A stretch of 64,000 bases of DNA from a virus. A program made the translations under genes and the position numbers. Below, piece by piece: positions 1 through 64,000 of the stretch. The notes beneath the pieces were generated by a model that worked only from the letters and a program-made list of their open reading frames with translations, had not been told where the DNA came from and did not search any database. Location of the stretch: positions 1-64,000 of the IMG/VR virus record IMGVR_UViG_3300020156_000448, one strand, 5' to 3'. Each line of letters starts with the position of its first letter. Position 1 is the first letter of the stretch.

Positions 1-1566
1 TTATCCGTTGGCGGGAGCAAAAACTTGCTCAAGTGCAGCAATATCAAGCCCCAAGTTCCCCACGAGTGGAGGATTTTCAAAAAAGACCACTTCCCCTGCT
101 AGAGGAGGAACTGCGGGAGCTAGAGGCGCAGCGACTTGCTTTTTAGCCCGACGCCGACGCCTCTTTTTTTCAACAAGTTTCCCTTTTGGCTTGCAAAGCC
201 CACGCTCTACAAGGAAGGCAAACAAATAAGGATACTGGCTTGAAAAATTCTCTACAAACGAGCAGAATTTTGTTGAATCGCCCATATCGCATACTGACGC
301 TACGCCTGTTTCACAGAAATCTACTAGTGCAGAAACGAACTCAATATTCTTGAAAAACGCCTCTTTTTTCAGCGTTCCCTTAAACAGACGTATTTCAATA
401 GTCTGATTGCTATTCAGGTTTACAGCGGTATGATGCCCCTCTTCCCCAATCCATGCAGGGCGATTACGCTTTCCTGTCTTATTGCACTGGAAAGGAACAT
501 CGCATACACGCTTTGTTTTGGTAAAATTGTTGTATCTATTGCTAGCTCTTTGCGCAATTGTTCGTATAAACTTGCGATTGTTAGGGTTAGTAATAAAGTT
601 TACGATTTTGCCGATTTGTAGATTTGTCAAAGATGCTCGCGATACATGGATATGCATACCGCAATTATCCGTAAAGAAGCTGGAAAGCAATCCCTTTTCC
701 TCGAAAGCGTTAAAGAATAGCTCCCACTCTTTAATATGACGCTTATATGTAGCAGGTGCGCTAACAATCTCAAACCCACCACGCCCTTGATCTTTCAAGG
801 AACTATCATGTTTGCACAAGATGAATGGATTGGGAAAACAATCGTAAACACGCTTTGCAGCACGTTCACGAGTAAGGTTGTGATTATAATCAATCTCAAC
901 CTCAAGCTCAATGCCGAAAAATCTTTCGGAACCTTGCTTGCTAGCATTTAGCATTACTGGTGGACGATTGCCACGCGGAATGATTGCATGCCCTGGAATT
1001 CCCTTATTGTAAAACACCTTGCGCCCATCATCATCACGCATGAACGGATCATCCATCATCTGTTCAATTTTTGTGTGATAACTACGAACCATATTTTTCA
1101 TGCAACTACCACAACAACCATCCTGTAGGCGGTTGGCATGGAATGCCCCATGACAAATCGTACATTCTGTATACTTCGCTGCACAACCACCGCAATACCA
1201 ACGGTGACTAAACTTACGTGACTCAGCTTTGTAGTCTAAATTTCCGCAGTCATTACACACAATGAACTTTGTTTCGCGGCAGCCGCCGCAAGCATTAATC
1301 TTCTGCCTACCCTTTACGGTATAGGTGTCGATATAGATTTTTGCCATGCGTGAATCACAGCAAGAACAAACACTAAAATCCTGATCCTGACAATTAGCGC
1401 AGCAGGCAGTCAGCTTAAAGCCAACTGTGGTAAACCGAAGCCCATCAAGAGCAAAGTCCTGAGAGCATACACCGCAATTGAATTTCGTATTTGTAGTTGT
1501 GTGAGGCATACTTGTATTTAATCTTTCTTTCTGGTGCTGCTTATGATTACCTAGAAATAACATCAT
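1..1566 (-). CDS. Amidoligase-family (COOH-NH2 ligase) protein with N-terminal zinc ribbons
   Basis: The C-terminal half has the signatures of the amidoligase branch of the glutamine-synthetase-like ligases: FGIELEVE at residues 217-224, an Asp-Ser-Ser segment near 254 followed by FEIVSAP near 265-271, CGMHIHVS at 302-309 and EIRLFKGT at 391-398. Family members use ATP to join a carboxylate to an amine, usually making peptide or isopeptide bonds. Residues 31-155 hold about seven Cys-x-x-Cys or similar knuckles, so several zinc ribbons precede the ligase. A basic Arg/Lys run (about 466-475) leads to a Pro/Ala-rich tail. The stop codon is the first three bases of the window, so the gene is complete. 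The start is not fixed by a clear Shine-Dalgarno; Met20 is an alternative. Substrate unknown. Fold assignment is fairly sure. Confidence 0.75.
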   Translation of the reverse strand: MMLFLGNHKQHQKERLNTSMPHTTTNTKFNCGVCSQDFALDGLRFTTVGFKLTACCANCQDQDFSVCSCCDSRMAKIYIDTYTVKGRQKINACGGCRETKFIVCNDCGNLDYKAESRKFSHRWYCGGCAAKYTECTICHGAFHANRLQDGCCGSCMKNMVRSYHTKIEQMMDDPFMRDDDGRKVFYNKGIPGHAIIPRGNRPPVMLNASKQGSERFFGIELEVEIDYNHNLTRERAAKRVYDCFPNPFILCKHDSSLKDQGRGGFEIVSAPATYKRHIKEWELFFNAFEEKGLLSSFFTDNCGMHIHVSRASLTNLQIGKIVNFITNPNNRKFIRTIAQRASNRYNNFTKTKRVCDVPFQCNKTGKRNRPAWIGEEGHHTAVNLNSNQTIEIRLFKGTLKKEAFFKNIEFVSALVDFCETGVASVCDMGDSTKFCSFVENFSSQYPYLFAFLVERGLCKPKGKLVEKKRRRRRAKKQVAAPLAPAVPPLAGEVVFFENPPLVGNLGLDIAALEQVFAPANG

Positions 1567-1594
1567 TATTCTGCTATTAAATGAGATTTATTAC

Positions 1595-1625
1595 GTTTGG
1601 ATTTTTATAGCACCAGTCATATATG
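1595..1625. promoter_or_regulatory. Two-part motif GTTTGGATTT-N12-TCATATATG, copy 1
   Basis: This intergenic element shares both words and the exact 12-base spacing with a second copy at 8238-8268; the spacer differs. Read on the plus strand it gives TTTGGA, 18 bases, then TATATG, which resembles a bipartite promoter. On the minus strand it lies just upstream of the amidoligase gene and overlaps a TATAAAAAT stretch that could serve as a -10. Orientation is therefore unresolved; it could also be an operator. Confidence 0.45.
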
Positions 1626-1632
1626 GAAAGGA

Positions 1633-2238
1633 TTAAAATTGGAGGTCGTCTGCGTCTTGGTAGCGACTCTTCAGCATGTGGCGAGTAACATCGTTACCAA
1701 CCCCCATCCACCTATAGAAAGCTACCTCTGCTGCCCTTGCTCGTTGTTCCCTTGGTGATTCCATATACCCATGGTTGCCGTTATCAGGCTCTTCATCAAG
1801 AAGATGAGCAACCTCATGAACTATGCTTAACTGCACCCCATCAGCATCCTGTCTACCATTTACTACAATGATAGGGTCATCTGCATTCACCTGAAACGGA
1901 ATTTTATTCTCTTCCGTTTCAATCCAGAAATTATCAATCTGCTCTCCGCCATGAACCAACGTAGAGTATACAATGTGTTCCCCGTGATAAAGAGGATGTT
2001 TTGTAACATATATATCTACATCTTGTACGTTCTCAATCTCATGAGGAAAGGCGGCATTCAAGAACTGGTTGGCAGCATTAAAATCCTGCAATTTAGCAGG
2101 TTCAAATAGCTGTGAGTTCTGGCTCGTAAATATGAGCTTTAAGGACTTAGCCGCCTTGGGGTCTAGAGATATTTCTCGGATGTTCTTCATAGTCTCCATA
2201 TTCAATATTGGATAGTCGCTTTCCTTCGCGATATTCAA
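1633..2238 (-). CDS. Putative zinc metallopeptidase (HEVAH motif)
   Basis: Residues 141-145 are HEVAH inside a hydrophobic helix (SIVHEVAHLLDEE), the zinc-binding and catalytic motif of gluzincin-type metallopeptidases; a downstream Glu in the AAEVAFYR stretch near 169-176 is a plausible third ligand. The N-terminal 130 residues match no family I recognise. The start chosen is TTG, because AGGAAAG lies 7 bases before it; the first ATG (residue 14) has no comparable site. Residues 30-40 (KAAKSLKLIFTSQ) resemble the N-terminal motif of the small-gene array at 15.4-18.6 kb. Substrate unknown. Confidence 0.6.
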   Translation of the reverse strand: MNIAKESDYPILNMETMKNIREISLDPKAAKSLKLIFTSQNSQLFEPAKLQDFNAANQFLNAAFPHEIENVQDVDIYVTKHPLYHGEHIVYSTLVHGGEQIDNFWIETEENKIPFQVNADDPIIVVNGRQDADGVQLSIVHEVAHLLDEEPDNGNHGYMESPREQRARAAEVAFYRWMGVGNDVTRHMLKSRYQDADDLQF

Positions 2239-2311
2239 TATCTGTCTTTCCTATATATGTGCATTACATATAGATGGGCGTAGACGCGCTAAATGCGCGT
2301 GCTTGGTACGT

Positions 2312-2341
2312 GCGTAACACGCGCATGCGTAACACGCGCAT
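2312..2341. repeat. Two tandem 15-base dyad repeats
   Basis: GCGTAACACGCGCAT occurs twice in perfect tandem between two divergent genes. Each unit is an imperfect dyad (TGCGT, five bases, GCGCA). The 15-base period and the GCGTAA...CGCAT core recur at 9003-9084. A perfect 12-base palindrome, AACACATGTGTT, follows at 2344-2355. Likely protein-binding sites in the shared control region of the flanking genes. Confidence 0.6.
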
Positions 2342-2436
2342 TGAACACATGTGTTGGTAGCACATCAGAATAATTATTCCATTATCGTGTAGATAAGTTA
2401 AAACTTTATAAAAGTATTACTCAATTTGAGGACATC

Positions 2437-3138
2437 ATGCAGTTTGCAGCCCTACCTACCGTTGAACTTCCAGAAGACGTTCTAAAAAATATACAATTAG
2501 GACCAAAACGCTCCTATATCCGTCGCGAACCAGCCGTTCCATTTGACGACTTCTATGATACTATTGTCTTGCCCACAATGCAACATGTTGCAGCTAAAAA
2601 CATTAAAAAGAATATGGCAATGACCATATCTGCTTTGTGTGGATGTATAGACTTTCTACCAATACATCCCGACTATACTGGGACTACGAATCCGTTTCAA
2701 ACATTCTCTTCCTCATTAACTAGAAAAATGCTTCAGCCAGCTTACAGCGGGAAGAATCCAACAAAAGCCCAATCAGTAAAGCCTGCCACAATTGCTTTAG
2801 ATCAAACCACGATTCCTGTTCACCCTCAGCTAACACTTGAGCGCGGAGTGCCTAAAGCCATTATTGATCGCTTTGTGCAGTTGTGTAATAAATACCATAT
2901 AGATCACAGAATATTCACCCAAACGGGTGGTAGTATCACCTTGACAAAGAACTTCCTTATGGTTGTATCTTATTGGGCATCGGATCAAGGGTTAGAAGCA
3001 GACAAAAAAATATGGGGTAGCCTAAAACCTATGCGCTATGTTCCCACTAGATGGCTGGATGATAAAGACTTACCCGAATATATAAAGAAGAAAGTGAATG
3101 GCAGAAAACCAGGCAGACCAGCGAGAATAAAAACTTAA
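2437..3138 (+). CDS. Uncharacterised protein with AT-hook-like basic C-terminus
   Basis: A 233-residue soluble protein with no recognised catalytic motif. The C-terminus (GRKPGRPARIKT) contains an AT-hook-like GRP core flanked by basic residues, as in minor-groove DNA-binding peptides. The start has a GAGGA site five bases upstream. It opens the plus-strand block that also contains the sigma factor and a second AT-hook-like protein (6425-7000), so a role in transcription or DNA organisation is plausible but not shown. Confidence 0.6.
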   Translation: MQFAALPTVELPEDVLKNIQLGPKRSYIRREPAVPFDDFYDTIVLPTMQHVAAKNIKKNMAMTISALCGCIDFLPIHPDYTGTTNPFQTFSSSLTRKMLQPAYSGKNPTKAQSVKPATIALDQTTIPVHPQLTLERGVPKAIIDRFVQLCNKYHIDHRIFTQTGGSITLTKNFLMVVSYWASDQGLEADKKIWGSLKPMRYVPTRWLDDKDLPEYIKKKVNGRKPGRPARIKT

Positions 3139-3158
3139 GACCCCTGTATTTATACTCG

Positions 3159-3189
3159 TTGACATGATCCCAGTAAGGTTCGATGATAT
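3159..3189 (+). promoter_or_regulatory. Possible sigma70-type promoter before the sigma-factor gene
   Basis: A perfect TTGACA is followed after 17-19 bases by an AT-rich GATGATATT stretch, 84 bases before the sigma-factor start. The -35 is exact; the -10 is weak. Confidence 0.35.
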
Positions 3190-3272
3190 TTGTTGTTCCT
3201 TAAATGAATATAATCGAATGTCGATTGTTTTTATGTTACACCCTCATCATATCCTGTTGGAGACCATTACGT

Positions 3273-4028
3273 ATGGCTGAAGTATCCGATTTACAAACCA
3301 CCACCCTAGTAACGAGAGGTTTTAAGAACCAGATCGTTGAGCAGTTGGGAGAATCCTTTGAAGAGCAGGCAGGGCTTTCTACAGATGCTGCTACTGAAGA
3401 AGACCAGTCTCTTGCTGCAATCATCCCAGTAGACCCCAAAGAGACAGAGCTTCTGGCTCTCGCCCAGCACGGCGACGATGAAGCCCTTACAGTAGTTTGG
3501 AAACTATACGAAGAGAAAATCTTCAATGCAGCGCTACGAATTCTCCGCGATTATGATGAAGCTGAGAATGTAGCCCAAGATGTATTTATTAAGTTTAAGA
3601 ACAACATCCATACATTCCAACTGGGTAAGTCGCCACTACCTTGGCTGAACCGTATTTGCAAAAACCATTGTATAAATATACTTAACCGCGCTCGTCGTCA
3701 CCCAATTAACTTGGTGGGATCAATTAGCGGTGATGATGCAGTCAACCAGGATTCTGAAACCTCTCAGTATTATGAGGCAGAGGATACGAGCACGCCATCT
3801 CCATTTGAAATTCTTTCAAAGCGCGAAGATATCGCCAATCTACGTCAGGCAATCACCCGCCTCCACAAAGATTTCCGCGACATCATTTACCTGCACTATA
3901 CTGAGGAATTACCATACAAGGTAATTGCTGAAAGATTAAACATCCCAATCGGCACAGTAATGAGTCGGTTATTCAATGCAAAAGCTAAGCTACGTGAGGA
4001 ATTTAAGAAGGTTGAAGCAGGGGTGTAA
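3273..4028 (+). CDS. ECF-type RNA polymerase sigma factor
   Basis: This would recruit host RNA polymerase to phage promoters. From the start used here (251 residues), region 2 spans about 60-143 (LALAQHGDDEALTVVWKLYE, then a DEAENVAQDVFIKF segment typical of region 2.2 and a PWLNRICKNHCIN segment for region 2.3-2.4). Region 4 spans about 186-243, with a helix-turn-helix ending IPIGTVMSRLFNAKAKLR. Sigma region 3 is absent, as expected for group 4 sigma factors. An acidic 60-residue N-terminus precedes region 2. The ATG used has a GGAG about nine bases upstream; a longer frame begins 69 bases earlier without a good ribosome site. A strong terminator follows. Confidence 0.9.
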   Translation: MAEVSDLQTTTLVTRGFKNQIVEQLGESFEEQAGLSTDAATEEDQSLAAIIPVDPKETELLALAQHGDDEALTVVWKLYEEKIFNAALRILRDYDEAENVAQDVFIKFKNNIHTFQLGKSPLPWLNRICKNHCINILNRARRHPINLVGSISGDDAVNQDSETSQYYEAEDTSTPSPFEILSKREDIANLRQAITRLHKDFRDIIYLHYTEELPYKVIAERLNIPIGTVMSRLFNAKAKLREEFKKVEAGV

Positions 4029-4077
4029 CCGCGCCCAAAAAATAAGCACTTTTCTTTAGGGAAATGCTGAATTTATA

Positions 4078-4117
4078 GTCCCTTAGCTAGTATGTAAGAT
4101 AGCTAAGGGACTTTTTT
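4078..4117 (+). terminator. Rho-independent terminator after the sigma gene
   Basis: An 11-base-pair perfect stem (GTCCCTTAGCT with AGCTAAGGGAC) and 12-base loop is followed by six T. Confidence 0.9.
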
Positions 4118-4245
4118 GTTTTGTGCTTGTCCTAAAGCCAGAATATTTTTTTCACATTTAGTGCATTTGGTCCTTGACTTGGATCAGGAAATCCAAAATC
4201 CTAGCCAGCGAATCAACATGTCACCTTTGGGGGAGTACCCGCACT

Positions 4246-4614
4246 ATGGAGCAAACGAAACGCCGCAGCATTGTAGCGAAAGCTGTTCGAGAAGCAATTT
4301 TGAACGAAGACCCTGATGCTGTGGTTAAGCTCAAAACGAAGGAACCCGATTCCACCATTACTATGTTCGGGAAGCCTTTCACCATCCCCGAAGCTGAGCA
4401 GGTGGTCTCTAAGATTTACCACTCAATTGGGCTGGCGATCAATCTCTACGATATGATTAATGAGGTTGATACTATCAACGCTATTGATGAGCTTGTAGAG
4501 AATGGCACTATTTGCCTTCCTGAAGAAGAAGAGCAAGAAGAAGTTCCCCAGTACACACGTAGCTTGGATCGCGGATACTTCCCCACTCGTTCCTTAGATA
4601 GATTTAATAATTAG
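4246..4614 (+). CDS. Uncharacterised acidic-tailed small protein
   Basis: A 122-residue protein beginning MEQTKRRSIV, with a GGGGGAG site about ten bases before the ATG. The middle (about 65-85) is a hydrophobic helical stretch, followed by an EEEEQEE acidic run and a C-terminal near-repeat: TRSLDRGYF then TRSLDRFNN. No family recognised. It sits between the sigma factor and small basic proteins in the plus-strand block. Confidence 0.6.
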   Translation: MEQTKRRSIVAKAVREAILNEDPDAVVKLKTKEPDSTITMFGKPFTIPEAEQVVSKIYHSIGLAINLYDMINEVDTINAIDELVENGTICLPEEEEQEEVPQYTRSLDRGYFPTRSLDRFNN

Positions 4615-4649
4615 TGGAATAATCCCATGCCTCGTCTGTATTTATTAAT

Positions 4650-4856
4650 ATGAGTGACAGCAATTGCGATCACGTTGGACTGGATGTGGAATTTGATCAA
4701 GGAGAGTACACCTTTAAGTGTACAGCCTGTGATCAAGTGGTTCTTCGTGATCCCATTTTGCCTCGCGCATTATATCAAATAGACAGGATGACACTCATTG
4801 CATTACAAGTTGCTACCAGAAGACGACAAGTGGAGAGTATTGACACCGCAGGGTAG
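4650..4856 (+). CDS. Small Cys/His protein, possible zinc knuckle
   Basis: A 68-residue protein with C-x-H near residue 6 and C-x-x-C near 24-27 (KCTACDQ), enough for one zinc site. Its last 59 bases overlap the next gene in another frame, which suggests translational coupling. No strong ribosome site. Its reality rests on the Cys pattern and the tight packing. Confidence 0.45.
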   Translation: MSDSNCDHVGLDVEFDQGEYTFKCTACDQVVLRDPILPRALYQIDRMTLIALQVATRRRQVESIDTAG

Positions 4857-5337
4857 ACCCGTATCTGTTGAAGGCTTGACTGTCTTCACTAGGGCTGAAT
4901 CCATACAGCTTGCGGCATACCTTTCGAAACAAACTCCAGGTGTTTTCGCAGTTATGTATCTTGGTCCATGGCGCGGATGTATGAAGCATGTAATGTTCAA
5001 ATACCTTGTTGAAGCTGGCAGCATTGTTGATACATGGAATTTGGAAAACCCTGAGTATGATCCAACCTATCCAGTGAATGTATACTGGGTTCGTCGTCGT
5101 CGCGGGGGTGATCCAGGTGTCATCACTGGCAATGGTATTTCTACTCCTAAAAAGCCACGGGCGCTTACTCACCAGGAAAAGCGCAATGTTAAAAGACAGA
5201 AACAGCGTAAGAAAGAAGCCGCTAGATTTAAGAAGTCTCCCGAAGTACTGCGGGAAAGAGCAGATATCAGAAGACAGATTGCACGCTTCAGATTGAAGTA
5301 TAGCAAGCGGCAAGGACCAGTAGCAGAAGCAGTTTAA
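4798..5337 (+). CDS. Uncharacterised basic protein, probable TTG start
   Basis: A 179-residue protein. The N-terminal 90 residues look like a compact alpha/beta domain, and the C-terminal third is strongly basic and helical (KRNVKRQKQRKKEAARFKK), suggesting nucleic-acid binding. The frame opens with TTG preceded by AGGA at about nine bases; no in-frame ATG exists for some 50 codons. It overlaps the preceding small gene and ends on a terminator. No family recognised. Confidence 0.6.
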   Translation: MHYKLLPEDDKWRVLTPQGRPVSVEGLTVFTRAESIQLAAYLSKQTPGVFAVMYLGPWRGCMKHVMFKYLVEAGSIVDTWNLENPEYDPTYPVNVYWVRRRRGGDPGVITGNGISTPKKPRALTHQEKRNVKRQKQRKKEAARFKKSPEVLRERADIRRQIARFRLKYSKRQGPVAEAV

Positions 5338-5368
5338 GAGAGAGGGTTAATTCCCTCTCTCTTTTTTT
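5337..5368 (+). terminator. Rho-independent terminator
   Basis: A nine-base-pair stem (GAGAGAGGG with CCCTCTCTC) with loop TTAATT is followed by seven T. It lies between convergent genes but the T-run serves plus-strand transcripts. Confidence 0.88.
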
Positions 5369-5375
5369 ATTGCTG

Positions 5376-6200
5376 CTATACGAATAAACCAGCATTCTGG
5401 CAAGTAGATGCTTCAACACATTTAATGTTAAGTTCTTTAAGAAGGTCTTTATAAAGCATGGTTTTTCTGTCACATACCTTTACAAGCTCCCGAAGTTCTT
5501 CATACGACAAATGAGCATATTCGCTGGGTTTCTTATTCAAAATTGTAACAGCTACATCAAACCGCTCATTAGAAATAGCGTGTTCTAGTAAAATGTTCCA
5601 AACCTTTACTTCCTTACCGTCGATCTTCTCGACGTTTCGAATTAGGGTTCCTCTCGACTGCTGAGTATATCGCTTCTCTAGAAGCTCGAACATCTTAGCA
5701 TCTGCATTAGCACAGGCTATCCCATACATATCAAAATTAACCGAACAACTGCGCTTGCCTGCTTTTATTAGACATAGCTCTGCTAATGCGTAGTGATTTT
5801 GGGCAATTGCAATGTATGCAGCTAGGTTAAATTGCATGGTTGGTTCTGCCCCAAACTTCATAACCAAAGCTTCAGCTACTGAATAATGCTTATGTTTTAC
5901 TGCTTCAATTAAAGGTTGTCCGTCTGCTATGTTTACATTGGCACCCCTTTTGCAAAGCACATATACAGTATCAAGGAAACCATCTTTGCACGCTTCGATT
6001 AAAGGATCACCGTTTGGATCAATTTTACACTGGGTTACTAAAAGCTCAACCACCCTAGGCTTGCGAAGCCTGATAGCTTCCATAAGTAAGGAGCGGTTGG
6101 CAAACGACATATCAAAGCCTGTTTTATAGGCGCTCTTAAGCTTTCCTAAATACTCGTTATAAACAGCATCAAGAACTTCTTTTTTCGTAAATCGTCTCAT
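5376..6200 (-). CDS. Ankyrin-repeat-like protein
   Basis: Residues about 35-140 consist of roughly 33-residue helical units with ankyrin hallmarks: NRSLLMEAIRLRKPRVVELLV, then DPLIEACKDGFLDTVYVLCKRGANVNIADG, then QPLIEAVKHKHYSVAEALV. The C-terminal part continues as more divergent helical repeats. Ankyrin repeats bind protein partners; there is no attached enzymatic domain. It is the only minus-strand gene in the plus-strand block and is transcribed convergently to the basic protein at 4798-5337 and divergently from the gene at 6425. Target unknown. Confidence 0.7.
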   Translation of the reverse strand: MRRFTKKEVLDAVYNEYLGKLKSAYKTGFDMSFANRSLLMEAIRLRKPRVVELLVTQCKIDPNGDPLIEACKDGFLDTVYVLCKRGANVNIADGQPLIEAVKHKHYSVAEALVMKFGAEPTMQFNLAAYIAIAQNHYALAELCLIKAGKRSCSVNFDMYGIACANADAKMFELLEKRYTQQSRGTLIRNVEKIDGKEVKVWNILLEHAISNERFDVAVTILNKKPSEYAHLSYEELRELVKVCDRKTMLYKDLLKELNIKCVEASTCQNAGLFV

Positions 6201-6424
6201 TGGTTTCCTCTATATAGTACTATAGTATAACGCTAGCATTATTCACTAAGACATTGAATAACAAGGCGCTACGACAGTAGATATGACTTGATACGAAAGC
6301 TGTAAACAAAGCAGCTACGAAAAAATGTAAAATGAATGAATACGATTCAATAGACACGGTATTATAAAGCAAGAAAACAAAAAACACTCTCCGCAAAGAG
6401 TAAATCCAATGGAGGATACGCAAC

Positions 6425-7000
6425 ATGGCACCACTAACTAAGGTTCAGATCGCAAAGAATGAGATTCTTGATCGATTCGATGCGCTGCCTATCGATGAAC
6501 AGAAGGGCTTGGTAACTGGTCTTCGTGACCGTTTCCTAGCAAATGCAGTACGATCAAGCGCGGCAAGTCTGTTTGCCCCTGTAGACGTTAATAGCGTCTT
6601 GGAAGCAGTAACGGGCGATGCTCCGCAGATGGCAACCGCGCCATCACTTCCTTATACGGGTAAAAAGCGCGGTCCAAAACCAGGTTGGAAGCAGAATCGC
6701 CAGATTGCTTCCAATGCTGAAGCAGACGAACCTGAGGACAAAACTCAGCACCTTATCGAGCAGATTTGCAATGCTCATCCTGAAGGCATCAACGTTCTCG
6801 GTATTCGCGATGAACTTACGTCAATGCCTGAATTCCATACGAATTCAGAGGGTGACAATCTAACCGCTCTGATTCGCAACTGCCTCACTCGTGCGAAAAA
6901 GAACAAGCAGATTCGCCACTTCGCTCGCGGTCTGTATGGTCCAAAGCAGCGCGGGGTAGGGCGTCCTCGCCTTACTGAAGTTGGGGTCGGCGTAAACTAA
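6425..7000 (+). CDS. AT-hook-like DNA-binding protein with winged-helix-like C-terminus
   Basis: A 191-residue protein. Two AT-hook-like segments are visible: KKRGPKPGWK near residue 80 and RGVGRPRL near 178. Between them (about 105-170) is a helical stretch (HLIEQICNAHPEGINVLGIRDEL ... NCLTRAKKNKQIRHFARGLYG) with the pattern of a winged-helix domain. A good GGAGG lies upstream of the ATG and a strong terminator directly downstream, so it is a single-gene unit. A nucleoid-associated or regulatory role is inferred. Confidence 0.65.
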   Translation: MAPLTKVQIAKNEILDRFDALPIDEQKGLVTGLRDRFLANAVRSSAASLFAPVDVNSVLEAVTGDAPQMATAPSLPYTGKKRGPKPGWKQNRQIASNAEADEPEDKTQHLIEQICNAHPEGINVLGIRDELTSMPEFHTNSEGDNLTALIRNCLTRAKKNKQIRHFARGLYGPKQRGVGRPRLTEVGVGVN

Positions 7001-7007
7001 AACTGAA

Positions 7008-7039
7008 AGCGGCACTGTAAAAGGTGCCGCTATTTTTTT
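7008..7039 (+). terminator. Rho-independent terminator
   Basis: An eight-base-pair stem (AGCGGCAC with GTGCCGCT) and eight-base loop is followed by ATTTTTTT, directly after the AT-hook-like gene. Confidence 0.9.
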
Positions 7040-7099
7040 GTATACAAATAGAACATTTGATCTAGCCGAATAATAGCATTAATTATTTGTTATTAAGTT

Positions 7100-7555
7100 A
7101 TGGCTAGTAAAAGAGCAATAAGACGAAAGAAAGAGCGCAAGCAAAAGCAATTGCGCGAGTCTGCCATTGCCTCTTGCGAGAGAAAGAAAGCCTATGCCAC
7201 AGAAGGCGCTGCCTTTAATGCCCTTAGGAAGACCGCAGGGCTAGGAAGAAAAGACGACCTAAGATACACAGCCCTTCATATTTATAAATGCCCTAAATGC
7301 TCTCTATTGCACATTGGGCATCGGTCCAGGCTAGAGAGAAAATGGCAGTACTTACATAATCACAAAGAGCGTTTGGATTTTATCCCTACCAATCATATAC
7401 CTAAAGCCCCTATCCCTGAAGTAGTTATCCAGGCGGAGCCGATGGAAAATGTCAACCTTGTGTCAACCTCATTTTGCACGAGAGCAGTGACCTTTATCAA
7501 AAAATCAGTGAATAATTTCTTAAATAGAATAAGGTCAAAGTTCATTAGTACGTAA
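7100..7555 (+). CDS. Small basic zinc-finger-like phage protein
   Basis: A 151-residue protein with a very basic N-terminus (SKRAIRRKKERKQKQ). It then has a C-x-x-K...Y pattern and a YKCPKCSLLHIGH segment near 73-85, a C-x-x-C...H knuckle common in small phage proteins. The start lacks an obvious ribosome site. Function unknown; nucleic-acid binding is likely from charge and knuckle. Confidence 0.6.
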   Translation: MASKRAIRRKKERKQKQLRESAIASCERKKAYATEGAAFNALRKTAGLGRKDDLRYTALHIYKCPKCSLLHIGHRSRLERKWQYLHNHKERLDFIPTNHIPKAPIPEVVIQAEPMENVNLVSTSFCTRAVTFIKKSVNNFLNRIRSKFIST

Positions 7556-7572
7556 AGTGAGAGGTAAAACAA

Positions 7573-8178
7573 ATGCAATGGCTATCAGCCGACATGTTCT
7601 TGCAAGATGACAATAGAAATCTGATTGCAGTCGTTAGGGTCAAAGAGTTTCCTGATGGCAACATTCACCCAGAACTCAAAGTGACTGGGCGGACATGGGT
7701 CAAACTCCAGGTGGATGACTATGAAGACACCAAGGAGATTCGGCGTGCTGCGATGGCATATCTAGAGGAGATGGGACTTATTCCCACCCCTGATGAATGC
7801 AAAATCAAGGCGGATACACCTCCCGTGGTTCCTCGCGCCATCGCTAAGGAGCTAAGGCAATTGCGTGACATAGAGAAGAGCCATCGTAAACGGGGCGGAA
7901 TTGATCCTGTGCTCCAGGGCACGATTAATGCACGCAGGAAAGAACTTGAGGCTCTGATAGAGAAGGAAAACAAGTCCCAGCAGCCTGCTGGGACTGAATC
8001 CATTGATCCTGATCTATTTCTCCAACTTTCTAAGAAGGCAGATTTACTTATGAAGCATGGTGTGCATAGTCGTACCAAGCAACAAATAATGGCAGACCTA
8101 CTAAAATCGCATGAGCTTAGAAAGATGCCTGATGATTTCGCACGCCAGATGTTGAAGCGTGCAGGATACCACTCTTAA
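7573..8178 (+). CDS. Uncharacterised helical protein
   Basis: A 201-residue soluble protein with a GAGAGG site about eight bases before the ATG. The N-terminal 75 residues look alpha/beta; the rest is charged helix (AIAKELRQLRDIEKSHRKR, then RRKELEALIEKENK), partly coiled-coil-like. No motif recognised. It is the last plus-strand protein gene; a long non-coding stretch follows. Confidence 0.6.
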   Translation: MQWLSADMFLQDDNRNLIAVVRVKEFPDGNIHPELKVTGRTWVKLQVDDYEDTKEIRRAAMAYLEEMGLIPTPDECKIKADTPPVVPRAIAKELRQLRDIEKSHRKRGGIDPVLQGTINARRKELEALIEKENKSQQPAGTESIDPDLFLQLSKKADLLMKHGVHSRTKQQIMADLLKSHELRKMPDDFARQMLKRAGYHS

Positions 8179-8237
8179 TTACCTTTAGTAGCAAGTTATA
8201 TTCGTAGCAATGTATACGCAAAAAAGTTTCGCATAGC

Positions 8238-8268
8238 GTTTGGATTTCCGAGCCATCAATCATATATG
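8238..8268. promoter_or_regulatory. Two-part motif GTTTGGATTT-N12-TCATATATG, copy 2
   Basis: Identical in both words and spacing to the element at 1595-1625. On the plus strand it stands just ahead of the candidate structured RNA, with TTTGGA and TATATG 18 bases apart, so it could be that RNA's promoter. Confidence 0.45.
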
Positions 8269-8504
8269 TAAAAGCCAACCTAGCCGCGAAACATCTAGTT
8301 ATCTAGTAGATATCTATTATCTACCTTTTTAGTATACATCTATCTCAGGGGTCGAGCTTGGTCTCTCCCTAGAACAAAAGATCAACTCCCCCTTTCTCTC
8401 CCTTCTTGGTTTAGACCTGAATAAATAATTCCTATGTTGGTAAGTAAGATAGGGTGGCTAACCTTTGAAGAACTTTGCCTCTCATAAGGGCTTATACTTC
8501 TTTG

Positions 8505-8886
8505 AAGGACATGGGTGGGACTCTTTCTCCCCTCATGGCTATTTTACTCAAGCGAGGTGCCTCAGGTTTAAAAAGCAGTGTGGTCTGTGGATATCATATA
8601 GGGTGCGCAACCTAATGAATGAAGCTTACAAACACTTTTTGGATCGTTGCGAAACTTGTTAAAATTTTCAGAAGCCGTTGCACTGGTCGTAACGGCTTCA
8701 ACCACCCACAACGTAATGCGTCACCGATACGCACTCACAATTCGGTTTACCAGCCAGCGGGAAGCTGGCAACTATTTAAAGTGTTGGTACATAAGGTGCC
8801 TTCATAGCCCTCCAAGGTTAAAGCCCTGGTCAGTGATTTATTGGATTCCAATACTCTTTGCGGAGATTACTGATCAGGGTTTTTGC
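8505..8886 (+). ncRNA. Candidate structured non-coding RNA
   Basis: The 880 bases between the genes ending at 8178 and 9062 contain no credible protein gene but a series of stem-loops. They are CATG...GGGA with TCCC...CATG (8510-8537), GAAGCCGTT/AACGGCTTC (8671-8699), TGCGT/ACGCA (8717-8733), GCCAGC-GGGAA-GCTGGC (8753-8769) and GGTAC/GTGCC (8786-8800). The last is a 14-base-pair terminator-type stem at 8824-8879 followed by TTTTT. In that stem two pairs are G-T on the plus strand, which stay paired (G-U) only if the plus strand is transcribed. A possible long-range pairing, GTTTCGC (8226) with GCGAAAC (8286), lies further upstream, so the RNA may start near 8270 or earlier. Class unknown; large phage ornate RNAs (GOLLD, ROOL) are one possibility. 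Confidence 0.45.
8824..8885 (+). terminator. Terminator-type hairpin closing the non-coding region
   Basis: CCCTGGTCAGTGAT pairs with ATTACTGATCAGGG over 14 positions (two G-U), with a 28-base loop, followed by GTTTTTGCG. The wobble polarity indicates a plus-strand transcript. Confidence 0.6.
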
Positions 8887-9002
8887 GTTTGTATATAACT
8901 ACAAAACGCTATCATTTTTTATGCATATGAATTTGGCATTTTTTCGAGGATGTATTTTCACACCCTTAAAAAGAAAAACCCCCAAAAGCGCGAGACGCAC
9001 AC

Positions 9003-9084
9003 GTGTAAGTCACGCATGCGTAAGTCACGCATCGGGGGTGTGAAGAAGACACATGCGTTAGTTACGCATGCGTCTTTGACGCAT
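9003..9084. repeat. Four 15-base dyad units in two tandem pairs
   Basis: Units at 9003, 9018, 9055 and 9070 follow the form (AT)GCGT-N5-ACGCAT. The central five bases vary (AAGTC, AAGTC, TAGTT, CTTTG) while the six-base arms are kept in three of the four, a sign that the arms are read by a protein. The right pair overlaps the 3' end of the next gene and encodes its last residues. The same period and core appear at 2312-2341. Confidence 0.7.
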
Positions 9085-9892
9085 ATGGGGGTCCATCCAG
9101 TGATACTGACTCATCCAACATGTATCCACCAGTACACAATAAACCCTTAGGCTTTGTTGTATCCTTCTTTTCCGCTACGTGAGTTTCCCCACTTGTTGGC
9201 GGAGGGGGCGGAGGAGGTGGTGCCGAGGCTACCTTCTTCGCTTCTATCTCAGCCCTCTTCTTCGCTTGCAAAGCATTCCACTGATCAATTACTTCTTGCT
9301 TGGATAAAGGTTCCATTTCCTGAACTTCTAACTCAGCAGGAATCACAGGAAGCGCAGGCAGTTTTCCGCCGTAGTATGTCTTTATTTCCCTTTTGCTTGA
9401 GATTCTGCATCCTGGCAGCGGATACGCAGCAGCTTTATATCTTTTATAACGCTTTGTCTTATCACCCTTAATAGCATAGTTTTTAAATTTGCGCTTAGGT
9501 GGTGGTTTGACTTCACGCTCTTCTCTTGAGTATTCACCAGTTTCAGGATTATATACAAGCAATGTCTCATATTCTACTTTTACTGGAGTAGGAGGATTAT
9601 TCACGTGAGTCTTTGTTGCGGTCTTTTTCTGGTTTGGACTAGGAGGCTCTCTAAGAGCACAGCCAACCAAAAACCCATCAGGATCATAACGAGCGATCTG
9701 CGTACAGATAGCAATCAGACCTACAAAACACATGAATCCCAAAGTGGCTTGTGTTCCCATAGTGGTACTCATGATCAACAATAGAACTGCACCGAAGAAC
9801 GCACCGAAGCCCATAAAGCATCCCCACGCCCATCTGTCGCTCTCGTAATAATCATCATTACCATAAATATTGCCACTTGGATATTTAGACAT
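9062..9892 (-). CDS. Two-TM membrane protein with long Pro/Lys-rich cytoplasmic tail
   Basis: A 276-residue protein. Residues about 22-42 and 48-65 are hydrophobic membrane segments (GFGAFFGAVLLLIMS; ATLGFMCFVGLIAIC). The remaining 200 residues are charged and proline-rich, with a run of eight prolines near residue 229 and Lys/Arg-rich patches. It is the last gene of the small-membrane-protein cassette and much the longest of its membrane members. The C-terminus is encoded by iterated dyad DNA. No family recognised. Confidence 0.65.
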   Translation of the reverse strand: MSKYPSGNIYGNDDYYESDRWAWGCFMGFGAFFGAVLLLIMSTTMGTQATLGFMCFVGLIAICTQIARYDPDGFLVGCALREPPSPNQKKTATKTHVNNPPTPVKVEYETLLVYNPETGEYSREEREVKPPPKRKFKNYAIKGDKTKRYKRYKAAAYPLPGCRISSKREIKTYYGGKLPALPVIPAELEVQEMEPLSKQEVIDQWNALQAKKRAEIEAKKVASAPPPPPPPPTSGETHVAEKKDTTKPKGLLCTGGYMLDESVSLDGPPYASKTHA

Positions 9893-9943
9893 TTTTCCTC
9901 ATATTTTCTAGAAATTTTTACACAGAAAAAACGGGGCGTTCAG

Positions 9944-9979
9944 AAGTCGGCTTTTCAAGCTGTTAAGTCGCCTTTTCAA
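9944..9979. repeat. 15-base direct repeat, 21-base period
   Basis: AAGTCGGCTTTTCAA and AAGTCGCCTTTTCAA (14 of 15 identical) lie in the 140-base gap before the two-TM gene. Purpose unknown; possibly paired regulator sites. Confidence 0.45.
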
Positions 9980-10032
9980 ACACCCGTACATCAGTTTCTT
10001 CTATATTAGATACCACAAACACTTGGAAACAT

Positions 10033-10362
10033 TCACTCGCAATCGTTCAAATACTGCCGCCCGAATATCTCTTTAATGCCGCGAATCATTATTAAGCAAA
10101 GCTGATACAGTCCATAAACAATTCCCCCTACAACAGAGGCAACCAATAATGGCAAATAGCAAATAGCGCAAATAAAGGCAAACTTATTTATTGCAAAATC
10201 AAACTCTTCTCTCACGGCATGTCTTTTGCCTATTCCTGCCATGAAGATCACATACAGTAACGTAATAAAATATATCGCACTATACAAGCCTTGCGTAATA
10301 AAGTAAAGCCATTTCAAATACGGAAATACCCATACAAGAAAATCCCACATTAGTTCACGCAC
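10033..10362 (-). CDS. Small multi-pass membrane protein
   Basis: A 109-residue protein with three hydrophobic stretches: about 10-45 (two possible passes, WLYFITQGLYSAIYFITLLYV) and 62-92 (FAFICAICYLPLLVASVVGG). It overlaps the upstream gene by 13 bases, implying coupled translation. Part of the minus-strand membrane-protein cassette; no family recognised. Confidence 0.6.
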   Translation of the reverse strand: MRELMWDFLVWVFPYLKWLYFITQGLYSAIYFITLLYVIFMAGIGKRHAVREEFDFAINKFAFICAICYLPLLVASVVGGIVYGLYQLCLIMIRGIKEIFGRQYLNDCE

Positions 10363-10673
10363 TCTTTCGTGGTCAGTTTTTTATAAAAAGCCTTAACTCC
10401 CTTAGCAAACACAATCAGATACGGGACAATCCAGCATACCGCATAAATCCAGTTTGTCTTAATATATTCAATCTCTCGATTGATATACTGTTCGTTTGTC
10501 ATATGCATGAGGTAGCCATTGCCATCTACTGCTTGATTTTGCAGATCGCCCTTGCCAAGCATATACAAAATCGTTACGAACTTAGCAAGAAACACTACAA
10601 GCACACAAGCTTGAATCACGCAAGCAAATAAGAATGCCAGTATTAACACAATCACTATAGCGTCTAAAATCAT
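10350..10673 (-). CDS. Small two-TM membrane protein
   Basis: A 107-residue protein. An N-terminal hydrophobic helix of about 35 residues starts at residue 3 (IVIVLILAFLFACVIQACVLV), and a second segment lies near 75-92 (WIYAVCWIVPYLIVFAKGV). It shares a four-base ATGA-type overlap with the gene upstream and 13 bases with the gene downstream. Function unknown. Confidence 0.6.
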   Translation of the reverse strand: MILDAIVIVLILAFLFACVIQACVLVVFLAKFVTILYMLGKGDLQNQAVDGNGYLMHMTNEQYINREIEYIKTNWIYAVCWIVPYLIVFAKGVKAFYKKLTTKECVN

Positions 10674-10969
10674 TTTACCATATCCTTAACTACCTTTACT
10701 GTTCCTACTAAACTCGATGCCACAAACTGCGCTACTGAGCCAGCAATTTGCCCTGCATTCTTCAGCCCATAATAAAGCCACGCAGCGGGAAAGCATATAG
10801 CGTACTTTAGGTAATGCTTAAGGTCTCTGATATGCTGACTATGATCCCTATGCGGATGAAGTCCCACACTGATGCATGTTATGGTAAAGAATATTAAGTA
10901 GATTACAAAAGCCGAAACTTGAATGATACAATACATAATAAGTAAGTCTTGCGCCCAATTTTGATTCAT
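10670..10969 (-). CDS. Small membrane protein
   Basis: A 99-residue protein. An N-terminal membrane helix covers residues about 8-33 (LLIMYCIIQVSAFVIYLIFF), followed by a His-rich loop (HPHRDHSQH). A second hydrophobic stretch lies near 54-90. First gene of a three-gene overlapping set. The 239 bases upstream (10970-11208) hold no gene that I can see. Confidence 0.58.
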   Translation of the reverse strand: MNQNWAQDLLIMYCIIQVSAFVIYLIFFTITCISVGLHPHRDHSQHIRDLKHYLKYAICFPAAWLYYGLKNAGQIAGSVAQFVASSLVGTVKVVKDMVK

Positions 10970-11208
10970 CTGTAATTTCCTCTTTTTATCCGTGTAAAGC
11001 CGAAAAAGACCCTAGTATAGAATCTTCTAACTTTCACTAATTATTCAATCGTTTTGATGTTTTCATACAACATTGATTCTAATAGACTTACATAAAACTT
11101 ACGCAAAATATGCAAAATATGCGTTTTTCAAATTCTTTACCCAGGTTTTCTCTAAGTGTTTATTAGTCAATAAGCTAGGCAAAACTCGTCATTTTATATT
11201 CAAATCTT

Positions 11209-11415
11209 TTAACGCTTCCGAAGAAGCGCCCTCGTGTTTCTCACTATACAAAAACAAAGTGCTAGAACAAACATTATCGGAATCATAAACAGCCAAGTTA
11301 TAAGATATCCAAACCACGAATACTCTGCCAAGATAATTTTTGTACCATCACGCATCTCATTCCATTTAAGTGAATGCCATAACTCTTGCTCTAGCTCTTC
11401 CAGATTTTCCGCCAT
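11209..11415 (-). CDS. Small single-TM protein with acidic N-terminus
   Basis: A 68-residue protein beginning MAENLEELEQELW, with a membrane segment near 36-58 (LITWLFMIPIMFVLALCFCIV) and a basic tail, so the N-terminus is acidic and soluble. The start was chosen because its ATG overlaps the TAA of the gene before it (TAATG); a start three codons earlier is possible. Confidence 0.6.
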   Translation of the reverse strand: MAENLEELEQELWHSLKWNEMRDGTKIILAEYSWFGYLITWLFMIPIMFVLALCFCIVRNTRALLRKR

Positions 11416-11591
11416 TAGTTCCAATACTTTCTATCTTTGTTCCACTTCGCCGCGCTCTTACACAACTGTTTTGGATTCTTCGCCATGCGGATAAATCGAA
11501 CTGTTGGAACAGGAGCAAAGATAAGACAAAAGATAGTTGTCCATGTAACGCCTAGAAAAGTGATAAACGCTATTGTCGCTATTACATTCAA
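11415..11591 (-). CDS. 58-residue membrane protein with TTG start
   Basis: The TTG start overlaps the TGA stop of the preceding gene (TTGA) and has AAAAGG eight bases upstream. Its TAA stop overlaps the next ATG (TAATG). The product has one long hydrophobic N-terminal helix (NVIATIAFITFLGVTWTTIF continuing to about residue 29), then a basic soluble tail rich in Lys, Trp and Arg. Short length and the TTG start make it easy to miss, but the two exact overlaps and the ribosome site argue strongly that it is translated. Confidence 0.6.
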   Translation of the reverse strand: MNVIATIAFITFLGVTWTTIFCLIFAPVPTVRFIRMAKNPKQLCKSAAKWNKDRKYWN

Positions 11592-12019
11592 TTGACAAAC
11601 CTTTTCACTTGCTCTTCTGCATTTCCGTCAAAGCGAAAACCAAACGTGATCTTCGCATACACTCTATCCAAAAAAGCGCAGTACGCATTTATCCGTCCTC
11701 TTACTACGCGGTGAACCTGACTTATTGAACCTAAAGAGACAAACACACTTCCCACACATTTTACCAGTCCTACTATAACCTTTGCGATTACGCAGTACAC
11801 AACGAAAAGCAGTGTCAAGACTGCCCACAGTACAACCACTGCCAAGCGTTGTCTTTCCTGCGTTTTTTCTAGCTCTACTTGACTCAGGCATAACAACGGT
11901 ATTACAACGATCATTACTAGTACGAAGATTACATAATAGAATGGATGTGCATTTACTTCTGTATATCCATTAGATAGTACTTGTGCTATATAGTGTGATA
12001 TGTCTTTAGGTATGTACAT
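11588..12019 (-). CDS. Two- to three-TM membrane protein
   Basis: A 143-residue protein starting MYIPKDISHY. Membrane segments lie near residues 28-48 (FYYVIFVLVMIVVIPLLCLS) and 59-96 (LAVVVLWAVLTLLFVVYCVI and onward). The C-terminal 45 residues are soluble and basic. A longer reading from ten codons upstream is possible. The 24-base repeat block begins about 40 bases upstream of this start, so it may control this gene. Confidence 0.6.
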   Translation of the reverse strand: MYIPKDISHYIAQVLSNGYTEVNAHPFYYVIFVLVMIVVIPLLCLSQVELEKTQERQRLAVVVLWAVLTLLFVVYCVIAKVIVGLVKCVGSVFVSLGSISQVHRVVRGRINAYCAFLDRVYAKITFGFRFDGNAEEQVKRFVN

Positions 12020-12057
12020 AGATTCTTTCTCTTTTGTTATACAATGCACTATATGGA

Positions 12058-12166
12058 GTATTCACATGAATGTAGTGAATGGTATTCACATGAGTTATGC
12101 GAATGTATTCACCTGAACGTAATGAATGGTATTCACTTTCACCTGAGTTCTACGAATGGTATTCAG
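12058..12166. repeat. Four-and-a-half tandem repeats, about 24 bases, with GAAT/ATTC dyads
   Basis: Units begin at 12058, 12082, 12106 and 12129, with a partial fifth at 12159. They follow GTATTCAC-N-TGA...GAATG with lengths 24, 24, 23 and 30. Junctions form dyads such as GTGAATGGTATTCAC, where the GAAT and ATTC arms are constant and the flanks vary. The block occupies the gap between two parts of the membrane-protein cassette. Likely operator sites; a replication-linked iteron array is an alternative. Confidence 0.75.
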
Positions 12167-12265
12167 TTGTTTTAAAAGATGTAGCGTGTAGGGATAAAAT
12201 ACATCTTTTCCTTGATATTGCTAGGGGTTAGTTTCCCAGCGTTCCCCCGTTTCCCGTTTTTCCGA

Positions 12266-12388
12266 TTAAAGTGGGTCTTCCTTCGCGATCACATCCTTTA
12301 AGATCAATAAAACAATCACAACCGCAGCGAGCATCACGCCTGTCCACTCCACTGCACCAAGAATCCTTTTGTATATACATCTCACCAT
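12266..12388 (-). CDS. 40-residue single-TM protein
   Basis: Begins MVRCIYKRIL with its ATG inside the last codons of the upstream gene (seven-base overlap) and AAGGA about nine bases before it. One membrane helix (GVMLAAVVIVLLILKDVI) is flanked by a basic N-terminus and an acidic C-terminus. It is the most downstream gene of the second half of the cassette. Small-holin-like size, but nothing else supports that role. Confidence 0.6.
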   Translation of the reverse strand: MVRCIYKRILGAVEWTGVMLAAVVIVLLILKDVIAKEDPL

Positions 12389-12567
12389 CTGAAGTATTCC
12401 TTAACAGATTGCCATATTGTTATTGAACTAAGCATAATCATTGCGAGAAGAAACGCCTCGATATAAATGACCGCAAACTTTATCATGAACCAGTCAAGGA
12501 TTTGCAAAGGGGTCTTTCCCTTCCAGTGCTTTGCGTGGAAGGCGTTGTATACACCTTGGATGTTCAT
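12382..12567 (-). CDS. 61-residue single-TM protein
   Basis: A soluble, aromatic-rich N-terminal part is followed by a membrane segment near 31-50 (AVIYIEAFLLAMIMLSSITI) and a short aromatic/basic end. Four-base overlap with the upstream gene and seven-base overlap with the 40-residue gene downstream show tight coupling. Function unknown. Confidence 0.58.
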   Translation of the reverse strand: MNIQGVYNAFHAKHWKGKTPLQILDWFMIKFAVIYIEAFLLAMIMLSSITIWQSVKEYFRW

Positions 12568-12890
12568 TGCATGACCTGTGTGCTGGTGGTAACAACGCGC
12601 ACATTGGTTGTCACATTCTCATTCGGGACTCTAATGGGGAGATTGTGCGCGATAAAGATGTCTGTATAAGTGTCTGTCTCCACAAGCTTCACATCTCTGT
12701 GGGTGTATGTTGCTGTTTCCTGAAAAAATGCTCCGTATACAATAACCCCTACGCCGCCAACAACAATACACACAACAAGACCCATCAAGCCATTAAGAAT
12801 AACGTCTTCCCAGTCAATCTCATCGGCAAGCTTATCTATAAACCAATAGACAATGTTTTCCATAAACCATTTGTATGTTTGATTAATCAT
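12564..12890 (-). CDS. Small membrane protein of the MINQ type (a)
   Basis: A 108-residue protein beginning MINQ. A membrane segment near 33-56 (LMGLVVCIVVGGVGVIVYGAF) is followed by a C-terminal beta-rich tail (RDVKLVETDTYTDIFIAHNL). The upstream neighbour also begins MINQ, has its TM in a similar place, and has a comparable tail (RDITVIEHSDRTEIEVGDQ), so the two look like duplicates. ATGA overlaps on both sides. Confidence 0.6.
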   Translation of the reverse strand: MINQTYKWFMENIVYWFIDKLADEIDWEDVILNGLMGLVVCIVVGGVGVIVYGAFFQETATYTHRDVKLVETDTYTDIFIAHNLPIRVPNENVTTNVRVVTTSTQVMQ

Positions 12891-13129
12891 TGTACAATAA
12901 AGGTTTGATCACCGACCTCGATTTCTGTTCTGTCACTGTGCTCAATCACTGTGATATCTCTCAGCTTGTGAACCTTTGCGTCCTTCAATGCTTCCTTGAC
13001 ATTTTGATGATCAATATATGCTACCAGTCCCATCAAGCCAACAAAGATCGTGATGAAGGCTCCCATGAGTATTAAGGGGAAATGTCTATAAAAGAATCTT
13101 CTGATTGCGTTCCACATTTGATTAATCAT
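12887..13129 (-). CDS. Small membrane protein of the MINQ type (b)
   Basis: An 80-residue protein: basic aromatic N-terminus, membrane segment near 18-38 (LILMGAFITIFVGLMGLVAY), then a soluble tail ending in a beta-hairpin-like stretch. Probable paralogue of the gene immediately downstream. Four-base overlaps with both neighbours. Confidence 0.6.
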   Translation of the reverse strand: MINQMWNAIRRFFYRHFPLILMGAFITIFVGLMGLVAYIDHQNVKEALKDAKVHKLRDITVIEHSDRTEIEVGDQTFIVQ

Positions 13130-13425
13130 AGGTACATTGGTGTCCCATTGATGATATATAGCATTGGCTCATAATCCCCGCCGCTTGTTGCCATGGGTAC
13201 ATAGTTCTCCCCCGACGCTTCGGACGCTGAGCTATTTTCTTGCGGCGACTGGCTGACTGACGTAAGAAGCACTATGAGTATTATGATTACAGGCAAAGGT
13301 ATGCAGAGAATAAATAGCAGTATTCCCCACCAGTCATGCGGCTCTTTACGCGCCAGATCACTGATCCTTGTGTTTTCATTCACCTGATAAAACCGTCTTC
13401 TCTCCATGCTTGCATACTTTCTCAT
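13126..13425 (-). CDS. Small single-TM protein with Ser/Gly-rich external segment
   Basis: A 99-residue protein. A basic, soluble N-terminal 32 residues is followed by a membrane segment near 33-56 (WGILLFILCIPLPVIIILIV), a Ser/Glu/Gly-rich linker, and two near-repeats: ENYVPMATSG then DYEPMLYING-like. Four-base overlaps on both sides. No lipobox is evident. Function unknown. Confidence 0.58.
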   Translation of the reverse strand: MRKYASMERRRFYQVNENTRISDLARKEPHDWWGILLFILCIPLPVIIILIVLLTSVSQSPQENSSASEASGENYVPMATSGGDYEPMLYIINGTPMYL

Positions 13426-13667
13426 TGAGTTAGTAAGTCCAGCTTTTGATCAATTGCTGCTCTTTGTTCTTGAAGGCGCTCAATTTGCTGCTGCTTACTT
13501 TTCCGTTTACAGCCGCATCCTTCAGGAGCAGTCATGACAATAATAGCAAACAAGCCAATGATTCCGAAGAAAAACACAAAGGGCGCTACTGCATGCCAAT
13601 CAATTCTGTTTTTAAGGTTTCTGAAATATGTAAGGGTCTGATGAACTGCATCTAGTTTCTTAGCCAT
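13422..13667 (-). CDS. Small single-TM protein with C-terminal coiled coil
   Basis: An 81-residue product from MAKKLDAVHQ (ATG preceded by TGGGAA; a TTG six codons earlier is possible). A membrane helix near 27-45 (APFVFFFGIIGLFAIIVMT) is followed by a Cys-Gly-Cys-Lys turn and a charged heptad-like helix (QQQIERLQEQRAAIDQKLDL). It overlaps the long soluble gene upstream by eight bases. Confidence 0.6.
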   Translation of the reverse strand: MAKKLDAVHQTLTYFRNLKNRIDWHAVAPFVFFFGIIGLFAIIVMTAPEGCGCKRKSKQQQIERLQEQRAAIDQKLDLLTQ

Positions 13668-14979
13668 TGTTTCCCACTGTTCCAATCCGTTTTCTTTGTA
13701 CGATCTGGCGCAACTCTGCTTCTGTTAACTCTCTCGTCCATGCTCTGCCTACATTGGGAGCAACCTGTGCAAAAGCATCATTTAAAGCCTGATTCAATTG
13801 CTGTTGAGATACTGCTTGTGGAAATGCGACTCCCTGCGGTCCTTGAGCCTGAACAGGTTCAGGCATTGCTGCTTCAACTGCATTTGGCGCAGGGAAGGCT
13901 GCTGGAGGCGGGGCATAAGCTGGAGCCACGTTGCGCGTATTATCGCTGTAATAAAAAGTCTCAGCAGGTTCTACGTTGCCAGCATAGGCTCTTCTAACGA
14001 TTTTCTCTGGTTTATCTTCGTTCTTTGGAGGATCAGGAGCTTTATATACCCACGGTGTACCATCACGGTTTAGCGGATTACCTTGCTCGTCGCTCCACAT
14101 TTCACAGTCTTGGACACTGCCATTACCAGGAGCTACACCCCAATAAATAGAAGGGTCTGTAATTTTTAGGCGGACTAATCCACTGCTGCACACTACGTTA
14201 TCTGGCGTCTCGCATGGCTTCTCAGCAAGCTCTTCACGGTACATTGTCTGAAAAGGAAAACTAAAACCTTTGCCGCTTTTGCTCGTCTTTTCAATCGATA
14301 CTTCACCAGTGTTTGGGAAAAACTCGACAACGCGACCCAACTGCCCATAATATAGAATACGGCGATTCTTCATTGCCTCTACATCATCTGCACTCGCAAT
14401 GCGTATTGGGAATGCCTCTAAAGCGCTCATAGTTGGCTCTAGAGCCATTTTAGCCTGACTTCTGTTACTATATGCGTTTGAGTACATTAAAAAGCCATCA
14501 TGGTACGCTTTGATGACGTATTGTTTCATAATGCATGTATCGCTTGGGCGGGGAGGCACATTATAGCGCTCTTTGCTGGGCTTTTGTCTTGTAAGGTGAG
14601 CCTCTTCAACAATCTCCACCTTAAGAGCATGAAGTTTGAATGGCTTGAAGTTATATTTATCTAAGTCGATAATCTCCATGTCGCTACAACCTTCTCTTGC
14701 AGGGAGCAGAGCATAAAGAGTATCTGTGCGGTAGCCAGCATTACGGGCAGTGTTGGTCTTTGGGGTATAAACACCCACTTCAATTCTGTTGCGGATACCG
14801 TTAGGAGATGCATTCTCACTAATAATGACAGTGCCCTTGTACTCGAAATTCTTCTCGATAAAATCTTTAGGGTCCAATTTAGCTTTCTTCTTTGTAGCTG
14901 AAATACTCACGTCTAAACTAACTTCCTCTGGAACTTCAATCTGAAATTCTGGTATATTTAAAATGTCTTCAATTGGCAT
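13660..14979 (-). CDS. Uncharacterised 439-residue soluble protein heading the membrane cassette
   Basis: No signal peptide, no membrane segment and no recognised catalytic motif. The N-terminal 300 residues look like mixed alpha/beta domains. Residues about 340-400 are a low-complexity Ala/Pro-rich linker (PAYAPPPAAFPAPNAVEAAM), and the last 50 residues are a predicted helix pair. It lies at the promoter-proximal end of the cassette and is coupled to the first small membrane gene, so it may be the cytoplasmic partner of the membrane set. That is inference. Confidence 0.6.
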   Translation of the reverse strand: MPIEDILNIPEFQIEVPEEVSLDVSISATKKKAKLDPKDFIEKNFEYKGTVIISENASPNGIRNRIEVGVYTPKTNTARNAGYRTDTLYALLPAREGCSDMEIIDLDKYNFKPFKLHALKVEIVEEAHLTRQKPSKERYNVPPRPSDTCIMKQYVIKAYHDGFLMYSNAYSNRSQAKMALEPTMSALEAFPIRIASADDVEAMKNRRILYYGQLGRVVEFFPNTGEVSIEKTSKSGKGFSFPFQTMYREELAEKPCETPDNVVCSSGLVRLKITDPSIYWGVAPGNGSVQDCEMWSDEQGNPLNRDGTPWVYKAPDPPKNEDKPEKIVRRAYAGNVEPAETFYYSDNTRNVAPAYAPPPAAFPAPNAVEAAMPEPVQAQGPQGVAFPQAVSQQQLNQALNDAFAQVAPNVGRAWTRELTEAELRQIVQRKRIGTVGNNG

Positions 14980-15369
14980 TGATGATTTTCTCTTTAGAAT
15001 TACTTCTCTTGGCTATACACGCTGTCTCAGGTTTTATTCTAAGACAAATTTTATCCTATAAATAGAAAAAGAACTCCCCACTAGGGAGAGTTCTGATTTT
15101 TTCAAAAATCGAATCACCTATCGAACATTTATAATATTGTAATAACGGACGTTTTATACGATTACTTGATTTTATTATAGATACAGGCAACTAGTTAAAC
15201 GTAAAAATATTTTAAACGGGCAATCTTTATTAACGGGAAAATGATATTCTAAATGTCAAACGGGCAAACGTACTGCTCCTGAACTGCGCGCTAGTCAGGG
15301 ATCGGCTATTCTAGACTAACCTCTCACGCTCTATATACATCATTATAATTTAATTTTCCTTTAAAGAAA
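14980..15369. other. Gene-free stretch with terminator and three AACGGG motifs
   Basis: This 390-base gap holds a hairpin near 15064-15102, AT-rich DNA, and three copies of AACGGG (AAACGGGCAA twice exactly, near 15214 and 15258, and TAACGGGAAA near 15231). It should contain the promoter for the minus-strand gene ending upstream of it. A competing reading frame at its right edge (15324-15557) was rejected. Confidence 0.4.
15064..15102. terminator. Hairpin terminator, probably two-way
   Basis: AGAACTCCCC pairs with GGGAGAGTTCT (one bulge). A T-rich tract lies on the plus-strand side and CTTTTTC on the minus-strand side, where it would end transcripts of the small-gene array at 15.4 kb. Confidence 0.65.
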
Positions 15370-15624
15370 TTATCTATAAATGGGGAAACCTGCATAATTA
15401 CCCATAGAGAAAGAATCACTACTTGTATTGTTTGTCGTAATAGTATAACCTGTCGATGTTGCGGTAATAGTATAGCCTGTAGATGCTGGTACATCTTCAG
15501 TATAACTCCAAGTATTGCGAATGCCGTATTTTTTGTCCATATCTCTAATATAGTCAACGGCGCTCTTTTTCGTAAAGACGACTCTGGCTGTTTGATTCGT
15601 ATTAATTAAGTCTTTAAGATTCAT
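15370..15624 (-). CDS. Shared-N-terminus family protein 1
   Basis: An 84-residue protein whose first 20 residues are MNLKDLINTNQTARVVFTKK, matching the motif of six other genes in this array (hydrophobic-L, polar spacer, then a VKFIF-K type strand). The rest is short, with a Ser/Thr-rich tail containing two TGYTIT repeats. The start was set by GAGG nine bases upstream and by homology; it overlaps the preceding gene by 11 bases. Function unknown. Confidence 0.6.
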   Translation of the reverse strand: MNLKDLINTNQTARVVFTKKSAVDYIRDMDKKYGIRNTWSYTEDVPASTGYTITATSTGYTITTNNTSSDSFSMGNYAGFPIYR

Positions 15625-15904
15625 ATTTTTTGCCTCGTCTATAGTATTTAGAAAACGCTGGCTCAAGCCCACTAGTAGTTGTAGACATTGATTGCATAAG
15701 TACTTGTCTAGATGATGGCGCTGTTGCAGTTAAAGTCTTTCCTGCTCCTCGTCCAATCCTTAGTTCTGCCTGTTTATAAGTAACATCTTTAGCAAACAAA
15801 TCTCCATACATAGCTTTATAGTAATCTCTGAATGAATCTTCGTCACTGCGTTGCTTAACAAAGATAAACTTTACCGAATGATTTTCCACCAAATCTTTAA
15901 TTAG
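15614..15904 (-). CDS. Shared-N-terminus family protein 2
   Basis: A 96-residue product starting MLIKDLVENHSVKFIFVKQ, with AGAGGAAG just upstream; the longer reading from nine codons earlier is disfavoured. After the common motif comes a helical DEDSFRDYYKAMYGDLF segment and a basic, Ser/Thr-rich C-terminus ending RRGKKYES. No family recognised. Confidence 0.62.
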   Translation of the reverse strand, partial: LIKDLVENHSVKFIFVKQRSDEDSFRDYYKAMYGDLFAKDVTYKQAELRIGRGAGKTLTATAPSSRQVLMQSMSTTTSGLEPAFSKYYRRGKKYES

Positions 15905-16064
15905 CATCTCTGCTTCCTCTGATAGAGCCAACTACTTTATTGGTTCGCTTGCAGACAATATCTCCATTGTCATTTAAAAGATGGTTTCCCCAATTTGTCG
16001 TTAAATTCTCTTTGGTATCTCTCGTGCCAAGAAATCGGGGTCGCGGTGTTGCGGCGTCTGGCAT
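15897..16064 (-). CDS. Possible small protein overlapping a family gene
   Basis: A 55-residue frame starting MPDAATPRPR and ending GSIRGSRDAN. It overlaps the last 95 bases of the gene starting at 16332 and the first bases of the next. The composition looks protein-like (NDNGDIVCKRTNKVVGSIRGSR) and it would fill the 65-base gap between neighbours, but the overlap is long and the ribosome site only fair. Confidence 0.4.
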   Translation of the reverse strand: MPDAATPRPRFLGTRDTKENLTTNWGNHLLNDNGDIVCKRTNKVVGSIRGSRDAN

Positions 16065-16332
16065 TCCTCTCTTGCCTTCTCTTTCTTTTAAGTCTTTCTT
16101 TTCGGCGGTCCTCGACACCCTTAGACAGATTTTGCGGATGCAGAGGCACATGTATATATTGAGATTTTGCTGAATGTTTTTCGATCAAAGTAAATAAATA
16201 ATTCAAAGTCTTTGTGCTTAAATTTGCATAATCGGTATCTATGTCAGGAGGGTAATCAAGCGAATGCCAAATATCTTGTTTCTCAAAAATAATCTTTAAG
16301 TGATTATTGGTTATAGCGCTCTTAAGATTCAT
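15970..16332 (-). CDS. Shared-N-terminus family protein 3
   Basis: A 120-residue protein beginning MNLKSAITNNHLKIIFEKQ, the array motif. The C-terminal half is extremely basic (EDRRKERLKRKRRQERNARRR), suggesting nucleic-acid binding. The start overlaps the stop of the gene before it by four bases. Function unknown. Confidence 0.62.
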   Translation of the reverse strand: MNLKSAITNNHLKIIFEKQDIWHSLDYPPDIDTDYANLSTKTLNYLFTLIEKHSAKSQYIHVPLHPQNLSKGVEDRRKERLKRKRRQERNARRRNTATPISWHERYQREFNDKLGKPSFK

Positions 16333-16592
16333 ACGTAATCCATACCACTTGATAATTCGTGTACCTTAATCACTGCCATTATCATAAACCGCCATTTGAT
16401 ATCTTGGTCTTTAGCTGACTCTGCATACATTCTGGCGTGTACCGAATCGCCCTTCATTAAACATTGTATGCATTTATAAGCAGTCTCTACACTCTCTTGA
16501 TCGATATCATCGTCTTCTTCTACTAGAAGATTATAGCCTTGAATTGCTTGTTCGATGACCTTTTGGATCGATCTTTTAATTTCAACGTTCAT
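16329..16592 (-). CDS. Uncharacterised small helical protein
   Basis: An 87-residue all-helical product starting MNVEIKRSIQ, chosen because AGCAGG lies five bases before this ATG. It has an acidic stretch (EEDDDIDQE) and no shared N-terminal motif. Four-base overlap with the family gene downstream. Function unknown. Confidence 0.55.
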   Translation of the reverse strand: MNVEIKRSIQKVIEQAIQGYNLLVEEDDDIDQESVETAYKCIQCLMKGDSVHARMYAESAKDQDIKWRFMIMAVIKVHELSSGMDYV

Positions 16593-16661
16593 GAACACCT
16601 GCTACTGTTTTAATCCCGCAGAACCCCTAAAACTAGGTAAAACTTGGGTATACTTTAACTA

Positions 16662-16925
16662 CTATTTAATCAAGGCATTATTCGAAACGCTCTTATTTAT
16701 TATTTCTCTACAACTAGGGCATAGATAATCTGTGCCAATTAGACGAAACTCGTAACCGTCTTTAAGCCGACATCCGAAGCAAGGAATCTTGCTAAACTTA
16801 ATCTGTATACAATGACCTTTCATCACTGTTTCAAGCGGCTGCTTATTTAGGCTCATATGTGAAATGGCAGGTTTTTGAAACTTTTTAGCGATACGTGTTA
16901 ATAGTGATTTCATCTTAATAATCAT
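16662..16925 (-). CDS. Small zinc-ribbon protein
   Basis: An 87-residue protein. Two C-x-x-C knuckles (CFGC near 49-52 and CPSC near 69-72) about 17 residues apart form a single zinc ribbon. The N-terminal 40 residues are basic. It overlaps the stop of the gene upstream by 11 bases; Met5 is an alternative start. Nucleic-acid or protein binding is likely; nothing more can be said. Confidence 0.55.
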   Translation of the reverse strand: MIIKMKSLLTRIAKKFQKPAISHMSLNKQPLETVMKGHCIQIKFSKIPCFGCRLKDGYEFRLIGTDYLCPSCREIINKSVSNNALIK

Positions 16926-17202
16926 TCAATGCGTCAGGATAATTTTCTTTAAACCATTCTTGCAACTCTTTGGCATCGGCGTGGTTATCATCTAGCAGAA
17001 ACCTATACATATACCTACATAAGGAAACGCTAAAGCGCACATCTTCTGGCTTAGAAAGAACAGGGACTTTTCGATCAAAGTTCTTTAAAAATTTACCAAC
17101 AGTTTCATAGGTCTTCCAGAAGTGAGCCTCTAAATGCCAGCCCTCTTTAGTAAAGATAACTCTTACTGACCTATGAGCATAATTTTTAATACTATTTGCC
17201 AT
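16915..17202 (-). CDS. Shared-N-terminus family protein 4
   Basis: A 95-residue protein beginning MANSIKNYAHRSVRVIFTKE, the array motif with R/V substitutions. The remainder is mostly helical with many aromatics (HFWKTYETVGKFLKNF; ELQEWFKENYPDAL). It overlaps the upstream family gene by 11 bases. Confidence 0.62.
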   Translation of the reverse strand: MANSIKNYAHRSVRVIFTKEGWHLEAHFWKTYETVGKFLKNFDRKVPVLSKPEDVRFSVSLCRYMYRFLLDDNHADAKELQEWFKENYPDALNDY

Positions 17203-17440
17203 TAAAGTATATGTTCCTCAGTATTTCTTCATCCTCAGTTTGTTGGATTGAACGCTTAGCATTTATTTGCGCTCTATCTACTATATAAAACCGCCTTGCC
17301 TTAATTTCACTTAGGCTAATTTGAGGATTTGCACCGATTTGAAAAGTCGGAACAAGGAAAGTGCCTTCAGGCTGTTCTTTAGTAAAGACAAAATGTATGG
17401 AATGGCTTTGCAATATCTGCAAAAAGTTGTTGCTTAACAT
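17192..17440 (-). CDS. Shared-N-terminus family protein 5
   Basis: An 82-residue protein beginning MLSNNFLQILQSHSIHFVF followed by TKE. After the motif comes a short beta-rich segment and a helical end. A strong terminator for the preceding unit lies just upstream, so this gene probably begins a new transcript or depends on read-through. Confidence 0.6.
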   Translation of the reverse strand: MLSNNFLQILQSHSIHFVFTKEQPEGTFLVPTFQIGANPQISLSEIKARRFYIVDRAQINAKRSIQQTEDEEILRNIYFNGK

Positions 17441-17454
17441 GTGTTACATTTTCC

Positions 17455-17508
17455 TAAATAAAAAAGCTTATATACATGTATATCTTGTATATAAGCTTTT
17501 ATTTAGAA
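17455..17508 (-). terminator. Rho-independent terminator with long AT stem
   Basis: AAAAGCTTATATACA (17462-17476) pairs with TGTATATAAGCTTTT (17486-17500) over 15 bases, followed on the minus strand by a T-rich tract. It ends transcripts of the gene at 17514-18215. Confidence 0.8.
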
Positions 17509-17513
17509 AAATT

Positions 17514-18215
17514 TTAATCTAGTGGAGAAATAGTAACAACTTCTTTTAGTAGGTCGAAATACTCATCTGATCCTAAGGCTGGAAAATCTGCTTCTCTCCC
17601 CTGCGATTGCCATAATTTTAATAACTCATCATCTAATGCAAGCCTTAAAATATCTACCGCCAACGCGGTATAGTGCTGGATTATCTTCGCGTCTTTTTTA
17701 TCAAACTCCATCTCATCTAGCTTGAATGAAAGAACTTCATAAGCGCATCTTACAACCTCTTCGTCTAAATGGAGATTATCAGGATGGCTGCGCGGCGGAC
17801 CTGTGAGCCGAATAAAATGATTCATTTGGTCATGAGCATAATTCAGCCTCTCAATGCTCTCTTTTTCTGAGAGAGGAATAGAGGGACCATCCACCACTAA
17901 ATCCTTCTCAAAGACAGCATATCCATCTTCAAAATTTCTAAAGATAATGGCTTTCGTCTTAGTCAGGCGGTAATCCCGATTTAGGTACATAAATATGCCT
18001 TTCGTAAATAGTGTATTACGAAGACATTCTTTAACCTTTGCGTCTCGTTCTTGTTTTAGTTTTTGAATCTTCGCTAGCGCAAGCTCAGCAGGCTGCTTGG
18101 GCTTTGGAAGTCCAGGTGGCTCTATAAACGTCACACTTACTTTGTGTGACGCGCAAAGGTTGCGAAGTTTGCCAGTTTGCCTGAATCTGCCGAAGAATCT
18201 CGCTTTGGTAGTCAT
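17514..18215 (-). CDS. Shared-N-terminus family protein 6 (long member)
   Basis: A 233-residue product from MTTKARFFGR (AAAGG five bases upstream). The motif is slightly internal, LRNLCASHKVSVTFIEP at about residues 16-32, and the usual Lys after the Phe strand is replaced. The C-terminal 190 residues are mainly helical and charged (PAELALAKIQKLKQERDAKV; KKDAKIIQHYTALAVDILRL). No known domain. It shows that the same short head is attached to bodies of very different length. Confidence 0.62.
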   Translation of the reverse strand: MTTKARFFGRFRQTGKLRNLCASHKVSVTFIEPPGLPKPKQPAELALAKIQKLKQERDAKVKECLRNTLFTKGIFMYLNRDYRLTKTKAIIFRNFEDGYAVFEKDLVVDGPSIPLSEKESIERLNYAHDQMNHFIRLTGPPRSHPDNLHLDEEVVRCAYEVLSFKLDEMEFDKKDAKIIQHYTALAVDILRLALDDELLKLWQSQGREADFPALGSDEYFDLLKEVVTISPLD

Positions 18216-18256
18216 TATGCCTTTCTCTTTCATTTAGATACAAGGCAGCTTTTATT

Positions 18257-18637
18257 TTATTCTTCTTTTAATGCGGTATAAGCGCTAATCGCATTCGTTA
18301 ACAGCGCAGTAGCCTCTGCTGAAAAATCATAATCTTTCTGACTCGCTATAAAATGATAAGCCAAGTTGTAAAAGTGCGTTTTAAGAACTTTGCTGTGCTC
18401 TGAATATAAAGAAGAAGCATGAATAATACTCTTTAAATTTTCATCGACAGGAAGTTCAATGGCAGCAAAAAACATGAGTGTCCTATGAATTTCACCATAC
18501 ATAGGAAGAATCATATCGTGATGCCCTGAAATACAGATTATATCCATGCATTGAACATAATTTTCATAAAAATCAGGAGTATACTCTTTAGAAAATATAA
18601 ATTTTACATCACCATTATTGCATAAATCTTTAAGCAC
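18257..18637 (-). CDS. Shared-N-terminus family protein 7
   Basis: A 126-residue protein beginning MLKDLCNNGDVKFIFSKE, the cleanest copy of the motif. The rest is a helical bundle-like sequence (ENYVQCMDIICISGHHDMIL; FYNLAYHFIASQKDYDFSAE). The start overlaps the upstream stop by one base. It is the promoter-proximal member of the array. Function unknown. Confidence 0.65.
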   Translation of the reverse strand: MLKDLCNNGDVKFIFSKEYTPDFYENYVQCMDIICISGHHDMILPMYGEIHRTLMFFAAIELPVDENLKSIIHASSLYSEHSKVLKTHFYNLAYHFIASQKDYDFSAEATALLTNAISAYTALKEE

Positions 18638-18969
18638 TATATATCCATACCAAATGAATCGTTAATAGCATCGTCCAACTCGTCATCTTCCGCAAAGATA
18701 ATACTAAGCTCTTCTTCCGTAAGATCGGAATTTCTAAGCTCATAGATAGTTGATGCAGGAATAAGGGAATCTGGCATGTCTTTCTCACTGCGCTTCATAT
18801 CCCACAGTTCCTTTGCTACTTCTGCTGCTTTCCTATCTTCTTCTGCTGGCATCATGTCGTGGGTATCTGGACTCCACACTGTATCTGTCGTACCATCAGG
18901 AAATGTAATCAAATATTCGTGACCTGTCAAGCCACTTGTTCTACCAGTTCTATTAACTCTTAGCGCCAT
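18637..18969 (-). CDS. Uncharacterised acidic small protein
   Basis: A 110-residue protein beginning MALRVNRTGR. The first 40 residues look like a beta-hairpin unit (EYLITFPDGTTDTVW). The second half is strongly acidic (LTEEELSIIFAEDDELDDAI). It overlaps the gene upstream by 17 bases. No family recognised; size, charge and position before the array are all that can be said. Confidence 0.58.
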   Translation of the reverse strand: MALRVNRTGRTSGLTGHEYLITFPDGTTDTVWSPDTHDMMPAEEDRKAAEVAKELWDMKRSEKDMPDSLIPASTIYELRNSDLTEEELSIIFAEDDELDDAINDSFGMDI

Positions 18970-19225
18970 CACTTGCTGCTTTCAATATTTCCTTAATGCG
19001 AGTAGCCATTTTATCAGAACCAGCTTCCTCAGCGGGTATTGGCTCTACTACGATTTCATCACCACTAACATAGCACTTAAACGAATCGCCCTCTTCAAGC
19101 TGATAATTTCTAAAGGAGTTTTCTTCTACTTCTGAAGTGAATGAATGCCCTGCGCTATCAATAAGCGTGATAATAGCAACATCTTCCTTATATTGCTGCA
19201 AGCAGCCACGAAAACAAAAACTCAT
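18953..19225 (-). CDS. Uncharacterised small protein
   Basis: A 90-residue product from MSFCFRGCLQ; the start was chosen on a strong GGGGGAAGAA site. A longer in-frame reading would run 200 bases into the neighbour and is unlikely. It has a beta-rich core (VAIITLIDSAGHSF; DSFKCYVSGDEIVVEPI) and a basic helical end. Function unknown. Confidence 0.58.
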   Translation of the reverse strand: MSFCFRGCLQQYKEDVAIITLIDSAGHSFTSEVEENSFRNYQLEEGDSFKCYVSGDEIVVEPIPAEEAGSDKMATRIKEILKAASDGAKS

Positions 19226-19259
19226 TTCTTCCCCCGTGCTCCAATTATAACAGTCATAG

Positions 19260-19496
19260 TCATTTGGTTTCTGGTAAATCCAGCCTTTCAATACTCCACT
19301 CTTGTTCGTACTGCTTACGCACAGCAATCGCCTTCTCCAGCTTATCGCGTTCAAACACCATTCGCTCTGCCATATCAAACACTTGCTTATAGAAATCATC
19401 GTCTGGTTCAGATACGTTTCCTTGAGCAAGCCTTAAACTTGTAACTGTATTCATAGCAGCGACTACATAAACGTCAAAAGTTTTTGGGTCGTCCAT
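19260..19496 (-). CDS. Uncharacterised small helical protein
   Basis: A 78-residue product from MDDPKTFDVY, with AGAGGG about eight bases upstream; starts ten codons earlier are possible. One long amphipathic helix set (DDDFYKQVFDMAERMVFERD, then LEKAIAVRKQYEQEW). It overlaps the gene before it by 23 bases. Function unknown. Confidence 0.55.
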   Translation of the reverse strand: MDDPKTFDVYVVAAMNTVTSLRLAQGNVSEPDDDFYKQVFDMAERMVFERDKLEKAIAVRKQYEQEWSIERLDLPETK

Positions 19497-19812
19497 ACTT
19501 AATCCCTCTAAACCTTTTGCCATCATATCTACACATGTGCAAGAGACAGCGGTTATATGCTGCTATTTCTCTACTGGTAAGTCTGTTTATATATGCGCTA
19601 ACGTCGCTAATATATAGAAAATCGTTTAAATCTCTAAAATCTTCGTCACGGAAGGGAGCCTCTTTTAGTTTATTGCAATGGTTGCACTTACTTTCGTAAA
19701 ACCAGTGCTTCTTCAAAGCGCCGCTTTTGCTACTAGTTAAGTACAAATAAGATGTTCCGTGACTGTAGTTATGGAAGTTAAATAAACACATTAATTTCTT
19801 CGCCCATGGCAT
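19474..19812 (-). CDS. Small zinc-knuckle protein
   Basis: A 112-residue product from MPWAKKLMCLF (GGGG upstream). Phe/His-rich start, then KCNHCNKLKE near residues 42-51 and a Cys-His-x-Cys stretch near 90, giving one plausible zinc site. The remaining sequence is helical and basic. No family recognised. Confidence 0.55.
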   Translation of the reverse strand: MPWAKKLMCLFNFHNYSHGTSYLYLTSSKSGALKKHWFYESKCNHCNKLKEAPFRDEDFRDLNDFLYISDVSAYINRLTSREIAAYNRCLLHMCRYDGKRFRGIKYGRPKNF

Positions 19813-19868
19813 TGACCCCACTCCCCGCTAAACGTGGTCTTGTTTAGCTTACAGTTTAGATGTGCATT

Positions 19869-19876
19869 TATTTATA
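19869..19876 (-). promoter_or_regulatory. TATAAATA box (T4-late-promoter-like)
   Basis: An exact TATAAATA on the minus strand, the consensus of T4 late promoters, lies about 57 bases upstream of the zinc-knuckle gene. One eight-base AT word in AT-rich DNA is weak evidence. Confidence 0.28.
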
Positions 19877-19886
19877 TTCATCTTAT

Positions 19887-20009
19887 TTACCATATTATCT
19901 TTTTTAGTTTTAAGAAAAACTCACATACAACTGCTACTGCGTAAACCATAGCAACCAGTGCTAGCAGAATACCATACACAACTGCTCCCACCACTTTGTT
20001 CAGCATCAT
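19887..20009 (-). CDS. 40-residue single-TM protein
   Basis: Begins MMLNKVVGAV; AAAAGGG lies five bases before the first ATG. A single hydrophobic helix spans about residues 6-30 (VVGAVVYGILLALVAMVYAV), followed by a short basic tail. It lies between a terminator and the next gene, in a gap that would otherwise be empty. Reminiscent of small holin or accessory membrane peptides; no specific function can be assigned. Confidence 0.6.
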   Translation of the reverse strand: MMLNKVVGAVVYGILLALVAMVYAVAVVCEFFLKLKKIIW

Positions 20010-20023
20010 GCAAACCCTTTTAA

Positions 20024-20072
20024 ATTAAAAAAACCGCTTGTAGATAAAATCTCTTACCTTATCTACAAGCGG
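20024..20072 (-). terminator. Rho-independent terminator
   Basis: CCGCTTGTAGATAA (20034-20047) pairs perfectly with TTATCTACAAGCGG (20059-20072); the minus-strand transcript then runs into seven U. It closes the unit ending with the MAYSRW gene. Confidence 0.9.
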
Positions 20073-20086
20073 CTACTATCCTAATT

Positions 20087-20386
20087 CTATTTCTTTAGCT
20101 TTTCCCACGAATATTTTTCGGAAACATCGCTTAAGAACTCTCGCATATAACTCTTAAGCTCTTGCTTTTCAGCGTCTGTTACTTTTTTGTCGCTGTATTT
20201 TCCAGCCTTTTGATCTTCAAAAGCAGATGCTTTCTCTACACAGTCATCAATATCATTCTTGATTTCTCCATAAGTGAATGAGAATGGACTGCCGACCACA
20301 AGAAAAATCTCTTTAGACTTTTTATTAGCATTGGAAGTTTGCCACATTGTATACCAACGACTAATTCCCCATCTACTATAAGCCAT
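20087..20386 (-). CDS. MAYSRW-type small phage protein (a)
   Basis: A 99-residue product from MAYSRWGISRWYTMWQT. The N-terminal MAYSRWxxSxWYxxW signature recurs in small uncharacterised proteins of many phages. The upstream neighbour begins with the same words, so the two are tandem duplicates whose bodies have diverged. The start is fixed by that homology and overlaps the upstream stop by 11 bases. Helical C-terminal half; function unknown. Confidence 0.7.
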   Translation of the reverse strand: MAYSRWGISRWYTMWQTSNANKKSKEIFLVVGSPFSFTYGEIKNDIDDCVEKASAFEDQKAGKYSDKKVTDAEKQELKSYMREFLSDVSEKYSWEKLKK

Positions 20387-20687
20387 GACGCTTTCCCTTC
20401 TTTGGGAACTCCCGAATGATATCGTCAATAAATTGCTGCATATACGTTCGCAATTCTTCTCTTTCCTCAAAAGAAACAGGGTCAACTACTCCGCATTTTT
20501 TACAAGCTTCATCAAGACAAGCTTCTATATCTTTCACTAGTGCAGGATATTTAAAAGAAACATAATCGTAGTCGCCATTGCTGGCAATTTGGAATGTTTG
20601 CTCATTTTTATGATGAGGCGCAAGTGTATTTCTAGCAGTTGTCTGGTATGTATGCCATCTGCTTTTATCCCATCTGCTATAAGCCAT
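20376..20687 (-). CDS. MAYSRW-type small phage protein (b)
   Basis: A 103-residue protein beginning MAYSRWDKSRWHTYQTT, paralogous to the gene directly downstream. Both have a helical C-terminus with a similar ELRTYMQQFIDDI / ELKSYMREFLSDV segment. Function unknown. Confidence 0.72.
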   Translation of the reverse strand: MAYSRWDKSRWHTYQTTARNTLAPHHKNEQTFQIASNGDYDYVSFKYPALVKDIEACLDEACKKCGVVDPVSFEEREELRTYMQQFIDDIIREFPKKGKRHGL

Positions 20688-20688
20688 A

Positions 20689-21183
20689 TTATTTTCTCAG
20701 TCTCTCTCTGACTTTCATCAGAATTTTACCAAGATGGTTTTCTCCAGAACCATCACCACTACAATAATCCACTTTGTTTCCACCGCAGTAGCAGCATCCG
20801 TAAAAACGGTCATGCCAATAATTGCCCTCTTCAATATATGTGTCTCCAGTACCAACCAAAATATCAGCTAATTCTGGAAAAGTTTCAAATTTTGTCTGAA
20901 CCAGGACTTCCATGTACTGAAGATTTACGTCTTGCCAGTCTGGACGTACCAACCCCGCATCTCGTAATCGAGACCCCTCTTTTTTAGAATCTCCAGCAGA
21001 CATTGCTGCAATTCGCTTGCGTTCTAAATGGTCTGTACTTTTTAGGGCTTGGTACAAAGATTCGGTATTATTGGCTTGAAGAGCTTCAAACCCATCCTCT
21101 GTTATGATCAAAATGCCATTGCATGAATAAAAATTAGAGAAGCATGAATATGCCCCTCTAAAATTTTTAATCTTATCGTCCAT
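20689..21183 (-). CDS. NADAR-domain protein (YbiA/DUF1768 type), possible ADP-ribose hydrolase
   Basis: Family features are visible in order: FRGAYSCFSNFY near residues 8-19 (the F...LSNFY opening), LYQALKSTD near 43-51, DWQDVNLQYMEVLVQTKF near 81-98, ELADILVGTGDTYIEE near 102-117, and the closing GENHLGKILMKVRERL. NADAR enzymes are N-glycosidases, and some remove ADP-ribose from guanine in DNA. NADAR proteins carried by phages have been reported to counter DarT-type toxins. A Cys-rich insertion (CCYCGGNK...YC) sits before the last motif. A macrodomain gene with a related activity lies two genes upstream. Confidence 0.8.
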   Translation of the reverse strand: MDDKIKNFRGAYSCFSNFYSCNGILIITEDGFEALQANNTESLYQALKSTDHLERKRIAAMSAGDSKKEGSRLRDAGLVRPDWQDVNLQYMEVLVQTKFETFPELADILVGTGDTYIEEGNYWHDRFYGCCYCGGNKVDYCSGDGSGENHLGKILMKVRERLRK

Positions 21184-21184
21184 G

Positions 21185-21574
21185 CTATTTCCCCTTATTT
21201 CGCTTGATTAAGGTATTTGCCTCTGGACTAAAACTAGCACCGTTTTGCGCCATTACTTCTTCAGTAAATTCTTTAACGGCTTTCCGAAGATTGTATTTGC
21301 GTATTAAGCTAGGAATTCGCTTCTCATAAGCTCTACCGTTTGCAGTCATAACCATGACGGTTTGTTTGCGCTTACTAAATACGAGCACAATACCATCCTT
21401 AGTATAACAAGTAGCAGAGTATCCAGACAGACCATCTTCGTCTGAAACAAAGTCAATTTCTAATGATCTGATTTTATAATCTTTATAACGCACTTTCATA
21501 CGTCGCTTATTCATAAGTTCCAAGCGCCTTAATTCACATTTGTCACAATAACACTTTGCAGGTGAACCCTTCAT
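21185..21574 (-). CDS. Uncharacterised basic protein with N-terminal zinc knuckle
   Basis: A 129-residue protein. C-Y-C-x-x-C near residues 8-13 suggests one metal site. The middle is beta-rich (IEIDFVSDEDGLSGYSATCY; GIVLVFSKRKQTVMVMT), and the end is helical and basic. It lies between the NADAR and macrodomain genes, so it may belong to the same functional unit; its own sequence does not show how. Confidence 0.58.
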   Translation of the reverse strand: MKGSPAKCYCDKCELRRLELMNKRRMKVRYKDYKIRSLEIDFVSDEDGLSGYSATCYTKDGIVLVFSKRKQTVMVMTANGRAYEKRIPSLIRKYNLRKAVKEFTEEVMAQNGASFSPEANTLIKRNKGK

Positions 21575-21618
21575 GTCATGTCTCCGTCACTATAAATACC
21601 ATATAGCTATAGTTATAT

Positions 21619-22080
21619 TCAATGAGGCGGGTATATTTCTACGGGGATATCCATATGAGATAGATAATCAATCATGATTGGCTCAACTACAGCCCAAGAC
21701 AATCCACCTTTTCCACAACCCAAGGCGGGAATGGCTAAGGAGTCAATTCCCCATGCTTTGTAGGTGGCTAATAAATGTTCCAAGCCTGTACGAATATACG
21801 ATAGACGCGAAGGCTTTCTAAAATCATCTTTAGTAGGAAAATTAAGAATCCAATGAGGATGTGTTGCAGCCACATCAGGCGGCGGTTTATACAGCAGGAC
21901 TTGCCCTGTTCGTATTTCCCCCGCCCGACAGTGACGCTTATAGTCTATGTTATAATGAGGGTAGGCTCTTTGGAATATTAAGGCTATTCCAGCGCCAGAA
22001 GCGCCGAGACAATTCACCGTGTTTGTTATTGTTTGACACTGAGACTTAAACATGTCTCCGTGCATAATTTGTATTGGCAT
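21619..22080 (-). CDS. Macrodomain protein of the DarG type (ADP-ribosyl glycohydrolase)
   Basis: A 153-residue single macrodomain. TNTVNCLGASGAGIALIFQ matches the ADP-ribose-binding loop of DarG-type macrodomains (NTVNxxGxxGxGIAL), WILNFPTKDDFRKPSRLSYI matches the characteristic INFPTK...PS segment, and SLAIPALGCGKGGLSW is the second phosphate loop. DarG macrodomains remove ADP-ribose from thymidine in DNA. Here there is no partner DarT toxin and no DarG C-terminal extension in view, so a counter-defence role fits better than a toxin-antitoxin pair. The ATG was chosen because MPIQIMHGDMF aligns with the start of the fold; a GTG seven codons earlier is possible. Confidence 0.85.
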   Translation of the reverse strand: MPIQIMHGDMFKSQCQTITNTVNCLGASGAGIALIFQRAYPHYNIDYKRHCRAGEIRTGQVLLYKPPPDVAATHPHWILNFPTKDDFRKPSRLSYIRTGLEHLLATYKAWGIDSLAIPALGCGKGGLSWAVVEPIMIDYLSHMDIPVEIYPPH

Positions 22081-22109
22081 AATACTTTTATTATTATGCA
22101 CAACACATT

Positions 22110-22658
22110 TTATTCAAAAACAATTTGCCCAGCCCTTTGTAAAAAGCCGTTAAGCTCTGTTGCTGGCACATGCCAAAATGGTTCGTTTAATCTTGAAAAT
22201 CTCATGGCTTCTTTGCCACTAATCCAGCCGATGAGCTTTACAGGGATAATATCTCCAGGTTCATTGATATCACAATATGTATAAATGAAAATATCATTAG
22301 CTCTTTTGCCGTTGGATTTTTTCATACGCATTCCATTGCGAAGAATATTCTTCACATTATTGCTACACTTTACTGTAATATTGTAGTCGTCAATATTAAA
22401 ATCAGCTTCCTTTTGATAATTATCAATCTTGCCTGTCCATTTAACATCTGCCCATTTTGCTACAGCAAACTCAGCAAGAGCGCCCCTGATATGAGAATCA
22501 TATTCAGAACCGTCAACGAAATTGTCTTTCTTGCCAACCATATAAGCTCGTTTGCAGCGCTTAACGCCAACCATTGCTGCTTTATAGAACTCTTCCTCTG
22601 TAATAGGTATATCAATACCCTTTACAGCAATCTTATTATTAAGTGTTACAGCACCCAT
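22110..22658 (-). CDS. PD-(D/E)XK-nuclease-like protein
   Basis: A 182-residue protein with GALAEFAVAKW near residues 59-69, then EADFNIDDYNITVK near 84-98: a Glu in a first helix, a D followed after a beta turn by x-V-K. This is the spacing seen in PD-(D/E)XK nucleases. No target-recognition domain is obvious. It sits directly upstream of the macrodomain gene (29-base gap). Roles could include DNA repair, host DNA degradation or counter-defence. The fold call is tentative. Confidence 0.5.
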   Translation of the reverse strand: MGAVTLNNKIAVKGIDIPITEEEFYKAAMVGVKRCKRAYMVGKKDNFVDGSEYDSHIRGALAEFAVAKWADVKWTGKIDNYQKEADFNIDDYNITVKCSNNVKNILRNGMRMKKSNGKRANDIFIYTYCDINEPGDIIPVKLIGWISGKEAMRFSRLNEPFWHVPATELNGFLQRAGQIVFE

Positions 22659-22670
22659 TATTATATCTTC

Positions 22671-23084
22671 TTAGTGTAAATTGTGACGCCTTAAGGGTCT
22701 ATGATGATATGGAGATAACGAAACTTCACTATGATGAGGATAATCAAATTCCTCATGATTATATACATTTGCACCGTTTTTAGGCTGACTGCATGGAAAA
22801 GTTTCTCCATTTCTCGCCTCAATTTTTCCCATACATACATTAGCTATGTGTGGATTGATTCTATTGCAAAGAGAACATCTCCAAGAGTTACCTAACGCAT
22901 TTAACTTTTTGTATGTATTTCCGTCTTTAAAATAACCTGGAATAACTTCGTCATCATCGTCATCTTCCGATGGAGCAGCATTTTCCTTTTTTACTTCTTT
23001 AGGAACTTGTTTTTGTTTTCTTATTCCAAATGGAATAAAGTCATAATACTTACTGTCTAAAAATTCTTGCATTAAGATTTCCAT
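22671..23084 (-). CDS. RanBP2-type zinc-finger-like protein
   Basis: A 137-residue product from MEILMQEFLD (overlapping the previous stop by 13 bases). An acidic run (EDDDDDE) is followed by WRCSLCNRINPHIANVC, the W-x-C-x-x-C...N...C layout of RanBP2-type zinc fingers, and a His/Tyr-rich end. Such fingers bind single-stranded RNA or ubiquitin in other systems; here function is unknown. Confidence 0.6.
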   Translation of the reverse strand: MEILMQEFLDSKYYDFIPFGIRKQKQVPKEVKKENAAPSEDDDDDEVIPGYFKDGNTYKKLNALGNSWRCSLCNRINPHIANVCMGKIEARNGETFPCSQPKNGANVYNHEEFDYPHHSEVSLSPYHHRPLRRHNLH

Positions 23085-23422
23085 TGATCCCAAGTTGATG
23101 TAGGATTCCAAGGCTGAGGATATATAGGGTTCCAAGGATGAGGCTGTTTCTGATTCACACTGCAAGGGCAATACTGAACAGTAGGAGCACAGCTATTTTG
23201 ACACTTTGGACAAATCCACCCCATTGGCAGGTCTTTCTTTTCTTCTGGATGTGCTTTTGCCCAACAGGAATCACAATGAATATCTCCATTAATAGCTCTT
23301 AGCTGACCATACGTTTTGAAATCCTTATTGCAGACATCGCAGTGTGATCTTTGAGATACGCCCCTAATGTCCCAGTGTCCCATCCCTGAAGTATGAATCG
23401 GACTATAAAAATGTTTTCTCAT
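23072..23422 (-). CDS. Double zinc-ribbon protein with Trp/Pro-rich tail
   Basis: A 116-residue protein. It has two ribbons: C-x-x-C near 28-31 with C-x-x-C near 50-53 (HCDSCW), then WICPKCQNSC near 69-78 with Cys near 85-87. The tail has PWNP-type repeats (HPWNPIYPQPWNPTS). A good GGGAGG lies upstream, as does a GTATATAATA box 25 bases before the start. Function unknown. Confidence 0.65.
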   Translation of the reverse strand: MRKHFYSPIHTSGMGHWDIRGVSQRSHCDVCNKDFKTYGQLRAINGDIHCDSCWAKAHPEEKKDLPMGWICPKCQNSCAPTVQYCPCSVNQKQPHPWNPIYPQPWNPTSTWDQWKS

Positions 23423-23446
23423 TTGTTGCCTCCCGTATATATTTAT

Positions 23447-23456
23447 TATTATATAC
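23447..23456 (-). promoter_or_regulatory. GTATATAATA box, candidate phage promoter
   Basis: On the minus strand GTATATAATA lies 25 bases before the double-zinc-ribbon gene. Near-identical boxes precede five other minus-strand genes at 24-40 bases, without consistent -35 elements. Confidence 0.4.
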
Positions 23457-23459
23457 GCT

Positions 23460-23485
23460 AAAAAAATAGCCCTCCGAAGAGGGCT
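23460..23485 (-). terminator. Rho-independent terminator
   Basis: AGCCCTC-CGAA-GAGGGCT; on the minus strand the loop is TTCG, a stable tetraloop, and the stem is followed by ATTTTTTT. It ends the transcript of the B3-like gene and lies directly before the next promoter box. Confidence 0.92.
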
Positions 23486-23490
23486 TCTAA

Positions 23491-23850
23491 TTACTTAGCT
23501 GCAACAGCCTTCTTCGTTCCCTTTGTAGCTACACGCTTTAGAGGAGATGCCACAAACTTAGATTCTGTGACCTTCCAAAGAGATACTGAATCACCAGCAC
23601 GAAGACCGTGATGCTTGAAGAAGCTATTCCAGAAACGTCTGCGGAAAATCTTCTTATCACCTGCGATATCGGTGCTAATTGTGGTGTTTAGTCCTGTTAG
23701 ATAAACAGTAACATTACGACCTGCTGTTTCGGCATTTGAGCCGCCGAGAACTGCCTTTGAGAACATGTCGATTGCACTTCCAAGATGAAGTGATCCGTTC
23801 TTAAGGTTTGCTTCGGTAATTGTGATACTTCTAATTGAGTTGTTAGCCAT
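23491..23850 (-). CDS. Putative B3-like DNA-binding protein
   Basis: A 119-residue protein. SITITEANLKNGSLHL at the N-terminus, a central basic RRRFWNSFF segment and FFKHHGLRAGDSVSLWKV near 78-94 fit the B3/EcoRII-N pseudobarrel found in plant factors and in restriction-enzyme DNA-recognition domains. The tail is Lys/Ala-rich. It is a single-gene unit with its own terminator. The assignment rests on pattern only. Confidence 0.5.
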   Translation of the reverse strand: MANNSIRSITITEANLKNGSLHLGSAIDMFSKAVLGGSNAETAGRNVTVYLTGLNTTISTDIAGDKKIFRRRFWNSFFKHHGLRAGDSVSLWKVTESKFVASPLKRVATKGTKKAVAAK

Positions 23851-23926
23851 TTTGCTAATTCTCCAGTTGATTTTGTTGCTATCTTATCAACAAAGTCCGG
23901 GAGATATTATTCATAGCAATTTGCTA

Positions 23927-24613
23927 TTAACTCACAATTCCATTAAAATATATATGAGCAGATGTAATCAAATTGTATACATCTTTAGGCGAAACAATCT
24001 TATCAATACCCGTTCCCTTAAGGACAGGAGCTACCGTAAAGTCCACTGCTAACAGCGGCAATGTTTGGATAAAATCAATGGCAAAGATAGGTTCGCTTAT
24101 CGCTGGGTGATATTTATTTTCTCGCATTTCTTCAAGTATACGAACAGCAACATTGTATCCTGAGTTCGAGCGCCATTCGCTTGGATTATCAGTCATGTTT
24201 ACATATCTCAGCCACCAGCGCCTGTTTCCTATTTGAAGATATCTAATAGAGGAAGGATAGCTCTCACGTACTGGCTGTATATATTCGCAGCAAAAATGAT
24301 TTGGATATAGCCTCATCGCTTCGTGTGCTGGCACTTTAATAGAGTTATTTCCCCCAGCCTGATATTGCTGAAAGTATACGATTAGATAAAAGTCAGTAAT
24401 TGTACTGTCAGAATAGAAAGATTCCTTTTCTAGCTGATCAACCACTTTGGAAACCTTGCCGTAGCGCGGGGTTCTTAAACCTATGCCTTCCAAGAGTTCA
24501 AAGATACCGCTCTTTTTTGGACCCATATCAGCACGTCTTATGAATGATATTCCTTTATCATAAAACATATTGTCATAGTAATCTTCATAATCACTTTGAA
24601 TTGTAAATTCCAT
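23927..24613 (-). CDS. Uncharacterised 228-residue protein
   Basis: Begins MEFTIQSDYEDYYDNMFYD, an acidic aromatic head, followed by an alpha/beta domain with conserved-looking NRRWWLRYVN and EWRSNSGYNV segments. No recognised catalytic motif, signal or membrane segment. It is three bases from the stop of the preceding gene, so co-translated with the zinc-knuckle protein upstream. Confidence 0.6.
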   Translation of the reverse strand: MEFTIQSDYEDYYDNMFYDKGISFIRRADMGPKKSGIFELLEGIGLRTPRYGKVSKVVDQLEKESFYSDSTITDFYLIVYFQQYQAGGNNSIKVPAHEAMRLYPNHFCCEYIQPVRESYPSSIRYLQIGNRRWWLRYVNMTDNPSEWRSNSGYNVAVRILEEMRENKYHPAISEPIFAIDFIQTLPLLAVDFTVAPVLKGTGIDKIVSPKDVYNLITSAHIYFNGIVS

Positions 24614-24616
24614 ATC

Positions 24617-25078
24617 TTACTTTTTCAGGTAGGCTTTCAGTTTCTTGGCTATAAACTTTTCGTGTTTTTCTTGCTGCTCAATATCTGTTACAAATCTTGA
24701 TACAAACTTAGTATGCTCTTCGTGAGCTAATCCAGCTTCAATTAGAATGTTTTCTACTTCCCAGTAAAGAAGGTTTGGTTGCAGTTTAAAGAACTCTTGA
24801 AGTTTCTCTGCGTCGTCTCCCTTGGCTACTGTGCGACACTTCATTCCATCAGAAGTTACGATAGTGATCATGGCAAGCTTTTCTCCGCTTAATTCATAGT
24901 TAGCATAAAAGTTATCAAACTTCCCGCATCCACGACACTTGCTTCCACCAGCTTCTATAGGAGTCTTGTAAAAAATCACCTGTCCCGTATTCCTACAGTG
25001 GTTACATGTTGATCTTATAACCTTTGTGCCCGAAGCCGATTGCACTACTTCCTTGTCGTTCTTTTTAACTTTTGCCAT
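24617..25078 (-). CDS. Zinc-ribbon protein
   Basis: A 153-residue protein with CNHC near 25-28 and CRGC near 48-51, a four-Cys ribbon typical of RNA- or DNA-binding proteins, then an alpha-helical, Lys/Glu-rich body ending KKLKAYLKK. Basic N-terminus (AKVKKNDKEV). Function unknown. Confidence 0.6.
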   Translation of the reverse strand: MAKVKKNDKEVVQSASGTKVIRSTCNHCRNTGQVIFYKTPIEAGGSKCRGCGKFDNFYANYELSGEKLAMITIVTSDGMKCRTVAKGDDAEKLQEFFKLQPNLLYWEVENILIEAGLAHEEHTKFVSRFVTDIEQQEKHEKFIAKKLKAYLKK

Positions 25079-25130
25079 TTCACACCTATTGTTTAACTAA
25101 TTTGCATACAAGCGTTTAACTTGTATTATT

Positions 25131-25167
25131 CAAATAAAGAAGGGGATTCCATCCATGGAATCCCCTT
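25131..25167 (-). terminator. Rho-independent terminator
   Basis: AAGGGGATTCCA (25140-25151) pairs perfectly with TGGAATCCCCTT (25156-25167), followed on the minus strand by CTTTATTTG. It ends the metallopeptidase-like gene's transcript. Confidence 0.85.
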
Positions 25168-25186
25168 GATTTATTAACTTAAAAAT

Positions 25187-25723
25187 TTATTTAGAGACAT
25201 TAACATGAGAGAAAACCAGCTTTCGCAAATGCTGAAATCTCTTCCAAAATCCCAAGTCGTGATCAATCTCTATCTTTAATCCCTTTATATCATAATGATG
25301 AATAAACTCATGAAGTAGTACGTTTACGATATGAATCCAAGATAAGGTTCTTTCTGCCTGGATAACTTCTCCATCTAAAACAACTTCACACACTGAAATG
25401 TTCCATATCTTTATTAGAGATTGTTTCCTAGGTTCGTATTCGTATAGCCCACGATACCAATACTTCATATCTCTTGAAGCATTTTTGGGCTTTCTCCCCT
25501 TGACCGTTGGACGCCGTTCGTCATAAAGCTTTAATCGGCACTTGGGTAAACCAAATTCGGATGAAAGCAAATTTAGGATTTTTACGGCTGCTTTCTGTCG
25601 ATCTTCAGCATCGTCAGCATTTTTGAGTTCTGTAAGGAAATCCCCCAACACCAGAGGGAGAGATTCTTTGTTAAGTGATTTGTTTTCAAGGCTTTTGCGT
25701 CTATGCTCAGCTTTCACCCTCAT
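25187..25723 (-). CDS. Putative zinc metallopeptidase (HEFIH motif)
   Basis: A 178-residue protein. LLHEFIHHYD at residues 136-145 supplies H-E-x-x-H (138-142), and a downstream His/Asp pair (IDHDLGFWKRF, near 153-163) is a plausible third ligand, as in SprT- and WLM-like minimal metallopeptidases. No signal peptide, so intracellular. AGGAGGG lies eight bases before the start. It is distinct in sequence from the HEVAH protein at the left end of the window. Confidence 0.62.
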   Translation of the reverse strand: MRVKAEHRRKSLENKSLNKESLPLVLGDFLTELKNADDAEDRQKAAVKILNLLSSEFGLPKCRLKLYDERRPTVKGRKPKNASRDMKYWYRGLYEYEPRKQSLIKIWNISVCEVVLDGEVIQAERTLSWIHIVNVLLHEFIHHYDIKGLKIEIDHDLGFWKRFQHLRKLVFSHVNVSK

Positions 25724-25802
25724 AAGTAATCCCTCCTGCGGAATATATTTTCCGCTTCAGGATTTTGAGGGTGTTTTCCTTTTATTTAGGACACAAACTA
25801 TC

Positions 25803-26687
25803 TCAGTAAGCAGCAAACGCCCTGCTATAGTTGCCTATTTCAAAAAGATTATAGTTAGGGGCACGGTAGTTGCTATCAATAGTGTAGTGATAATAACCAT
25901 CTTCACCAACTCTATATCTTCTTGCTTTATGTACATGACCACTCACAACAAGCTTGACTTTTGGATATTTAGCTAATTCTTCTCCCAGCGTTGGATGGTA
26001 AAAGTATACATCTAATATTGGGTCTTCAAAGCGGCTTTGCGGACCCTTGATTTCTTTGTAAAGAACTGGATGATGTGTGCCCACGATTATTTCCTGAACA
26101 TCATCATCCTCTTGAATAGCTTCAATTTGTCCAATTAGCCTGTCTCTGCACTCTTTTGCGAACTCAATGTCCGTTCTATCCCATTTGATATTAATATCGA
26201 TCATACCACGCTCTGCCTTAGTTTTAGGCGATTGCCAATACTCAGGTGGCAGTGTCATGTGAATATGGTCCATTTGAGCCTTACAGTCATACCAGCCGAT
26301 ATTTCCAATCAAAAAAGTGTGCGTGAATCCAATTCTAATTGGCTCTGCTTTATCAAGATATATGATATCATTATCAGTAAATGCTGCTGGAAACTTTTCA
26401 TCGTACTTTGTGTCTCCATTCATACCATCACCACTGGCAATCAAGTCATGATTGCCAATGGTGCCAGCGATAGGCATGATCGATCCCGCTACCCTACGAA
26501 CAAGTTCTAAGCACTTGGTTGTAGCGTATATATGTTCGCCTAAATCGCCCAATAAAACTATCTGGATAACTTCTCCATCTAACCTCTGCGCATGTTTAAG
26601 GGCACGTTTAACTATTCTTTCAGCCTGAAATACAGGAGTAATTCCGATATGCAGGTCGGTTAAAAATAGTATGAATTCCTTGTTCAT
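25803..26687 (-). CDS. Calcineurin-like metallophosphoesterase
   Basis: All five metal-binding blocks are visible: D-L-H (residues 11-13), GDLGEH (47-52), GNHD (78-81), GTHHP near 205-209 and SGHVH near 250-254. The family hydrolyses phosphomono- or diesters with two metal ions. The compact 294-residue form without a capping domain resembles Mre11/SbcD-like nucleases as much as cyclic-nucleotide phosphodiesterases, so the substrate is open. The start overlaps the stop of the GMP-reductase-like gene by one base, linking it to nucleotide metabolism by context. Confidence 0.82.
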   Translation of the reverse strand: MNKEFILFLTDLHIGITPVFQAERIVKRALKHAQRLDGEVIQIVLLGDLGEHIYATTKCLELVRRVAGSIMPIAGTIGNHDLIASGDGMNGDTKYDEKFPAAFTDNDIIYLDKAEPIRIGFTHTFLIGNIGWYDCKAQMDHIHMTLPPEYWQSPKTKAERGMIDINIKWDRTDIEFAKECRDRLIGQIEAIQEDDDVQEIIVGTHHPVLYKEIKGPQSRFEDPILDVYFYHPTLGEELAKYPKVKLVVSGHVHKARRYRVGEDGYYHYTIDSNYRAPNYNLFEIGNYSRAFAAY

Positions 26688-27880
26688 TAGTTAGATAGCT
26701 TTCTAGCGTTCTCTTCTATAACAGCATGCGGCTTGCCTTTTTCAAATGAAGCTTCCGTATTGCGTCTTAATTCTCCATTTTTCCAAAGTTCCGATATATT
26801 TTTGGAACCACTATAAGTAAAACTACTACGAAGGGCTGCTAAATATTCAGGAAAAAATTCATAAATACTTGCGCCCACTGGAAGCTCAATGGCTATGCCT
26901 TCAGATGCAACGTGTTTTTTGGTATCGCCATATATTTTGTTTTTCAAAACATTGGATGCCATTCCGTAGTACAGCTTATAATCATATCCATCGCGCTCAA
27001 TTATTTGCGCTGCGCTTTCAGGACAACGTGCAAAAATCTTACCCGCCATAGCACTACTTGCACCTGCAACGAGAGCCTTCATTACATCCCCAGGCTCATT
27101 AATACCGCCATCGCATATAATCGGTATTCCGTATTTTTTGGCTTCTTCGGCACATTCAATGACAGCAGTGATTTGCCCAAAGCCTGCTCCTGTCTTTACT
27201 TGCGTTTGGCATACACCACCATTGCTGACTCCAACTTTAATAGCATCTGCATAAGGCGCTAAATCTCTGACTGCTTGCGCAGTGCATACATTACCAAGTA
27301 TTAACTCCGTCCTCTTGCCGAAAGTATTAAAGAGCGTTTTAAATCTCTTTGCTTGATCAATCATCATAGCTGAATGTCCATGAGCTATGTCAATAACAAT
27401 CGCGTCAATTCGAAAATCAATCACATATCGCTTTAGATTCTCAAAATCTTGCTCTCTGCTGCCACACGAAAGAAGAACTGGAAATCCATTGGACTCAGCT
27501 AGACAAAGTAGTTCTCTGTATTCTTTGTCAAATAAAGCCTCAGAAACAAAAAACCTATGGAGAACACCTGCAATATTGTTCTTCCATAGGTCTTTAATAA
27601 ATGAAGCATTTGTAACACATTCCATATTGGCTGCTACCAAAGGGGAAGGAATCTTTATGTTTCTCGTTAGCTGAGTTTCAAGATTAACTTCTTTTCTTGA
27701 GTAAACATTATTAAACTTAGGAACAATAGAAACATCACTATAGTCTAATGCTGGCTTTTGTATTAAAAGCGCCCCAGCTTTAGTTAATTCTACTTTGCCA
27801 CCTTCTTCGGTGATAATACCTAACTTTATTAACTCATCAAGAAGGTCACTCTTGGACTTGTGCCACGGATACAAAGACAT
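26687..27880 (-). CDS. IMP dehydrogenase/GMP reductase family enzyme, GMP-reductase-like
   Basis: A TIM-barrel oxidoreductase of 397 residues. The catalytic loop reads KVGVSNGGVCQTQVKTGAGF, with the nucleophilic Cys near 224 and the K-TG-G pattern of GMP reductase. The phosphate-binding strand reads IICDGGINEPGDVMKALVAG. The CBS pair usual in bacterial IMP dehydrogenase is absent, which also favours the reductase (NADPH-dependent GMP to IMP). The N-terminal 45 residues are an extension. Start chosen for AAGGA six bases upstream. A phage copy would shift the host purine pool. Confidence 0.82.
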   Translation of the reverse strand: MSLYPWHKSKSDLLDELIKLGIITEEGGKVELTKAGALLIQKPALDYSDVSIVPKFNNVYSRKEVNLETQLTRNIKIPSPLVAANMECVTNASFIKDLWKNNIAGVLHRFFVSEALFDKEYRELLCLAESNGFPVLLSCGSREQDFENLKRYVIDFRIDAIVIDIAHGHSAMMIDQAKRFKTLFNTFGKRTELILGNVCTAQAVRDLAPYADAIKVGVSNGGVCQTQVKTGAGFGQITAVIECAEEAKKYGIPIICDGGINEPGDVMKALVAGASSAMAGKIFARCPESAAQIIERDGYDYKLYYGMASNVLKNKIYGDTKKHVASEGIAIELPVGASIYEFFPEYLAALRSSFTYSGSKNISELWKNGELRRNTEASFEKGKPHAVIEENARKLSN

Positions 27881-27910
27881 AAACATTCCTTAATCTAATA
27901 GGGTTTCCTA

Positions 27911-27920
27911 TTTTATATAC
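27911..27920 (-). promoter_or_regulatory. GTATATAAAA box, candidate phage promoter
   Basis: On the minus strand, about 31-40 bases before the GMP-reductase-like start; same core as the boxes at 23447, 31163, 32132, 46195 and 63294. Confidence 0.38.
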
Positions 27921-27946
27921 TCTTAATTAGTGTATATATTTAATAA

Positions 27947-28774
27947 TTAAGCATTTTCAATTAACTTTGCTTCTTCGTCTCTGCGTCTCAACAATCCCTC
28001 AACTTCAGTCCCAACCCACAATCTCTTCATCTTGCGAATTTCAGAAGCTATTGCTTTTAAGTTTCCTTGCGCAACAAAGCCTCTGATCGCCTTCATTTCA
28101 CGGCGGCGTGGAGAGTTATCAATTAGTCCACCACGGTTGAATACCAGGCTTACCAAAGCTCCTTGAGCATCTTTAGGAAGCTTCTCAAGCCCAGGAAAGG
28201 TCTTTAGGGTTGTCTTGTACCACTTAGGCACTGTAACATTAATAAATACATTGTATGCAATATCCCAAGGAATAACAATGTCTTTAACACTTGGAATTAA
28301 CTTCTTCGCTGAAGAAGCCTTTGCTCCAATGCATTTAGCCAAGCGGTTCTTAATATCGTCATCTAGTATTGCCCAGTCGTCATAAAAGGCATTAGTGCTA
28401 TAATAACCTAAATCATAACCCACACCAATTGTAACACCTGATTGATAGCCAGGATAGCTGGGGCGTGCAAGATACTTGGAATAGTAATTCTTGCCGCCTC
28501 CAACTTCGAACTCAATAATAAGTTTTTCGCCTGCTGGAGAAAGTATATCAGAGATGGTTGAAGGTTCAGGCTGCAATTCAGGGTAAAGAGCAGCGAAAGT
28601 CTTTTCGCCAATAATACCATCTGCCTTTAATCCCTTATCTTTTTGAAACGCCTTAACAGCATTTTCCATATCTGAATCAAACTTGGCATCTTCGTATGTC
28701 TCTAGATGACCTAAATCCAAAAGCCTTTGTTTGATTCTCTGAACTTTTAAACTCTCATCTCCCTTCTTATACAT
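27947..28774 (-). CDS. Endolysin: peptidoglycan-binding domain plus lysozyme-like domain
   Basis: A 275-residue product from MYKKGDESLKVQ, chosen on a strong GGGAGGGAG site. Residues about 1-65 form a PG-binding-1 domain (VQRIKQRLLDLGHL...AFQKDKGLKADGIIGEKTF). The rest is a lysozyme-fold domain with the catalytic-Glu segment IIEFEVGGGKNYY, SGVTIGVGYDLGYY and QGALVSLVFNRGG. It should cut the host cell wall at lysis. No signal peptide, so release would need a holin; several small membrane proteins in the window are candidates. This domain order (binding domain first) is typical of endolysins of Gram-negative hosts. Confidence 0.85.
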   Translation of the reverse strand: MYKKGDESLKVQRIKQRLLDLGHLETYEDAKFDSDMENAVKAFQKDKGLKADGIIGEKTFAALYPELQPEPSTISDILSPAGEKLIIEFEVGGGKNYYSKYLARPSYPGYQSGVTIGVGYDLGYYSTNAFYDDWAILDDDIKNRLAKCIGAKASSAKKLIPSVKDIVIPWDIAYNVFINVTVPKWYKTTLKTFPGLEKLPKDAQGALVSLVFNRGGLIDNSPRRREMKAIRGFVAQGNLKAIASEIRKMKRLWVGTEVEGLLRRRDEEAKLIENA

Positions 28775-28790
28775 TAACTCCCTCCCAGTG

Positions 28791-29483
28791 TTACTTTCCA
28801 AATTTTATATACATATACTCAATCCGTCTTTTCTGCTTTTTGCACCAGAATGAAACTTTTCGTTTTGTGCGCTCTTTCAAAACAAAGAGTGCGTCCTTAG
28901 AGTCTTCATAAACAAAATTCCAATTAAATGGAACTTTGTATTTATTGAGCATTTCTTTATAATTCTTATTAAGATTGATCCTGTCCTGCTTAATTTTCCT
29001 TCTCATTTCCCGAATGATTTTTCTTTCGGCTTTCCCATGCTTTGCTAATTGTTTAGAAAAAGTTCCTATCCAGACTGAATCAGTTGCACGATATATTCTA
29101 CTAGAATCAAAGGTAGGATGCGGAGATGCATGAGTTTCACTTGCATGTCCTGTTATCGGAATAGCATCAAACGATTCTACTTCGTCTACGATCTGATCGT
29201 GTCGCTTAAGCACTCTAGGAATATGATTTACTAGACGTGAATTATCCAAATCCGAAGGAAGCTGGCTGGTCAGCCCTTCAACAAACTCAAAATTTTTGAG
29301 CTTATATATTTCAGAGCGCAATTTAGGTGCACAATATTTAGGATTGTGGTGAAGGTCTTTATACTTGCCCTCATTCTTTAGCGTCTGAATCGTTTCAGAT
29401 TCTGCACTTACAATAGCCTCAATCTGCTTCTCTAACTCGGCAATTCTGGCATTTTTCTTCTTTTCAAACTCTTTTTTGTTCAT
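28791..29483 (-). CDS. Uncharacterised basic coiled-coil-containing protein
   Basis: A 230-residue protein. The N-terminus is a charged helix (FEKKKNARIAELEKQIEAIV), the middle a less structured His-rich segment (HASETHASPHPTF), and the C-terminal 80 residues are strongly basic helices (RKIIREMRRKIKQDRINLNK; KKQKRRIEYMYIKF). Seventeen bases upstream of the endolysin. Function unknown. Confidence 0.58.
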   Translation of the reverse strand: MNKKEFEKKKNARIAELEKQIEAIVSAESETIQTLKNEGKYKDLHHNPKYCAPKLRSEIYKLKNFEFVEGLTSQLPSDLDNSRLVNHIPRVLKRHDQIVDEVESFDAIPITGHASETHASPHPTFDSSRIYRATDSVWIGTFSKQLAKHGKAERKIIREMRRKIKQDRINLNKNYKEMLNKYKVPFNWNFVYEDSKDALFVLKERTKRKVSFWCKKQKRRIEYMYIKFGK

Positions 29484-29505
29484 TTTTCATTTTCTCCTTT
29501 ACTAC

Positions 29506-29805
29506 TCATTTTTCATTTGTTATTTCTACCTTAGCATTAAGGTAAACCTTATCTCGATTGGGAGATCGCTTCATCTCTTCAATCTTAAAATTTCCGTTCC
29601 CGTGGACGCTTGTTTCAAAAGAAATCCATTCACTATTAATGTTGCGCATAAATAAAAATGTATATAAATCAGCGCTGTTTACACATTGCAAATTCATAAC
29701 TATTTCTTCTTTTTCTGTTACTCGAATATTTATATCCTCAAAGTCCGCGACTAATATTTTTCCATTAAACTGAAGCTTTATTTTTTTATCCCATTTTAAA
29801 GCCAT
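29506..29805 (-). CDS. Uncharacterised beta-rich small protein
   Basis: A 99-residue protein with alternating strand pattern (KLQFNGKILVADFEDINIRV; KEEIVMNLQCVNSADLYTFL), no Cys knuckles and no membrane segment. Probably one small beta sandwich or barrel. Function unknown. Confidence 0.55.
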   Translation of the reverse strand: MALKWDKKIKLQFNGKILVADFEDINIRVTEKEEIVMNLQCVNSADLYTFLFMRNINSEWISFETSVHGNGNFKIEEMKRSPNRDKVYLNAKVEITNEK

Positions 29806-29816
29806 AAAATATTCCC

Positions 29817-31139
29817 TTATCTTTGGGTTGGTCTTGAATCATCCTTGTACTTGGTCTTCTCGTACTTGCCGTTTAATATACGCTCTATAGTTCTAGCTGC
29901 TTCTTCGGCTGAATGACTAGGATCAAGTTCAATGAGTCTATCTAGTTTTCTTAATTCTTTCAGCATCCCTACAAATTGCTTCTTCCATGAATAGTAGCGA
30001 TCTTTTACTACGTTGGGCAAATCCTCTGGTCGTATTGTTAAAATGCTGTCGCAGCGATCACAACGAGTATTATCTTTCGTTGGCGGATGGAGTTCTAAAT
30101 GATAAGAATACATACATGTAGGGCACCATCTTTTATCTTTTTGGGTCTTAACTTTACCCTGCATGTCGTCATCCAAGTAGACAATACTATCAACATTCAT
30201 AGTAGAAACATGATCTTTACTAACGGGATACCCTTCAAGAACAAATCCATCCAGACTGTCGCTAATCATATGGAATAGAACTTCTAGAAATTTAGGCTTA
30301 AGTTTATCTATATTTTGTTTTAGATACTCGGCTTCTTCATCTTTATAGAAGCCTAATTCAATAGCCTGATTCAACATGCCGCTAATATCTAGATGAGGCA
30401 CATCATAGAAGCTAGCAAGCCGTTTGGCGATGCTGCTACGATGTTCTCCAGGCAACCCTATCAAGCATACTTTTCTTGTCTTTACTGAAGAAGCGGTTAC
30501 AAGATCATTGACTTTTGGTTTGCCTAATTTTGCGCTGGCGGAGGTCGTGTCGTACTGAGTTATATCAAGTCCAGCGTCTGATAGCTCACGAATAATATTT
30601 ACAACCTCTTCGCCTTCAGGATTAAACTTAATTTCAAATCCTTTGGACTCAGCACATGCCACAACTCTATCAACAATCGTAGTATCAAAACCAAAGTTTA
30701 TCAACTCCTCTCTTTTTCTAGTAATTTGATCATTGATAGAGTGTGGTGTGCTTACTTGCAACTGGGAAGAAGCTTCTTTTATTTCTCTTTTCCCCATTAA
30801 AGCCTTTATGAAATCAACTTCACTAAAAGCTTCGTGATAAAAATTTGGATCGGCTTTGAGGACTGCTTCTCTCATTTGCAATTGCATCTCGTAAGGCAAG
30901 TTATGACAACCAGCCTTATCCCAAGCTATGGAATGCTTATCCCCTGCTTTACGAAACTGCCAATAGTAGCGATATGCTCTTCCGAAATCATTAACACTAT
31001 CATCTCCAATATCATTGACATTAAAGTTTGTAGGGTTGATTTCATGCTCTGGTCCACGAATTATATATTGATCAATCGCTTGACCCTTATTGTCGCTCGG
31101 ACTAGCTAGCTTTATTATTTTTTGAAAGAAGTTTGACAT
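29817..31139 (-). CDS. Adenylate-kinase-like protein with altered catalytic residues
   Basis: A 440-residue protein. Residues 1-220 are a unique helical extension. From about 223 the adenylate kinase fold is clear: KVCLIGLPGEHRSSIAKRLA where the kinase has GxPGxGKGT, then GFVLEGYPVS where the kinase has GF-DG-PR. A zinc-type LID follows, with RWCPTCMYSYHLELHPP and CDRCDSI, then IRPEDLPNVVKDRYYSW. The P-loop Lys is replaced by Arg and the Arg of DGFPR by Val, so normal phosphotransfer is doubtful. It may be a nucleotide-binding structural or regulatory protein. Confidence 0.75.
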   Translation of the reverse strand: MSNFFQKIIKLASPSDNKGQAIDQYIIRGPEHEINPTNFNVNDIGDDSVNDFGRAYRYYWQFRKAGDKHSIAWDKAGCHNLPYEMQLQMREAVLKADPNFYHEAFSEVDFIKALMGKREIKEASSQLQVSTPHSINDQITRKREELINFGFDTTIVDRVVACAESKGFEIKFNPEGEEVVNIIRELSDAGLDITQYDTTSASAKLGKPKVNDLVTASSVKTRKVCLIGLPGEHRSSIAKRLASFYDVPHLDISGMLNQAIELGFYKDEEAEYLKQNIDKLKPKFLEVLFHMISDSLDGFVLEGYPVSKDHVSTMNVDSIVYLDDDMQGKVKTQKDKRWCPTCMYSYHLELHPPTKDNTRCDRCDSILTIRPEDLPNVVKDRYYSWKKQFVGMLKELRKLDRLIELDPSHSAEEAARTIERILNGKYEKTKYKDDSRPTQR

Positions 31140-31162
31140 ATAGTAACCCCATTATGTATTAT

Positions 31163-31172
31163 TATAATATAC
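31163..31172 (-). promoter_or_regulatory. GTATATTATA box, candidate phage promoter
   Basis: Minus-strand box 24-33 bases before the adenylate-kinase-like gene; the same ten bases occur at 32132-32141. Confidence 0.42.
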
Positions 31173-31201
31173 GGTTACAGTGTGTCATTATCCTCTTATT
31201 C

Positions 31202-31768
31202 TTAGGTGTCTGATCCCACACCAAAGACATCAAAGAAGTCTGAATTTCCAAATCCGTAACCATAATGGTATCCGTATTGGCTGTCTTCATATCCGTATTC
31301 GTAACCGTACCCATAGGTCGGTTCAGGGTCGGGGTCGGGGTCGGGAAATATCTTCCAATCTGGCTTCTCGTAATCCCAATCTCTTACCTCGCAAAGCTCC
31401 ATAACTTTTTCATTAATGATCTCAATGGCTGTATAATAAATCTGAAATAGAATTGCTTCTCTTTGAGAAACGCTTAATGCTACTTCATCTTCATCAATAC
31501 CAAACTTTTCAAAAGAGCCGTATAACACATACATTAAGATGCTATTTAAGCTTGTATCAAAGTTATCCTTTGGATAGTTGCTTGCAACTAATTTAACTGC
31601 AAGTCTTTGCGCTACGGATAAATCGGTAACATTCTTTAAAATATTACCTAGTGCTCTAGCGTTAAAATCCACCATTGAAATAAACTGCATAGAAGTCTTA
31701 AAGGCATAGAAAATCTTACCTTCAGGACTATCGGGGTCGGCGGTTATAAAGCTGGAAATAAAAGGCAT
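31202..31768 (-). CDS. Uncharacterised helical protein with Gly/Tyr-rich tail
   Basis: A 188-residue protein. The first 135 residues are a helical domain (SMQFISMVDFNARALGNILK). Then comes a DPDPDPEP hinge, followed by about 30 residues almost entirely Tyr, Gly and Glu (YGYGYEYGYEDSQYGYHYGY). Such aromatic-Gly tails are typical of sticky or phase-separating low-complexity segments. One-base overlap with the gene upstream. Function unknown. Confidence 0.6.
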   Translation of the reverse strand: MPFISSFITADPDSPEGKIFYAFKTSMQFISMVDFNARALGNILKNVTDLSVAQRLAVKLVASNYPKDNFDTSLNSILMYVLYGSFEKFGIDEDEVALSVSQREAILFQIYYTAIEIINEKVMELCEVRDWDYEKPDWKIFPDPDPDPEPTYGYGYEYGYEDSQYGYHYGYGFGNSDFFDVFGVGSDT

Positions 31769-32097
31769 TATTCACCCTTTCTTTCCACTTTATCGAGAAT
31801 GATCTTTCCACCCTGTAAGTCAAGCTGCTTAAATCTGATATTTTCAAGACCAGATAGAGAAATTTTATCATTTACTAGTTCAGTTAGTTTAGAATCACGC
31901 TGACCAAAAAATTGAGCAGTGCGAAGAACTTCAAGAACGTGCTTTCCAATAAGCATCTGATAATGATTCATCTCATTATAAAGCTGACCATAAGCTCTGG
32001 ACTCTTCTTCTGTTAAATTAATAAAAGTCTGTTCAACTTCTGGAGCCTGTACAGCTTCCTCGACAATGTTTTCAATTTTGGTAGTTTTTTTCTTCAT
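31768..32097 (-). CDS. Uncharacterised small helical protein
   Basis: A 109-residue protein with a Lys/Glu N-terminus and a helical core (SRAYGQLYNEMNHYQMLIGK). A short strand pair follows at the C-terminus (IRFKQLDLQGGKIILDKVER). Coupled to the Gly/Tyr-rich gene downstream by a one-base overlap. Function unknown. Confidence 0.58.
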   Translation of the reverse strand: MKKKTTKIENIVEEAVQAPEVEQTFINLTEEESRAYGQLYNEMNHYQMLIGKHVLEVLRTAQFFGQRDSKLTELVNDKISLSGLENIRFKQLDLQGGKIILDKVERKGE

Positions 32098-32131
32098 TTT
32101 ACTTAATTCTCCATAGACTAAAGGTTATGTA

Positions 32132-32141
32132 TATAATATAC
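32132..32141 (-). promoter_or_regulatory. GTATATTATA box, candidate phage promoter
   Basis: Minus strand, 35-44 bases before the 109-residue gene; identical to the box at 31163-31172. Confidence 0.42.
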
Positions 32142-32154
32142 GCAACAAGATTTA

Positions 32155-32877
32155 TTAGGCAAGTTTTTTTAATTTTAAAACGTATTCTTTTTTTATTTCG
32201 GAGTCCATCTTTTGTAATCTTTTTTGAGTACGGATACCTATGTTGAAATCTACTAGTGCCATTTCTGGATTATCACATAAATTATTATACGCTATATGCA
32301 CTGCATCTAAGTCTTGAATATTATCCCAGTTCCATTCATCTAGGTACATATTTAAAATAAGAGTTAATTCTTCCTCATTAAACTCAGGAGTCTCGCCAAT
32401 TTTATTGGCTGTAGAAGACCACCTTTGCTCATGCCTCGCTATAAAATAAGATACTGCTGCTTCATACGGGTCTCTTTCTAGCAATATGAATATTGATTTT
32501 GGAAATAGATCAGACAATTTATCTTTTGTCTCTTGGCTAGACAGACTTCCATAAACCTTATTAAATTGCGACTTATGAACTATCGCTACTGATCCAGGCT
32601 TCCAGACTCTTGCGAGCTTACTTTCTAGCATTTTTATATGCTTTGAGGGATAACCCATATTTTCTGATAATTTTAATGCAGAATAATACTTAAACTTATC
32701 ATGTTTAAAATAGCTCATGATATGATTTTCGAAATAATCTCTTTCATCTTGTGGAATAATAGAGCTATATGTTCGTAAAATCTCATCATGCTTGACATAG
32801 CCGTTTGCTACAAAGATTTCATGAAGCAAATGAGTGCCACATCTAAAATTTGATAAGATCACAACTGATTGCAGCAT
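32155..32877 (-). CDS. Sulfotransferase-like protein (a)
   Basis: A 240-residue product from MLQSVVILSN (AAGG six bases before the ATG). Near the N-terminus ILSNFRCGTHLLHEIF matches the PAPS 5'-phosphosulfate loop of sulfotransferases (S-x-R-S/C-G-T), and FILLERDPYEAAVSYF near 132-147 matches the 3'-phosphate-binding block (RDP...S). These enzymes move sulfate from PAPS to hydroxyl or amino groups on sugars or proteins. The upstream neighbour is a paralogue of the same length, and both follow the tail-fibre genes, so fibre or host-surface modification is a reasonable guess. Confidence 0.72.
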   Translation of the reverse strand: MLQSVVILSNFRCGTHLLHEIFVANGYVKHDEILRTYSSIIPQDERDYFENHIMSYFKHDKFKYYSALKLSENMGYPSKHIKMLESKLARVWKPGSVAIVHKSQFNKVYGSLSSQETKDKLSDLFPKSIFILLERDPYEAAVSYFIARHEQRWSSTANKIGETPEFNEEELTLILNMYLDEWNWDNIQDLDAVHIAYNNLCDNPEMALVDFNIGIRTQKRLQKMDSEIKKEYVLKLKKLA

Positions 32878-32878
32878 C

Positions 32879-33601
32879 TTAAGCCTTGCCACCTTTGTTT
32901 TTCTTTTCAGTCTTAAATCTTTGTATATATTCGTCTTTTAAAGGGTCGATCTGCTTTTCTACTTGATTTTGCTCAAATAAAGAAAGTCCTAGTCGTGCCA
33001 TAACGTCTTCAGGATTAATTAATAATTCCGAATAGTCAACTACATGGTCCGCTAATTCTTGAGACCAAAGCCAATCACCTTCATATTTAGATACCCATTT
33101 TTGAATTTCCTTCTCATTATATATAGGGGGTTCTTGACGACGCTTTGCCTGATGAGAAAAAAAGCTACGTTCATGACGAGCAAAAAACCATGAGACAGCA
33201 GCTTCGACAGGATCGCGGGTGAGAAGAATAAAAGTAGTATTAGGGAATAGCTCCTTAAGCTTAGCGAGTTCAGCTTCTGGACTAAGTTTTCCGTATAGCA
33301 ACCGACTTTGTATACGATGAAGAATTCCAACCGATCTAGGCTTCCAGACTTCCTGAACCTTTGCTTGCCTATGTTGACGGACGCCTAACTCAACCAGTTT
33401 TTCTTGAATTTGTTCAAAATTCAATCCAGCTTTACGTCCATTTCTGGCGGCTGCTCTTACCTCTTTTCTAACTTCAGGAGACAACAATCGCTGTATTTTG
33501 CCCGTAAACTCATCTTGCATCGTATAACCATTTGCGGCAATAAGTGCATGAAGATAATGAGTGCCACATCTAAAATTTGATAAAATTAAAAAGTTTTCCA
33601 T
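32879..33601 (-). CDS. Sulfotransferase-like protein (b)
   Basis: A 240-residue paralogue of the preceding entry, with the same blocks: LILSNFRCGTHYLHALIAAN at the N-terminus, VWKPRSVGILHRIQSRLLYG in the middle and FILLTRDPVEAAVSWFFARH. The C-terminus is Lys-rich. Its start overlaps the last base of the third fibre gene, showing co-expression with the fibres. Confidence 0.72.
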   Translation of the reverse strand: MENFLILSNFRCGTHYLHALIAANGYTMQDEFTGKIQRLLSPEVRKEVRAAARNGRKAGLNFEQIQEKLVELGVRQHRQAKVQEVWKPRSVGILHRIQSRLLYGKLSPEAELAKLKELFPNTTFILLTRDPVEAAVSWFFARHERSFFSHQAKRRQEPPIYNEKEIQKWVSKYEGDWLWSQELADHVVDYSELLINPEDVMARLGLSLFEQNQVEKQIDPLKDEYIQRFKTEKKNKGGKA

Positions 33602-36408
33602 TATGGATACACCTCGATTAGTCCTAATGCTTCTAAAGCTGCAAGTAAATCTTCCAGAACATCCATAACCTGTAAAGCTGACACACTTGAATATGTTCCG
33701 TAATGATTAACAACCTGTTGCTTGGTAACGGGAGTAGCGCCATAAAATCCTACGCTACTGCCAGATGTTCCAATTCTAGCAGAGCCGTTTACATCTAGTG
33801 TATATGATGGTGAATCAGTACCAATGCCTGTATTACCGTTTTTCATAACCAATGATGTGGGAGCAAAGTTAGTTGTTACAGATGGTGAAGAATAAGCCGT
33901 ATTGGTTGGAGTGATCGTAGTATTTTTAGTGTCTCCTCCAACCATAACTGTGATATGTGCAGTTCCCGCTGTTACTCCTGAAATACGACGAATACGAAAG
34001 TAAGCAGTTGCTAAATTGATTCTAACATCTATTTCAGCATCGTTTCCCGCGTAAGCACCTGTTGTTGATATTGGTAAGCACTTATGCCAAACGCCACTGG
34101 TCCCATTGTATTGAACAGGAACAATATATCTCTTAGATTGAGCAAAAGATGCTGAGTGAGTAGTGTACCAAATTTCAACATTGCTTGAGAAATCCGTATT
34201 TGTTACAGAGCAAAATTCTATAGCGTTAGTTCCTGATGGAACAGTTACTGAGAATGCTTTAGTGAGGAAGTTAGATGCTTTAATTTCTCCATCTGCCCAA
34301 ATAGAATAATGCCCAGTGCCAGGATCATCTACCTTGATTCCATAGCAAACATCTGCTAGGGTAGGAGAGATAACATTAAGAGCAGTTGCCTTAGCTACTG
34401 CTTCATTAGTAGGATAACCTGAGTTATAAGCATAAAAATCATCATCATTTAACTCAACCTGCATACCAATCAGATCAATATCACTGAGATAGTAGTAGTA
34501 TTGAGCCTGAGTATCAATCTTGAATTCTGCTCCTATTTGGATATGATCTCCATAAATAGAATTATAATTACCTTGATCTAAGTTTATAAGGGGATTGTAT
34601 TTAAGACCTGAGCTTAAATTTCCCGTTTCACTTGTCTTTATTAGAAATTCACCGTTTGCAGCACTTAATCCGCCGTTACCCATGTAAATCATGCCATTTG
34701 AGTTAGTATTTAAATGCAATGTAGACGCATCAATTTTCAATGGATTTCCGTATCCCCAAGTAACCAAGTTAGCTACAGCACTAGAAGCTGTAGCATGATA
34801 ATCCCATCTAAACTGTAATTGTCTTTGATTGGATTGTCCTACACCCAAACAGGAACTTGCTGATGTATGTCCGATGATTACAGTAGATGATCCTGTTCCT
34901 GTAGTCATACCAATATTTCCTAAATCATAACCAAATGCAGCAACATATGTAGGAGCAGGGTAAGTAGAGCCTACACCTAATGATGGCATTCTTTGAGGAC
35001 CGTTCGTAAAGGTATTGGCGGAATTTAATATTGCAACACCAGTTAAGCCTGTACCGCTTCCAACAAATGATGGAGCATGCACATCATTGGCAAACATCCA
35101 AGCATCATTATATACATCATCAAAATAAAAAGAACCGGCTAAGCCGCCATAAAAAAATCCGTTAGAAGATGTTATATCAATTCCAGTAATGCTTCCGCTT
35201 GAGATAATGCTAGTTGTTGTTAAAGTCCCTGTGCGTACCGCGCCGCCGAACCATCCTGAATAGTTGTTTGTTCCTATAGTCGGAGCAGCAACATATATAC
35301 CATACACATTTGTTATTGTCCCTGAGCCAGATTTTGCTGGAGCATTGATTAATATACCATAGGCATTTGTCATCGTTCCAAAAGATAGCGAAGCGTCTAT
35401 ATTTACCTCTAAGCCAGTTAGTAATGAAGGATATAATTGAGTTCCCCAGATTTTAATGTCATGATCTACTTCAAAAGGTGCGCCAGCAAGCCAAAACCCG
35501 CTACTGCTATACACTAAACGCTGGTTATCTGTAAAATCCAAGCTAACACTTAGAGCAAATCCGTCATCGCTATTTAATCTAAAGGAGTTGGATGTAGTTC
35601 CTGCATGATCATGAGCTGGAAGATCAGAAGCTTGTATTCCAGAAAATCCAGCCGCTGTAACTATCCCTGAAGTATTAAAATTACCAGTGGTATGATTTAA
35701 ATAAGCTTTTAACGTGTTTCCAGAATCTTGACCTGACCACCATTGAGTATGTAGATCAAATCCAGCACCTAAATAAGTATTTTTTCCAAAGTCAAACGTA
35801 CATTCGGCATCGTATGGAGCGCCAAAGTTTCTATTTAAATCAAATTCTAAAGTGGTTGCATTTGCGTTTATATCAGTGGTGTGCAGCAAACCTGTAATTT
35901 CTACATCAGAATCAATTTGAGTCAAACCCACACCAGTAGGCGATATAGTAATTCTATTACCGAATGAAGTTTCGTTAATAACAAATGATGTCCCTGAGCC
36001 TATTAGTCTCCATTGTTTATTACTGGAAGCGGTGTTTGTCAAATTTATTGTTGGAGTTGCTGCCTGAACCGTTAGTGCCCCACTTAATGTTGTGGCAGCA
36101 GCAGATAGAGAACCAGGAATAGATACGGACTGAGAAGATGTAGCGATTGTAACTGTGCTAGCTGAAAACGCGACTACAGGCACGTTTCCACTACCCATAT
36201 AGATCGTGCCTGAGCCGAGAGTATTTGCATTAATTTTAAATGAGCTATTGGTCGTTCCAGTAATATTTGTCAACCCAGCATTAATTTCCAAATCACCGCC
36301 AGTAATAGAAATATTTCTTGAAGGAGAGTCACCTCCTGCAATAGTATAGCCATCTGCGTTATTTGTATATACTAGATTTTGCCCAACGGCATTTTGTTTA
36401 GAAGCCAT
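33601..36408 (-). CDS. Tail-fibre-like protein 3
   Basis: A 935-residue protein. The N-terminus (MASKQNAVGQNLVYTNNADG, then YTIAGGDSPSRNISITGGDL) matches the start of the next fibre gene. It is made of Gly/Ser/Thr-rich beta repeats. The C-terminus differs from the other two: a GIGTDSPSYTLDVNGSARIG stretch typical of fibre or chaperone-head regions, SVGFYGATPVTKQ, and a final helical segment (VMDVLEDLLAALEALG) suitable for trimerisation. Probably a receptor-binding or side-fibre component. Confidence 0.78.
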   Translation of the reverse strand: MASKQNAVGQNLVYTNNADGYTIAGGDSPSRNISITGGDLEINAGLTNITGTTNSSFKINANTLGSGTIYMGSGNVPVVAFSASTVTIATSSQSVSIPGSLSAAATTLSGALTVQAATPTINLTNTASSNKQWRLIGSGTSFVINETSFGNRITISPTGVGLTQIDSDVEITGLLHTTDINANATTLEFDLNRNFGAPYDAECTFDFGKNTYLGAGFDLHTQWWSGQDSGNTLKAYLNHTTGNFNTSGIVTAAGFSGIQASDLPAHDHAGTTSNSFRLNSDDGFALSVSLDFTDNQRLVYSSSGFWLAGAPFEVDHDIKIWGTQLYPSLLTGLEVNIDASLSFGTMTNAYGILINAPAKSGSGTITNVYGIYVAAPTIGTNNYSGWFGGAVRTGTLTTTSIISSGSITGIDITSSNGFFYGGLAGSFYFDDVYNDAWMFANDVHAPSFVGSGTGLTGVAILNSANTFTNGPQRMPSLGVGSTYPAPTYVAAFGYDLGNIGMTTGTGSSTVIIGHTSASSCLGVGQSNQRQLQFRWDYHATASSAVANLVTWGYGNPLKIDASTLHLNTNSNGMIYMGNGGLSAANGEFLIKTSETGNLSSGLKYNPLINLDQGNYNSIYGDHIQIGAEFKIDTQAQYYYYLSDIDLIGMQVELNDDDFYAYNSGYPTNEAVAKATALNVISPTLADVCYGIKVDDPGTGHYSIWADGEIKASNFLTKAFSVTVPSGTNAIEFCSVTNTDFSSNVEIWYTTHSASFAQSKRYIVPVQYNGTSGVWHKCLPISTTGAYAGNDAEIDVRINLATAYFRIRRISGVTAGTAHITVMVGGDTKNTTITPTNTAYSSPSVTTNFAPTSLVMKNGNTGIGTDSPSYTLDVNGSARIGTSGSSVGFYGATPVTKQQVVNHYGTYSSVSALQVMDVLEDLLAALEALGLIEVYP

Positions 36409-36417
36409 ATTTCACTC

Positions 36418-39297
36418 TTATACGAAAGTTATGTTACCAACTGAGCTAACTACTTGCCAAATGGTGTTAGCTCCAATGCATGTTACTTCAACACAGTCTC
36501 TTTGATGAGTAGAAGCAATATAGCCTGTAGCTCCTGTTGTAGTGTTAGACTCGCCAAAATATATTACCTGTCCTGCGTTCTGAGCAAGCCTCCATCCACC
36601 CGTGCCTTTACCTACAATTTTAATTACGCTCCCAAAAGCTGCGGTGCTTGGCAATGTCACTGTTACTTGTGCAACGTTATTAGTCACATAGGCAGTGTTG
36701 ATAGATGCTGCTTGAGTAGTCCCTGTGACTTCGGTCCATGTATTGACCCAAGTCATGGTTTTATACTCTAAAGCGTTGCCTGCGCTGTTTACTCCAAGTA
36801 CTTGATTGGCAGAACCAATTGAAGTTAGTCCAGTGCCGCCCTTTGCAGTTGTTATTGTATCGCCTGACCAAGTTCCGAAGTAGGCGCTAGCTGTTACTTC
36901 TCCATCATTTACAGAAGCTGAGTTAATATTCACTGTCGTAGCATTAATGTTAACAATATCATCAGAGCCTGGAGCAATAGTTACAGTTCCAGTAGAATTT
37001 ACAGAAACAGACCCATTCGCTACACCTAAACTTAACGTGGCAATATTAGAATCTGAAGAATCAGAATTGATTGTAAATGTATTACTTGGCGTTCCTGAAA
37101 TATTAGGAGCATCAGACCAAGTTGGAACGCCCGAAGAGACTGTCAGAACTTGCCCTGTTGTTCCAATCGCTCTTTTTGCTAATGTATTTGACCCAGATGC
37201 ATATAATAGATCACCTGTTGTCCATGTTGTCTGGTTTGTTCCACCATATGTAGGTCCAATAGCTGTACCATTCCAAGTTCCGTTTGTAACTACACCTGCA
37301 TTGATCTCAAAAGGATTAGAAGCATCATAAAAAAGAAATTTGCCATATGATGTTCCATTATGTTGATAAAAATTCATGGAGTTTGTAATTTGATCGCTTG
37401 TAATCTGAGCGCCATCAGTGCCGAATTCTAATTCAATTATAGAAGCAGCATTTCCAGAATCGATTGTAAATTTAGAGTTGGTTGTTCCTGTGATTCCAGT
37501 GGGGGTAGCAGGCGCAGCCCAAGTTGGAACGCCTCCAGAGACTGTCAGAACATCGCCAGAACTTCCTATTGCTCTCTTAGAGAGAGTATTAGAAGCAGAT
37601 GCATATAATAGATCACCTGTTGTCCATGTTGTCTGGTTTGTTCCACCATATGTAGGTCCAATAGCTGTACCATTCCAAGTACTGCCTGATCCTGCTGTTA
37701 ATGTAGCTGTGTGAGAAAGCTCGATTCTAGAAGTGGAAAAATTCCATCTGACATAATGAGTTGCGGCATTACCAAATAACAAAGTAGCAGTCTCCGAAGC
37801 AGGAGCGCCATCAGAGTTAATAGCGAAGCTCGCGCCTGTGGTTCCAGTATCTGCGCCTGGGCTATGGCTACTAATGCTTATGGAGTTTGCACCGTGAGTA
37901 ACAGTGGTTCCCCCTGAGCCGCTGACTGTTTTGTATTCTGGAGCAGTTGCTCCAGAATTCATTCCAATAACTTGATTGGCAGTTCCTTTCGCAAGCTTCG
38001 AGAGCGCTGTTCCTGAAGCATAATATAATATATCACCAGCCGTATAGGAAGTTACTCCCGTGCCGCCGTAGCCTGTCTTGACTGATGTTGCCTGCCAAGT
38101 ACCAGTTGCAACTGTCCCTAGCGTAGTTATATTGGTTGAACCAGCCCATGTAGATAAAGCTGTGTTTTCGACGTTTCCTAATCCTACATCTGATTTGGAA
38201 ACAGTAGACCAAGATGGAGCAGCAGAAACTGATCCAGTACCTGTCTGGCTTAAAAATTGTTTTGTCGTAGTTGTGTTACCTGCTAATTTAGCCAGAGTAT
38301 TAGAAGCTGACGAATATAAAAGATCACCAAGCGTGTAAGAGTTAATTCCAGTTCCGCCGTAGGTTGGTCCAACAGCACTGCCATTCCATGTTCCAGCCGT
38401 AATAGTTCCACCACTTAGAGTCAAGGAAGTAGTTCCATTCGTCAATGCCATGGAAGTAGTAGCGGTGATTGTCATTACATCGCCACTTGTATACGCAATG
38501 GAGCCGCCATGACCAAAGGCTAATGTTTCAGTAGCAGCATTTGCATCACTATCAATTGTAAACGTTGCTTGATCGGTCCCAGTATCAGTATTTTGAGCAT
38601 GACCGCCTGATAGAGTATGAGGAACCCATACACCTGATTGATACTTTAGTACCTGACCATCTAATACTCCAGAGACGCTAACATCACTTATCTCTTCCAA
38701 AGTTAAATCAACGTAAGCGCCATCAATTGTACCACCGTTCCACACACATCCAGAACCCATAGTTTTATTGCTTAAGCTTTGAGTTGAAGAGATATTCACA
38801 AGCTCTATTTCCGAACCGACAACGCCAGCTTTCCATACATCAGAAGCTTCGTCCCAAAGAAGAGATGCATTTATTATTGAACCGCGCTCTACCTCGATAC
38901 CGCCATTTTCTGAAGGTGTTCCCCCAGCATAGTTACTATTAAGAACGATTATATTATCTGCTAGGTTAATTGTTTCTGTATTAACTGTAGTTGTAGTTCC
39001 ATTTACAGTTAGATTACCTGCAATTATTACAGTATGAGAAGAAGTTCCAATTGTTAAATCAGTTCCAGATAAAGCCATACCAACTTCATCATCAAAATAA
39101 AGAATACCACCTGTTCCGCCACTATTAATAGAATAAGAATCTGCGGATGTTCCAGTAAGATTAGATACTAGTGATGAAAAACTTACACTACTACCTGTAA
39201 TGGTAATAGTTCTAGTTGAATTGCCACCTGAAATGGTATAACCATCTGTCTCATTAGTGTAGACAAGATTTTTACCTATAACGTTTTGTGTAGCCAT
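36418..39297 (-). CDS. Tail-fibre-like protein 2 with repeated modules
   Basis: A 959-residue protein. The N-terminal part has GNLTVNGTTTTVNTETINL followed by ADNIIVLNSN and GGIEVERG, a fibre signature also present in fibre 1. The middle contains five YGGT...GDLLY...PTW-type modules of about 45-70 residues, two nearly identical even in DNA (85 bases exact). The C-terminal 70 residues (IKIVGKGTGGWRLAQNAGQV, then IYFGESNTTTGATGYIASTH) are shared with fibre 1 and likely form the receptor-binding tip. Module repetition should allow length change by recombination. Confidence 0.8.
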   Translation of the reverse strand: MATQNVIGKNLVYTNETDGYTISGGNSTRTITITGSSVSFSSLVSNLTGTSADSYSINSGGTGGILYFDDEVGMALSGTDLTIGTSSHTVIIAGNLTVNGTTTTVNTETINLADNIIVLNSNYAGGTPSENGGIEVERGSIINASLLWDEASDVWKAGVVGSEIELVNISSTQSLSNKTMGSGCVWNGGTIDGAYVDLTLEEISDVSVSGVLDGQVLKYQSGVWVPHTLSGGHAQNTDTGTDQATFTIDSDANAATETLAFGHGGSIAYTSGDVMTITATTSMALTNGTTSLTLSGGTITAGTWNGSAVGPTYGGTGINSYTLGDLLYSSASNTLAKLAGNTTTTKQFLSQTGTGSVSAAPSWSTVSKSDVGLGNVENTALSTWAGSTNITTLGTVATGTWQATSVKTGYGGTGVTSYTAGDILYYASGTALSKLAKGTANQVIGMNSGATAPEYKTVSGSGGTTVTHGANSISISSHSPGADTGTTGASFAINSDGAPASETATLLFGNAATHYVRWNFSTSRIELSHTATLTAGSGSTWNGTAIGPTYGGTNQTTWTTGDLLYASASNTLSKRAIGSSGDVLTVSGGVPTWAAPATPTGITGTTNSKFTIDSGNAASIIELEFGTDGAQITSDQITNSMNFYQHNGTSYGKFLFYDASNPFEINAGVVTNGTWNGTAIGPTYGGTNQTTWTTGDLLYASGSNTLAKRAIGTTGQVLTVSSGVPTWSDAPNISGTPSNTFTINSDSSDSNIATLSLGVANGSVSVNSTGTVTIAPGSDDIVNINATTVNINSASVNDGEVTASAYFGTWSGDTITTAKGGTGLTSIGSANQVLGVNSAGNALEYKTMTWVNTWTEVTGTTQAASINTAYVTNNVAQVTVTLPSTAAFGSVIKIVGKGTGGWRLAQNAGQVIYFGESNTTTGATGYIASTHQRDCVEVTCIGANTIWQVVSSVGNITFV
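37194..37680. repeat. 85-base exact direct repeat inside fibre 2
   Basis: Bases 37194-37278 and 37596-37680 are identical by eye over 85 positions, 402 bases apart and in frame. Recombination between them would remove 134 codons without a frameshift. Confidence 0.9.
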
Positions 39298-39310
39298 TTA
39301 TCACCCCTTG

Positions 39311-41935
39311 TTAAACTGTTGCGACTGTTCCAACAGAGCCTATTACCTGCCATTGCGTGTTATTATTAATACATATAATTTCTACGCAATTCCTCTGGTG
39401 CGTAGATGATAAGTATCCTGTTGTGCCAGTGGATGTACTAGACTCACCGAAGTAGATTACTTGACCAGCGCCTTGCGCAATCTTCCATCCACCAGCACCT
39501 TTGCCAACTACTTTAATAATGTCTCCTGTATTGGCAGTTGCAGGCAGATTTATAGTTACCAGTGATGCATTATTAGCAATGTATCCATTATTCACTATTG
39601 CTGTCTCTGACGTAGTTGTTATTTCTGTAAAGCTAATAATACCCGTATTAATTGCAGCGATAGTATCATCTACATATTTTTTGGTTGTTGCATGATTATC
39701 AGTAGAAGGTAAGCCTGGAAGAGTTATGTTTCCAGAAGCGTCAACTGATGCTATTGGAGTTCCTGCATTGTTTTGCCACTCTTGAAGATTTGCAGATTGA
39801 CCAGCAGAACTTACTACTGTCAATACAGGAGCAGATGTAGTTGTTCCTATCACAGATAATGAAGCGTCTGCTGATGTTCCTGTTGCAAAACTTCGAGCCG
39901 AGCCGGACTGCCTATTACCAGATATTTCAATTCCGTAATAAGATTGCATAAGCATTCTATTGCCATAGAGCAATCCGATGGAATCCCACTCATTTCCAAA
40001 TTGAATGCTTGCGCCCTCTCCGCTAAGTAATCCAGAGAAGATTAATTTTCTCAGCGATGAAGAAGATGATCCAGTTGTAGATATTGTTTGATCCAAAGCA
40101 AATTGATTTGCGCTATCTAATCTGGCGACATTATTTGAAAGATAAGCATCATCTAATTCTCCACTAGTAATAGCCGATGCGTTAAGATTTGTTAAACTTG
40201 CGCCTGATCCAGAAAATGTTCCAGCAGTACAAGTGCCCGTTATAGATGCAGATGGAGCTTGTAGATACGCACCAGAAGAAGGCGGAGTTGTACTATTTAG
40301 TGATAGTCTAGAATTAATGGATACACCATTACTATTGTATCTAATTCTTTCCGTGGTATTGCTTTTAAAAACCATGTCGTATAGTGTGCCAGTACCAGCG
40401 CTAGTTGTACTCAACACAGCTACACCATCTATTATCCCAAACTGTAGATTACTATAGTTTACTGCATCTGTATCAAAATTAGTTCCAAATATGTCAATGT
40501 AATTTCTTGTTGTTCCTGTAGCAGGAATCAATCTAAATGCGTTATAAAGAGTCGTTCCAGGACGCAATCTAACAGAGCTTAAAGAACCAGAAATAACCTG
40601 AGATAACGTTGATGTTCCGATTGCAATTCCTTTGGTAGCGCCTGTTGTAAAAGTGTTTAGCTCTGCAAAGGTATTGGCAGAACCTTTTAATGCGACATTT
40701 CCAGATAATAAAGAATCAGATACGCTTCCAGTAGAAAGATTGCTTGCGTTAAGAGAAGTTAATGCCGCTCCTGAAATTGCAGGTAATGCCCCTTGCAGGT
40801 TTGCAGAAGGCACTAATACATCAGTATCTAACGTTCCTGCTGTTATATCTCCAGCAGCTACAGAGCCTGCCGAAACGCCTGTTAACTGACTTCCGTCGCC
40901 TATATAAACATTAGCTTGCATTGTGCCGCTAATTGTTACATCATTTGGTAATGAAAGAGTTATTCCGCCTGCACTATTAGCAATACTAATCTGATTTGCT
41001 GTTCCAGTGATATTTGATAGCGTGTATCCTGTTCCGTTTCCAATAAGTAATTGTCCGTTGGTTGGCGTTGTTGATATTCCAGTGCCCCCGTATCCAATTC
41101 CAATTGCGTTTCCTTGCCATGTGGAAGAAGTAAAAGTTTTATTTGAAATTGCTTGCGTGCTCGATGCATTCACTAAGACAATTTCAGAACCCAATAGCCC
41201 TGCTCTCCATGTTTGTGTTGTTTCATGCCAAAGCAATGAAGCATTTGGAGATGTTCCACGTTCAATTTCAATGCCTCCGTCTTCCGAAGGAGTTCCAGTA
41301 ACATTGCTATTTAGCACAATCACGTTATCTGATATTGTTAAGGTTTCTGTATCTATTACAGTTTGCGTTCCATCAACATTAAGGTTTCCCTTTAGTGTAA
41401 AGGTTCCAGACTCATATCTTAAGTATGCACCAGTAGTTTGATCGCCAAAGTACAGATTAAAAATTCCTGAGGCGTTAGAGGTTCCTGCGCCGATATAAAA
41501 ATTTGTAGAAGTGGTTCCATCATCATCTCCTGAATCGGCTTGAGAGGCAGAAAAGGCTGTATATATACTAGCACGAATTAAGCCACGTTCAATAGAATCA
41601 TAATCTTCTAACGCTATGCCTAAAATAGCTTGATCGCTAGCGGTTCTAGCTGTAGCGGTTCCATCCCCAGCAGAAGTAAGAAGATTTCCAGCAACGATAG
41701 TGCCAGTTACATAGATGTTGCCTTCCCCTAAAATAGTAACATAGGCTGGCTGACCTGACAAAGAAGTATTGTTAACAATGCCTGCAAAGATATCAGTCGC
41801 ATCGTGATTTGGAAAAATAACTTCGTCGGGATTATCGCGGTTATACACAACAACATCACCAGAATACATAACTTCATCACTTCCGTTTATGTATTTTCTT
41901 GTTATTTTATCTATGTTGATAGTGGAATTTGCCAT
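39311..41935 (-). CDS. Tail-fibre-like protein 1 with DUF2190-like N-terminus
   Basis: An 874-residue protein. The first 130 residues (SGDVVVYNRDNPDEVIFPN ... GEGNIYVTGTIVAGNLLTSA ... ILGIALED) resemble the small DUF2190-type beta domain of phage virion proteins. Then comes the fibre signature GNLNVDGTQTVIDTETLTIS and IVLNSNVTG, GIEIERG. Long Gly/Ser/Thr beta segments follow, and a C-terminal tip homologous to fibre 2 (IKVVGKGAGGWKIAQGAGQV). The three fibres are in one run with gaps of 10-14 bases. Confidence 0.8.
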   Translation of the reverse strand: MANSTINIDKITRKYINGSDEVMYSGDVVVYNRDNPDEVIFPNHDATDIFAGIVNNTSLSGQPAYVTILGEGNIYVTGTIVAGNLLTSAGDGTATARTASDQAILGIALEDYDSIERGLIRASIYTAFSASQADSGDDDGTTSTNFYIGAGTSNASGIFNLYFGDQTTGAYLRYESGTFTLKGNLNVDGTQTVIDTETLTISDNVIVLNSNVTGTPSEDGGIEIERGTSPNASLLWHETTQTWRAGLLGSEIVLVNASSTQAISNKTFTSSTWQGNAIGIGYGGTGISTTPTNGQLLIGNGTGYTLSNITGTANQISIANSAGGITLSLPNDVTISGTMQANVYIGDGSQLTGVSAGSVAAGDITAGTLDTDVLVPSANLQGALPAISGAALTSLNASNLSTGSVSDSLLSGNVALKGSANTFAELNTFTTGATKGIAIGTSTLSQVISGSLSSVRLRPGTTLYNAFRLIPATGTTRNYIDIFGTNFDTDAVNYSNLQFGIIDGVAVLSTTSAGTGTLYDMVFKSNTTERIRYNSNGVSINSRLSLNSTTPPSSGAYLQAPSASITGTCTAGTFSGSGASLTNLNASAITSGELDDAYLSNNVARLDSANQFALDQTISTTGSSSSSLRKLIFSGLLSGEGASIQFGNEWDSIGLLYGNRMLMQSYYGIEISGNRQSGSARSFATGTSADASLSVIGTTTSAPVLTVVSSAGQSANLQEWQNNAGTPIASVDASGNITLPGLPSTDNHATTKKYVDDTIAAINTGIISFTEITTTSETAIVNNGYIANNASLVTINLPATANTGDIIKVVGKGAGGWKIAQGAGQVIYFGESSTSTGTTGYLSSTHQRNCVEIICINNNTQWQVIGSVGTVATV

Positions 41936-41937
41936 AG

Positions 41938-43446
41938 TTATCGTAAATTATCTATAATTTTTTCTGCACAAATTTGCATCTTTTGGTAAATTTCTTCTGT
42001 GCGTTGAGCAATGGTGTCAGAAGCCTCCACATAAGAAGGAAAATGCTTTTGAAAAGCATCAGAGTATACATCTTTATCTTGATCCTCATACATGTAAATT
42101 CCTTGCCCAATAAAATGATTAACAATTTGAACTTGGTCTCTAAGTCTCTCAATCATACTTTTAGTTTCTGGGTCATTCATATCTGCTCCATTTTCAAGTA
42201 AATGTCGCATAATGTATGTAGTTTCATCAATTTCTACGCTAGCCTCGAAGGTTGGGACTAAATCGATGTTGTTTTCTAGTTTGTAGGCTGCGTGCCCATC
42301 AAACGAACCATAAAATTCATAGTTCGCAATTTGATTAGCTAATGCGTGAGCCTCAATTTCATCTACAAAAGATTCATTTTTAATCGATTCAATACAACTA
42401 ACTACTCCCGCAATAAACTTAGAATTTACGCTCAGATGTGTCACTAGCTTTTCAATCTTGTCGTAATTAAAATTACCGTCCTCATATAGGTTGGTACTTA
42501 TATAACTTACTAGTATATTATCCTGATCAACTAGGTCATCTATAGAGAAGCCGCCCACATCGTTTTGCATAACAATATCTGCATCTGTTGTTTTAGCTAA
42601 AAGTTCTAGCCTTGATTTATAATGTTCTAGATTAACTTTATTTTGTTCCCATAATTGATTAATCACTTCTGCATCAAGAGGCATATTGGGATGCAAGCCT
42701 CTTGGGTTATTTTTTCTATAGTTAGCCCCCACCTCTTTGACCAAAGAGTTGTTTAAATCTACTCTAAATTCTAACTCCCCATCGTCTGATCTTTGAGTAT
42801 ATATATTGGAAGCTGCTAATTCGGCATCTTCTTCAATGGTTTCTTTCGTTGAAGAATAGTCTATAGCGCCCAATACGGTCTTTCCAAACCAACTTCCGAA
42901 TAAATTATGATCATGTTTAGCATCTATTGGCTCAGTGTTTGTGTTTAAAGAAATATCTATTAAGTTCTGATCATTATCATCTAAGAACGCTGTCTCTCCC
43001 TCTTCGAGTTCAGCAACATATTCACTCTTTTTGGCAACTCCGTCAATGATGACATCATCAAATAACTCATAAATTCCAAAGGCTCGCAACAACAATACTA
43101 CTGGCTGAGCGTCATCGGAAACACCCTGCTTATCGCTTGCAGAGACAATATATAGATTTTTACCCTTACTTTTTAAGGAAAGCAATTGCTCTTTAAAGCC
43201 TTTTTCTAATTTGACCTTGCTACCTTTTGAATCTTCAATTAAAGTGTTGCTAATGAGCTTATATGGCGCTTCTGTGGCAGCAGCATATGATAGACCACCT
43301 TCAGGATTAGTGACTTCCCAAATTGTGTCATCGGCGTCGAAGATGATTGTATCATATTCGTTCAAATCATAACCTGCTACCTCTGTAGGTTTCATGTTCA
43401 TCTGAGTTAGCAATTCACTAACATCATCATTTCTATTACTTGGCAT
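41938..43446 (-). CDS. HAD-superfamily domain fused to a large uncharacterised region
   Basis: A 502-residue product from MPSNRNDDVS (GGAG upstream, overlapping the previous stop by 11 bases). Residues about 25-165 form a HAD phosphatase domain: TIIFDADDTIWEV (DxDxT nucleophile motif), LYIVSASDKQGV (motif II Ser) and a TAFLDDNDQNL motif IV Asp pair. The arrangement resembles MDP-1-type phosphatases. The remaining 330 residues are helical and unassigned. Two bases upstream of the first fibre gene. Substrate unknown. Confidence 0.68.
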   Translation of the reverse strand: MPSNRNDDVSELLTQMNMKPTEVAGYDLNEYDTIIFDADDTIWEVTNPEGGLSYAAATEAPYKLISNTLIEDSKGSKVKLEKGFKEQLLSLKSKGKNLYIVSASDKQGVSDDAQPVVLLLRAFGIYELFDDVIIDGVAKKSEYVAELEEGETAFLDDNDQNLIDISLNTNTEPIDAKHDHNLFGSWFGKTVLGAIDYSSTKETIEEDAELAASNIYTQRSDDGELEFRVDLNNSLVKEVGANYRKNNPRGLHPNMPLDAEVINQLWEQNKVNLEHYKSRLELLAKTTDADIVMQNDVGGFSIDDLVDQDNILVSYISTNLYEDGNFNYDKIEKLVTHLSVNSKFIAGVVSCIESIKNESFVDEIEAHALANQIANYEFYGSFDGHAAYKLENNIDLVPTFEASVEIDETTYIMRHLLENGADMNDPETKSMIERLRDQVQIVNHFIGQGIYMYEDQDKDVYSDAFQKHFPSYVEASDTIAQRTEEIYQKMQICAEKIIDNLR

Positions 43447-43912
43447 TGTATTTCTCCGATCCGCTATAAGCCTTTTCTTTAAGCTCCAATATGGCTTCTC
43501 CATGTTTCGTTACATCATGCTTTATTTCAAAAATTTTACCCTCTAAGCTCTCAATCGCCTTAGCATTATTATTAATCCTCACATCGTTGACGGTTGCTTT
43601 GGTCGATATTTCATGAATGTCTTTGCTAATTTCTTTATATTCTTCTTTGCCATTATAATTAAGGGTAATTAAAATACTCGCAATGCCAACAATAGCACAA
43701 ATGCCAGCAAATGCCAGATTTAGCCAACTATCGACACTAGGCTTCTGGGGCTTTTCATCAGCAGAGAGCATATTTTCTAATATTTTCTTAGCTAAATACT
43801 GATCGGTCATCTTACTAAAAAATTGTTTATTTCTAGTAATAGCCATGTCTAAGTCTTGGATATGCTCGTTAGCAGCCTCTAACTCTTCTATATTAATCTT
43901 CTTTTTATCCAC
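43436..43912 (-). CDS. Single-TM coiled-coil protein
   Basis: A 158-residue protein. An N-terminal helical segment is followed by one membrane helix near 65-85 (LNLAFAGICAIVGIASILIT) and a long C-terminal coiled coil (EISKDIHEISTKATVNDVRI ... IESLEGKIFEIKHDVTKH). The layout resembles XhlA-like phage membrane proteins in reverse order. It could be a lysis or virion-membrane factor; evidence is only topological. Confidence 0.6.
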   Translation of the reverse strand: MDKKKINIEELEAANEHIQDLDMAITRNKQFFSKMTDQYLAKKILENMLSADEKPQKPSVDSWLNLAFAGICAIVGIASILITLNYNGKEEYKEISKDIHEISTKATVNDVRINNNAKAIESLEGKIFEIKHDVTKHGEAILELKEKAYSGSEKYNAK

Positions 43913-43915
43913 GAC

Positions 43916-45139
43916 TTACCTCTGTTTGTTTATGCGATCACTGCCCTTTACAATCTTCTTGTCAACTGAAGCGAAAGTCTTCTGAAAGTCTTTCCATGAT
44001 TTAATTTTGCTAATTCTGTCTCTTCTTTGCTCCCGACGCTTACGGTTTCTGTATTCTTTACGTCGCTGGATTCTCTCGTACATATGAGTATTATTATAAG
44101 CTGTTTTATACCACGATTTAGTATCTTCAAGATACAAATGATCCTTAACTGTGGAGACAGTTCCCAACTGAGAATCTAGCAAATCAATTGCTGTAGTAGA
44201 ATCTATTAGGTCTTGTATATAAAGGCTTGCTAAAGCCTGCTGAAGATTATTCTTAATGTCAGTATTAAGTAAATCTTGATAAGCAAGACATAATTGCAAC
44301 TTGTTCGCTGTTTTATCCAAGCTACATAAAACATTAGAAGCAGCCATATACTTGATTCCCATTTGCCTCTTTATTGAATGATCAAATATTTCATGAGGAA
44401 TCGGAATAGTATCGTATAGCTTGTATTTTTTAAACATAGCATCCGCCTTCTCATTGTCTATATCAAAGATGTCTCTTACAAGATTTTCAACAAAGCGCTC
44501 ACTTCTATCTGCTGTAGCTTGTGGTAAAAGTCCTATGCCGTAAGGAATTTCCTTTTTAAGGTCTTCTGTTGGTTCTAGTTCAAACTCCAACTGAAAACGC
44601 ATCATTCTTAAAATAATAAATGGATTAAACTCAATGGCGCTTCTGGCTGGAATAGGAGTTCTAATAACCTTGTTCTTTATCAGGTCGTCATAGCCTTGAC
44701 CAGTAACATCCAAAAATTTCTCATTAATTACATCGTAGCACATGGTATCGATTGTAAAGTCTCTCTCATAAATATTCTTATAAAGAAAAGTAATCGGAAT
44801 TCCTAGGCGCTGCATTTCGCCTTCTATTGGAAAGTGCACATGAGGATTATCAATACTCTGAAATTCAAAGTTATAACCATTGCATACTATTTTTTTTGTA
44901 CCTGTGTACTCGTACACAATAGGCTCTCCAAGACCAAACCTCTTTGAAAAATCCTGCAAAATTGCTTCCATTTTTCCTTCACGCGAAATCACATCAAAAT
45001 CTTGAATATCTTCGACTGGAACACCAAGCAGCCAGTCGCGCACGAATCCACCAACAATCAATGGATAATCACCAACTGCCTTGCCTGACTGTGCCAGTTT
45101 TTGAAAAGCATCTACTAGATTTTGAGGTAAGTCGCGCAT
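43916..45139 (-). CDS. CCA-adding enzyme/poly(A) polymerase family nucleotidyltransferase (a)
   Basis: A 407-residue protein with class II nucleotidyltransferase signatures: LIVGGFVRDWLLGVPVEDI followed by QDFDVIS (GG, RD and the D-x-D pair), IYERDFTIDTMCYDV (the RRDF..N-type block) and ILRMMRFQLEF. This family adds CCA to tRNA ends or poly(A) tails to RNA. No HD domain. The C-terminus is Arg/Lys-rich (RRKEYRNRKRREQRRDRISK), suited to RNA binding. One of three such proteins in 12 kb. Confidence 0.82.
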   Translation of the reverse strand: MRDLPQNLVDAFQKLAQSGKAVGDYPLIVGGFVRDWLLGVPVEDIQDFDVISREGKMEAILQDFSKRFGLGEPIVYEYTGTKKIVCNGYNFEFQSIDNPHVHFPIEGEMQRLGIPITFLYKNIYERDFTIDTMCYDVINEKFLDVTGQGYDDLIKNKVIRTPIPARSAIEFNPFIILRMMRFQLEFELEPTEDLKKEIPYGIGLLPQATADRSERFVENLVRDIFDIDNEKADAMFKKYKLYDTIPIPHEIFDHSIKRQMGIKYMAASNVLCSLDKTANKLQLCLAYQDLLNTDIKNNLQQALASLYIQDLIDSTTAIDLLDSQLGTVSTVKDHLYLEDTKSWYKTAYNNTHMYERIQRRKEYRNRKRREQRRDRISKIKSWKDFQKTFASVDKKIVKGSDRINKQR

Positions 45140-45140
45140 A

Positions 45141-45503
45141 TTATTTTCCTTTTAAGTGCGTAATATCAATCAAATCCCAAAATTTGGTTCCAATATGAAC
45201 ATTACGATCACTAAACCAATCTTTGCGTGTTTCAATAACATACTTAACATTATAGTCTTTTGAATTAACGGGCTGTTCCTGATTTGCTTCTAATTGAGCT
45301 ACGTGAACTAAAGAGCCACCCATGTCAAAGAAAGCCACATCAATAGGGAAAGAGACATTTTTATTCCAAAATGACTGCCTTGAAGGTCTATCAAAAACAA
45401 AAAGACCGCATTCATCATCGGGAAGAGGTTCACTAAACATTAACCCTTTTTCTCTATCTCTTTCATTAATTGCTAAAAGTGTTATTTTTAGTCTTCGTTC
45501 CAT
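45141..45503 (-). CDS. DUF192 family protein
   Basis: A 120-residue protein matching DUF192 along its length: REKGLMFSEPLPDDECGLFV, RQSFWNKNVSFPIDVAFFD and YVIETRKDWFSDRNVHIGTK. The family is a small beta barrel of unknown biochemical role. Bacterial members usually have a signal peptide; this one has none. It overlaps the upstream gene by 16 bases and is one base from the nucleotidyltransferase. Confidence 0.82.
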   Translation of the reverse strand: MERRLKITLLAINERDREKGLMFSEPLPDDECGLFVFDRPSRQSFWNKNVSFPIDVAFFDMGGSLVHVAQLEANQEQPVNSKDYNVKYVIETRKDWFSDRNVHIGTKFWDLIDITHLKGK

Positions 45504-46165
45504 TCCTTAATAATTCTCCATTTTCCATTGTTATCTCTAACTATTTTTTCACCTTGATTTGGAGAAGGAAACTCCAAAGCTGGTGTATTTTGAGTGCTAC
45601 AAGTCTGAATAATATTCTTTAGGCAACGTGAAGTCTTAGATAAAGAAGAAGAATTATCAAGCATTAACTTAACCAATATTTCATGCCCTTTATCTGTCAA
45701 ACTTACGTCATGCCCAGCGCCCTTCAATAACCCCTGTGCCTTTAAGCGATTAAGCTCGTTATCTGAAAGGTTTGAAATCCTAAACACCTTCTCTGGGGCG
45801 TTACTTGAATCTTGGATAATGCTTGCACTATCCCACGCTTTAAAAAGTAAACTCTTATCCTCTTCGGCTGTTACTTGATGAAATCCATTTGATTTCATAA
45901 TTTGTTCAAGAAGAGGGGAAACATTAAAATACATGACCCCATCACCACTGGCTGTTGGCGCTGAGGAGTTATTAAGAACATAATCAACCAAGCTTCTTTG
46001 ACCCATATTAGACCACTGGAGCTTATCTGTTATATGTTGAGATGGACCCTGCATGGTATTTTGGTCAAAACCATGAGCAGGAAAGAAGTTTTGTGCAACC
46101 TTTACCATTCCGTTCTTTTGCGCAACACGTTGCTGATGTGCATTGGGAGTTCTAAAAAAACGCAT
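45488..46165 (-). CDS. Uncharacterised protein with winged-helix-like segment
   Basis: A 225-residue protein. Residues about 130-165 (RISNLSDNELNRLKAQGLLK, then VSLTDKGHEILVKLM) have the layout of a winged helix-turn-helix, with T-D-K-G before the last helix. The rest is unassigned. A GTATAATAAG box lies 30 bases before the start, so this gene probably begins a transcript. Possibly a regulator. Confidence 0.55.
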   Translation of the reverse strand: MRFFRTPNAHQQRVAQKNGMVKVAQNFFPAHGFDQNTMQGPSQHITDKLQWSNMGQRSLVDYVLNNSSAPTASGDGVMYFNVSPLLEQIMKSNGFHQVTAEEDKSLLFKAWDSASIIQDSSNAPEKVFRISNLSDNELNRLKAQGLLKGAGHDVSLTDKGHEILVKLMLDNSSSLSKTSRCLKNIIQTCSTQNTPALEFPSPNQGEKIVRDNNGKWRIIKEWNED

Positions 46166-46194
46166 AATTCACCGCCATTAAAATTGATCTTGTT

Positions 46195-46204
46195 CTTATT
46201 ATAC
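46195..46204 (-). promoter_or_regulatory. GTATAATAAG box, candidate phage promoter
   Basis: Minus strand, 30-39 bases before the 225-residue gene; the first seven bases match the box at 63294. Confidence 0.4.
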
Positions 46205-46247
46205 TATTTAATGTATACAAATACAAAATCCTGCGGGAACATTGGCG

Positions 46248-46985
46248 CTATATGATAAATTGCTCAAAACCATACTCTTGCAGCAATCTCTTTCCATTGT
46301 CTGGATTGGGCTTTAGTATTTTCTCAATAGTTTTTGAAGCCTTATCAATATCTATTTCAGTTAGAATATGTTCTCTATGTTTTCTAATGGCTGCATCAAG
46401 CTCATTATCTATAGTGAAATCATATCTGTTAGCAAAAACTAATGCTCGAAGAGCAATTATGGAGTTTGTCTTAACTGATAAATCTGCATTGACAGGACAT
46501 CTAATAATCCCATCATCCAAATCTTTTTTTGCCGTACCTAATACGTCATAAATTTTACCGCTTCTCAAGCTCATGATTAATGTATTTATAGTAAAATCAC
46601 GAGAAATAATATCAAAACTTAAATTGTTTTGGGGAAGATTGGTTTTTCTTAACTCAGGAAGAAGATCAAAGTTTTTTAAATTAGCCTTACAATCAATGTC
46701 CAAGCCATTGACACTAAGTTTTCCTGTACCTGTTTTATGGCTATATTCAACAGGAACACCAAATCTCTCTGCTACCGCGCCTGCTAGATAAAGACCGTGA
46801 TAATTTTCCGCCATAAGGTCAATATCGCTTTCACGTGTATGTTCTTTGCCCCAGTATTCATCTCTGCAAAATCCACCTACTGCAAATGCAATGAATCCTA
46901 AAGAATGCGTAATTTCGTCTATTCCGTTTAGCACAGAATAAACAACTGCTTCCTCTTGGCTTTTTGGCTTTTTATTTATTGGCAT
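46248..46985 (-). CDS. CCA-adding enzyme/poly(A) polymerase family nucleotidyltransferase (b), short
   Basis: A 245-residue protein with only the head and neck of the family: IAFAVGGFCRDEYWGKEH then RESDIDLMA (G-G, R-D and D-x-D intact), ISRDFTINTLIMSL, and IIALRALVFANRYDFTID. No C-terminal tRNA-binding body or HD domain. Compared with the usual 400 or so residues it is a minimal form. Activity is plausible because the catalytic acids are present; specificity is unknown. Confidence 0.78.
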   Translation of the reverse strand: MPINKKPKSQEEAVVYSVLNGIDEITHSLGFIAFAVGGFCRDEYWGKEHTRESDIDLMAENYHGLYLAGAVAERFGVPVEYSHKTGTGKLSVNGLDIDCKANLKNFDLLPELRKTNLPQNNLSFDIISRDFTINTLIMSLRSGKIYDVLGTAKKDLDDGIIRCPVNADLSVKTNSIIALRALVFANRYDFTIDNELDAAIRKHREHILTEIDIDKASKTIEKILKPNPDNGKRLLQEYGFEQFII

Positions 46986-46994
46986 TCATATCAC

Positions 46995-47417
46995 CTATTT
47001 AGAGCCTCTAACAATACCTTTTTTATCCAAAGCTTCGTTTGCCCAATCTCTAATAGTGCCATTGTTTAAATGATTTACAAGCTCCATTGCATTAAATCGT
47101 TTCATTACAAGTGGAACGTTACACATTAAAGCTTCTCTAAATATGTCGTCCTTCGGCTCGCATCCTGATATAAATACAGCCTTGTGACTCAAACCCATTT
47201 TATGTAATTCGTTATATACATCTATGCCACTTATTCCATTGAGATAGAGATCAATTATATAATAATCTACCAAAGGTTCGAATCTACCATCTTGAACTGT
47301 CTTCAATGCTTCTTGAGCACTGCTTACAAATTCAGTCTCATGACCCAGCGCTTTAAACATTTCGGACAATGTAAAAGCTGTCAGTTCGTGATCATCTATG
47401 ATGCATACTTTTAGCAC
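46995..47417 (-). CDS. Response regulator, receiver domain only
   Basis: A 140-residue CheY-like protein. The acidic pocket is Asp8-Asp9, the phosphoacceptor is Asp56 in YYIIDLYLNGISG, with Ser84 in VFISG and Lys106 in LVMKRF. All conserved switch residues are present. No DNA-binding output domain; about 20 extra residues follow the fold. It sits 13 bases downstream of a histidine kinase gene and is the obvious phosphorelay partner. It would act by protein-protein contact. Confidence 0.88.
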   Translation of the reverse strand: MLKVCIIDDHELTAFTLSEMFKALGHETEFVSSAQEALKTVQDGRFEPLVDYYIIDLYLNGISGIDVYNELHKMGLSHKAVFISGCEPKDDIFREALMCNVPLVMKRFNAMELVNHLNNGTIRDWANEALDKKGIVRGSK

Positions 47418-47430
47418 AATTCACTCTCCA

Positions 47431-48957
47431 TTAATCCTTGTTAATCCTTATACTAAAGACTGTGTTTCCAGGCTCACTACTCTCTAGATTTAGTTCCATA
47501 TTGGCATTAGAAGCAAATACCTTGCTCAAATATAATCCTAAGCCTGTACCTGGAACTTCTCTAAAAGGTCTAAAAAAAGGATTAAACAAACGGTATTGAA
47601 GATTTGATGGGATGCCTCTACCATTATCCCTAACTTGAATTAAGTAATAATCTTCATTCTCTACAACATCAACTACTATCTTGCCTTCCTTTCTACTATA
47701 CGCCTTATCTTTATAGCTTGCAATAGCCTTTCTTGCATTGCTCAGCAAATTGATAACAACCTGTCTTAATATGTTATTTGCAGCAATTGCTCTAATTGAA
47801 GCAGGACCATTATATAATATCTTGATTTGGTTTTCTTTATAATCGGAACTTAGACAATATGTTTTAATAGTTTCCTGTAGTAAAACCGCTAAGTCTACTT
47901 CTTTTGTGTCACCTATTATAGCTTGTATTATATCTTCTTCAGTATTGTAACCCCGAATACTTCCAAAGCTCATAATGTTGCCTACAATTGTTTCAATAGA
48001 ATTTGCCGATTGTTTGATTGCTTGCAGGTATTCTAATTTCTTATCCGCTTCTAGGTCAATCAGTCCTTTGACATTACCTATTAAAAGATCAGCAGCGTTA
48101 TCTATTGCCTGAACTGGTGATCTTGTTTCATGAGTAATGCCAGAGATGAATGAATTAATAGCAGTAATTGTAAACTTTTGCATCTCTAAACCAAGAGTAT
48201 CCTTGAACTCGTTTAATTCTTGAACTGGATTTCTTATGGCTAATCCAGCAATATATATATCTCCTCTATAGCAATTAAAAGGGAATTTGAATACGAGCCA
48301 ACTAACCATGTCTCCTGTAGCATCTGGAACTTCTTCAAACAACTCTACGGGAACGTTTCCCTTAAGCATCATTTTGTCATGTTCTACTAATTCGGCTGCT
48401 ACACTTTTAGGGAATAAATCAAAATCGGTTTTACCAATTACTTCCTCTACTGAACTTCGTGCAAGTTCAGCAAATCTCTTATTGACATAAATGTACTCAC
48501 CTTTGCTATTTTTCATAAAAGCTATTGCTGGACTGTTTTCCATAAAGCTTTCAAACAAAGATTGACTTCTTCTTAATTCAAGATCGGCTTTAACTCGTTG
48601 TGTAATATCTTGGATAAAACGATAATGACCTTGAAAGACCATATCCTCATTATAGCATGCTACAATAACTAGGCGTTTATAATATACTTCACCGTCCTTT
48701 TTGACGCCCTTTAGTTCTAATTCGGTTTTACCATCTTGCAGCATCTTTTCAATAGCGCTATTGGCTTCATTATGACAATCTGGATGAATCGTGGTCGTCC
48801 ATGGCTTACCAATTAACTCATTCATATCATAACCACATATATTCGCGTAGGACATATTCAAGGAAATGTATTCTCCCTCAGCATTAATCAATGCTATTCC
48901 ATCCAATGCGTGCATCATAATATTATTGAATTGATAAAGACCCTCATTCTTATCCAT
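47431..48957 (-). CDS. PAS-PAS sensor histidine kinase, cytoplasmic
   Basis: A 508-residue kinase. The first PAS domain spans about 8-122 and the second about 130-245 (SPAIAFMKNSKGEYIYVNKR). A dimerisation domain carries the phospho-His at 276 (SGITHETRSPVQAI), and an ATPase domain has the N box (VINLLSNARKAI, about 401-412), G1 (RDNGRGIP, 443-450), F box (FNPFFRPF) and G2 (GTGLGLYLS, 470-478). No membrane segment, so the signal is intracellular. All catalytic boxes look intact. A full kinase in a phage late-gene run is very unusual. Confidence 0.9.
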   Translation of the reverse strand: MDKNEGLYQFNNIMMHALDGIALINAEGEYISLNMSYANICGYDMNELIGKPWTTTIHPDCHNEANSAIEKMLQDGKTELELKGVKKDGEVYYKRLVIVACYNEDMVFQGHYRFIQDITQRVKADLELRRSQSLFESFMENSPAIAFMKNSKGEYIYVNKRFAELARSSVEEVIGKTDFDLFPKSVAAELVEHDKMMLKGNVPVELFEEVPDATGDMVSWLVFKFPFNCYRGDIYIAGLAIRNPVQELNEFKDTLGLEMQKFTITAINSFISGITHETRSPVQAIDNAADLLIGNVKGLIDLEADKKLEYLQAIKQSANSIETIVGNIMSFGSIRGYNTEEDIIQAIIGDTKEVDLAVLLQETIKTYCLSSDYKENQIKILYNGPASIRAIAANNILRQVVINLLSNARKAIASYKDKAYSRKEGKIVVDVVENEDYYLIQVRDNGRGIPSNLQYRLFNPFFRPFREVPGTGLGLYLSKVFASNANMELNLESSEPGNTVFSIRINKD

Positions 48958-48964
48958 TTTACTC

Positions 48965-49444
48965 TTAGTGTGGTCCTCCTGTATATCCAGTTACGTTTTC
49001 TCCACCAATGATGTCGCTTTCAACGTCTCTGTTGTGAGACCAACTTCCAGGATTACCCTTAGAATAATCTGTTTTAGGATTAAATCTAGGCTGTCTACGT
49101 ATGCGTCCATCATACTTAGGATTACCCTTGCTATGGACTTCTTCTTTTTCTATCTTTCCTGTGCCATCGCAAACTTCGCATTGTGGGTTCATTCCATAGC
49201 AGCGTTTGCATGGCTTTTCTACCTTGATTTTACGGGAGCCATTAGGCTTTGTGCCTTTATCTGTTCCGTGCTCTTCTGTCATAGAGGGTTGAAGTTTTTG
49301 TTTATAGTTAATTACTCTCTCAGTGTCATATTCTGGATCGCTGCCAAAAGTATTATTCTCAGACCAAGGCGTAGCAATGCCTTGCCCATTATATTGAGCT
49401 TCAATTTGGTTTGCTATTATTTGAAATGCTTTTTTAAGACCCAT
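48965..49444 (-). CDS. Protein with DnaJ-like zinc motif
   Basis: A 159-residue protein. PCKRCYGMNPQCEVCDGTG near residues 78-96 is a C-x-x-C-x-G...C-x-x-C-x-G unit like half of the DnaJ zinc domain. The flanks are basic and low in hydrophobic residues, suggesting disorder outside the zinc site. It abuts the 2,025-residue gene without a gap. Function unknown. Confidence 0.6.
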   Translation of the reverse strand: MGLKKAFQIIANQIEAQYNGQGIATPWSENNTFGSDPEYDTERVINYKQKLQPSMTEEHGTDKGTKPNGSRKIKVEKPCKRCYGMNPQCEVCDGTGKIEKEEVHSKGNPKYDGRIRRQPRFNPKTDYSKGNPGSWSHNRDVESDIIGGENVTGYTGGPH

Positions 49445-52400
49445 TTATTCCCCCATGAACATAGGCATACGGCTGGTGATATTGTTTTCATAACCAGTAA
49501 GGTTTACCCTATATTTTTCATTATGTCTCAAAAAGTCCATTACAGACATCAAGTTACCGAATTTAATTGGCTTATCTGGTCTATCATAAGCTCTCATCAT
49601 ATAATTTCCAGATTGTTCATCTTGATAAAAATACAACATTCTTCTATGACCTTTATCAATGTTTTCTGGACGCTCTCTGCCAGAGTCCATATCAATCTCA
49701 AATTTGAATTTATAATTCGGGTATTCCTTATCGTGTAATTGGTCCAAATTTTGATGATTATTATTTCCTGGGGTCAACCTACTTGGATCAGCATCAGGAA
49801 TTGGCTCAGGACTAATTGGATATAGAGAATTCATTAGCTGTGCTGATTTAACGCTTGCGTAATAATCTCTCATAGGTTCTGCTGGATTAATATTGCCATG
49901 CATAGAAGATGGATTAGGGGTAAGCACAATGGATTTACGTGGTCGGTCTTTTGGTTGATCTTTAACCTGACCTTTGCCGCCTCCAAGATTAACCTCATTA
50001 GCTTTATCATCAGAATTCCATCTATTTGATCTTGGCTGAGTTTTCATTACAGGATAAATATCTTTAGCAATCTTTCTAAACATAGAAGTCATAGACGCGA
50101 GAGTATTCTTAGATGCTTCTTGCTTAATAAAGCTGGCTGCTTCTTCTTTTGAATTAACTCTTTTTTGCATCTGCGCCCTCACAAGGTTACTAATAAGTGT
50201 GTTCATCCAAGCTCCAGGTTTAATGTCTGGATTTACTTCTTTAACGATATTAAGAATTTCGTTTCCATTTAATAATGGTGTAATTACTTGTTTTCCTTCA
50301 TCTTTAATATTGCGATAGTTAGAGTACAACACCTCTTCAACTGCGCCTTTATCTACAGCAATAGCAGGATTGACCAAGATAGGCAGAATAGACAGAAGCC
50401 AACTACCTGCTGGCTTGCCTGTAATTTCTGCTGCCAGCGCTAATTTCTTCACTATATCGAAAGCTTGATTTCTGCTTGTAATTTTCTGGTCAATTTGCAA
50501 ATCAACAAGCTGTTTGTTTAGTAACCCAATCCATCTCAAATCCTTCGAAATCATGCTTCCAAATAGGGTCATTATTTCATTGCCATTGATAAATGGAGTC
50601 AATCTGCCTTGAATTCTCTGGAGACCGCCATTCTCATCCTGCTGTAAATGCTGTAGTGCAGCAACAAGATAATCATCTGTATTTCCAGGCTCTTTATGAG
50701 CGCGTCTATCAGCCATAGCTAACATAAGAAGATCAAAGATTTCATCATTCATCTTTTTGCCATATGCGCCCTTCATTGTAATCAATAGTCTTCCAAGCTG
50801 CGACTCAAGTTGAGTAGGGTCATTGATGACTTTATCAAGTCCTAGAACCTCATCATGCATTTTTACCAATGTGCTAATATTGGTAATTTCTTCCGTTGAG
50901 AATTTTAAACGCTGCAAATTAGCAAGAGTCTGCTCTGTCGATATTTCAGGGTGCCCAAAGTATCTTCTTTTTGAGACATTGCCTTCGCCATCGAACTCTT
51001 CCTGATAGCCTTTATCACCTTTAAACAATTTGCCTACATCATGAAATAATGCAGCCATATTGAGAGTAAATAACTTTTGAGGGTCTTTCACTCCATGTTG
51101 TTGTACCACTTGCTGCAAATGACTCATAACAGTCATTGTATGATCCCAAATGGATTCGTAGTGGTGTGGGTTCAAATGATCCATATCCCAGTTCTGCTCT
51201 GCCTGAACGGGAAGCTTTAACACAAATTGAAGGAGTCCACATTCCTTCATGAGCTTCAGGCTTTGTGCTGCGTTCGGAAGACTCATAATTTTTCTGAATT
51301 CTTCAGCTACTCTTTCGGCAGAAAGCTTTGGAGTATAATCATATTTCCAAAATTCAGAGTCTAATTCGTCGCCTTTTACGCCAATTAGATGTGGATTTTG
51401 TTTTATATAATCTACAATTGGGCTATCGATTTTAAAATCATGCTGGGCTGCTTGCCTAATTGCACGTAAAATACGAAGCGGGTCATCTTGAAAAATAGTA
51501 TCAATGGCGCTTGGGTCAGTGATTCTGATTGTTTTTTCCTGCACGTCTTGTAGCCCATGTCCTGTTGGATCATGAAGCGCACCCTCTATATCGCCTTGAA
51601 TATATTTATCGAGATCAAGGAACATAGCATTCATGCCAAAATCTCTGCGATTGGCATCCTCTTGAAAATTACCCATCTCTGTTCTTGGTTTGCGGCTTCC
51701 AGGTTCATATCTTTCTGTGCGAGGATATGCAATTTCCACCTCTCCAATTGGAGTAGGGACAGCATAAATACCGAAGGCTTCGCCTCTAGGAATTTGCCTT
51801 CCAAATTGCTTTGCTAATAATAAGCTGGGATTTATCGATGTTTCGAATGGGGCATTAGATATTAGCTGTGGTTTCTTTTTAGAATTATCCATATAATCAA
51901 TATCGGCGGTAATTCTAAAAAACTCTGATCTATAGTCAGATTGTTCTAAATTAAAGCTATTAACACGAACGAGCTTCTTTGCGCCCTCAAGATTATTTTG
52001 TATAAAACTCATTGGATCGCGCTGTGCTTCATCAATGAATGGCTGAATCTGTCTCATGTAAGTCTCAGTATCAGCTACATCCACCATAATATCTAAATCT
52101 TTTGGAGATTTTTTGCCAACCAATAAATCACGAACAAATCCGCCAGTAGCATATGGAACTAGTCCAACGGCACGAGACTTCTCAACAATATCTGATATCA
52201 CCTCCATATACTCTTGAGGAATGCTTATTTGTCTATTGTAAGCCTGTGCAAAATTAAACAGGTATCTTGCAAATGATCCTGTTTTTTTCATGTTTTTTGC
52301 ACCAGCCATCCATACCCAATCAGGTCCATATTCTTGATCCATATCCGCTACAAACCCACCAAGCTCCTCTGCTTCTTCAGGAGTAACTGTGGGTTTTTTA

Positions 52401-55400
52401 TTTGGTAAGCCAACACTCAACGAAAGCTCTTTTTTAGCATAATCAATAATAAAATCATACATAGATTGTGGTATGACATCACTGAAAATTTCATTCTTAC
52501 TATATTCGCTCGCATTTGATAAGGAAGCTGGAGGATCAAACATATACATTAATAAATCTGGCAATGTAAAAATCTGCCTAGGAACATTGGAATTCTTATG
52601 CAAGTATATTGAGATAGAGTCTCGCATACCGCCTTGAACAAATTGATCCACTTTGACTTTAATCCCATTGACCATTTGCTGGAAATCAGGTCTTTTCTGA
52701 ACATTAGATATAAATTCATCCCTAGTATTAGGGAGAGTTAACATCGTATTTTCTTCTGGTGGGATAACCTTGTTTGGAAACGTTACGAGTTTTTTGCCTT
52801 GATCAAACTCTAGCCTTTCCTGAGTTTTAGACTTAAGATACTGCTGCATAAAATATTTAGCAAACATATGCGTTAGATTCTGAATTTGCTGTTCTCTAGG
52901 AACTTTTTTTCCTGATTCAAATACGCTCTGCTCATATTCTACAAGCATCTCTCCCACAGTTTCCATCGCTGCTTCTCTATTCATTCCTTGAAACTCGATA
53001 GGGAAATTTTCGATAAGTTCAGATTTTATTTGCTCATTCATTCCTGCCGTAATTCGTGCATCAAAAGGGAATTGAGAATTGAAGAAAGCATATAACCTTT
53101 GTTTCATATGCTGAAGATTACCGTATTGAAACGCTAAAAGCTCAGTTGGCTCCGTTATCCATCCTCCAGCGGTTTGATAGTTACTGCTATCATCAATACC
53201 CACTCCAGTTAAATGGTGACTAACCTCATGCCATAAAGTATTTTCTTCTGAAAACGAAATGGTTTTGTCTTCTGGCTTAATACCTAAAAATTTCTCAAGA
53301 TTTTCAGCAGCATTTACCATGTCGTTTTCAGTTACGTCGCCTTTGGTAAAAACGAAAATTGTTGGATTGTCAGCGATCCCATATGATGGAGAATAAAACC
53401 CATTCATTTGGTATGGGCTATATCCCGCGTTTGCTAAATCTTCTGCTCCGAAGTGGCTAATAAATTTTTGACTGTCAACTAGATAAATATCCAATTCTTC
53501 AAGCTTGTTCATAGCAATTTCATAAGCTTTCTTATAATTACGTTTCCCATCATCATCGCGCCCAGTAAATACTTCTTCAGTATTATCTGTATATCTTTGT
53601 AGAAATGTTTTACAATACTCCATCAATTCAGGGAAGTCACTTACTTTCTTTTTGACCACGCCATTTTCCGCTGCTAAATATGATTTCATTCCTTCTCGCA
53701 CATCGTTTTTTGCTTTGGCGGTTTGGTGTCTTATTTCAGCACGAAGAGTATTTAAAAACTCTTGATCATTCTCATCTCTAGTTGTAATTGCAGAAATGAC
53801 CTTTAGTGCATCTGTCATATATCTTTTGGTGGTCTCGTAGACTACTTCGGGTGAAAATAACCCTGAACACAAAACAAACCACACCTGAGAGGCTTTTGCC
53901 ATTGAGTCAATAATTTTAGGCGGAAATGCTGCCATGATTTCCATGGTTGCATTAAAATCACTATCTAGTGGTCTGCTCCAATGTGGTGGATTATCAGGAT
54001 CATAATCTTCTTCCTTGGTTGGATTATTGCCACTTATAATCATGGAAGCCAAGAAGCTGCCTGCACTCTGAGTATATTTCCGAATTATAGCATGCTTAGA
54101 CATGTCTATATAAAAATTTTCCACTGCCAAATACTCGCCAGCGGCTTCTCTTGCCTTCGCAGTATCCAACTCTTTATAAAACCACTCTTTAAATGCTTGA
54201 GCTTTTTGCGGACCTGGAGCAAGACTACTATCTATCATTCTAGAGGCGGCAGATGCTTCAATAGCACTAAAAAAATATCTATCGTTTTCGAGTTTGGAAT
54301 CATAAAAGTTAACATAATCTTCGTACATGTTTCCAAAAGGATGAATTTGCCTGTTGTCTTCATCAATTAAAACAAGATTACCCTTGTATTGTTGCGCCTC
54401 TTCAGTGCTCTTGGAGTATCTTTCAATCTCACTTTCAGAGCTAGTAATTGATAGGCTTGCATCCTCTGGATATACTGATACTGTTTCTTTTAATTTTGCA
54501 AGAGTTTCTTCCTTAAAATTTACGCCACAAACAATGAACATTTCCGCTTGGATTGTATTATTGACATCTTTGTAATAATGAGACTTTGTTTCAGGATCGT
54601 GGAATTCTACTAATCCCTGTTGCTTGGCATTAAATAACCCATCTATAATTGAAATTATTTCTTGTGGCGTTTTTGAATAGAAAGGATAGCCTGCGCCTAA
54701 TTTCTCTTCTCCAACTCTTTGAAGTACCTTATGTTCAAAAGAACCATAGTTATATATGGCAGGAAGAATACTAGAATGGAAATCTCGTATTTTTTTATTC
54801 TCTCCCTTGTCACGCTCGCCTATCGGATATCCATCACTGTGCTTATACCCGATTCTCAGAGATTCTGTAAGCTCCATCAGCGCTTCAGGAGTAGGGAAGC
54901 TGAAGACGCGCTGCATTAAATCATATTTGGAATTAGCATCAGTAGAAAATATGGAATTCCATATTTCAGGATGGCGTTGACTCAATTCATCAACCATCCA
55001 TTTTGGATATCTATTAATACTCGAAAATACTCCGATGGCTGACTTGGGAGAAATCTCTAGCGTCATTATGTCTTTATATATATCATCTGTAAGACTATTA
55101 GGTATATCGGTTTTCCATTTTCCATTCCTATACATCTTGGAGGCATCTTCGTCGTGCACTTTAAACAACGACCATAAAGTAAACGCTTCTTGTTCTGGCG
55201 TACCCTTAGTTCTTCCTAGATATTTTTGAGCCAAATCCCAGTAATACCAGCCACCAAGAACATCTCTTTCCATAGCCAAACTTAACTTGTACTGACTAAA
55301 ATAATAATGATTGGGATATTTTTGAAAAAGAATACAGTCTATAACAGTATTTGTATGGGAATCTAAACCGAACTTTGTCACTGTAGATAAAATCTCTGGT

Positions 55401-55522
55401 GGAGCAGTATTTTCATCATACTTCATATACTCTTCTGCATCAAACGACTGAACACCGCGAAAGAAATCATCCGCGCCTGCGAGCATGATCATTTTATTGA
55501 AAATATTATTAGATTTTCCCAT
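49445..55522 (-). CDS. Giant multidomain protein: zinc metallopeptidase plus CCA-adding/HD nucleotidyltransferase
   Basis: A 2,025-residue single frame. A metallopeptidase-type H-E-x-x-H lies near residue 765 (LWHEVSHHLTGVG) with WITEPTELLAFQ downstream. A complete class II nucleotidyltransferase starts near 1120: YATGGFVRDLLVGKKSPKD then LDIMVD, RRDFGMNAMFLDL and DPLRILRAIRQAAQHDF. It is followed by an HD phosphohydrolase domain near 1450-1540 (YESIWDHTMTVMSHL ... ALFHDVGKLF). The first 700 residues and the last 200 are unassigned; the tail is low-complexity and basic. This matches the polyvalent-protein style of phage polypeptides that are injected or processed. It lies between the virion protease and the kinase genes. 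Confidence 0.8.
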   Translation of the reverse strand: MGKSNNIFNKMIMLAGADDFFRGVQSFDAEEYMKYDENTAPPEILSTVTKFGLDSHTNTVIDCILFQKYPNHYYFSQYKLSLAMERDVLGGWYYWDLAQKYLGRTKGTPEQEAFTLWSLFKVHDEDASKMYRNGKWKTDIPNSLTDDIYKDIMTLEISPKSAIGVFSSINRYPKWMVDELSQRHPEIWNSIFSTDANSKYDLMQRVFSFPTPEALMELTESLRIGYKHSDGYPIGERDKGENKKIRDFHSSILPAIYNYGSFEHKVLQRVGEEKLGAGYPFYSKTPQEIISIIDGLFNAKQQGLVEFHDPETKSHYYKDVNNTIQAEMFIVCGVNFKEETLAKLKETVSVYPEDASLSITSSESEIERYSKSTEEAQQYKGNLVLIDEDNRQIHPFGNMYEDYVNFYDSKLENDRYFFSAIEASAASRMIDSSLAPGPQKAQAFKEWFYKELDTAKAREAAGEYLAVENFYIDMSKHAIIRKYTQSAGSFLASMIISGNNPTKEEDYDPDNPPHWSRPLDSDFNATMEIMAAFPPKIIDSMAKASQVWFVLCSGLFSPEVVYETTKRYMTDALKVISAITTRDENDQEFLNTLRAEIRHQTAKAKNDVREGMKSYLAAENGVVKKKVSDFPELMEYCKTFLQRYTDNTEEVFTGRDDDGKRNYKKAYEIAMNKLEELDIYLVDSQKFISHFGAEDLANAGYSPYQMNGFYSPSYGIADNPTIFVFTKGDVTENDMVNAAENLEKFLGIKPEDKTISFSEENTLWHEVSHHLTGVGIDDSSNYQTAGGWITEPTELLAFQYGNLQHMKQRLYAFFNSQFPFDARITAGMNEQIKSELIENFPIEFQGMNREAAMETVGEMLVEYEQSVFESGKKVPREQQIQNLTHMFAKYFMQQYLKSKTQERLEFDQGKKLVTFPNKVIPPEENTMLTLPNTRDEFISNVQKRPDFQQMVNGIKVKVDQFVQGGMRDSISIYLHKNSNVPRQIFTLPDLLMYMFDPPASLSNASEYSKNEIFSDVIPQSMYDFIIDYAKKELSLSVGLPNKKPTVTPEEAEELGGFVADMDQEYGPDWVWMAGAKNMKKTGSFARYLFNFAQAYNRQISIPQEYMEVISDIVEKSRAVGLVPYATGGFVRDLLVGKKSPKDLDIMVDVADTETYMRQIQPFIDEAQRDPMSFIQNNLEGAKKLVRVNSFNLEQSDYRSEFFRITADIDYMDNSKKKPQLISNAPFETSINPSLLLAKQFGRQIPRGEAFGIYAVPTPIGEVEIAYPRTERYEPGSRKPRTEMGNFQEDANRRDFGMNAMFLDLDKYIQGDIEGALHDPTGHGLQDVQEKTIRITDPSAIDTIFQDDPLRILRAIRQAAQHDFKIDSPIVDYIKQNPHLIGVKGDELDSEFWKYDYTPKLSAERVAEEFRKIMSLPNAAQSLKLMKECGLLQFVLKLPVQAEQNWDMDHLNPHHYESIWDHTMTVMSHLQQVVQQHGVKDPQKLFTLNMAALFHDVGKLFKGDKGYQEEFDGEGNVSKRRYFGHPEISTEQTLANLQRLKFSTEEITNISTLVKMHDEVLGLDKVINDPTQLESQLGRLLITMKGAYGKKMNDEIFDLLMLAMADRRAHKEPGNTDDYLVAALQHLQQDENGGLQRIQGRLTPFINGNEIMTLFGSMISKDLRWIGLLNKQLVDLQIDQKITSRNQAFDIVKKLALAAEITGKPAGSWLLSILPILVNPAIAVDKGAVEEVLYSNYRNIKDEGKQVITPLLNGNEILNIVKEVNPDIKPGAWMNTLISNLVRAQMQKRVNSKEEAASFIKQEASKNTLASMTSMFRKIAKDIYPVMKTQPRSNRWNSDDKANEVNLGGGKGQVKDQPKDRPRKSIVLTPNPSSMHGNINPAEPMRDYYASVKSAQLMNSLYPISPEPIPDADPSRLTPGNNNHQNLDQLHDKEYPNYKFKFEIDMDSGRERPENIDKGHRRMLYFYQDEQSGNYMMRAYDRPDKPIKFGNLMSVMDFLRHNEKYRVNLTGYENNITSRMPMFMGE

Positions 55523-55542
55523 GATGAATAAGTGTACCTCAA

Positions 55543-56205
55543 TTAATTTCCTTGTTCATTGTATACGAATCTTATCTTATTTTTCTTTAAAAGATTCTTG
55601 ATTGGATCAATTGCGATACCAACACTTATTCCTTGTGAGTCGGTGTTTTTAGAGTTAAGCACAGCTACAGCTATGCCTATAACAGCTTGCTTTTCTAGAG
55701 AATATATCAAACCACCAGAATTTCCAGGATTAGTTCTTAAATCCAGCAAGAAATAATTATCACTTTGACCATCTTGTGCCATGTTGGTGTTAGAAACAAT
55801 TCCATAAGAAACTGTATTCTTATAACCCAAAGGGCTTCCTACAGAAACTACTGCTTCTCCCTCTTGGATTGTTCCGCTATTACCAAGATTTAGAAAGTAA
55901 GTATTAACTTGAGAAGGAGCATTAACATATACAATTGCAACATCCATATTAAGATCATAGTCTACAACTTGGGCATAAAATCTCCCGCCATCAGTTGTGT
56001 TTACGACTATGGATTTAATATCAGGATTTGGTTGCTGTGGGGTTATTCCCAAAACATGAGCACATGTAATAACAATTCTAGGGGCGACAAAAAAGCCTGC
56101 CCCTATATCTCCTGCATTTGAAGCCATATGGACTTCAATCATTACACTGGAGCTTTTGATTTGACTTACATAGTCACTCATTTTTTGAGCGGTCTTTAAA
56201 GCCAT
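55543..56205 (-). CDS. Trypsin-fold serine protease (HtrA-like), cytoplasmic
   Basis: A 220-residue protease domain with the full triad: His50 (ITCAHV), Asp88 (LNMDVAIVYV) and Ser163 (NPGNSGG), plus the VSVGSPLGYKNTVSYGIVS strand pair typical of HtrA/DegP. No PDZ domain, no signal peptide and no membrane helix, so it acts inside the cell or particle. Its place between a giant polyprotein-like gene and the terminase suggests virion maturation or cleavage of that large protein. This is inference. Confidence 0.82.
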   Translation of the reverse strand: MALKTAQKMSDYVSQIKSSSVMIEVHMASNAGDIGAGFFVAPRIVITCAHVLGITPQQPNPDIKSIVVNTTDGGRFYAQVVDYDLNMDVAIVYVNAPSQVNTYFLNLGNSGTIQEGEAVVSVGSPLGYKNTVSYGIVSNTNMAQDGQSDNYFLLDLRTNPGNSGGLIYSLEKQAVIGIAVAVLNSKNTDSQGISVGIAIDPIKNLLKKNKIRFVYNEQGN

Positions 56206-56783
56206 TATCTCTTTCCTTTGGACTTCCTAACTTTCATGGTATCCCATTCGTTTGGAGATTTTTCCTTACGCTTAGAGTCGTTAGTGACTTTGTAAGTAGT
56301 AGGAATTGGGGAGCCGCTATTGTTTTCTAATGAAGAGTTATTAATTTGCTGCATAATTGGACTGTTTTGATCAACAGGTAATGGCTGGGTTTTCCCGTGC
56401 ATTTGCTGTTCAATCGTAGGTGGATCGCCGCCCAAACTTTTACCCTCATCTCCAGGAGCAGGCTCAATAGCCTCATTTGTATCTTTGAATGTAGGCTGAA
56501 AGGTTGTTCTTTCAGTTGTTTCATTAAGAGGCTCGACATTGGGAGCAATAGGAGCAGGATTCTGAGGTTGATTTCTCTGCTTTGGTGGCAAAATGCTCTT
56601 AATATCGTGTTGCGCACTAAGATTTTCTTCAGTGCCTCTCAAGCCATCTGGCTGATTAATATAACCTGGGGTCTTGTCTGGAGTATAAGCAATAGTAATA
56701 TTCTTATCTTTAAGAGTCTTAAAGAATGCCTCTTTAGTCATTCCGATATAATCATCGTCGCCTGATGCGCCTTTAATAAACAT
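56205..56783 (-). CDS. Proline-rich, probably disordered protein
   Basis: A 192-residue protein. A short N-terminal ordered segment (YIGMTKEAFFKTLKDKNITI) is followed by about 140 residues rich in Pro, Gln, Asn, Thr and Glu, and a basic end (KVRKSKGKR). One-base overlaps on both sides. A virion-scaffold or linker role is possible; nothing specific is visible. Confidence 0.58.
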   Translation of the reverse strand: MFIKGASGDDDYIGMTKEAFFKTLKDKNITIAYTPDKTPGYINQPDGLRGTEENLSAQHDIKSILPPKQRNQPQNPAPIAPNVEPLNETTERTTFQPTFKDTNEAIEPAPGDEGKSLGGDPPTIEQQMHGKTQPLPVDQNSPIMQQINNSSLENNSGSPIPTTYKVTNDSKRKEKSPNEWDTMKVRKSKGKR

Positions 56784-57586
56784 TAGTTTCCTCTTTTTGA
56801 TCTAAGATTATTTTTCCAAGAAGCACTCACAGTACCCTTTCCGCCTTCAGTTCTCTCTGGATTATCTTTATAAAATGCTAGATTAGCTCTTGCATTTTCT
56901 TTTTGGCGGTTGTTAATCTCACGATAAATCTTAATATCATCACCCTGCCACGTTCCTTCTTTGCGAGAACCTACGGAAGGGGCGGTGGCATCATCAAGCT
57001 GACCTTCAGTTAGAATCATTACTTCTTCATCAACCTGAGCTTCCGCTAGCTGGCGTTCCGTAATTTCTTCCACATCGCCTTCGCGATTGTTCTTACTCTT
57101 GTCCAATTGATTTTCTGTAAGCTCATTGCATTCATGATCCTTATGACCGACATCAACCACATCATGCTTTTTAACATCACTTAACTGCTTTTCAGTTAAA
57201 TCCAAAGCGCTATCATCAACCTTCTTATCGGCAATCGCTAGATTATACCAAGTCTTCTTATTCTTTTTTGTGGCATCAATGGCTGAGGCTGTAATAAGCA
57301 TAGCTTTTCCAGCGACTTTGCTAGGAAACAGTTTTTGCTTTCTTGTTAAGACTTCTTCACCTTTAATCTGCTTAATGTTGCGCACCAATTGTGCATAAGC
57401 AGCTTCAACATCCTTAAACATTTTGTAAGGCATGTTACCAGCAGCTAATGCTGCCTGTGCTCTCGATAGTAGATTTTTACCTGATTCAAGAAACTGATTC
57501 AAGTCATCTCCTTGCATCCAATTCTTATAAAGAGTATCTTCTTTATTGATTCTCTCTAGTTCGAAAAGTAATTGATTCGCATCCAT
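56783..57586 (-). CDS. Protein with four TExQL repeats
   Basis: A 267-residue protein. The first 120 residues are helical and basic. Residues about 130-210 contain four spaced copies of (L/I)TExQL: LTEKQLSDV, LTENQLDKS, ITERQLAEA and LTEGQLDDA, separated by acidic linkers. The C-terminus is basic. Repeats of this kind look like short docking peptides. Eleven bases downstream of the terminase gene, so probably a head-assembly or packaging partner. Confidence 0.62.
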   Translation of the reverse strand: MDANQLLFELERINKEDTLYKNWMQGDDLNQFLESGKNLLSRAQAALAAGNMPYKMFKDVEAAYAQLVRNIKQIKGEEVLTRKQKLFPSKVAGKAMLITASAIDATKKNKKTWYNLAIADKKVDDSALDLTEKQLSDVKKHDVVDVGHKDHECNELTENQLDKSKNNREGDVEEITERQLAEAQVDEEVMILTEGQLDDATAPSVGSRKEGTWQGDDIKIYREINNRQKENARANLAFYKDNPERTEGGKGTVSASWKNNLRSKRGN

Positions 57587-57597
57587 TTTGCCTCCTG

Positions 57598-59565
57598 TTA
57601 AGCGCCACCATTATATGAATTAAAGTTATTCATTCTCTGAAATATAGATTGCCCAGCTCCGCCGCGATTTCCTGCACCATTTCCAGAAATGCTTGGGAAT
57701 TGATTTCCACCCAAAGGAAGATTCATAACTCTAGATGTTAAAGCCTTTCTTGAGGTTCTTTCAGTACTTAAAAAACATGCTCCTGCAAAGCAGTCAGCGA
57801 CATCCTTAGTTTTAACTACTCCTGCATGATTCGCAACAATATTTGGTCCTCTAGCTGTTCGCTTAACTCTTAAGTTCTGCAATTCAACCTTTAATTGTAA
57901 ATCATTTTGACAAGCAATTACTCGCCCATCCAACATAATTGTTCTTAGGTTGTCATATATCTCACGAGCTTTATTACCATTGAATGATAGCAATCTTACA
58001 GGCAGTCCTCTTCTTCTAAAAAAGCTTATAGATTCAGTACTTTGCATACCATCATAAGAGAATGAAACTACTCTGAACTTCCTTGCTACATCAGCAATGT
58101 AATGAAGTATCTCATTAATTGTATACTCCTTACCTGTCTCATTATCCACAAAATGTTCTGGATTTCTTTTGGATGGAGTCCAGAAAAAACTATCATCCTC
58201 GATATAGAAATTTTCATATTGATTAGTTTTAGGATTAAATCTATACTCGTAATGGATAATACAATAAGCGTAATTACAAGTTTTAAAAGCGCAGTCGATA
58301 TGCATATAATATTTAATCATTGCATTTTCAGGACCAGGTTTCTTAGCGATATTTTCTGGATTAGCAAATGCGTATTCCACAGCAGTTTCTGGAAGATAAA
58401 CATCTGCACCTTCGTCTACAAACTGAGCACCAAATAGCTTATCGAATGATAAACCTTCAGCATCCTCTTCGTAGATCATATCGCTTTCTAAGAATTCCTT
58501 GGTCATGTCATTTCTCCACTCCCAAGTAGGCATCTGAATTACTAAAAAGTTATCAGCCTGAGGAAGTCTACCTTGATCAAAGTTCGTCCAAAACTTCCCT
58601 TCTTTTTTATTAGGCATTGATGTCATCATAACTCTACCAGCCTCTGGATGAAGAGCACGGTAGGTTGTCGTCTGCGCCAAGATAGCTTCCAAGAGCTTTG
58701 TATCGTTATCTTTTCCGTCTGTATTAAAAAGCGCAAACTCATCGAAATAAGCGAGAATGGTAGCAGTTCCGTGGAGGGCTGCTGAATTAGAGTGAATAGC
58801 TGCAACTTCAATAGAACCCTTCAGTTGAACGTTATGCATCCCCATTGCTTTTTGTCTTTTGTATCTCTGCTCATCAAATTCAGTCCTATAGAATACGGTT
58901 TCTTCTTCTGGAGTATATCTAGCTTCTAGCAAAGGACTTTCCATTGCACGTTCCTTGTGCATTTTAAGACCAGTGTTTTTAGCCTGCGTTAAACTCGTTG
59001 CTGCTATAAATATACGAAGTGGCTCTGCTCCGCGCACGCCCAAATATCCTTGAGGATGATTTAAGCATTTAGAACCACAATCAGGACAAAGCTCTCCGCT
59101 TTGCACCGGCTTCATGTCCTTACATTTAGGACATACTATCATAGTAATAAGTTTATATACCTCATAAGCTGTTATAGCGCTACTAAGGAAGGTCTTTCCT
59201 GAACGACGCCCTAGTGCCATAACTAAATACTGAAATGGTTTTGTGATCTCTCCGCTTTGTACCTTTTTAGCCTTAGCCAAAAGCCAAGGATTGCCTTGAC
59301 CATAATTATCAATCTTCTCAATAAGCTCAAGGTCTTCGTCAGTAATTTTTATACTTTCGTTGCCAGGAGTATTGATATAAAATAATTTAAGAATTAGTTT
59401 AGCGTATGGGAAAACACCAAAATCTAAACCTAAGTCTTCCACAAACTGCAATATACTCATCAAGCCTGATGACGATGAACTCTTTTTCTCGTATAGCTTT
59501 TTCTTTACCATGTCCGCAAGCATTTGATCTAAATCAATTACTTCGGACTTATTTTTAGCTGCCAT
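57598..59565 (-). CDS. terL: Terminase large subunit
   Basis: A 655-residue packaging motor. The Walker A-type loop is ALGRRSGKTFLSSA near 117-130 and the Walker B is TILAYFDEFALF near 268-279 with the catalytic Glu. An RNase-H-like nuclease domain begins near 420 (YYMHIDCAFKTCNYAYCIIH) and closes with a DCFAGACFLS segment. Between Walker A and B, near 145-170, lies an inserted zinc ribbon (CPKC ... CPDCGSKC), uncommon in large terminases. The C-terminus is Gly/Asn-rich. It translocates genomic DNA into the prohead and cuts it. Confidence 0.92.
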   Translation of the reverse strand: MAAKNKSEVIDLDQMLADMVKKKLYEKKSSSSSGLMSILQFVEDLGLDFGVFPYAKLILKLFYINTPGNESIKITDEDLELIEKIDNYGQGNPWLLAKAKKVQSGEITKPFQYLVMALGRRSGKTFLSSAITAYEVYKLITMIVCPKCKDMKPVQSGELCPDCGSKCLNHPQGYLGVRGAEPLRIFIAATSLTQAKNTGLKMHKERAMESPLLEARYTPEEETVFYRTEFDEQRYKRQKAMGMHNVQLKGSIEVAAIHSNSAALHGTATILAYFDEFALFNTDGKDNDTKLLEAILAQTTTYRALHPEAGRVMMTSMPNKKEGKFWTNFDQGRLPQADNFLVIQMPTWEWRNDMTKEFLESDMIYEEDAEGLSFDKLFGAQFVDEGADVYLPETAVEYAFANPENIAKKPGPENAMIKYYMHIDCAFKTCNYAYCIIHYEYRFNPKTNQYENFYIEDDSFFWTPSKRNPEHFVDNETGKEYTINEILHYIADVARKFRVVSFSYDGMQSTESISFFRRRGLPVRLLSFNGNKAREIYDNLRTIMLDGRVIACQNDLQLKVELQNLRVKRTARGPNIVANHAGVVKTKDVADCFAGACFLSTERTSRKALTSRVMNLPLGGNQFPSISGNGAGNRGGAGQSIFQRMNNFNSYNGGA

Positions 59566-59584
59566 TTATATCACCCTTTTAAAT

Positions 59585-60433
59585 TTAACTATCCACTTCG
59601 TCGTCAGGATTGTTATTTACTGAATTAAACGCTTCTAGGAATTTGATCTGGTCTTCTGGAGATAACTTACTCAGCACCATTTCCAATTTCTTCTGGAATA
59701 TTTTGTTAAGTGTCTGTTTTGATTCTTCTGAAGACTGATCCATTCCAAGCATCTTTAATTTGAAATCTTGTATTTTAACAACGGCATCACTTAGGTTTTT
59801 TAAAACCTTAGATATTGCCAAATTCTGATCGATATTTTTAGGATTACTGTATACAACAAGCTCTTCTGCCTTTTGCATTAGAATTTCTTCCAACTCCATC
59901 AGTCTGTTAGGGAGTGTAGACTTCTCGCGCTCTCTGATGGCTTCCCGTAACTCTGTAAGTTTTTCTTTTCTCTTATAATCAACTTCTCTATAAATGGGCA
60001 TAAAGTGTTGATCCATATGGTTCTTAACCTGATCCCACCTAATTTCTTTTCCGTATTTCTCAAATATATACTTCTTGACTTCAGTAGGACTATATCTAGT
60101 CATTAAATAAATCTTATGGATTTGAGGATCATCAATTGCCAATTGACACACACGACAGTTAGACCTGAATGAAAAACCATGTTCTCCCTCTTCAGCCTTT
60201 TTTGTTCTAATGGTATCAATTTCTCGCTCTAAAGATTCAATCTCTCTAGTAGAGACCTTTTGTGGATTAAGATCAACATAGTCTTCATAATTCTTAACTA
60301 TATCTTCTCCCATACTTTCTCTAAGAACGTCTAAATCGTCATTATTAACCACTTTGTGGGGAGTGATTTCTCTTGGTTCAAATTCTTCTTTATTATCTTC
60401 AAATTCATTAAATTCGTCATCTAAATTTGGCAT
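59585..60433 (-). CDS. Candidate terminase small subunit
   Basis: A 282-residue protein directly upstream of the large terminase (19-base gap). Acidic N-terminus, a Cys-x-x-Cys near 92-95, and a helix-turn-helix-like region (RYSPTEVKKYIFEKYGKEIR, then WDQVKNHMDQHF) near 112-145. Long helices follow (LPNRLMELEEILMQKAEELV), suited to ring oligomers. Position plus a DNA-binding-like helical pair supports the call; no direct family match was recognised. Confidence 0.55.
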   Translation of the reverse strand: MPNLDDEFNEFEDNKEEFEPREITPHKVVNNDDLDVLRESMGEDIVKNYEDYVDLNPQKVSTREIESLEREIDTIRTKKAEEGEHGFSFRSNCRVCQLAIDDPQIHKIYLMTRYSPTEVKKYIFEKYGKEIRWDQVKNHMDQHFMPIYREVDYKRKEKLTELREAIREREKSTLPNRLMELEEILMQKAEELVVYSNPKNIDQNLAISKVLKNLSDAVVKIQDFKLKMLGMDQSSEESKQTLNKIFQKKLEMVLSKLSPEDQIKFLEAFNSVNNNPDDEVDS

Positions 60434-60608
60434 CGCAAAACTTTCTCCTGTTCAGGTCATTTCCATATATTGATATAACTTTGATTATTTACCTTTTTTG
60501 GAGCCTGACAACATAGCAAGAAAAGCAATATAGCCTAATGCATCTAGATATGCCAAATTAAAACCATGGTAAAAAGTAGCTACTATCTAAATTAAAAAGA
60601 AATTGGGT

Positions 60609-60645
60609 ATAAAAAATGGGGATCGTTTTCAAAGCGATCCCCATT
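60609..60645 (-). terminator. Rho-independent terminator
   Basis: AATGGGGATCG pairs perfectly with CGATCCCCATT, followed on the minus strand by a T-rich tract. It separates the gene at 60656 from the terminase unit. The 222-base gap to 60433 also holds a short protein-like open stretch without a start. Confidence 0.9.
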
Positions 60646-60655
60646 GGTAACTAAT

Positions 60656-61414
60656 TTATTTTTTAAATTTGCAAAACTTATGCGATTCGCCTGAAGCAGT
60701 TCTTATCTCATTATAAAATGGACATTTGGAAGCCCTGCAAACACTATGCACATTGATTTCTGTATCATATTTAGGACAATACGTGTATTCACTTCCATCT
60801 TCATATACTTCAGCTATAATCTCATTACCTTCAGTTGCTGCTTTTTTAGTAAAGGCTTTCTGAGTTTCAGGAAGCCAAATACCAAACCACTCATACCATT
60901 GATCCCAAGTTTGGCGTTCAAGCTCTGAAGAGGCGTAGGTAAATAAACTCTCTTCCTGTGCCGCTAATGAAAGATTTATAACCATATTCTCAACAAAAGG
61001 GGATAATGATTTATGAATCTCTTCGAGTACAGCTTCACTTCTTTGAGATTGTATATAAGCGATGCAAGCTTCTAATCCCAACTTATCAGCAGTAGATACT
61101 GGCATAATCTGACCAAGGCTTGTAGTGCATGTTAATGCTTTAACTACCTTCCTTGGGGGTTCACTGTACAGTGTTGCTTGTATAATGTGTCTAATATCAT
61201 CGTAGCTTTCTGGAGGTCGCTCGTCAGCTAAATTGCTATCAAAAGCCACCTTAATGGCAGCTTCAACAACATCATAATTGTGCCCCTCGGTTAGCAATCT
61301 ATGGGTAATTTGCTCAGCATTATAATCAACTTGTAGCTCTTTTACCTTAGCCACAACAGAGCGAACCATATCTTGCTTCCTTTTCGAGAGTACTTTCATT
61401 AATTGTTCGTACAT
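60656..61414 (-). CDS. Uncharacterised helical protein with C-terminal Cys cluster
   Basis: A 252-residue protein. It is mostly helical (RKQDMVRSVVAKVKELQVDY; CIAYIQSQRSEAVLEEIHKS). The last 45 residues have Cys at four positions with His (YCPKYDTEINVHSVCRASKC ... FCKF), consistent with one zinc site. Single-gene end of a transcript, closed by a strong terminator. Function unknown. Confidence 0.6.
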   Translation of the reverse strand: MYEQLMKVLSKRKQDMVRSVVAKVKELQVDYNAEQITHRLLTEGHNYDVVEAAIKVAFDSNLADERPPESYDDIRHIIQATLYSEPPRKVVKALTCTTSLGQIMPVSTADKLGLEACIAYIQSQRSEAVLEEIHKSLSPFVENMVINLSLAAQEESLFTYASSELERQTWDQWYEWFGIWLPETQKAFTKKAATEGNEIIAEVYEDGSEYTYCPKYDTEINVHSVCRASKCPFYNEIRTASGESHKFCKFKK

Positions 61415-61440
61415 AGCAGTTTACGTCTTTAAGCTTCAGT

Positions 61441-62370
61441 TTAGTAAGCTTGGGCACCAAGTCCTATAATCTGATCTTGATTCAACTGCGCCTCATATAC
61501 AAACCCGCCTTTAGCTCTTCCAAGGCGATCTTGAGTAATACCCACAAGCAATCCGTTTCTGTTCGCTTTAACAACTGTGCCTCTTACAGGCATTCCATCT
61601 GCTTCGTACCATTCGAGGTTGCTACCAATAGTGATATCCAAGCCTCTAGCATCTTTATACGACAATTTAGATATATCTATGTAATCATCTTCTGTTTGCC
61701 ATTCAATTGAGCAATTTTCATTACGAGCAAACTTAATTAAGGGATCATTTGGATTAACTGTTGCCACTGTGCCAATTCCGCCTTCAGGTGTCCACTCATA
61801 CATGATGACATCATTTCTAGTAAAATTACCTGAAGCTGCAACTACAGCGTTCCAGGCGCTTCCATCCTCTAGATTGCCTTTAAGGGACGCATATACAGTT
61901 CCCTTATTATGCCAAATTCCGCCCTCTTCGCTAAGGTTCATACCTTTGTTTTTAATATATTCATATGTATTGGCAATGACATGCTGAAGCAATTCCTGAG
62001 AAACAAATCTGGAAGAACCACACTCGCAAGTAAATCCCTTTTGGAGATTTGCACGCTTGTAGTTATCTCCGCAACCTGCGCATTCAAACAATTTATCATT
62101 CTTATCTTCGTGAGCGCGTTTAATTTCATCTGTTGCAGTTACGGCAGTGCCACAATGATCGCATAGACCTTGACACTGATTAATTAAATAATCTTTAGTA
62201 AACATTTTACTGCAAGCTTCGCAAACGAAATCTGCATACTTAGACATCTCCGCTCTACTTTGCATCAAATTGGCTTCTCTGCGCTTATTAGCAAGCTTCT
62301 CGGTTAAGTCATTCAACCATGACCTGTCACCATCACGCTTATTTACAAGGCTATAATCATGGTGTTCCAT
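61441..62370 (-). CDS. Zinc-ribbon protein with KOW/SH3-like C-terminal region
   Basis: A 309-residue product from MEHHDYSLVN, chosen on GGAGGAAAA. There are three or four Cys pairs between about 50 and 125 (CEACSKMF, LCDHCGT, ECAGCGDNY, FTCECGSS). The C-terminal half has two small beta-barrel-like repeats (MPVRGTVVKANRNGLLVGIT). Likely nucleic-acid or polymerase binding; function not assignable. Confidence 0.62.
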   Translation of the reverse strand: MEHHDYSLVNKRDGDRSWLNDLTEKLANKRREANLMQSRAEMSKYADFVCEACSKMFTKDYLINQCQGLCDHCGTAVTATDEIKRAHEDKNDKLFECAGCGDNYKRANLQKGFTCECGSSRFVSQELLQHVIANTYEYIKNKGMNLSEEGGIWHNKGTVYASLKGNLEDGSAWNAVVAASGNFTRNDVIMYEWTPEGGIGTVATVNPNDPLIKFARNENCSIEWQTEDDYIDISKLSYKDARGLDITIGSNLEWYEADGMPVRGTVVKANRNGLLVGITQDRLGRAKGGFVYEAQLNQDQIIGLGAQAY

Positions 62371-62438
62371 AGATTTTTCCTCCAGGTTTTTATGCAATAA
62401 ATCTTCAAATGATTTTTACTAAAGTCCTTTTATTAGTA

Positions 62439-62759
62439 TTAAAATTCATTATCATACAATGCATTAGCTAAGTACTTATTTATAATCAACTTGGGCATTT
62501 CTGTTTCAATATGCCTTTTTATATTCTGTGAGAAGGTATAATTTCTAAGATCAGAGTTATATACACCGTCACAAAACAAAATATAGGAGTCATTTACCAA
62601 ATCTTCAAAATAAGATTCGACTTCGAACTTTACCACATTAATCATAATTATCTTTTTAATGATTGGAAAATAATGATCCCACAGCTTATTAATCGCATTA
62701 GTATCATTATCTTCTTGAGCTAAATATACAAGATAATTAAGATTCTTCTGGGAAAGCAT
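62439..62759 (-). CDS. Sigma-70 region-2-like protein (short)
   Basis: A 106-residue protein that reads like sigma region 2 alone: NYLVYLAQEDNDTNAINKLW, DHYFPIIKKII, then YFEDLVNDSYILFCDGV and NYTFSQNIKRHIETEM, following the L-x-x-A-x-x-G-D...A...L and DL-x-Q/N-x-x-x layout. There is no region 4. It could direct RNA polymerase to promoters with only a -10 box, as T4 gp55 does. It overlaps the resolvase gene by 23 bases. The assignment is by pattern and needs a profile search. Confidence 0.5.
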   Translation of the reverse strand: MLSQKNLNYLVYLAQEDNDTNAINKLWDHYFPIIKKIIMINVVKFEVESYFEDLVNDSYILFCDGVYNSDLRNYTFSQNIKRHIETEMPKLIINKYLANALYDNEF

Positions 62760-63264
62760 CCTTTACCACATCCTTAAGAGCTTGCAGGTCTATGGAGCCA
62801 TATCTCTTTATTCCCCAAAATAATAAGCCTAGTGCATCGGCTTCATCTTCGCTCTCAATTTTCTTATTAAAATTAGTCTTTGCAGCCGCAATCATATCTT
62901 GCTTAGAAGCGCCACCATCTCCTGTTGCAGACAATTTAATTGTTGTTGGAGATATTCCCTGATATAAAATATTATTAACTGTACAGAATCGTTTTACAAT
63001 CCCTTGAAGTTCACCTTGCACTATTAGTGCACGAGACTGGGTTTTACTTCCCTTACTTCGAGCGCATTCAAATAAAACCAGATCAATGCCTAGCTCCAGC
63101 ATTTCGTTAAGGTTAGCTTCCATTCTAAGAAGGCGCATGTCCTTACTTTCATCTAATTTTATCTTACCGCAATCCCACGCTCCGCTTTTGACTTTCTTAG
63201 GACTAGCTGAATCCCAATATGCCCAACCCGTGGTCGATGCAACATCTAAACATAGAAGCTTCAA
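62737..63264 (-). CDS. RuvC-like Holliday junction resolvase
   Basis: A 175-residue RNase-H-fold nuclease with acidic residues in family order: KLLCLDVASTTGWAYW (first Asp), DLVLFECARSKGSK (Glu) and EDEADALGLLFWGIKR (the closing D-E-A-D-A). It would cut branched DNA before or during packaging. The start proposed is TTG with GAGGG eight bases upstream; a GTG five codons earlier exists. A GTATAATATC box lies about 30 bases before it. Confidence 0.85.
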   Translation of the reverse strand: MKLLCLDVASTTGWAYWDSASPKKVKSGAWDCGKIKLDESKDMRLLRMEANLNEMLELGIDLVLFECARSKGSKTQSRALIVQGELQGIVKRFCTVNNILYQGISPTTIKLSATGDGGASKQDMIAAAKTNFNKKIESEDEADALGLLFWGIKRYGSIDLQALKDVVKDAFPEES

Positions 63265-63293
63265 TATAATATCCCTCACTAATAGTGTATATA

Positions 63294-63303
63294 GATATTA
63301 TAC
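63294..63303 (-). promoter_or_regulatory. GTATAATATC box, candidate phage promoter
   Basis: Minus strand, 30-39 bases before the RuvC-like gene; contains an exact TATAAT, with no clear -35 at the usual distance. Confidence 0.42.
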
Positions 63304-63332
63304 TATATTTTTACTGCATTAGACCTATTTGA

Positions 63333-63620
63333 TTAATCTTCTGGCTCTTTAACTCTGAGTGTCCATTTATAAATCGAGCCATAATCACAGGTATCGCATC
63401 CATGACTATGTTCTCTATCAGGCTCTTCAAAATCGGCAGTTTTAAATAACTGCGATAATGCAATAATTGTTTTTGTCTTAAGCGGACAATATTCATACAT
63501 TCTTTGTGCAGATATTGTTACATAACCATTATCTCTAATAATTTTTAATTCGGTGGATTCAATGTCGTAACTATGTAAACCGTCAAAAATGATATTTTTT
63601 ATTTGTTCGTCAGTAATCAT
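63333..63620 (-). CDS. Uncharacterised small protein with His/Cys motif
   Basis: A 95-residue protein. EHSHGCDTCDYGSIYKWTLR near 71-90 has His-x-His and C-x-x-C in a metal-binding arrangement, followed by a terminal strand. The N-terminus is alpha/beta. No family name can be given. The overlapping frame at 63311-63496 is not supported. Confidence 0.6.
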   Translation of the reverse strand: MITDEQIKNIIFDGLHSYDIESTELKIIRDNGYVTISAQRMYEYCPLKTKTIIALSQLFKTADFEEPDREHSHGCDTCDYGSIYKWTLRVKEPED

Positions 63621-63631
63621 CTTATTTCTTT

Positions 63632-64000
63632 CTAATTTAATAATAGAGAATGCTGTTGTTGACCATAAAACATAAACAAAAACTCAAGCAATAACTGATA
63701 TCGGCGTTCATTGGAAAGATTTTCTTTTCTTCCTAAAAGCTGAGCGTCACCCAAAAACCTATACATTAAGACAAGTTGATCCATTTGCTTTGATCTAGCC
63801 ACGTTGCACGCAATTTTTAACACAAAAGGGTGGGGTGGGGTGATTCCTTCCTGCCCATATTCAATTGCATCTTGCTTTATTGCATCTCTAATTGAAGTTG
63901 CGTCATGATATCCAATATCCATATACTTCTTCATTAAAATCCATGTTCTAGCCTTGATTAATAAATTATGAAATATTAACTCTGGATGGACTTCACGCTC
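63632..64000 (-). CDS. Partial gene, 5' end beyond the window
   Basis: The frame stays open from the TAG at 63632 to the window edge (22 codons before the first visible ATG at 63934). That ATG has no ribosome site, so the true start probably lies to the right. The visible 122 residues are helical (VLKIACNVARSKQMDQLVLM; RRYQLLLEFLFMFYG) without a recognised motif. Confidence 0.6.
   Translation of the reverse strand, partial: EREVHPELIFHNLLIKARTWILMKKYMDIGYHDATSIRDAIKQDAIEYGQEGITPPHPFVLKIACNVARSKQMDQLVLMYRFLGDAQLLGRKENLSNERRYQLLLEFLFMFYGQQQHSLLLN

What the first reader, a model, noticed from the sequence alone, without database searches (positions are those of the whole stretch)
46995..48957. 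Complete two-component system inside a phage late-gene run
A PAS-PAS histidine kinase with intact H, N, G1, F and G2 boxes and a single-domain response regulator with Asp56/Ser84/Lys106 are adjacent (13-base gap) and share strand and packing with virion genes. The kinase has no membrane segment, so it reads an intracellular cue; the regulator has no DNA-binding domain. Two-component pairs are established in bacteria and very rare in phages. A phage-owned phosphorelay could monitor redox, ligands or infection state, or feed into a host relay.
Basis: partly seen in the sequence, partly recalled or inferred. Interest (0 to 1): 0.82.

Follow-up and report, generated by a model that had tools for sequence, protein, structure and literature searches.

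The report
Phage-encoded two-component signalling pair
This large bacterial virus carries its own intact sensor kinase and partner regulator between its DNA-packaging and tail-fibre genes; the two proteins look ordinary in chemistry but are long diverged from any bacterial counterpart found, suggesting the virus reads a signal inside the infected cell and answers by protein contact rather than by switching genes.

Summary
On the minus strand, 47431-48957 encodes a soluble PAS-PAS-HisKA-HATPase_c kinase (508 aa) with every catalytic box intact. Thirteen bases downstream, 46995-47417 encodes a single-domain response regulator (140 aa) with D8/D9, D56, S84 and K106. They lie in a tight run between the terminase (57598-59565) and tail-fibre genes (from 41935 down) of a 125-kb virus record. 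They are not a recent host insertion: kinase codon usage is typical of the phage, best identity to any compared kinase is about 30%, and its tree branch is 2.85 against a median of 0.61.

The best reading is a working phage-owned two-component system whose output is protein contact, not DNA binding. Signal and target are unknown. Two unrelated phages carry comparable kinase plus stand-alone-receiver sets: Microcoleus phage My-WqHQDG, and a 211-kb IMG/VR phage where the pair follows a spanin-like lysis cassette. Alteromonas phage V22 has only the receiver. Phage kinases and receivers are known singly; I found no paper describing a complete pair with a stand-alone receiver.

The parts
47431..48957 (-). 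Soluble sensor histidine kinase, 508 aa: PAS (19-120), PAS (140-233), HisKA with phospho-acceptor H276 (HETRSP), HATPase_c (N403/N407, D444-G446-G448, F461, G470-G474)
   Evidence: Pfam; NCBIfam; catalytic columns; AlphaFold2 model pLDDT 78.9 overall, 86-97 over most of the ATPase domain (one block at 77), pTM 0.53; no TM segment
46995..47417 (-). Single-domain response regulator, 140 aa, GTG start; D8/D9, phospho-acceptor D56, S84, K106; unusual N60 and R107; extra C-terminal helix 122-132; no output domain
   Evidence: Pfam; AlphaFold2 (beta-alpha)5 receiver fold pLDDT 87.3, pTM 0.83; 536 PDB matches at E<=0.001, top ones receivers, including RR468 bound to HK853
47418..47430 (-). 13-base intergenic gap; the 22 bases before the GTG read AAGGATTAATGGAGAGTGAATT and hold a purine-rich ribosome-binding site
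48965..49444 (-). Upstream gene, 159 aa, with a zinc-ribbon-like stretch (CKRCYGMNPQCEVCDGTG); 7 bases before the kinase; function unknown
46248..46985 (-). Downstream gene, 245 aa, PolyA_pol/CCA-adding head-domain nucleotidyltransferase; 9 bases after the regulator
57598..59565 (-). Terminase large subunit (context: phage ownership, same strand and run)
   Evidence: phrog_2 E 8e-14; tblastn to Streptomyces, Mycobacterium and Rhodococcus phage terminases
39311..41935 (-). Tail-fibre protein (context, downstream end of the same run)
   Evidence: phrog_31660 E 2e-9
43436..43912 (-). 158-aa protein with one strong membrane segment (66-84) and charged flanks; possible holin-like protein a few genes downstream of the regulator
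   Evidence: hydropathy; no family match; assignment is inference

Best explanation
A functional, phage-owned two-component system. In the infected cell the tandem PAS domains bind or sense an intracellular cue and control autophosphorylation of the kinase dimer at H276. The phosphoryl group passes to D56 of the adjacent receiver. The phosphorylated receiver then acts by binding a partner protein, like CheY, DivK or Spo0F, because it has no DNA-binding or enzymatic output domain. Because the pair is packed into the terminase-to-tail-fibre run, it is probably made in the late phase and adjusts a late event (virion assembly, lysis timing, or host physiology at that stage). Shown here: architecture, intact catalytic residues, co-directional near-contiguous packing, phage residence, long divergence. 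Inferred: phosphotransfer, cue, late expression, partner.
For: Domains and catalytic residues. Receiver fold predicted with good confidence and matched to classical receivers, including RR468 in the HK853 complex (5uht_B), while HK853-type kinases are the best solved sequence relatives of the kinase. Only one HATPase_c and one Response_reg in the record, and they are neighbours. No Hpt domain that would make a longer phage-internal relay. Gaps of 7, 13 and 9 bases and ribosome-binding sites in a tight run. Codon usage of the kinase ranks 5th closest of 40 large phage genes to the phage mean. Kinase branch 2.85 against median 0.61 with all catalytic residues kept, which implies long maintenance. 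Comparable kinase + stand-alone receiver sets in two unrelated phages.
Against: No biochemical or expression data. No close relative found in IMG/VR scans, so selection (dN/dS) could not be measured. The receiver departs from 29/30 relatives at D+4 (N60) and K+1 (R107). Promoter-like matches in the region are no more than chance (14 against 20.1 expected), so late expression is inferred only from position. The cognate relation is inferred from adjacency.
Confidence: 0.62

Rival explanations
1. The pair taps a host relay: the phage receiver (or kinase) exchanges phosphate with host kinases, hybrid kinases or phosphotransferases, so the phage rewires a host decision instead of running a closed circuit.
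For: The receiver has no output domain and there is no phage Hpt. Alteromonas phage V22 has a lone receiver and no kinase, so at least one phage receiver must be served by the host if it is phosphorylated at all. phiCDHM1 has a kinase and no regulator (PMC3901668). Many of the nearest cellular kinases are hybrids (26 of 80).
Against: Here kinase and receiver are both present and adjacent, the usual mark of a cognate pair. The host is unknown, so cross-talk cannot be examined. Both proteins are far from all cellular relatives found.
Confidence: 0.22
2. Phosphate sink or decoy: the receiver drains phosphoryl groups from host kinases (or the kinase acts mainly as a phosphatase) to silence a host stress or defence response.
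For: A single-domain receiver without output fits a sink. The kinase H-box HETRSP keeps an E at +1 and S at +4, compatible with phosphatase activity (motif interpretation from general knowledge).
Against: A complete PAS-PAS kinase with intact ATP-binding boxes is more than a decoy needs. PADLOC-DB gives no defence-system match for either protein.
Confidence: 0.08
3. Recent host cargo, assembly chimera or contamination: bacterial genes picked up lately or joined by mis-assembly, without phage function.
For: Such cases exist in the databases: MW462191, labelled a phage, has four kinases among typical bacterial genes, and one of them groups near Rhodospirillaceae with a short branch (0.66).
Against: Codon usage typical of this phage (rank 5 of 40), similar GC, tight packing with virion genes on both sides; best identity about 30% and branch 2.85; no hit above 60% identity in phages or plasmids.
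Confidence: 0.03
4. The receiver is not a phosphoreceiver but a cyclic-phosphate-processing 'cRec' domain, an RNA-repair enzyme working with the neighbouring nucleotidyltransferases and HAD phosphatase.
For: Three PolyA_pol/CCA-type nucleotidyltransferase genes and a weakly HAD-like protein lie within 14 kb. cRec domains of jumbo phages sit in RNA-repair neighbourhoods (PMC7824862).
Against: cRec is described as never found in histidine-kinase systems (PMC7824862), whereas this one is beside a kinase. Pfam reports Response_reg only. In the structural search classical viral receivers score down to 2e-7 while the annotated cRec protein ranks 35th at 0.023.
Confidence: 0.04

Closest known systems
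HisKA-family soluble PAS histidine kinases (HK853-type catalytic core) with single-domain response regulators (CheY/DivK/Spo0F/RR468 type)
   Same: Same domain architecture, same catalytic residues, same gene order kinase-receiver. 10 of the 80 nearest cellular kinases have an adjacent single-domain receiver and 26 are hybrids.
   Different: Encoded by a tailed phage inside its virion-gene run; about 30% best identity to any compared kinase; receiver with N60 and R107 instead of near-universal prolines.
Microcoleus phage My-WqHQDG (OR578706) kinase-receiver-receiver cluster
   Same: Kinase (545 aa) overlapping a single-domain receiver (138 aa) and followed by a second receiver protein (171 aa) in a phage genome.
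   Different: Lies between primase and helicase genes, not virion genes. Kinase falls elsewhere in the tree; receiver shows no significant pairwise match to this one.
IMG/VR 3300005077_000489 (211 kb) receiver + receiver-PAS-GAF-kinase pair
   Same: Phage-owned, with a stand-alone 128-aa receiver, embedded in late genes (major capsid protein and spanin-like lysis genes just upstream).
   Different: Receiver precedes the kinase; the kinase has its own N-terminal receiver, three PAS domains and a GAF domain; a third receiver lies elsewhere in the genome.
Alteromonas phage V22 CheY-like ORF30 (QHZ59753)
   Same: Single-domain phage receiver in a late run, shortly after the tail fibre and near a papain-like amidase; 22% identity, pairwise E 2e-5.
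   Different: No HATPase_c match in the genome, so no kinase of its own was found.
phiCDHM1 AgrC (PMC3901668) and pelagiphage kinases beside curli genes (PMC9599517)
   Same: Phage-encoded histidine kinases.
   Different: phiCDHM1: kinase-like protein in an agr quorum-sensing locus with no regulator. Pelagiphages: kinase linked to a curli secretion cluster; no response regulator is mentioned in the passages I read.
cRec domains of jumbo phages (PMC7824862)
   Same: Receiver-like fold in large phages.
   Different: Reported never to occur in histidine-kinase systems and proposed to be enzymes; this receiver is classical and kinase-linked.

Membership tests
HisKA histidine kinase | Dimerisation/phosphoacceptor domain with H-box His (HExxxP) | tested here: met
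   HisKA Pfam above cut-off; H276-E277-P281
HisKA histidine kinase | HATPase_c with N, G1, F, G2 boxes | tested here: met
   N403/N407, D444-G446-G448, F461, G470-G474
HisKA histidine kinase | ATP-dependent autophosphorylation | not testable with these tools
   needs purified protein
Response regulator receiver | Acidic pair, phospho-acceptor Asp, T/S and Lys in a (beta-alpha)5 fold | tested here: met
   D8/D9, D56, S84, K106; model pLDDT 87.3 with alternating strands and helices
Response regulator receiver | Usual prolines at D+4 and K+1 (common, not required for phosphorylation) | tested here: not met
   N60 and R107, against Pro in 29 of 30 relatives
Response regulator receiver | Phosphorylation by the cognate kinase | not testable with these tools
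   needs phosphotransfer assay
Single-domain (CheY/DivK/Spo0F-like) regulator | Receiver only, no output domain | tested here: met
   140 aa; Response_reg 4-117 is the only Pfam match; one extra helix 122-132
Single-domain (CheY/DivK/Spo0F-like) regulator | Relay through Hpt or binding to a defined partner | tested here: inconclusive
   No Hpt in the phage record; host unknown; partner not identifiable from sequence
cRec (cyclic-phosphate-processing receiver) | Occurs with NAD/RNA-repair genes and never in histidine-kinase systems | tested here: not met
   Adjacent to an intact kinase; classical receivers match far better
Recently acquired host gene (moron/AMG) | High identity to a host lineage and foreign composition | tested here: not met
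   about 30% best identity, long branch, phage-typical codon usage
Phage-owned late gene | Located within phage structural genes on the same strand | tested here: met
   Terminase upstream, tail fibre downstream, gaps mostly under 20 bases
Phage-owned late gene | Late transcription | not testable with these tools
   no expression data; consensus promoter scan uninformative

The most novel reading that the evidence does not exclude
Tailed phages have repeatedly acquired and long maintained their own phosphorelays in which a soluble sensor kinase drives stand-alone receivers, expressed with virion and lysis genes. These circuits gate late infection events (assembly or lysis) on an intracellular cue by protein contact instead of transcription.
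Probability: 0.2. Interest if true: 0.85.

Novelty: new variant of a known kind. Interest (0 to 1): 0.57.

Why it matters
Phages are usually thought to time infection through transcription cascades, holins and, in temperate phages, arbitrium or quorum circuits. A phage that owns a complete, long-maintained sensor-regulator pair with no DNA-binding output would be a different kind of decision device: post-translational sensing during infection. It is directly testable, because phosphotransfer assays are standard and an activated receiver can be used as bait for phage late proteins. The recurrence in other unrelated phages gives a comparative handle on what such devices control.

Tried and rejected
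Single-protein IMG/VR scans with the kinase, terminase and receiver found no confirmed relative, so no synteny or dN/dS test was possible. A terminase alignment had few conserved stretches, and a terminase Walker-A DNA pattern gave one unrelated contig. Many 'phage' hits in INPHARED (Salmonella, Listeria, Acinetobacter, MW462191) look like bacterial contigs filed as phage and were not counted. The single ATPase match in Atu_ph07 and those in L024 and L026, which read as topoisomerase-like, and in the near-identical L025 were not counted as kinases. Homology of the neighbouring single-TM and zinc-ribbon proteins to those beside the 211-kb phage's pair was tested and is not significant, so a shared ancestral cassette is not supported. 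The promoter/terminator scan gave fewer promoter-like sites than shuffles. The cRec and recent-insertion readings were considered and rejected as above. A first script used the wrong window file and was redone.

Full report
OBSERVATION. Pfam gives two PAS domains, HisKA and HATPase_c for the first, and Response_reg for the second, all above curated cut-offs. Aligned with 34 other kinases, the window kinase keeps every universal residue: H276, N403, N407, D444, G446, G448, F461, G472 and G474. The receiver keeps the acidic pair D8/D9, D56, S84 and K106, but has N60 and R107 where 29 of 30 receivers have proline. Neither protein has a membrane segment. AlphaFold2 gives a confident receiver fold (pLDDT 87.3, pTM 0.83) whose PDB matches are classical receivers. 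The kinase model is good over the catalytic domain and weaker in domain packing. None of this is chance.

OWNERSHIP. The window lies in a 125,053-base virus record. The pair sits in a run of minus-strand genes between the terminase (57598-59565) and a tail-fibre protein (39311-41935), with an endolysin further down (27947-28801). The record also carries a DNA polymerase III alpha subunit, a sliding clamp and a sigma factor, plus a second sigma factor in the window. Gaps around the pair are 7, 13 and 9 bases and ribosome-binding sites are visible. Kinase codon usage is the fifth closest to the phage mean among 40 large genes. Capsid and portal genes could not be recognised, so 'late-gene run' rests on terminase, tail-fibre and lysis genes.

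AGE AND ORIGIN. Against phage and plasmid collections every kinase match is below 60% identity, around 25%. A genome-collection scan returned kinases from many phyla at 34-55% over the short catalytic stretch; over longer stretches local alignments give about 22-29%. In a 92-row tree the window kinase has an end branch of 2.85 against a median of 0.61 and a best identity of 30%. The Microcoleus phage and 211-kb phage kinases have equally long branches (2.83 and 3.05), while a kinase from MW462191, a 'phage' record that looks like bacterial DNA, has a short one (0.66). The Microcoleus phage kinase falls in a different part of the tree from the window kinase, so at least two acquisitions are likely; the placement of such long branches is unsure. 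The genome scan covers one genome per species and only loci sharing a short motif, so a closer donor could exist unseen.

OTHER PHAGES. Microcoleus phage My-WqHQDG has kinase, receiver and second receiver in a row. IMG/VR 3300005077_000489 (211 kb) has a major capsid protein, weakly matched Rz-like spanins, then a 128-aa receiver overlapping the preceding gene by four bases, then a receiver-PAS-GAF-kinase. Alteromonas phage V22 has a lone receiver shortly after its tail fibre and no kinase match (PMC7289586). A motif-based look at IMG/VR gave 46 kinase-bearing stretches; most are hybrid kinases with the receiver in the same frame, the rest are kinases without a receiver or with a separate multidomain regulator, and none is a clear kinase plus separate single-domain receiver (one weak, fragmentary candidate, L128). 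Only 5 of 29 of the larger records showed a terminase match, so many may be host flanks. That survey is biased by its motif, but it supports the pair being unusual. Fold comparison with viral models also shows phage receivers and kinases, and hybrid kinases in giant viruses.

LITERATURE. No paper in the held library uses phrases such as 'phage-encoded histidine kinase' or 'phage-encoded two-component' (spelling-dependent, and the library is partial). Single phage components are described: AgrC without a regulator in phiCDHM1 (PMC3901668), kinases preceding curli genes in pelagiphages (PMC9599517), and the V22 CheY-like gene (PMC7289586). A survey of 224 jumbo phages reports divergent cRec domains never linked to histidine kinases (PMC7824862). 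The present receiver is the opposite case.

MECHANISM. The simplest reading is the textbook chemistry: PAS-controlled autophosphorylation at H276, transfer to D56, and a phospho-dependent contact of the receiver with a partner. There is no DNA-binding domain in the receiver and no Hpt in the record, so output is by binding, or through a host relay. Position suggests late expression. In the 211-kb phage and V22 the receivers also lie with late genes close to lysis or host-recognition genes, which makes a late event (assembly, lysis timing) an attractive target, but the neighbouring proteins are not detectably homologous between phages and the Microcoleus phage breaks the pattern. I put the working-pair-with-contact-output reading at 0.62 and the host-relay reading at 0.22.

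VERDICT. Real, intact, phage-owned, long maintained and unusual; chemically ordinary. New variant of a known kind, interest 0.57.

Noticed in passing
window 43916-45139, 46248-46985, 49445-55522 (-): Three separate PolyA_pol/CCA-type nucleotidyltransferase genes within 12 kb, flanking the kinase-regulator pair, though ARAGORN finds no tRNA gene in the window. Why a phage needs three is unexplained.
   Followed up: partly
window 49445-55522 (-): A 2025-aa protein near the terminase combines an HExxH zincin-like motif (HEVSHHLTG), a CCA-type nucleotidyltransferase, an RNA-binding domain and an HD domain.
   Followed up: no
window 3204-4028 (+) and record position 71673-72449 (-): Two sigma-70-family proteins; the first resembles the ECF-type sigma of Microcystis phage MaAM05 (30% over 185 aa), which also carries a histidine kinase.
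   Followed up: partly
window 15370-18637 (-): A run of small proteins that share an N-terminal motif like VKFIFxKE or IHFVFTKE, apparently tandem paralogues of unknown function.
   Followed up: no
window 32155-33601 (-): Two adjacent paralogues starting with ILSNFRCGTH(L/Y)LH, sulfotransferase-like by eye, next to the fibre genes.
   Followed up: no
record position 112238-114946 (+), L017 8238-10946: A glycosyltransferase frame of 902 aa with a probable intein (weak Intein_splicing match at 246-607) in its middle.
   Followed up: no
L108 24959-26198 (Alteromonas phage V22): A stand-alone CheY-like receiver sits shortly after the tail fibre and near a papain-like amidase in a cultured phage without any HATPase_c match; a practical model for testing phage receivers.
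   Followed up: partly
phages collection MW462191 (L003): Record labelled 'Bacteriophage sp.' carries four histidine kinases, cytochrome c maturation and other housekeeping genes and looks largely bacterial.
   Followed up: partly
window 21619-22101 (-): Macro-domain-like protein by eye (phrog_335 'phosphatase', E 3e-32), a possible ADP-ribose-processing gene.
   Followed up: no
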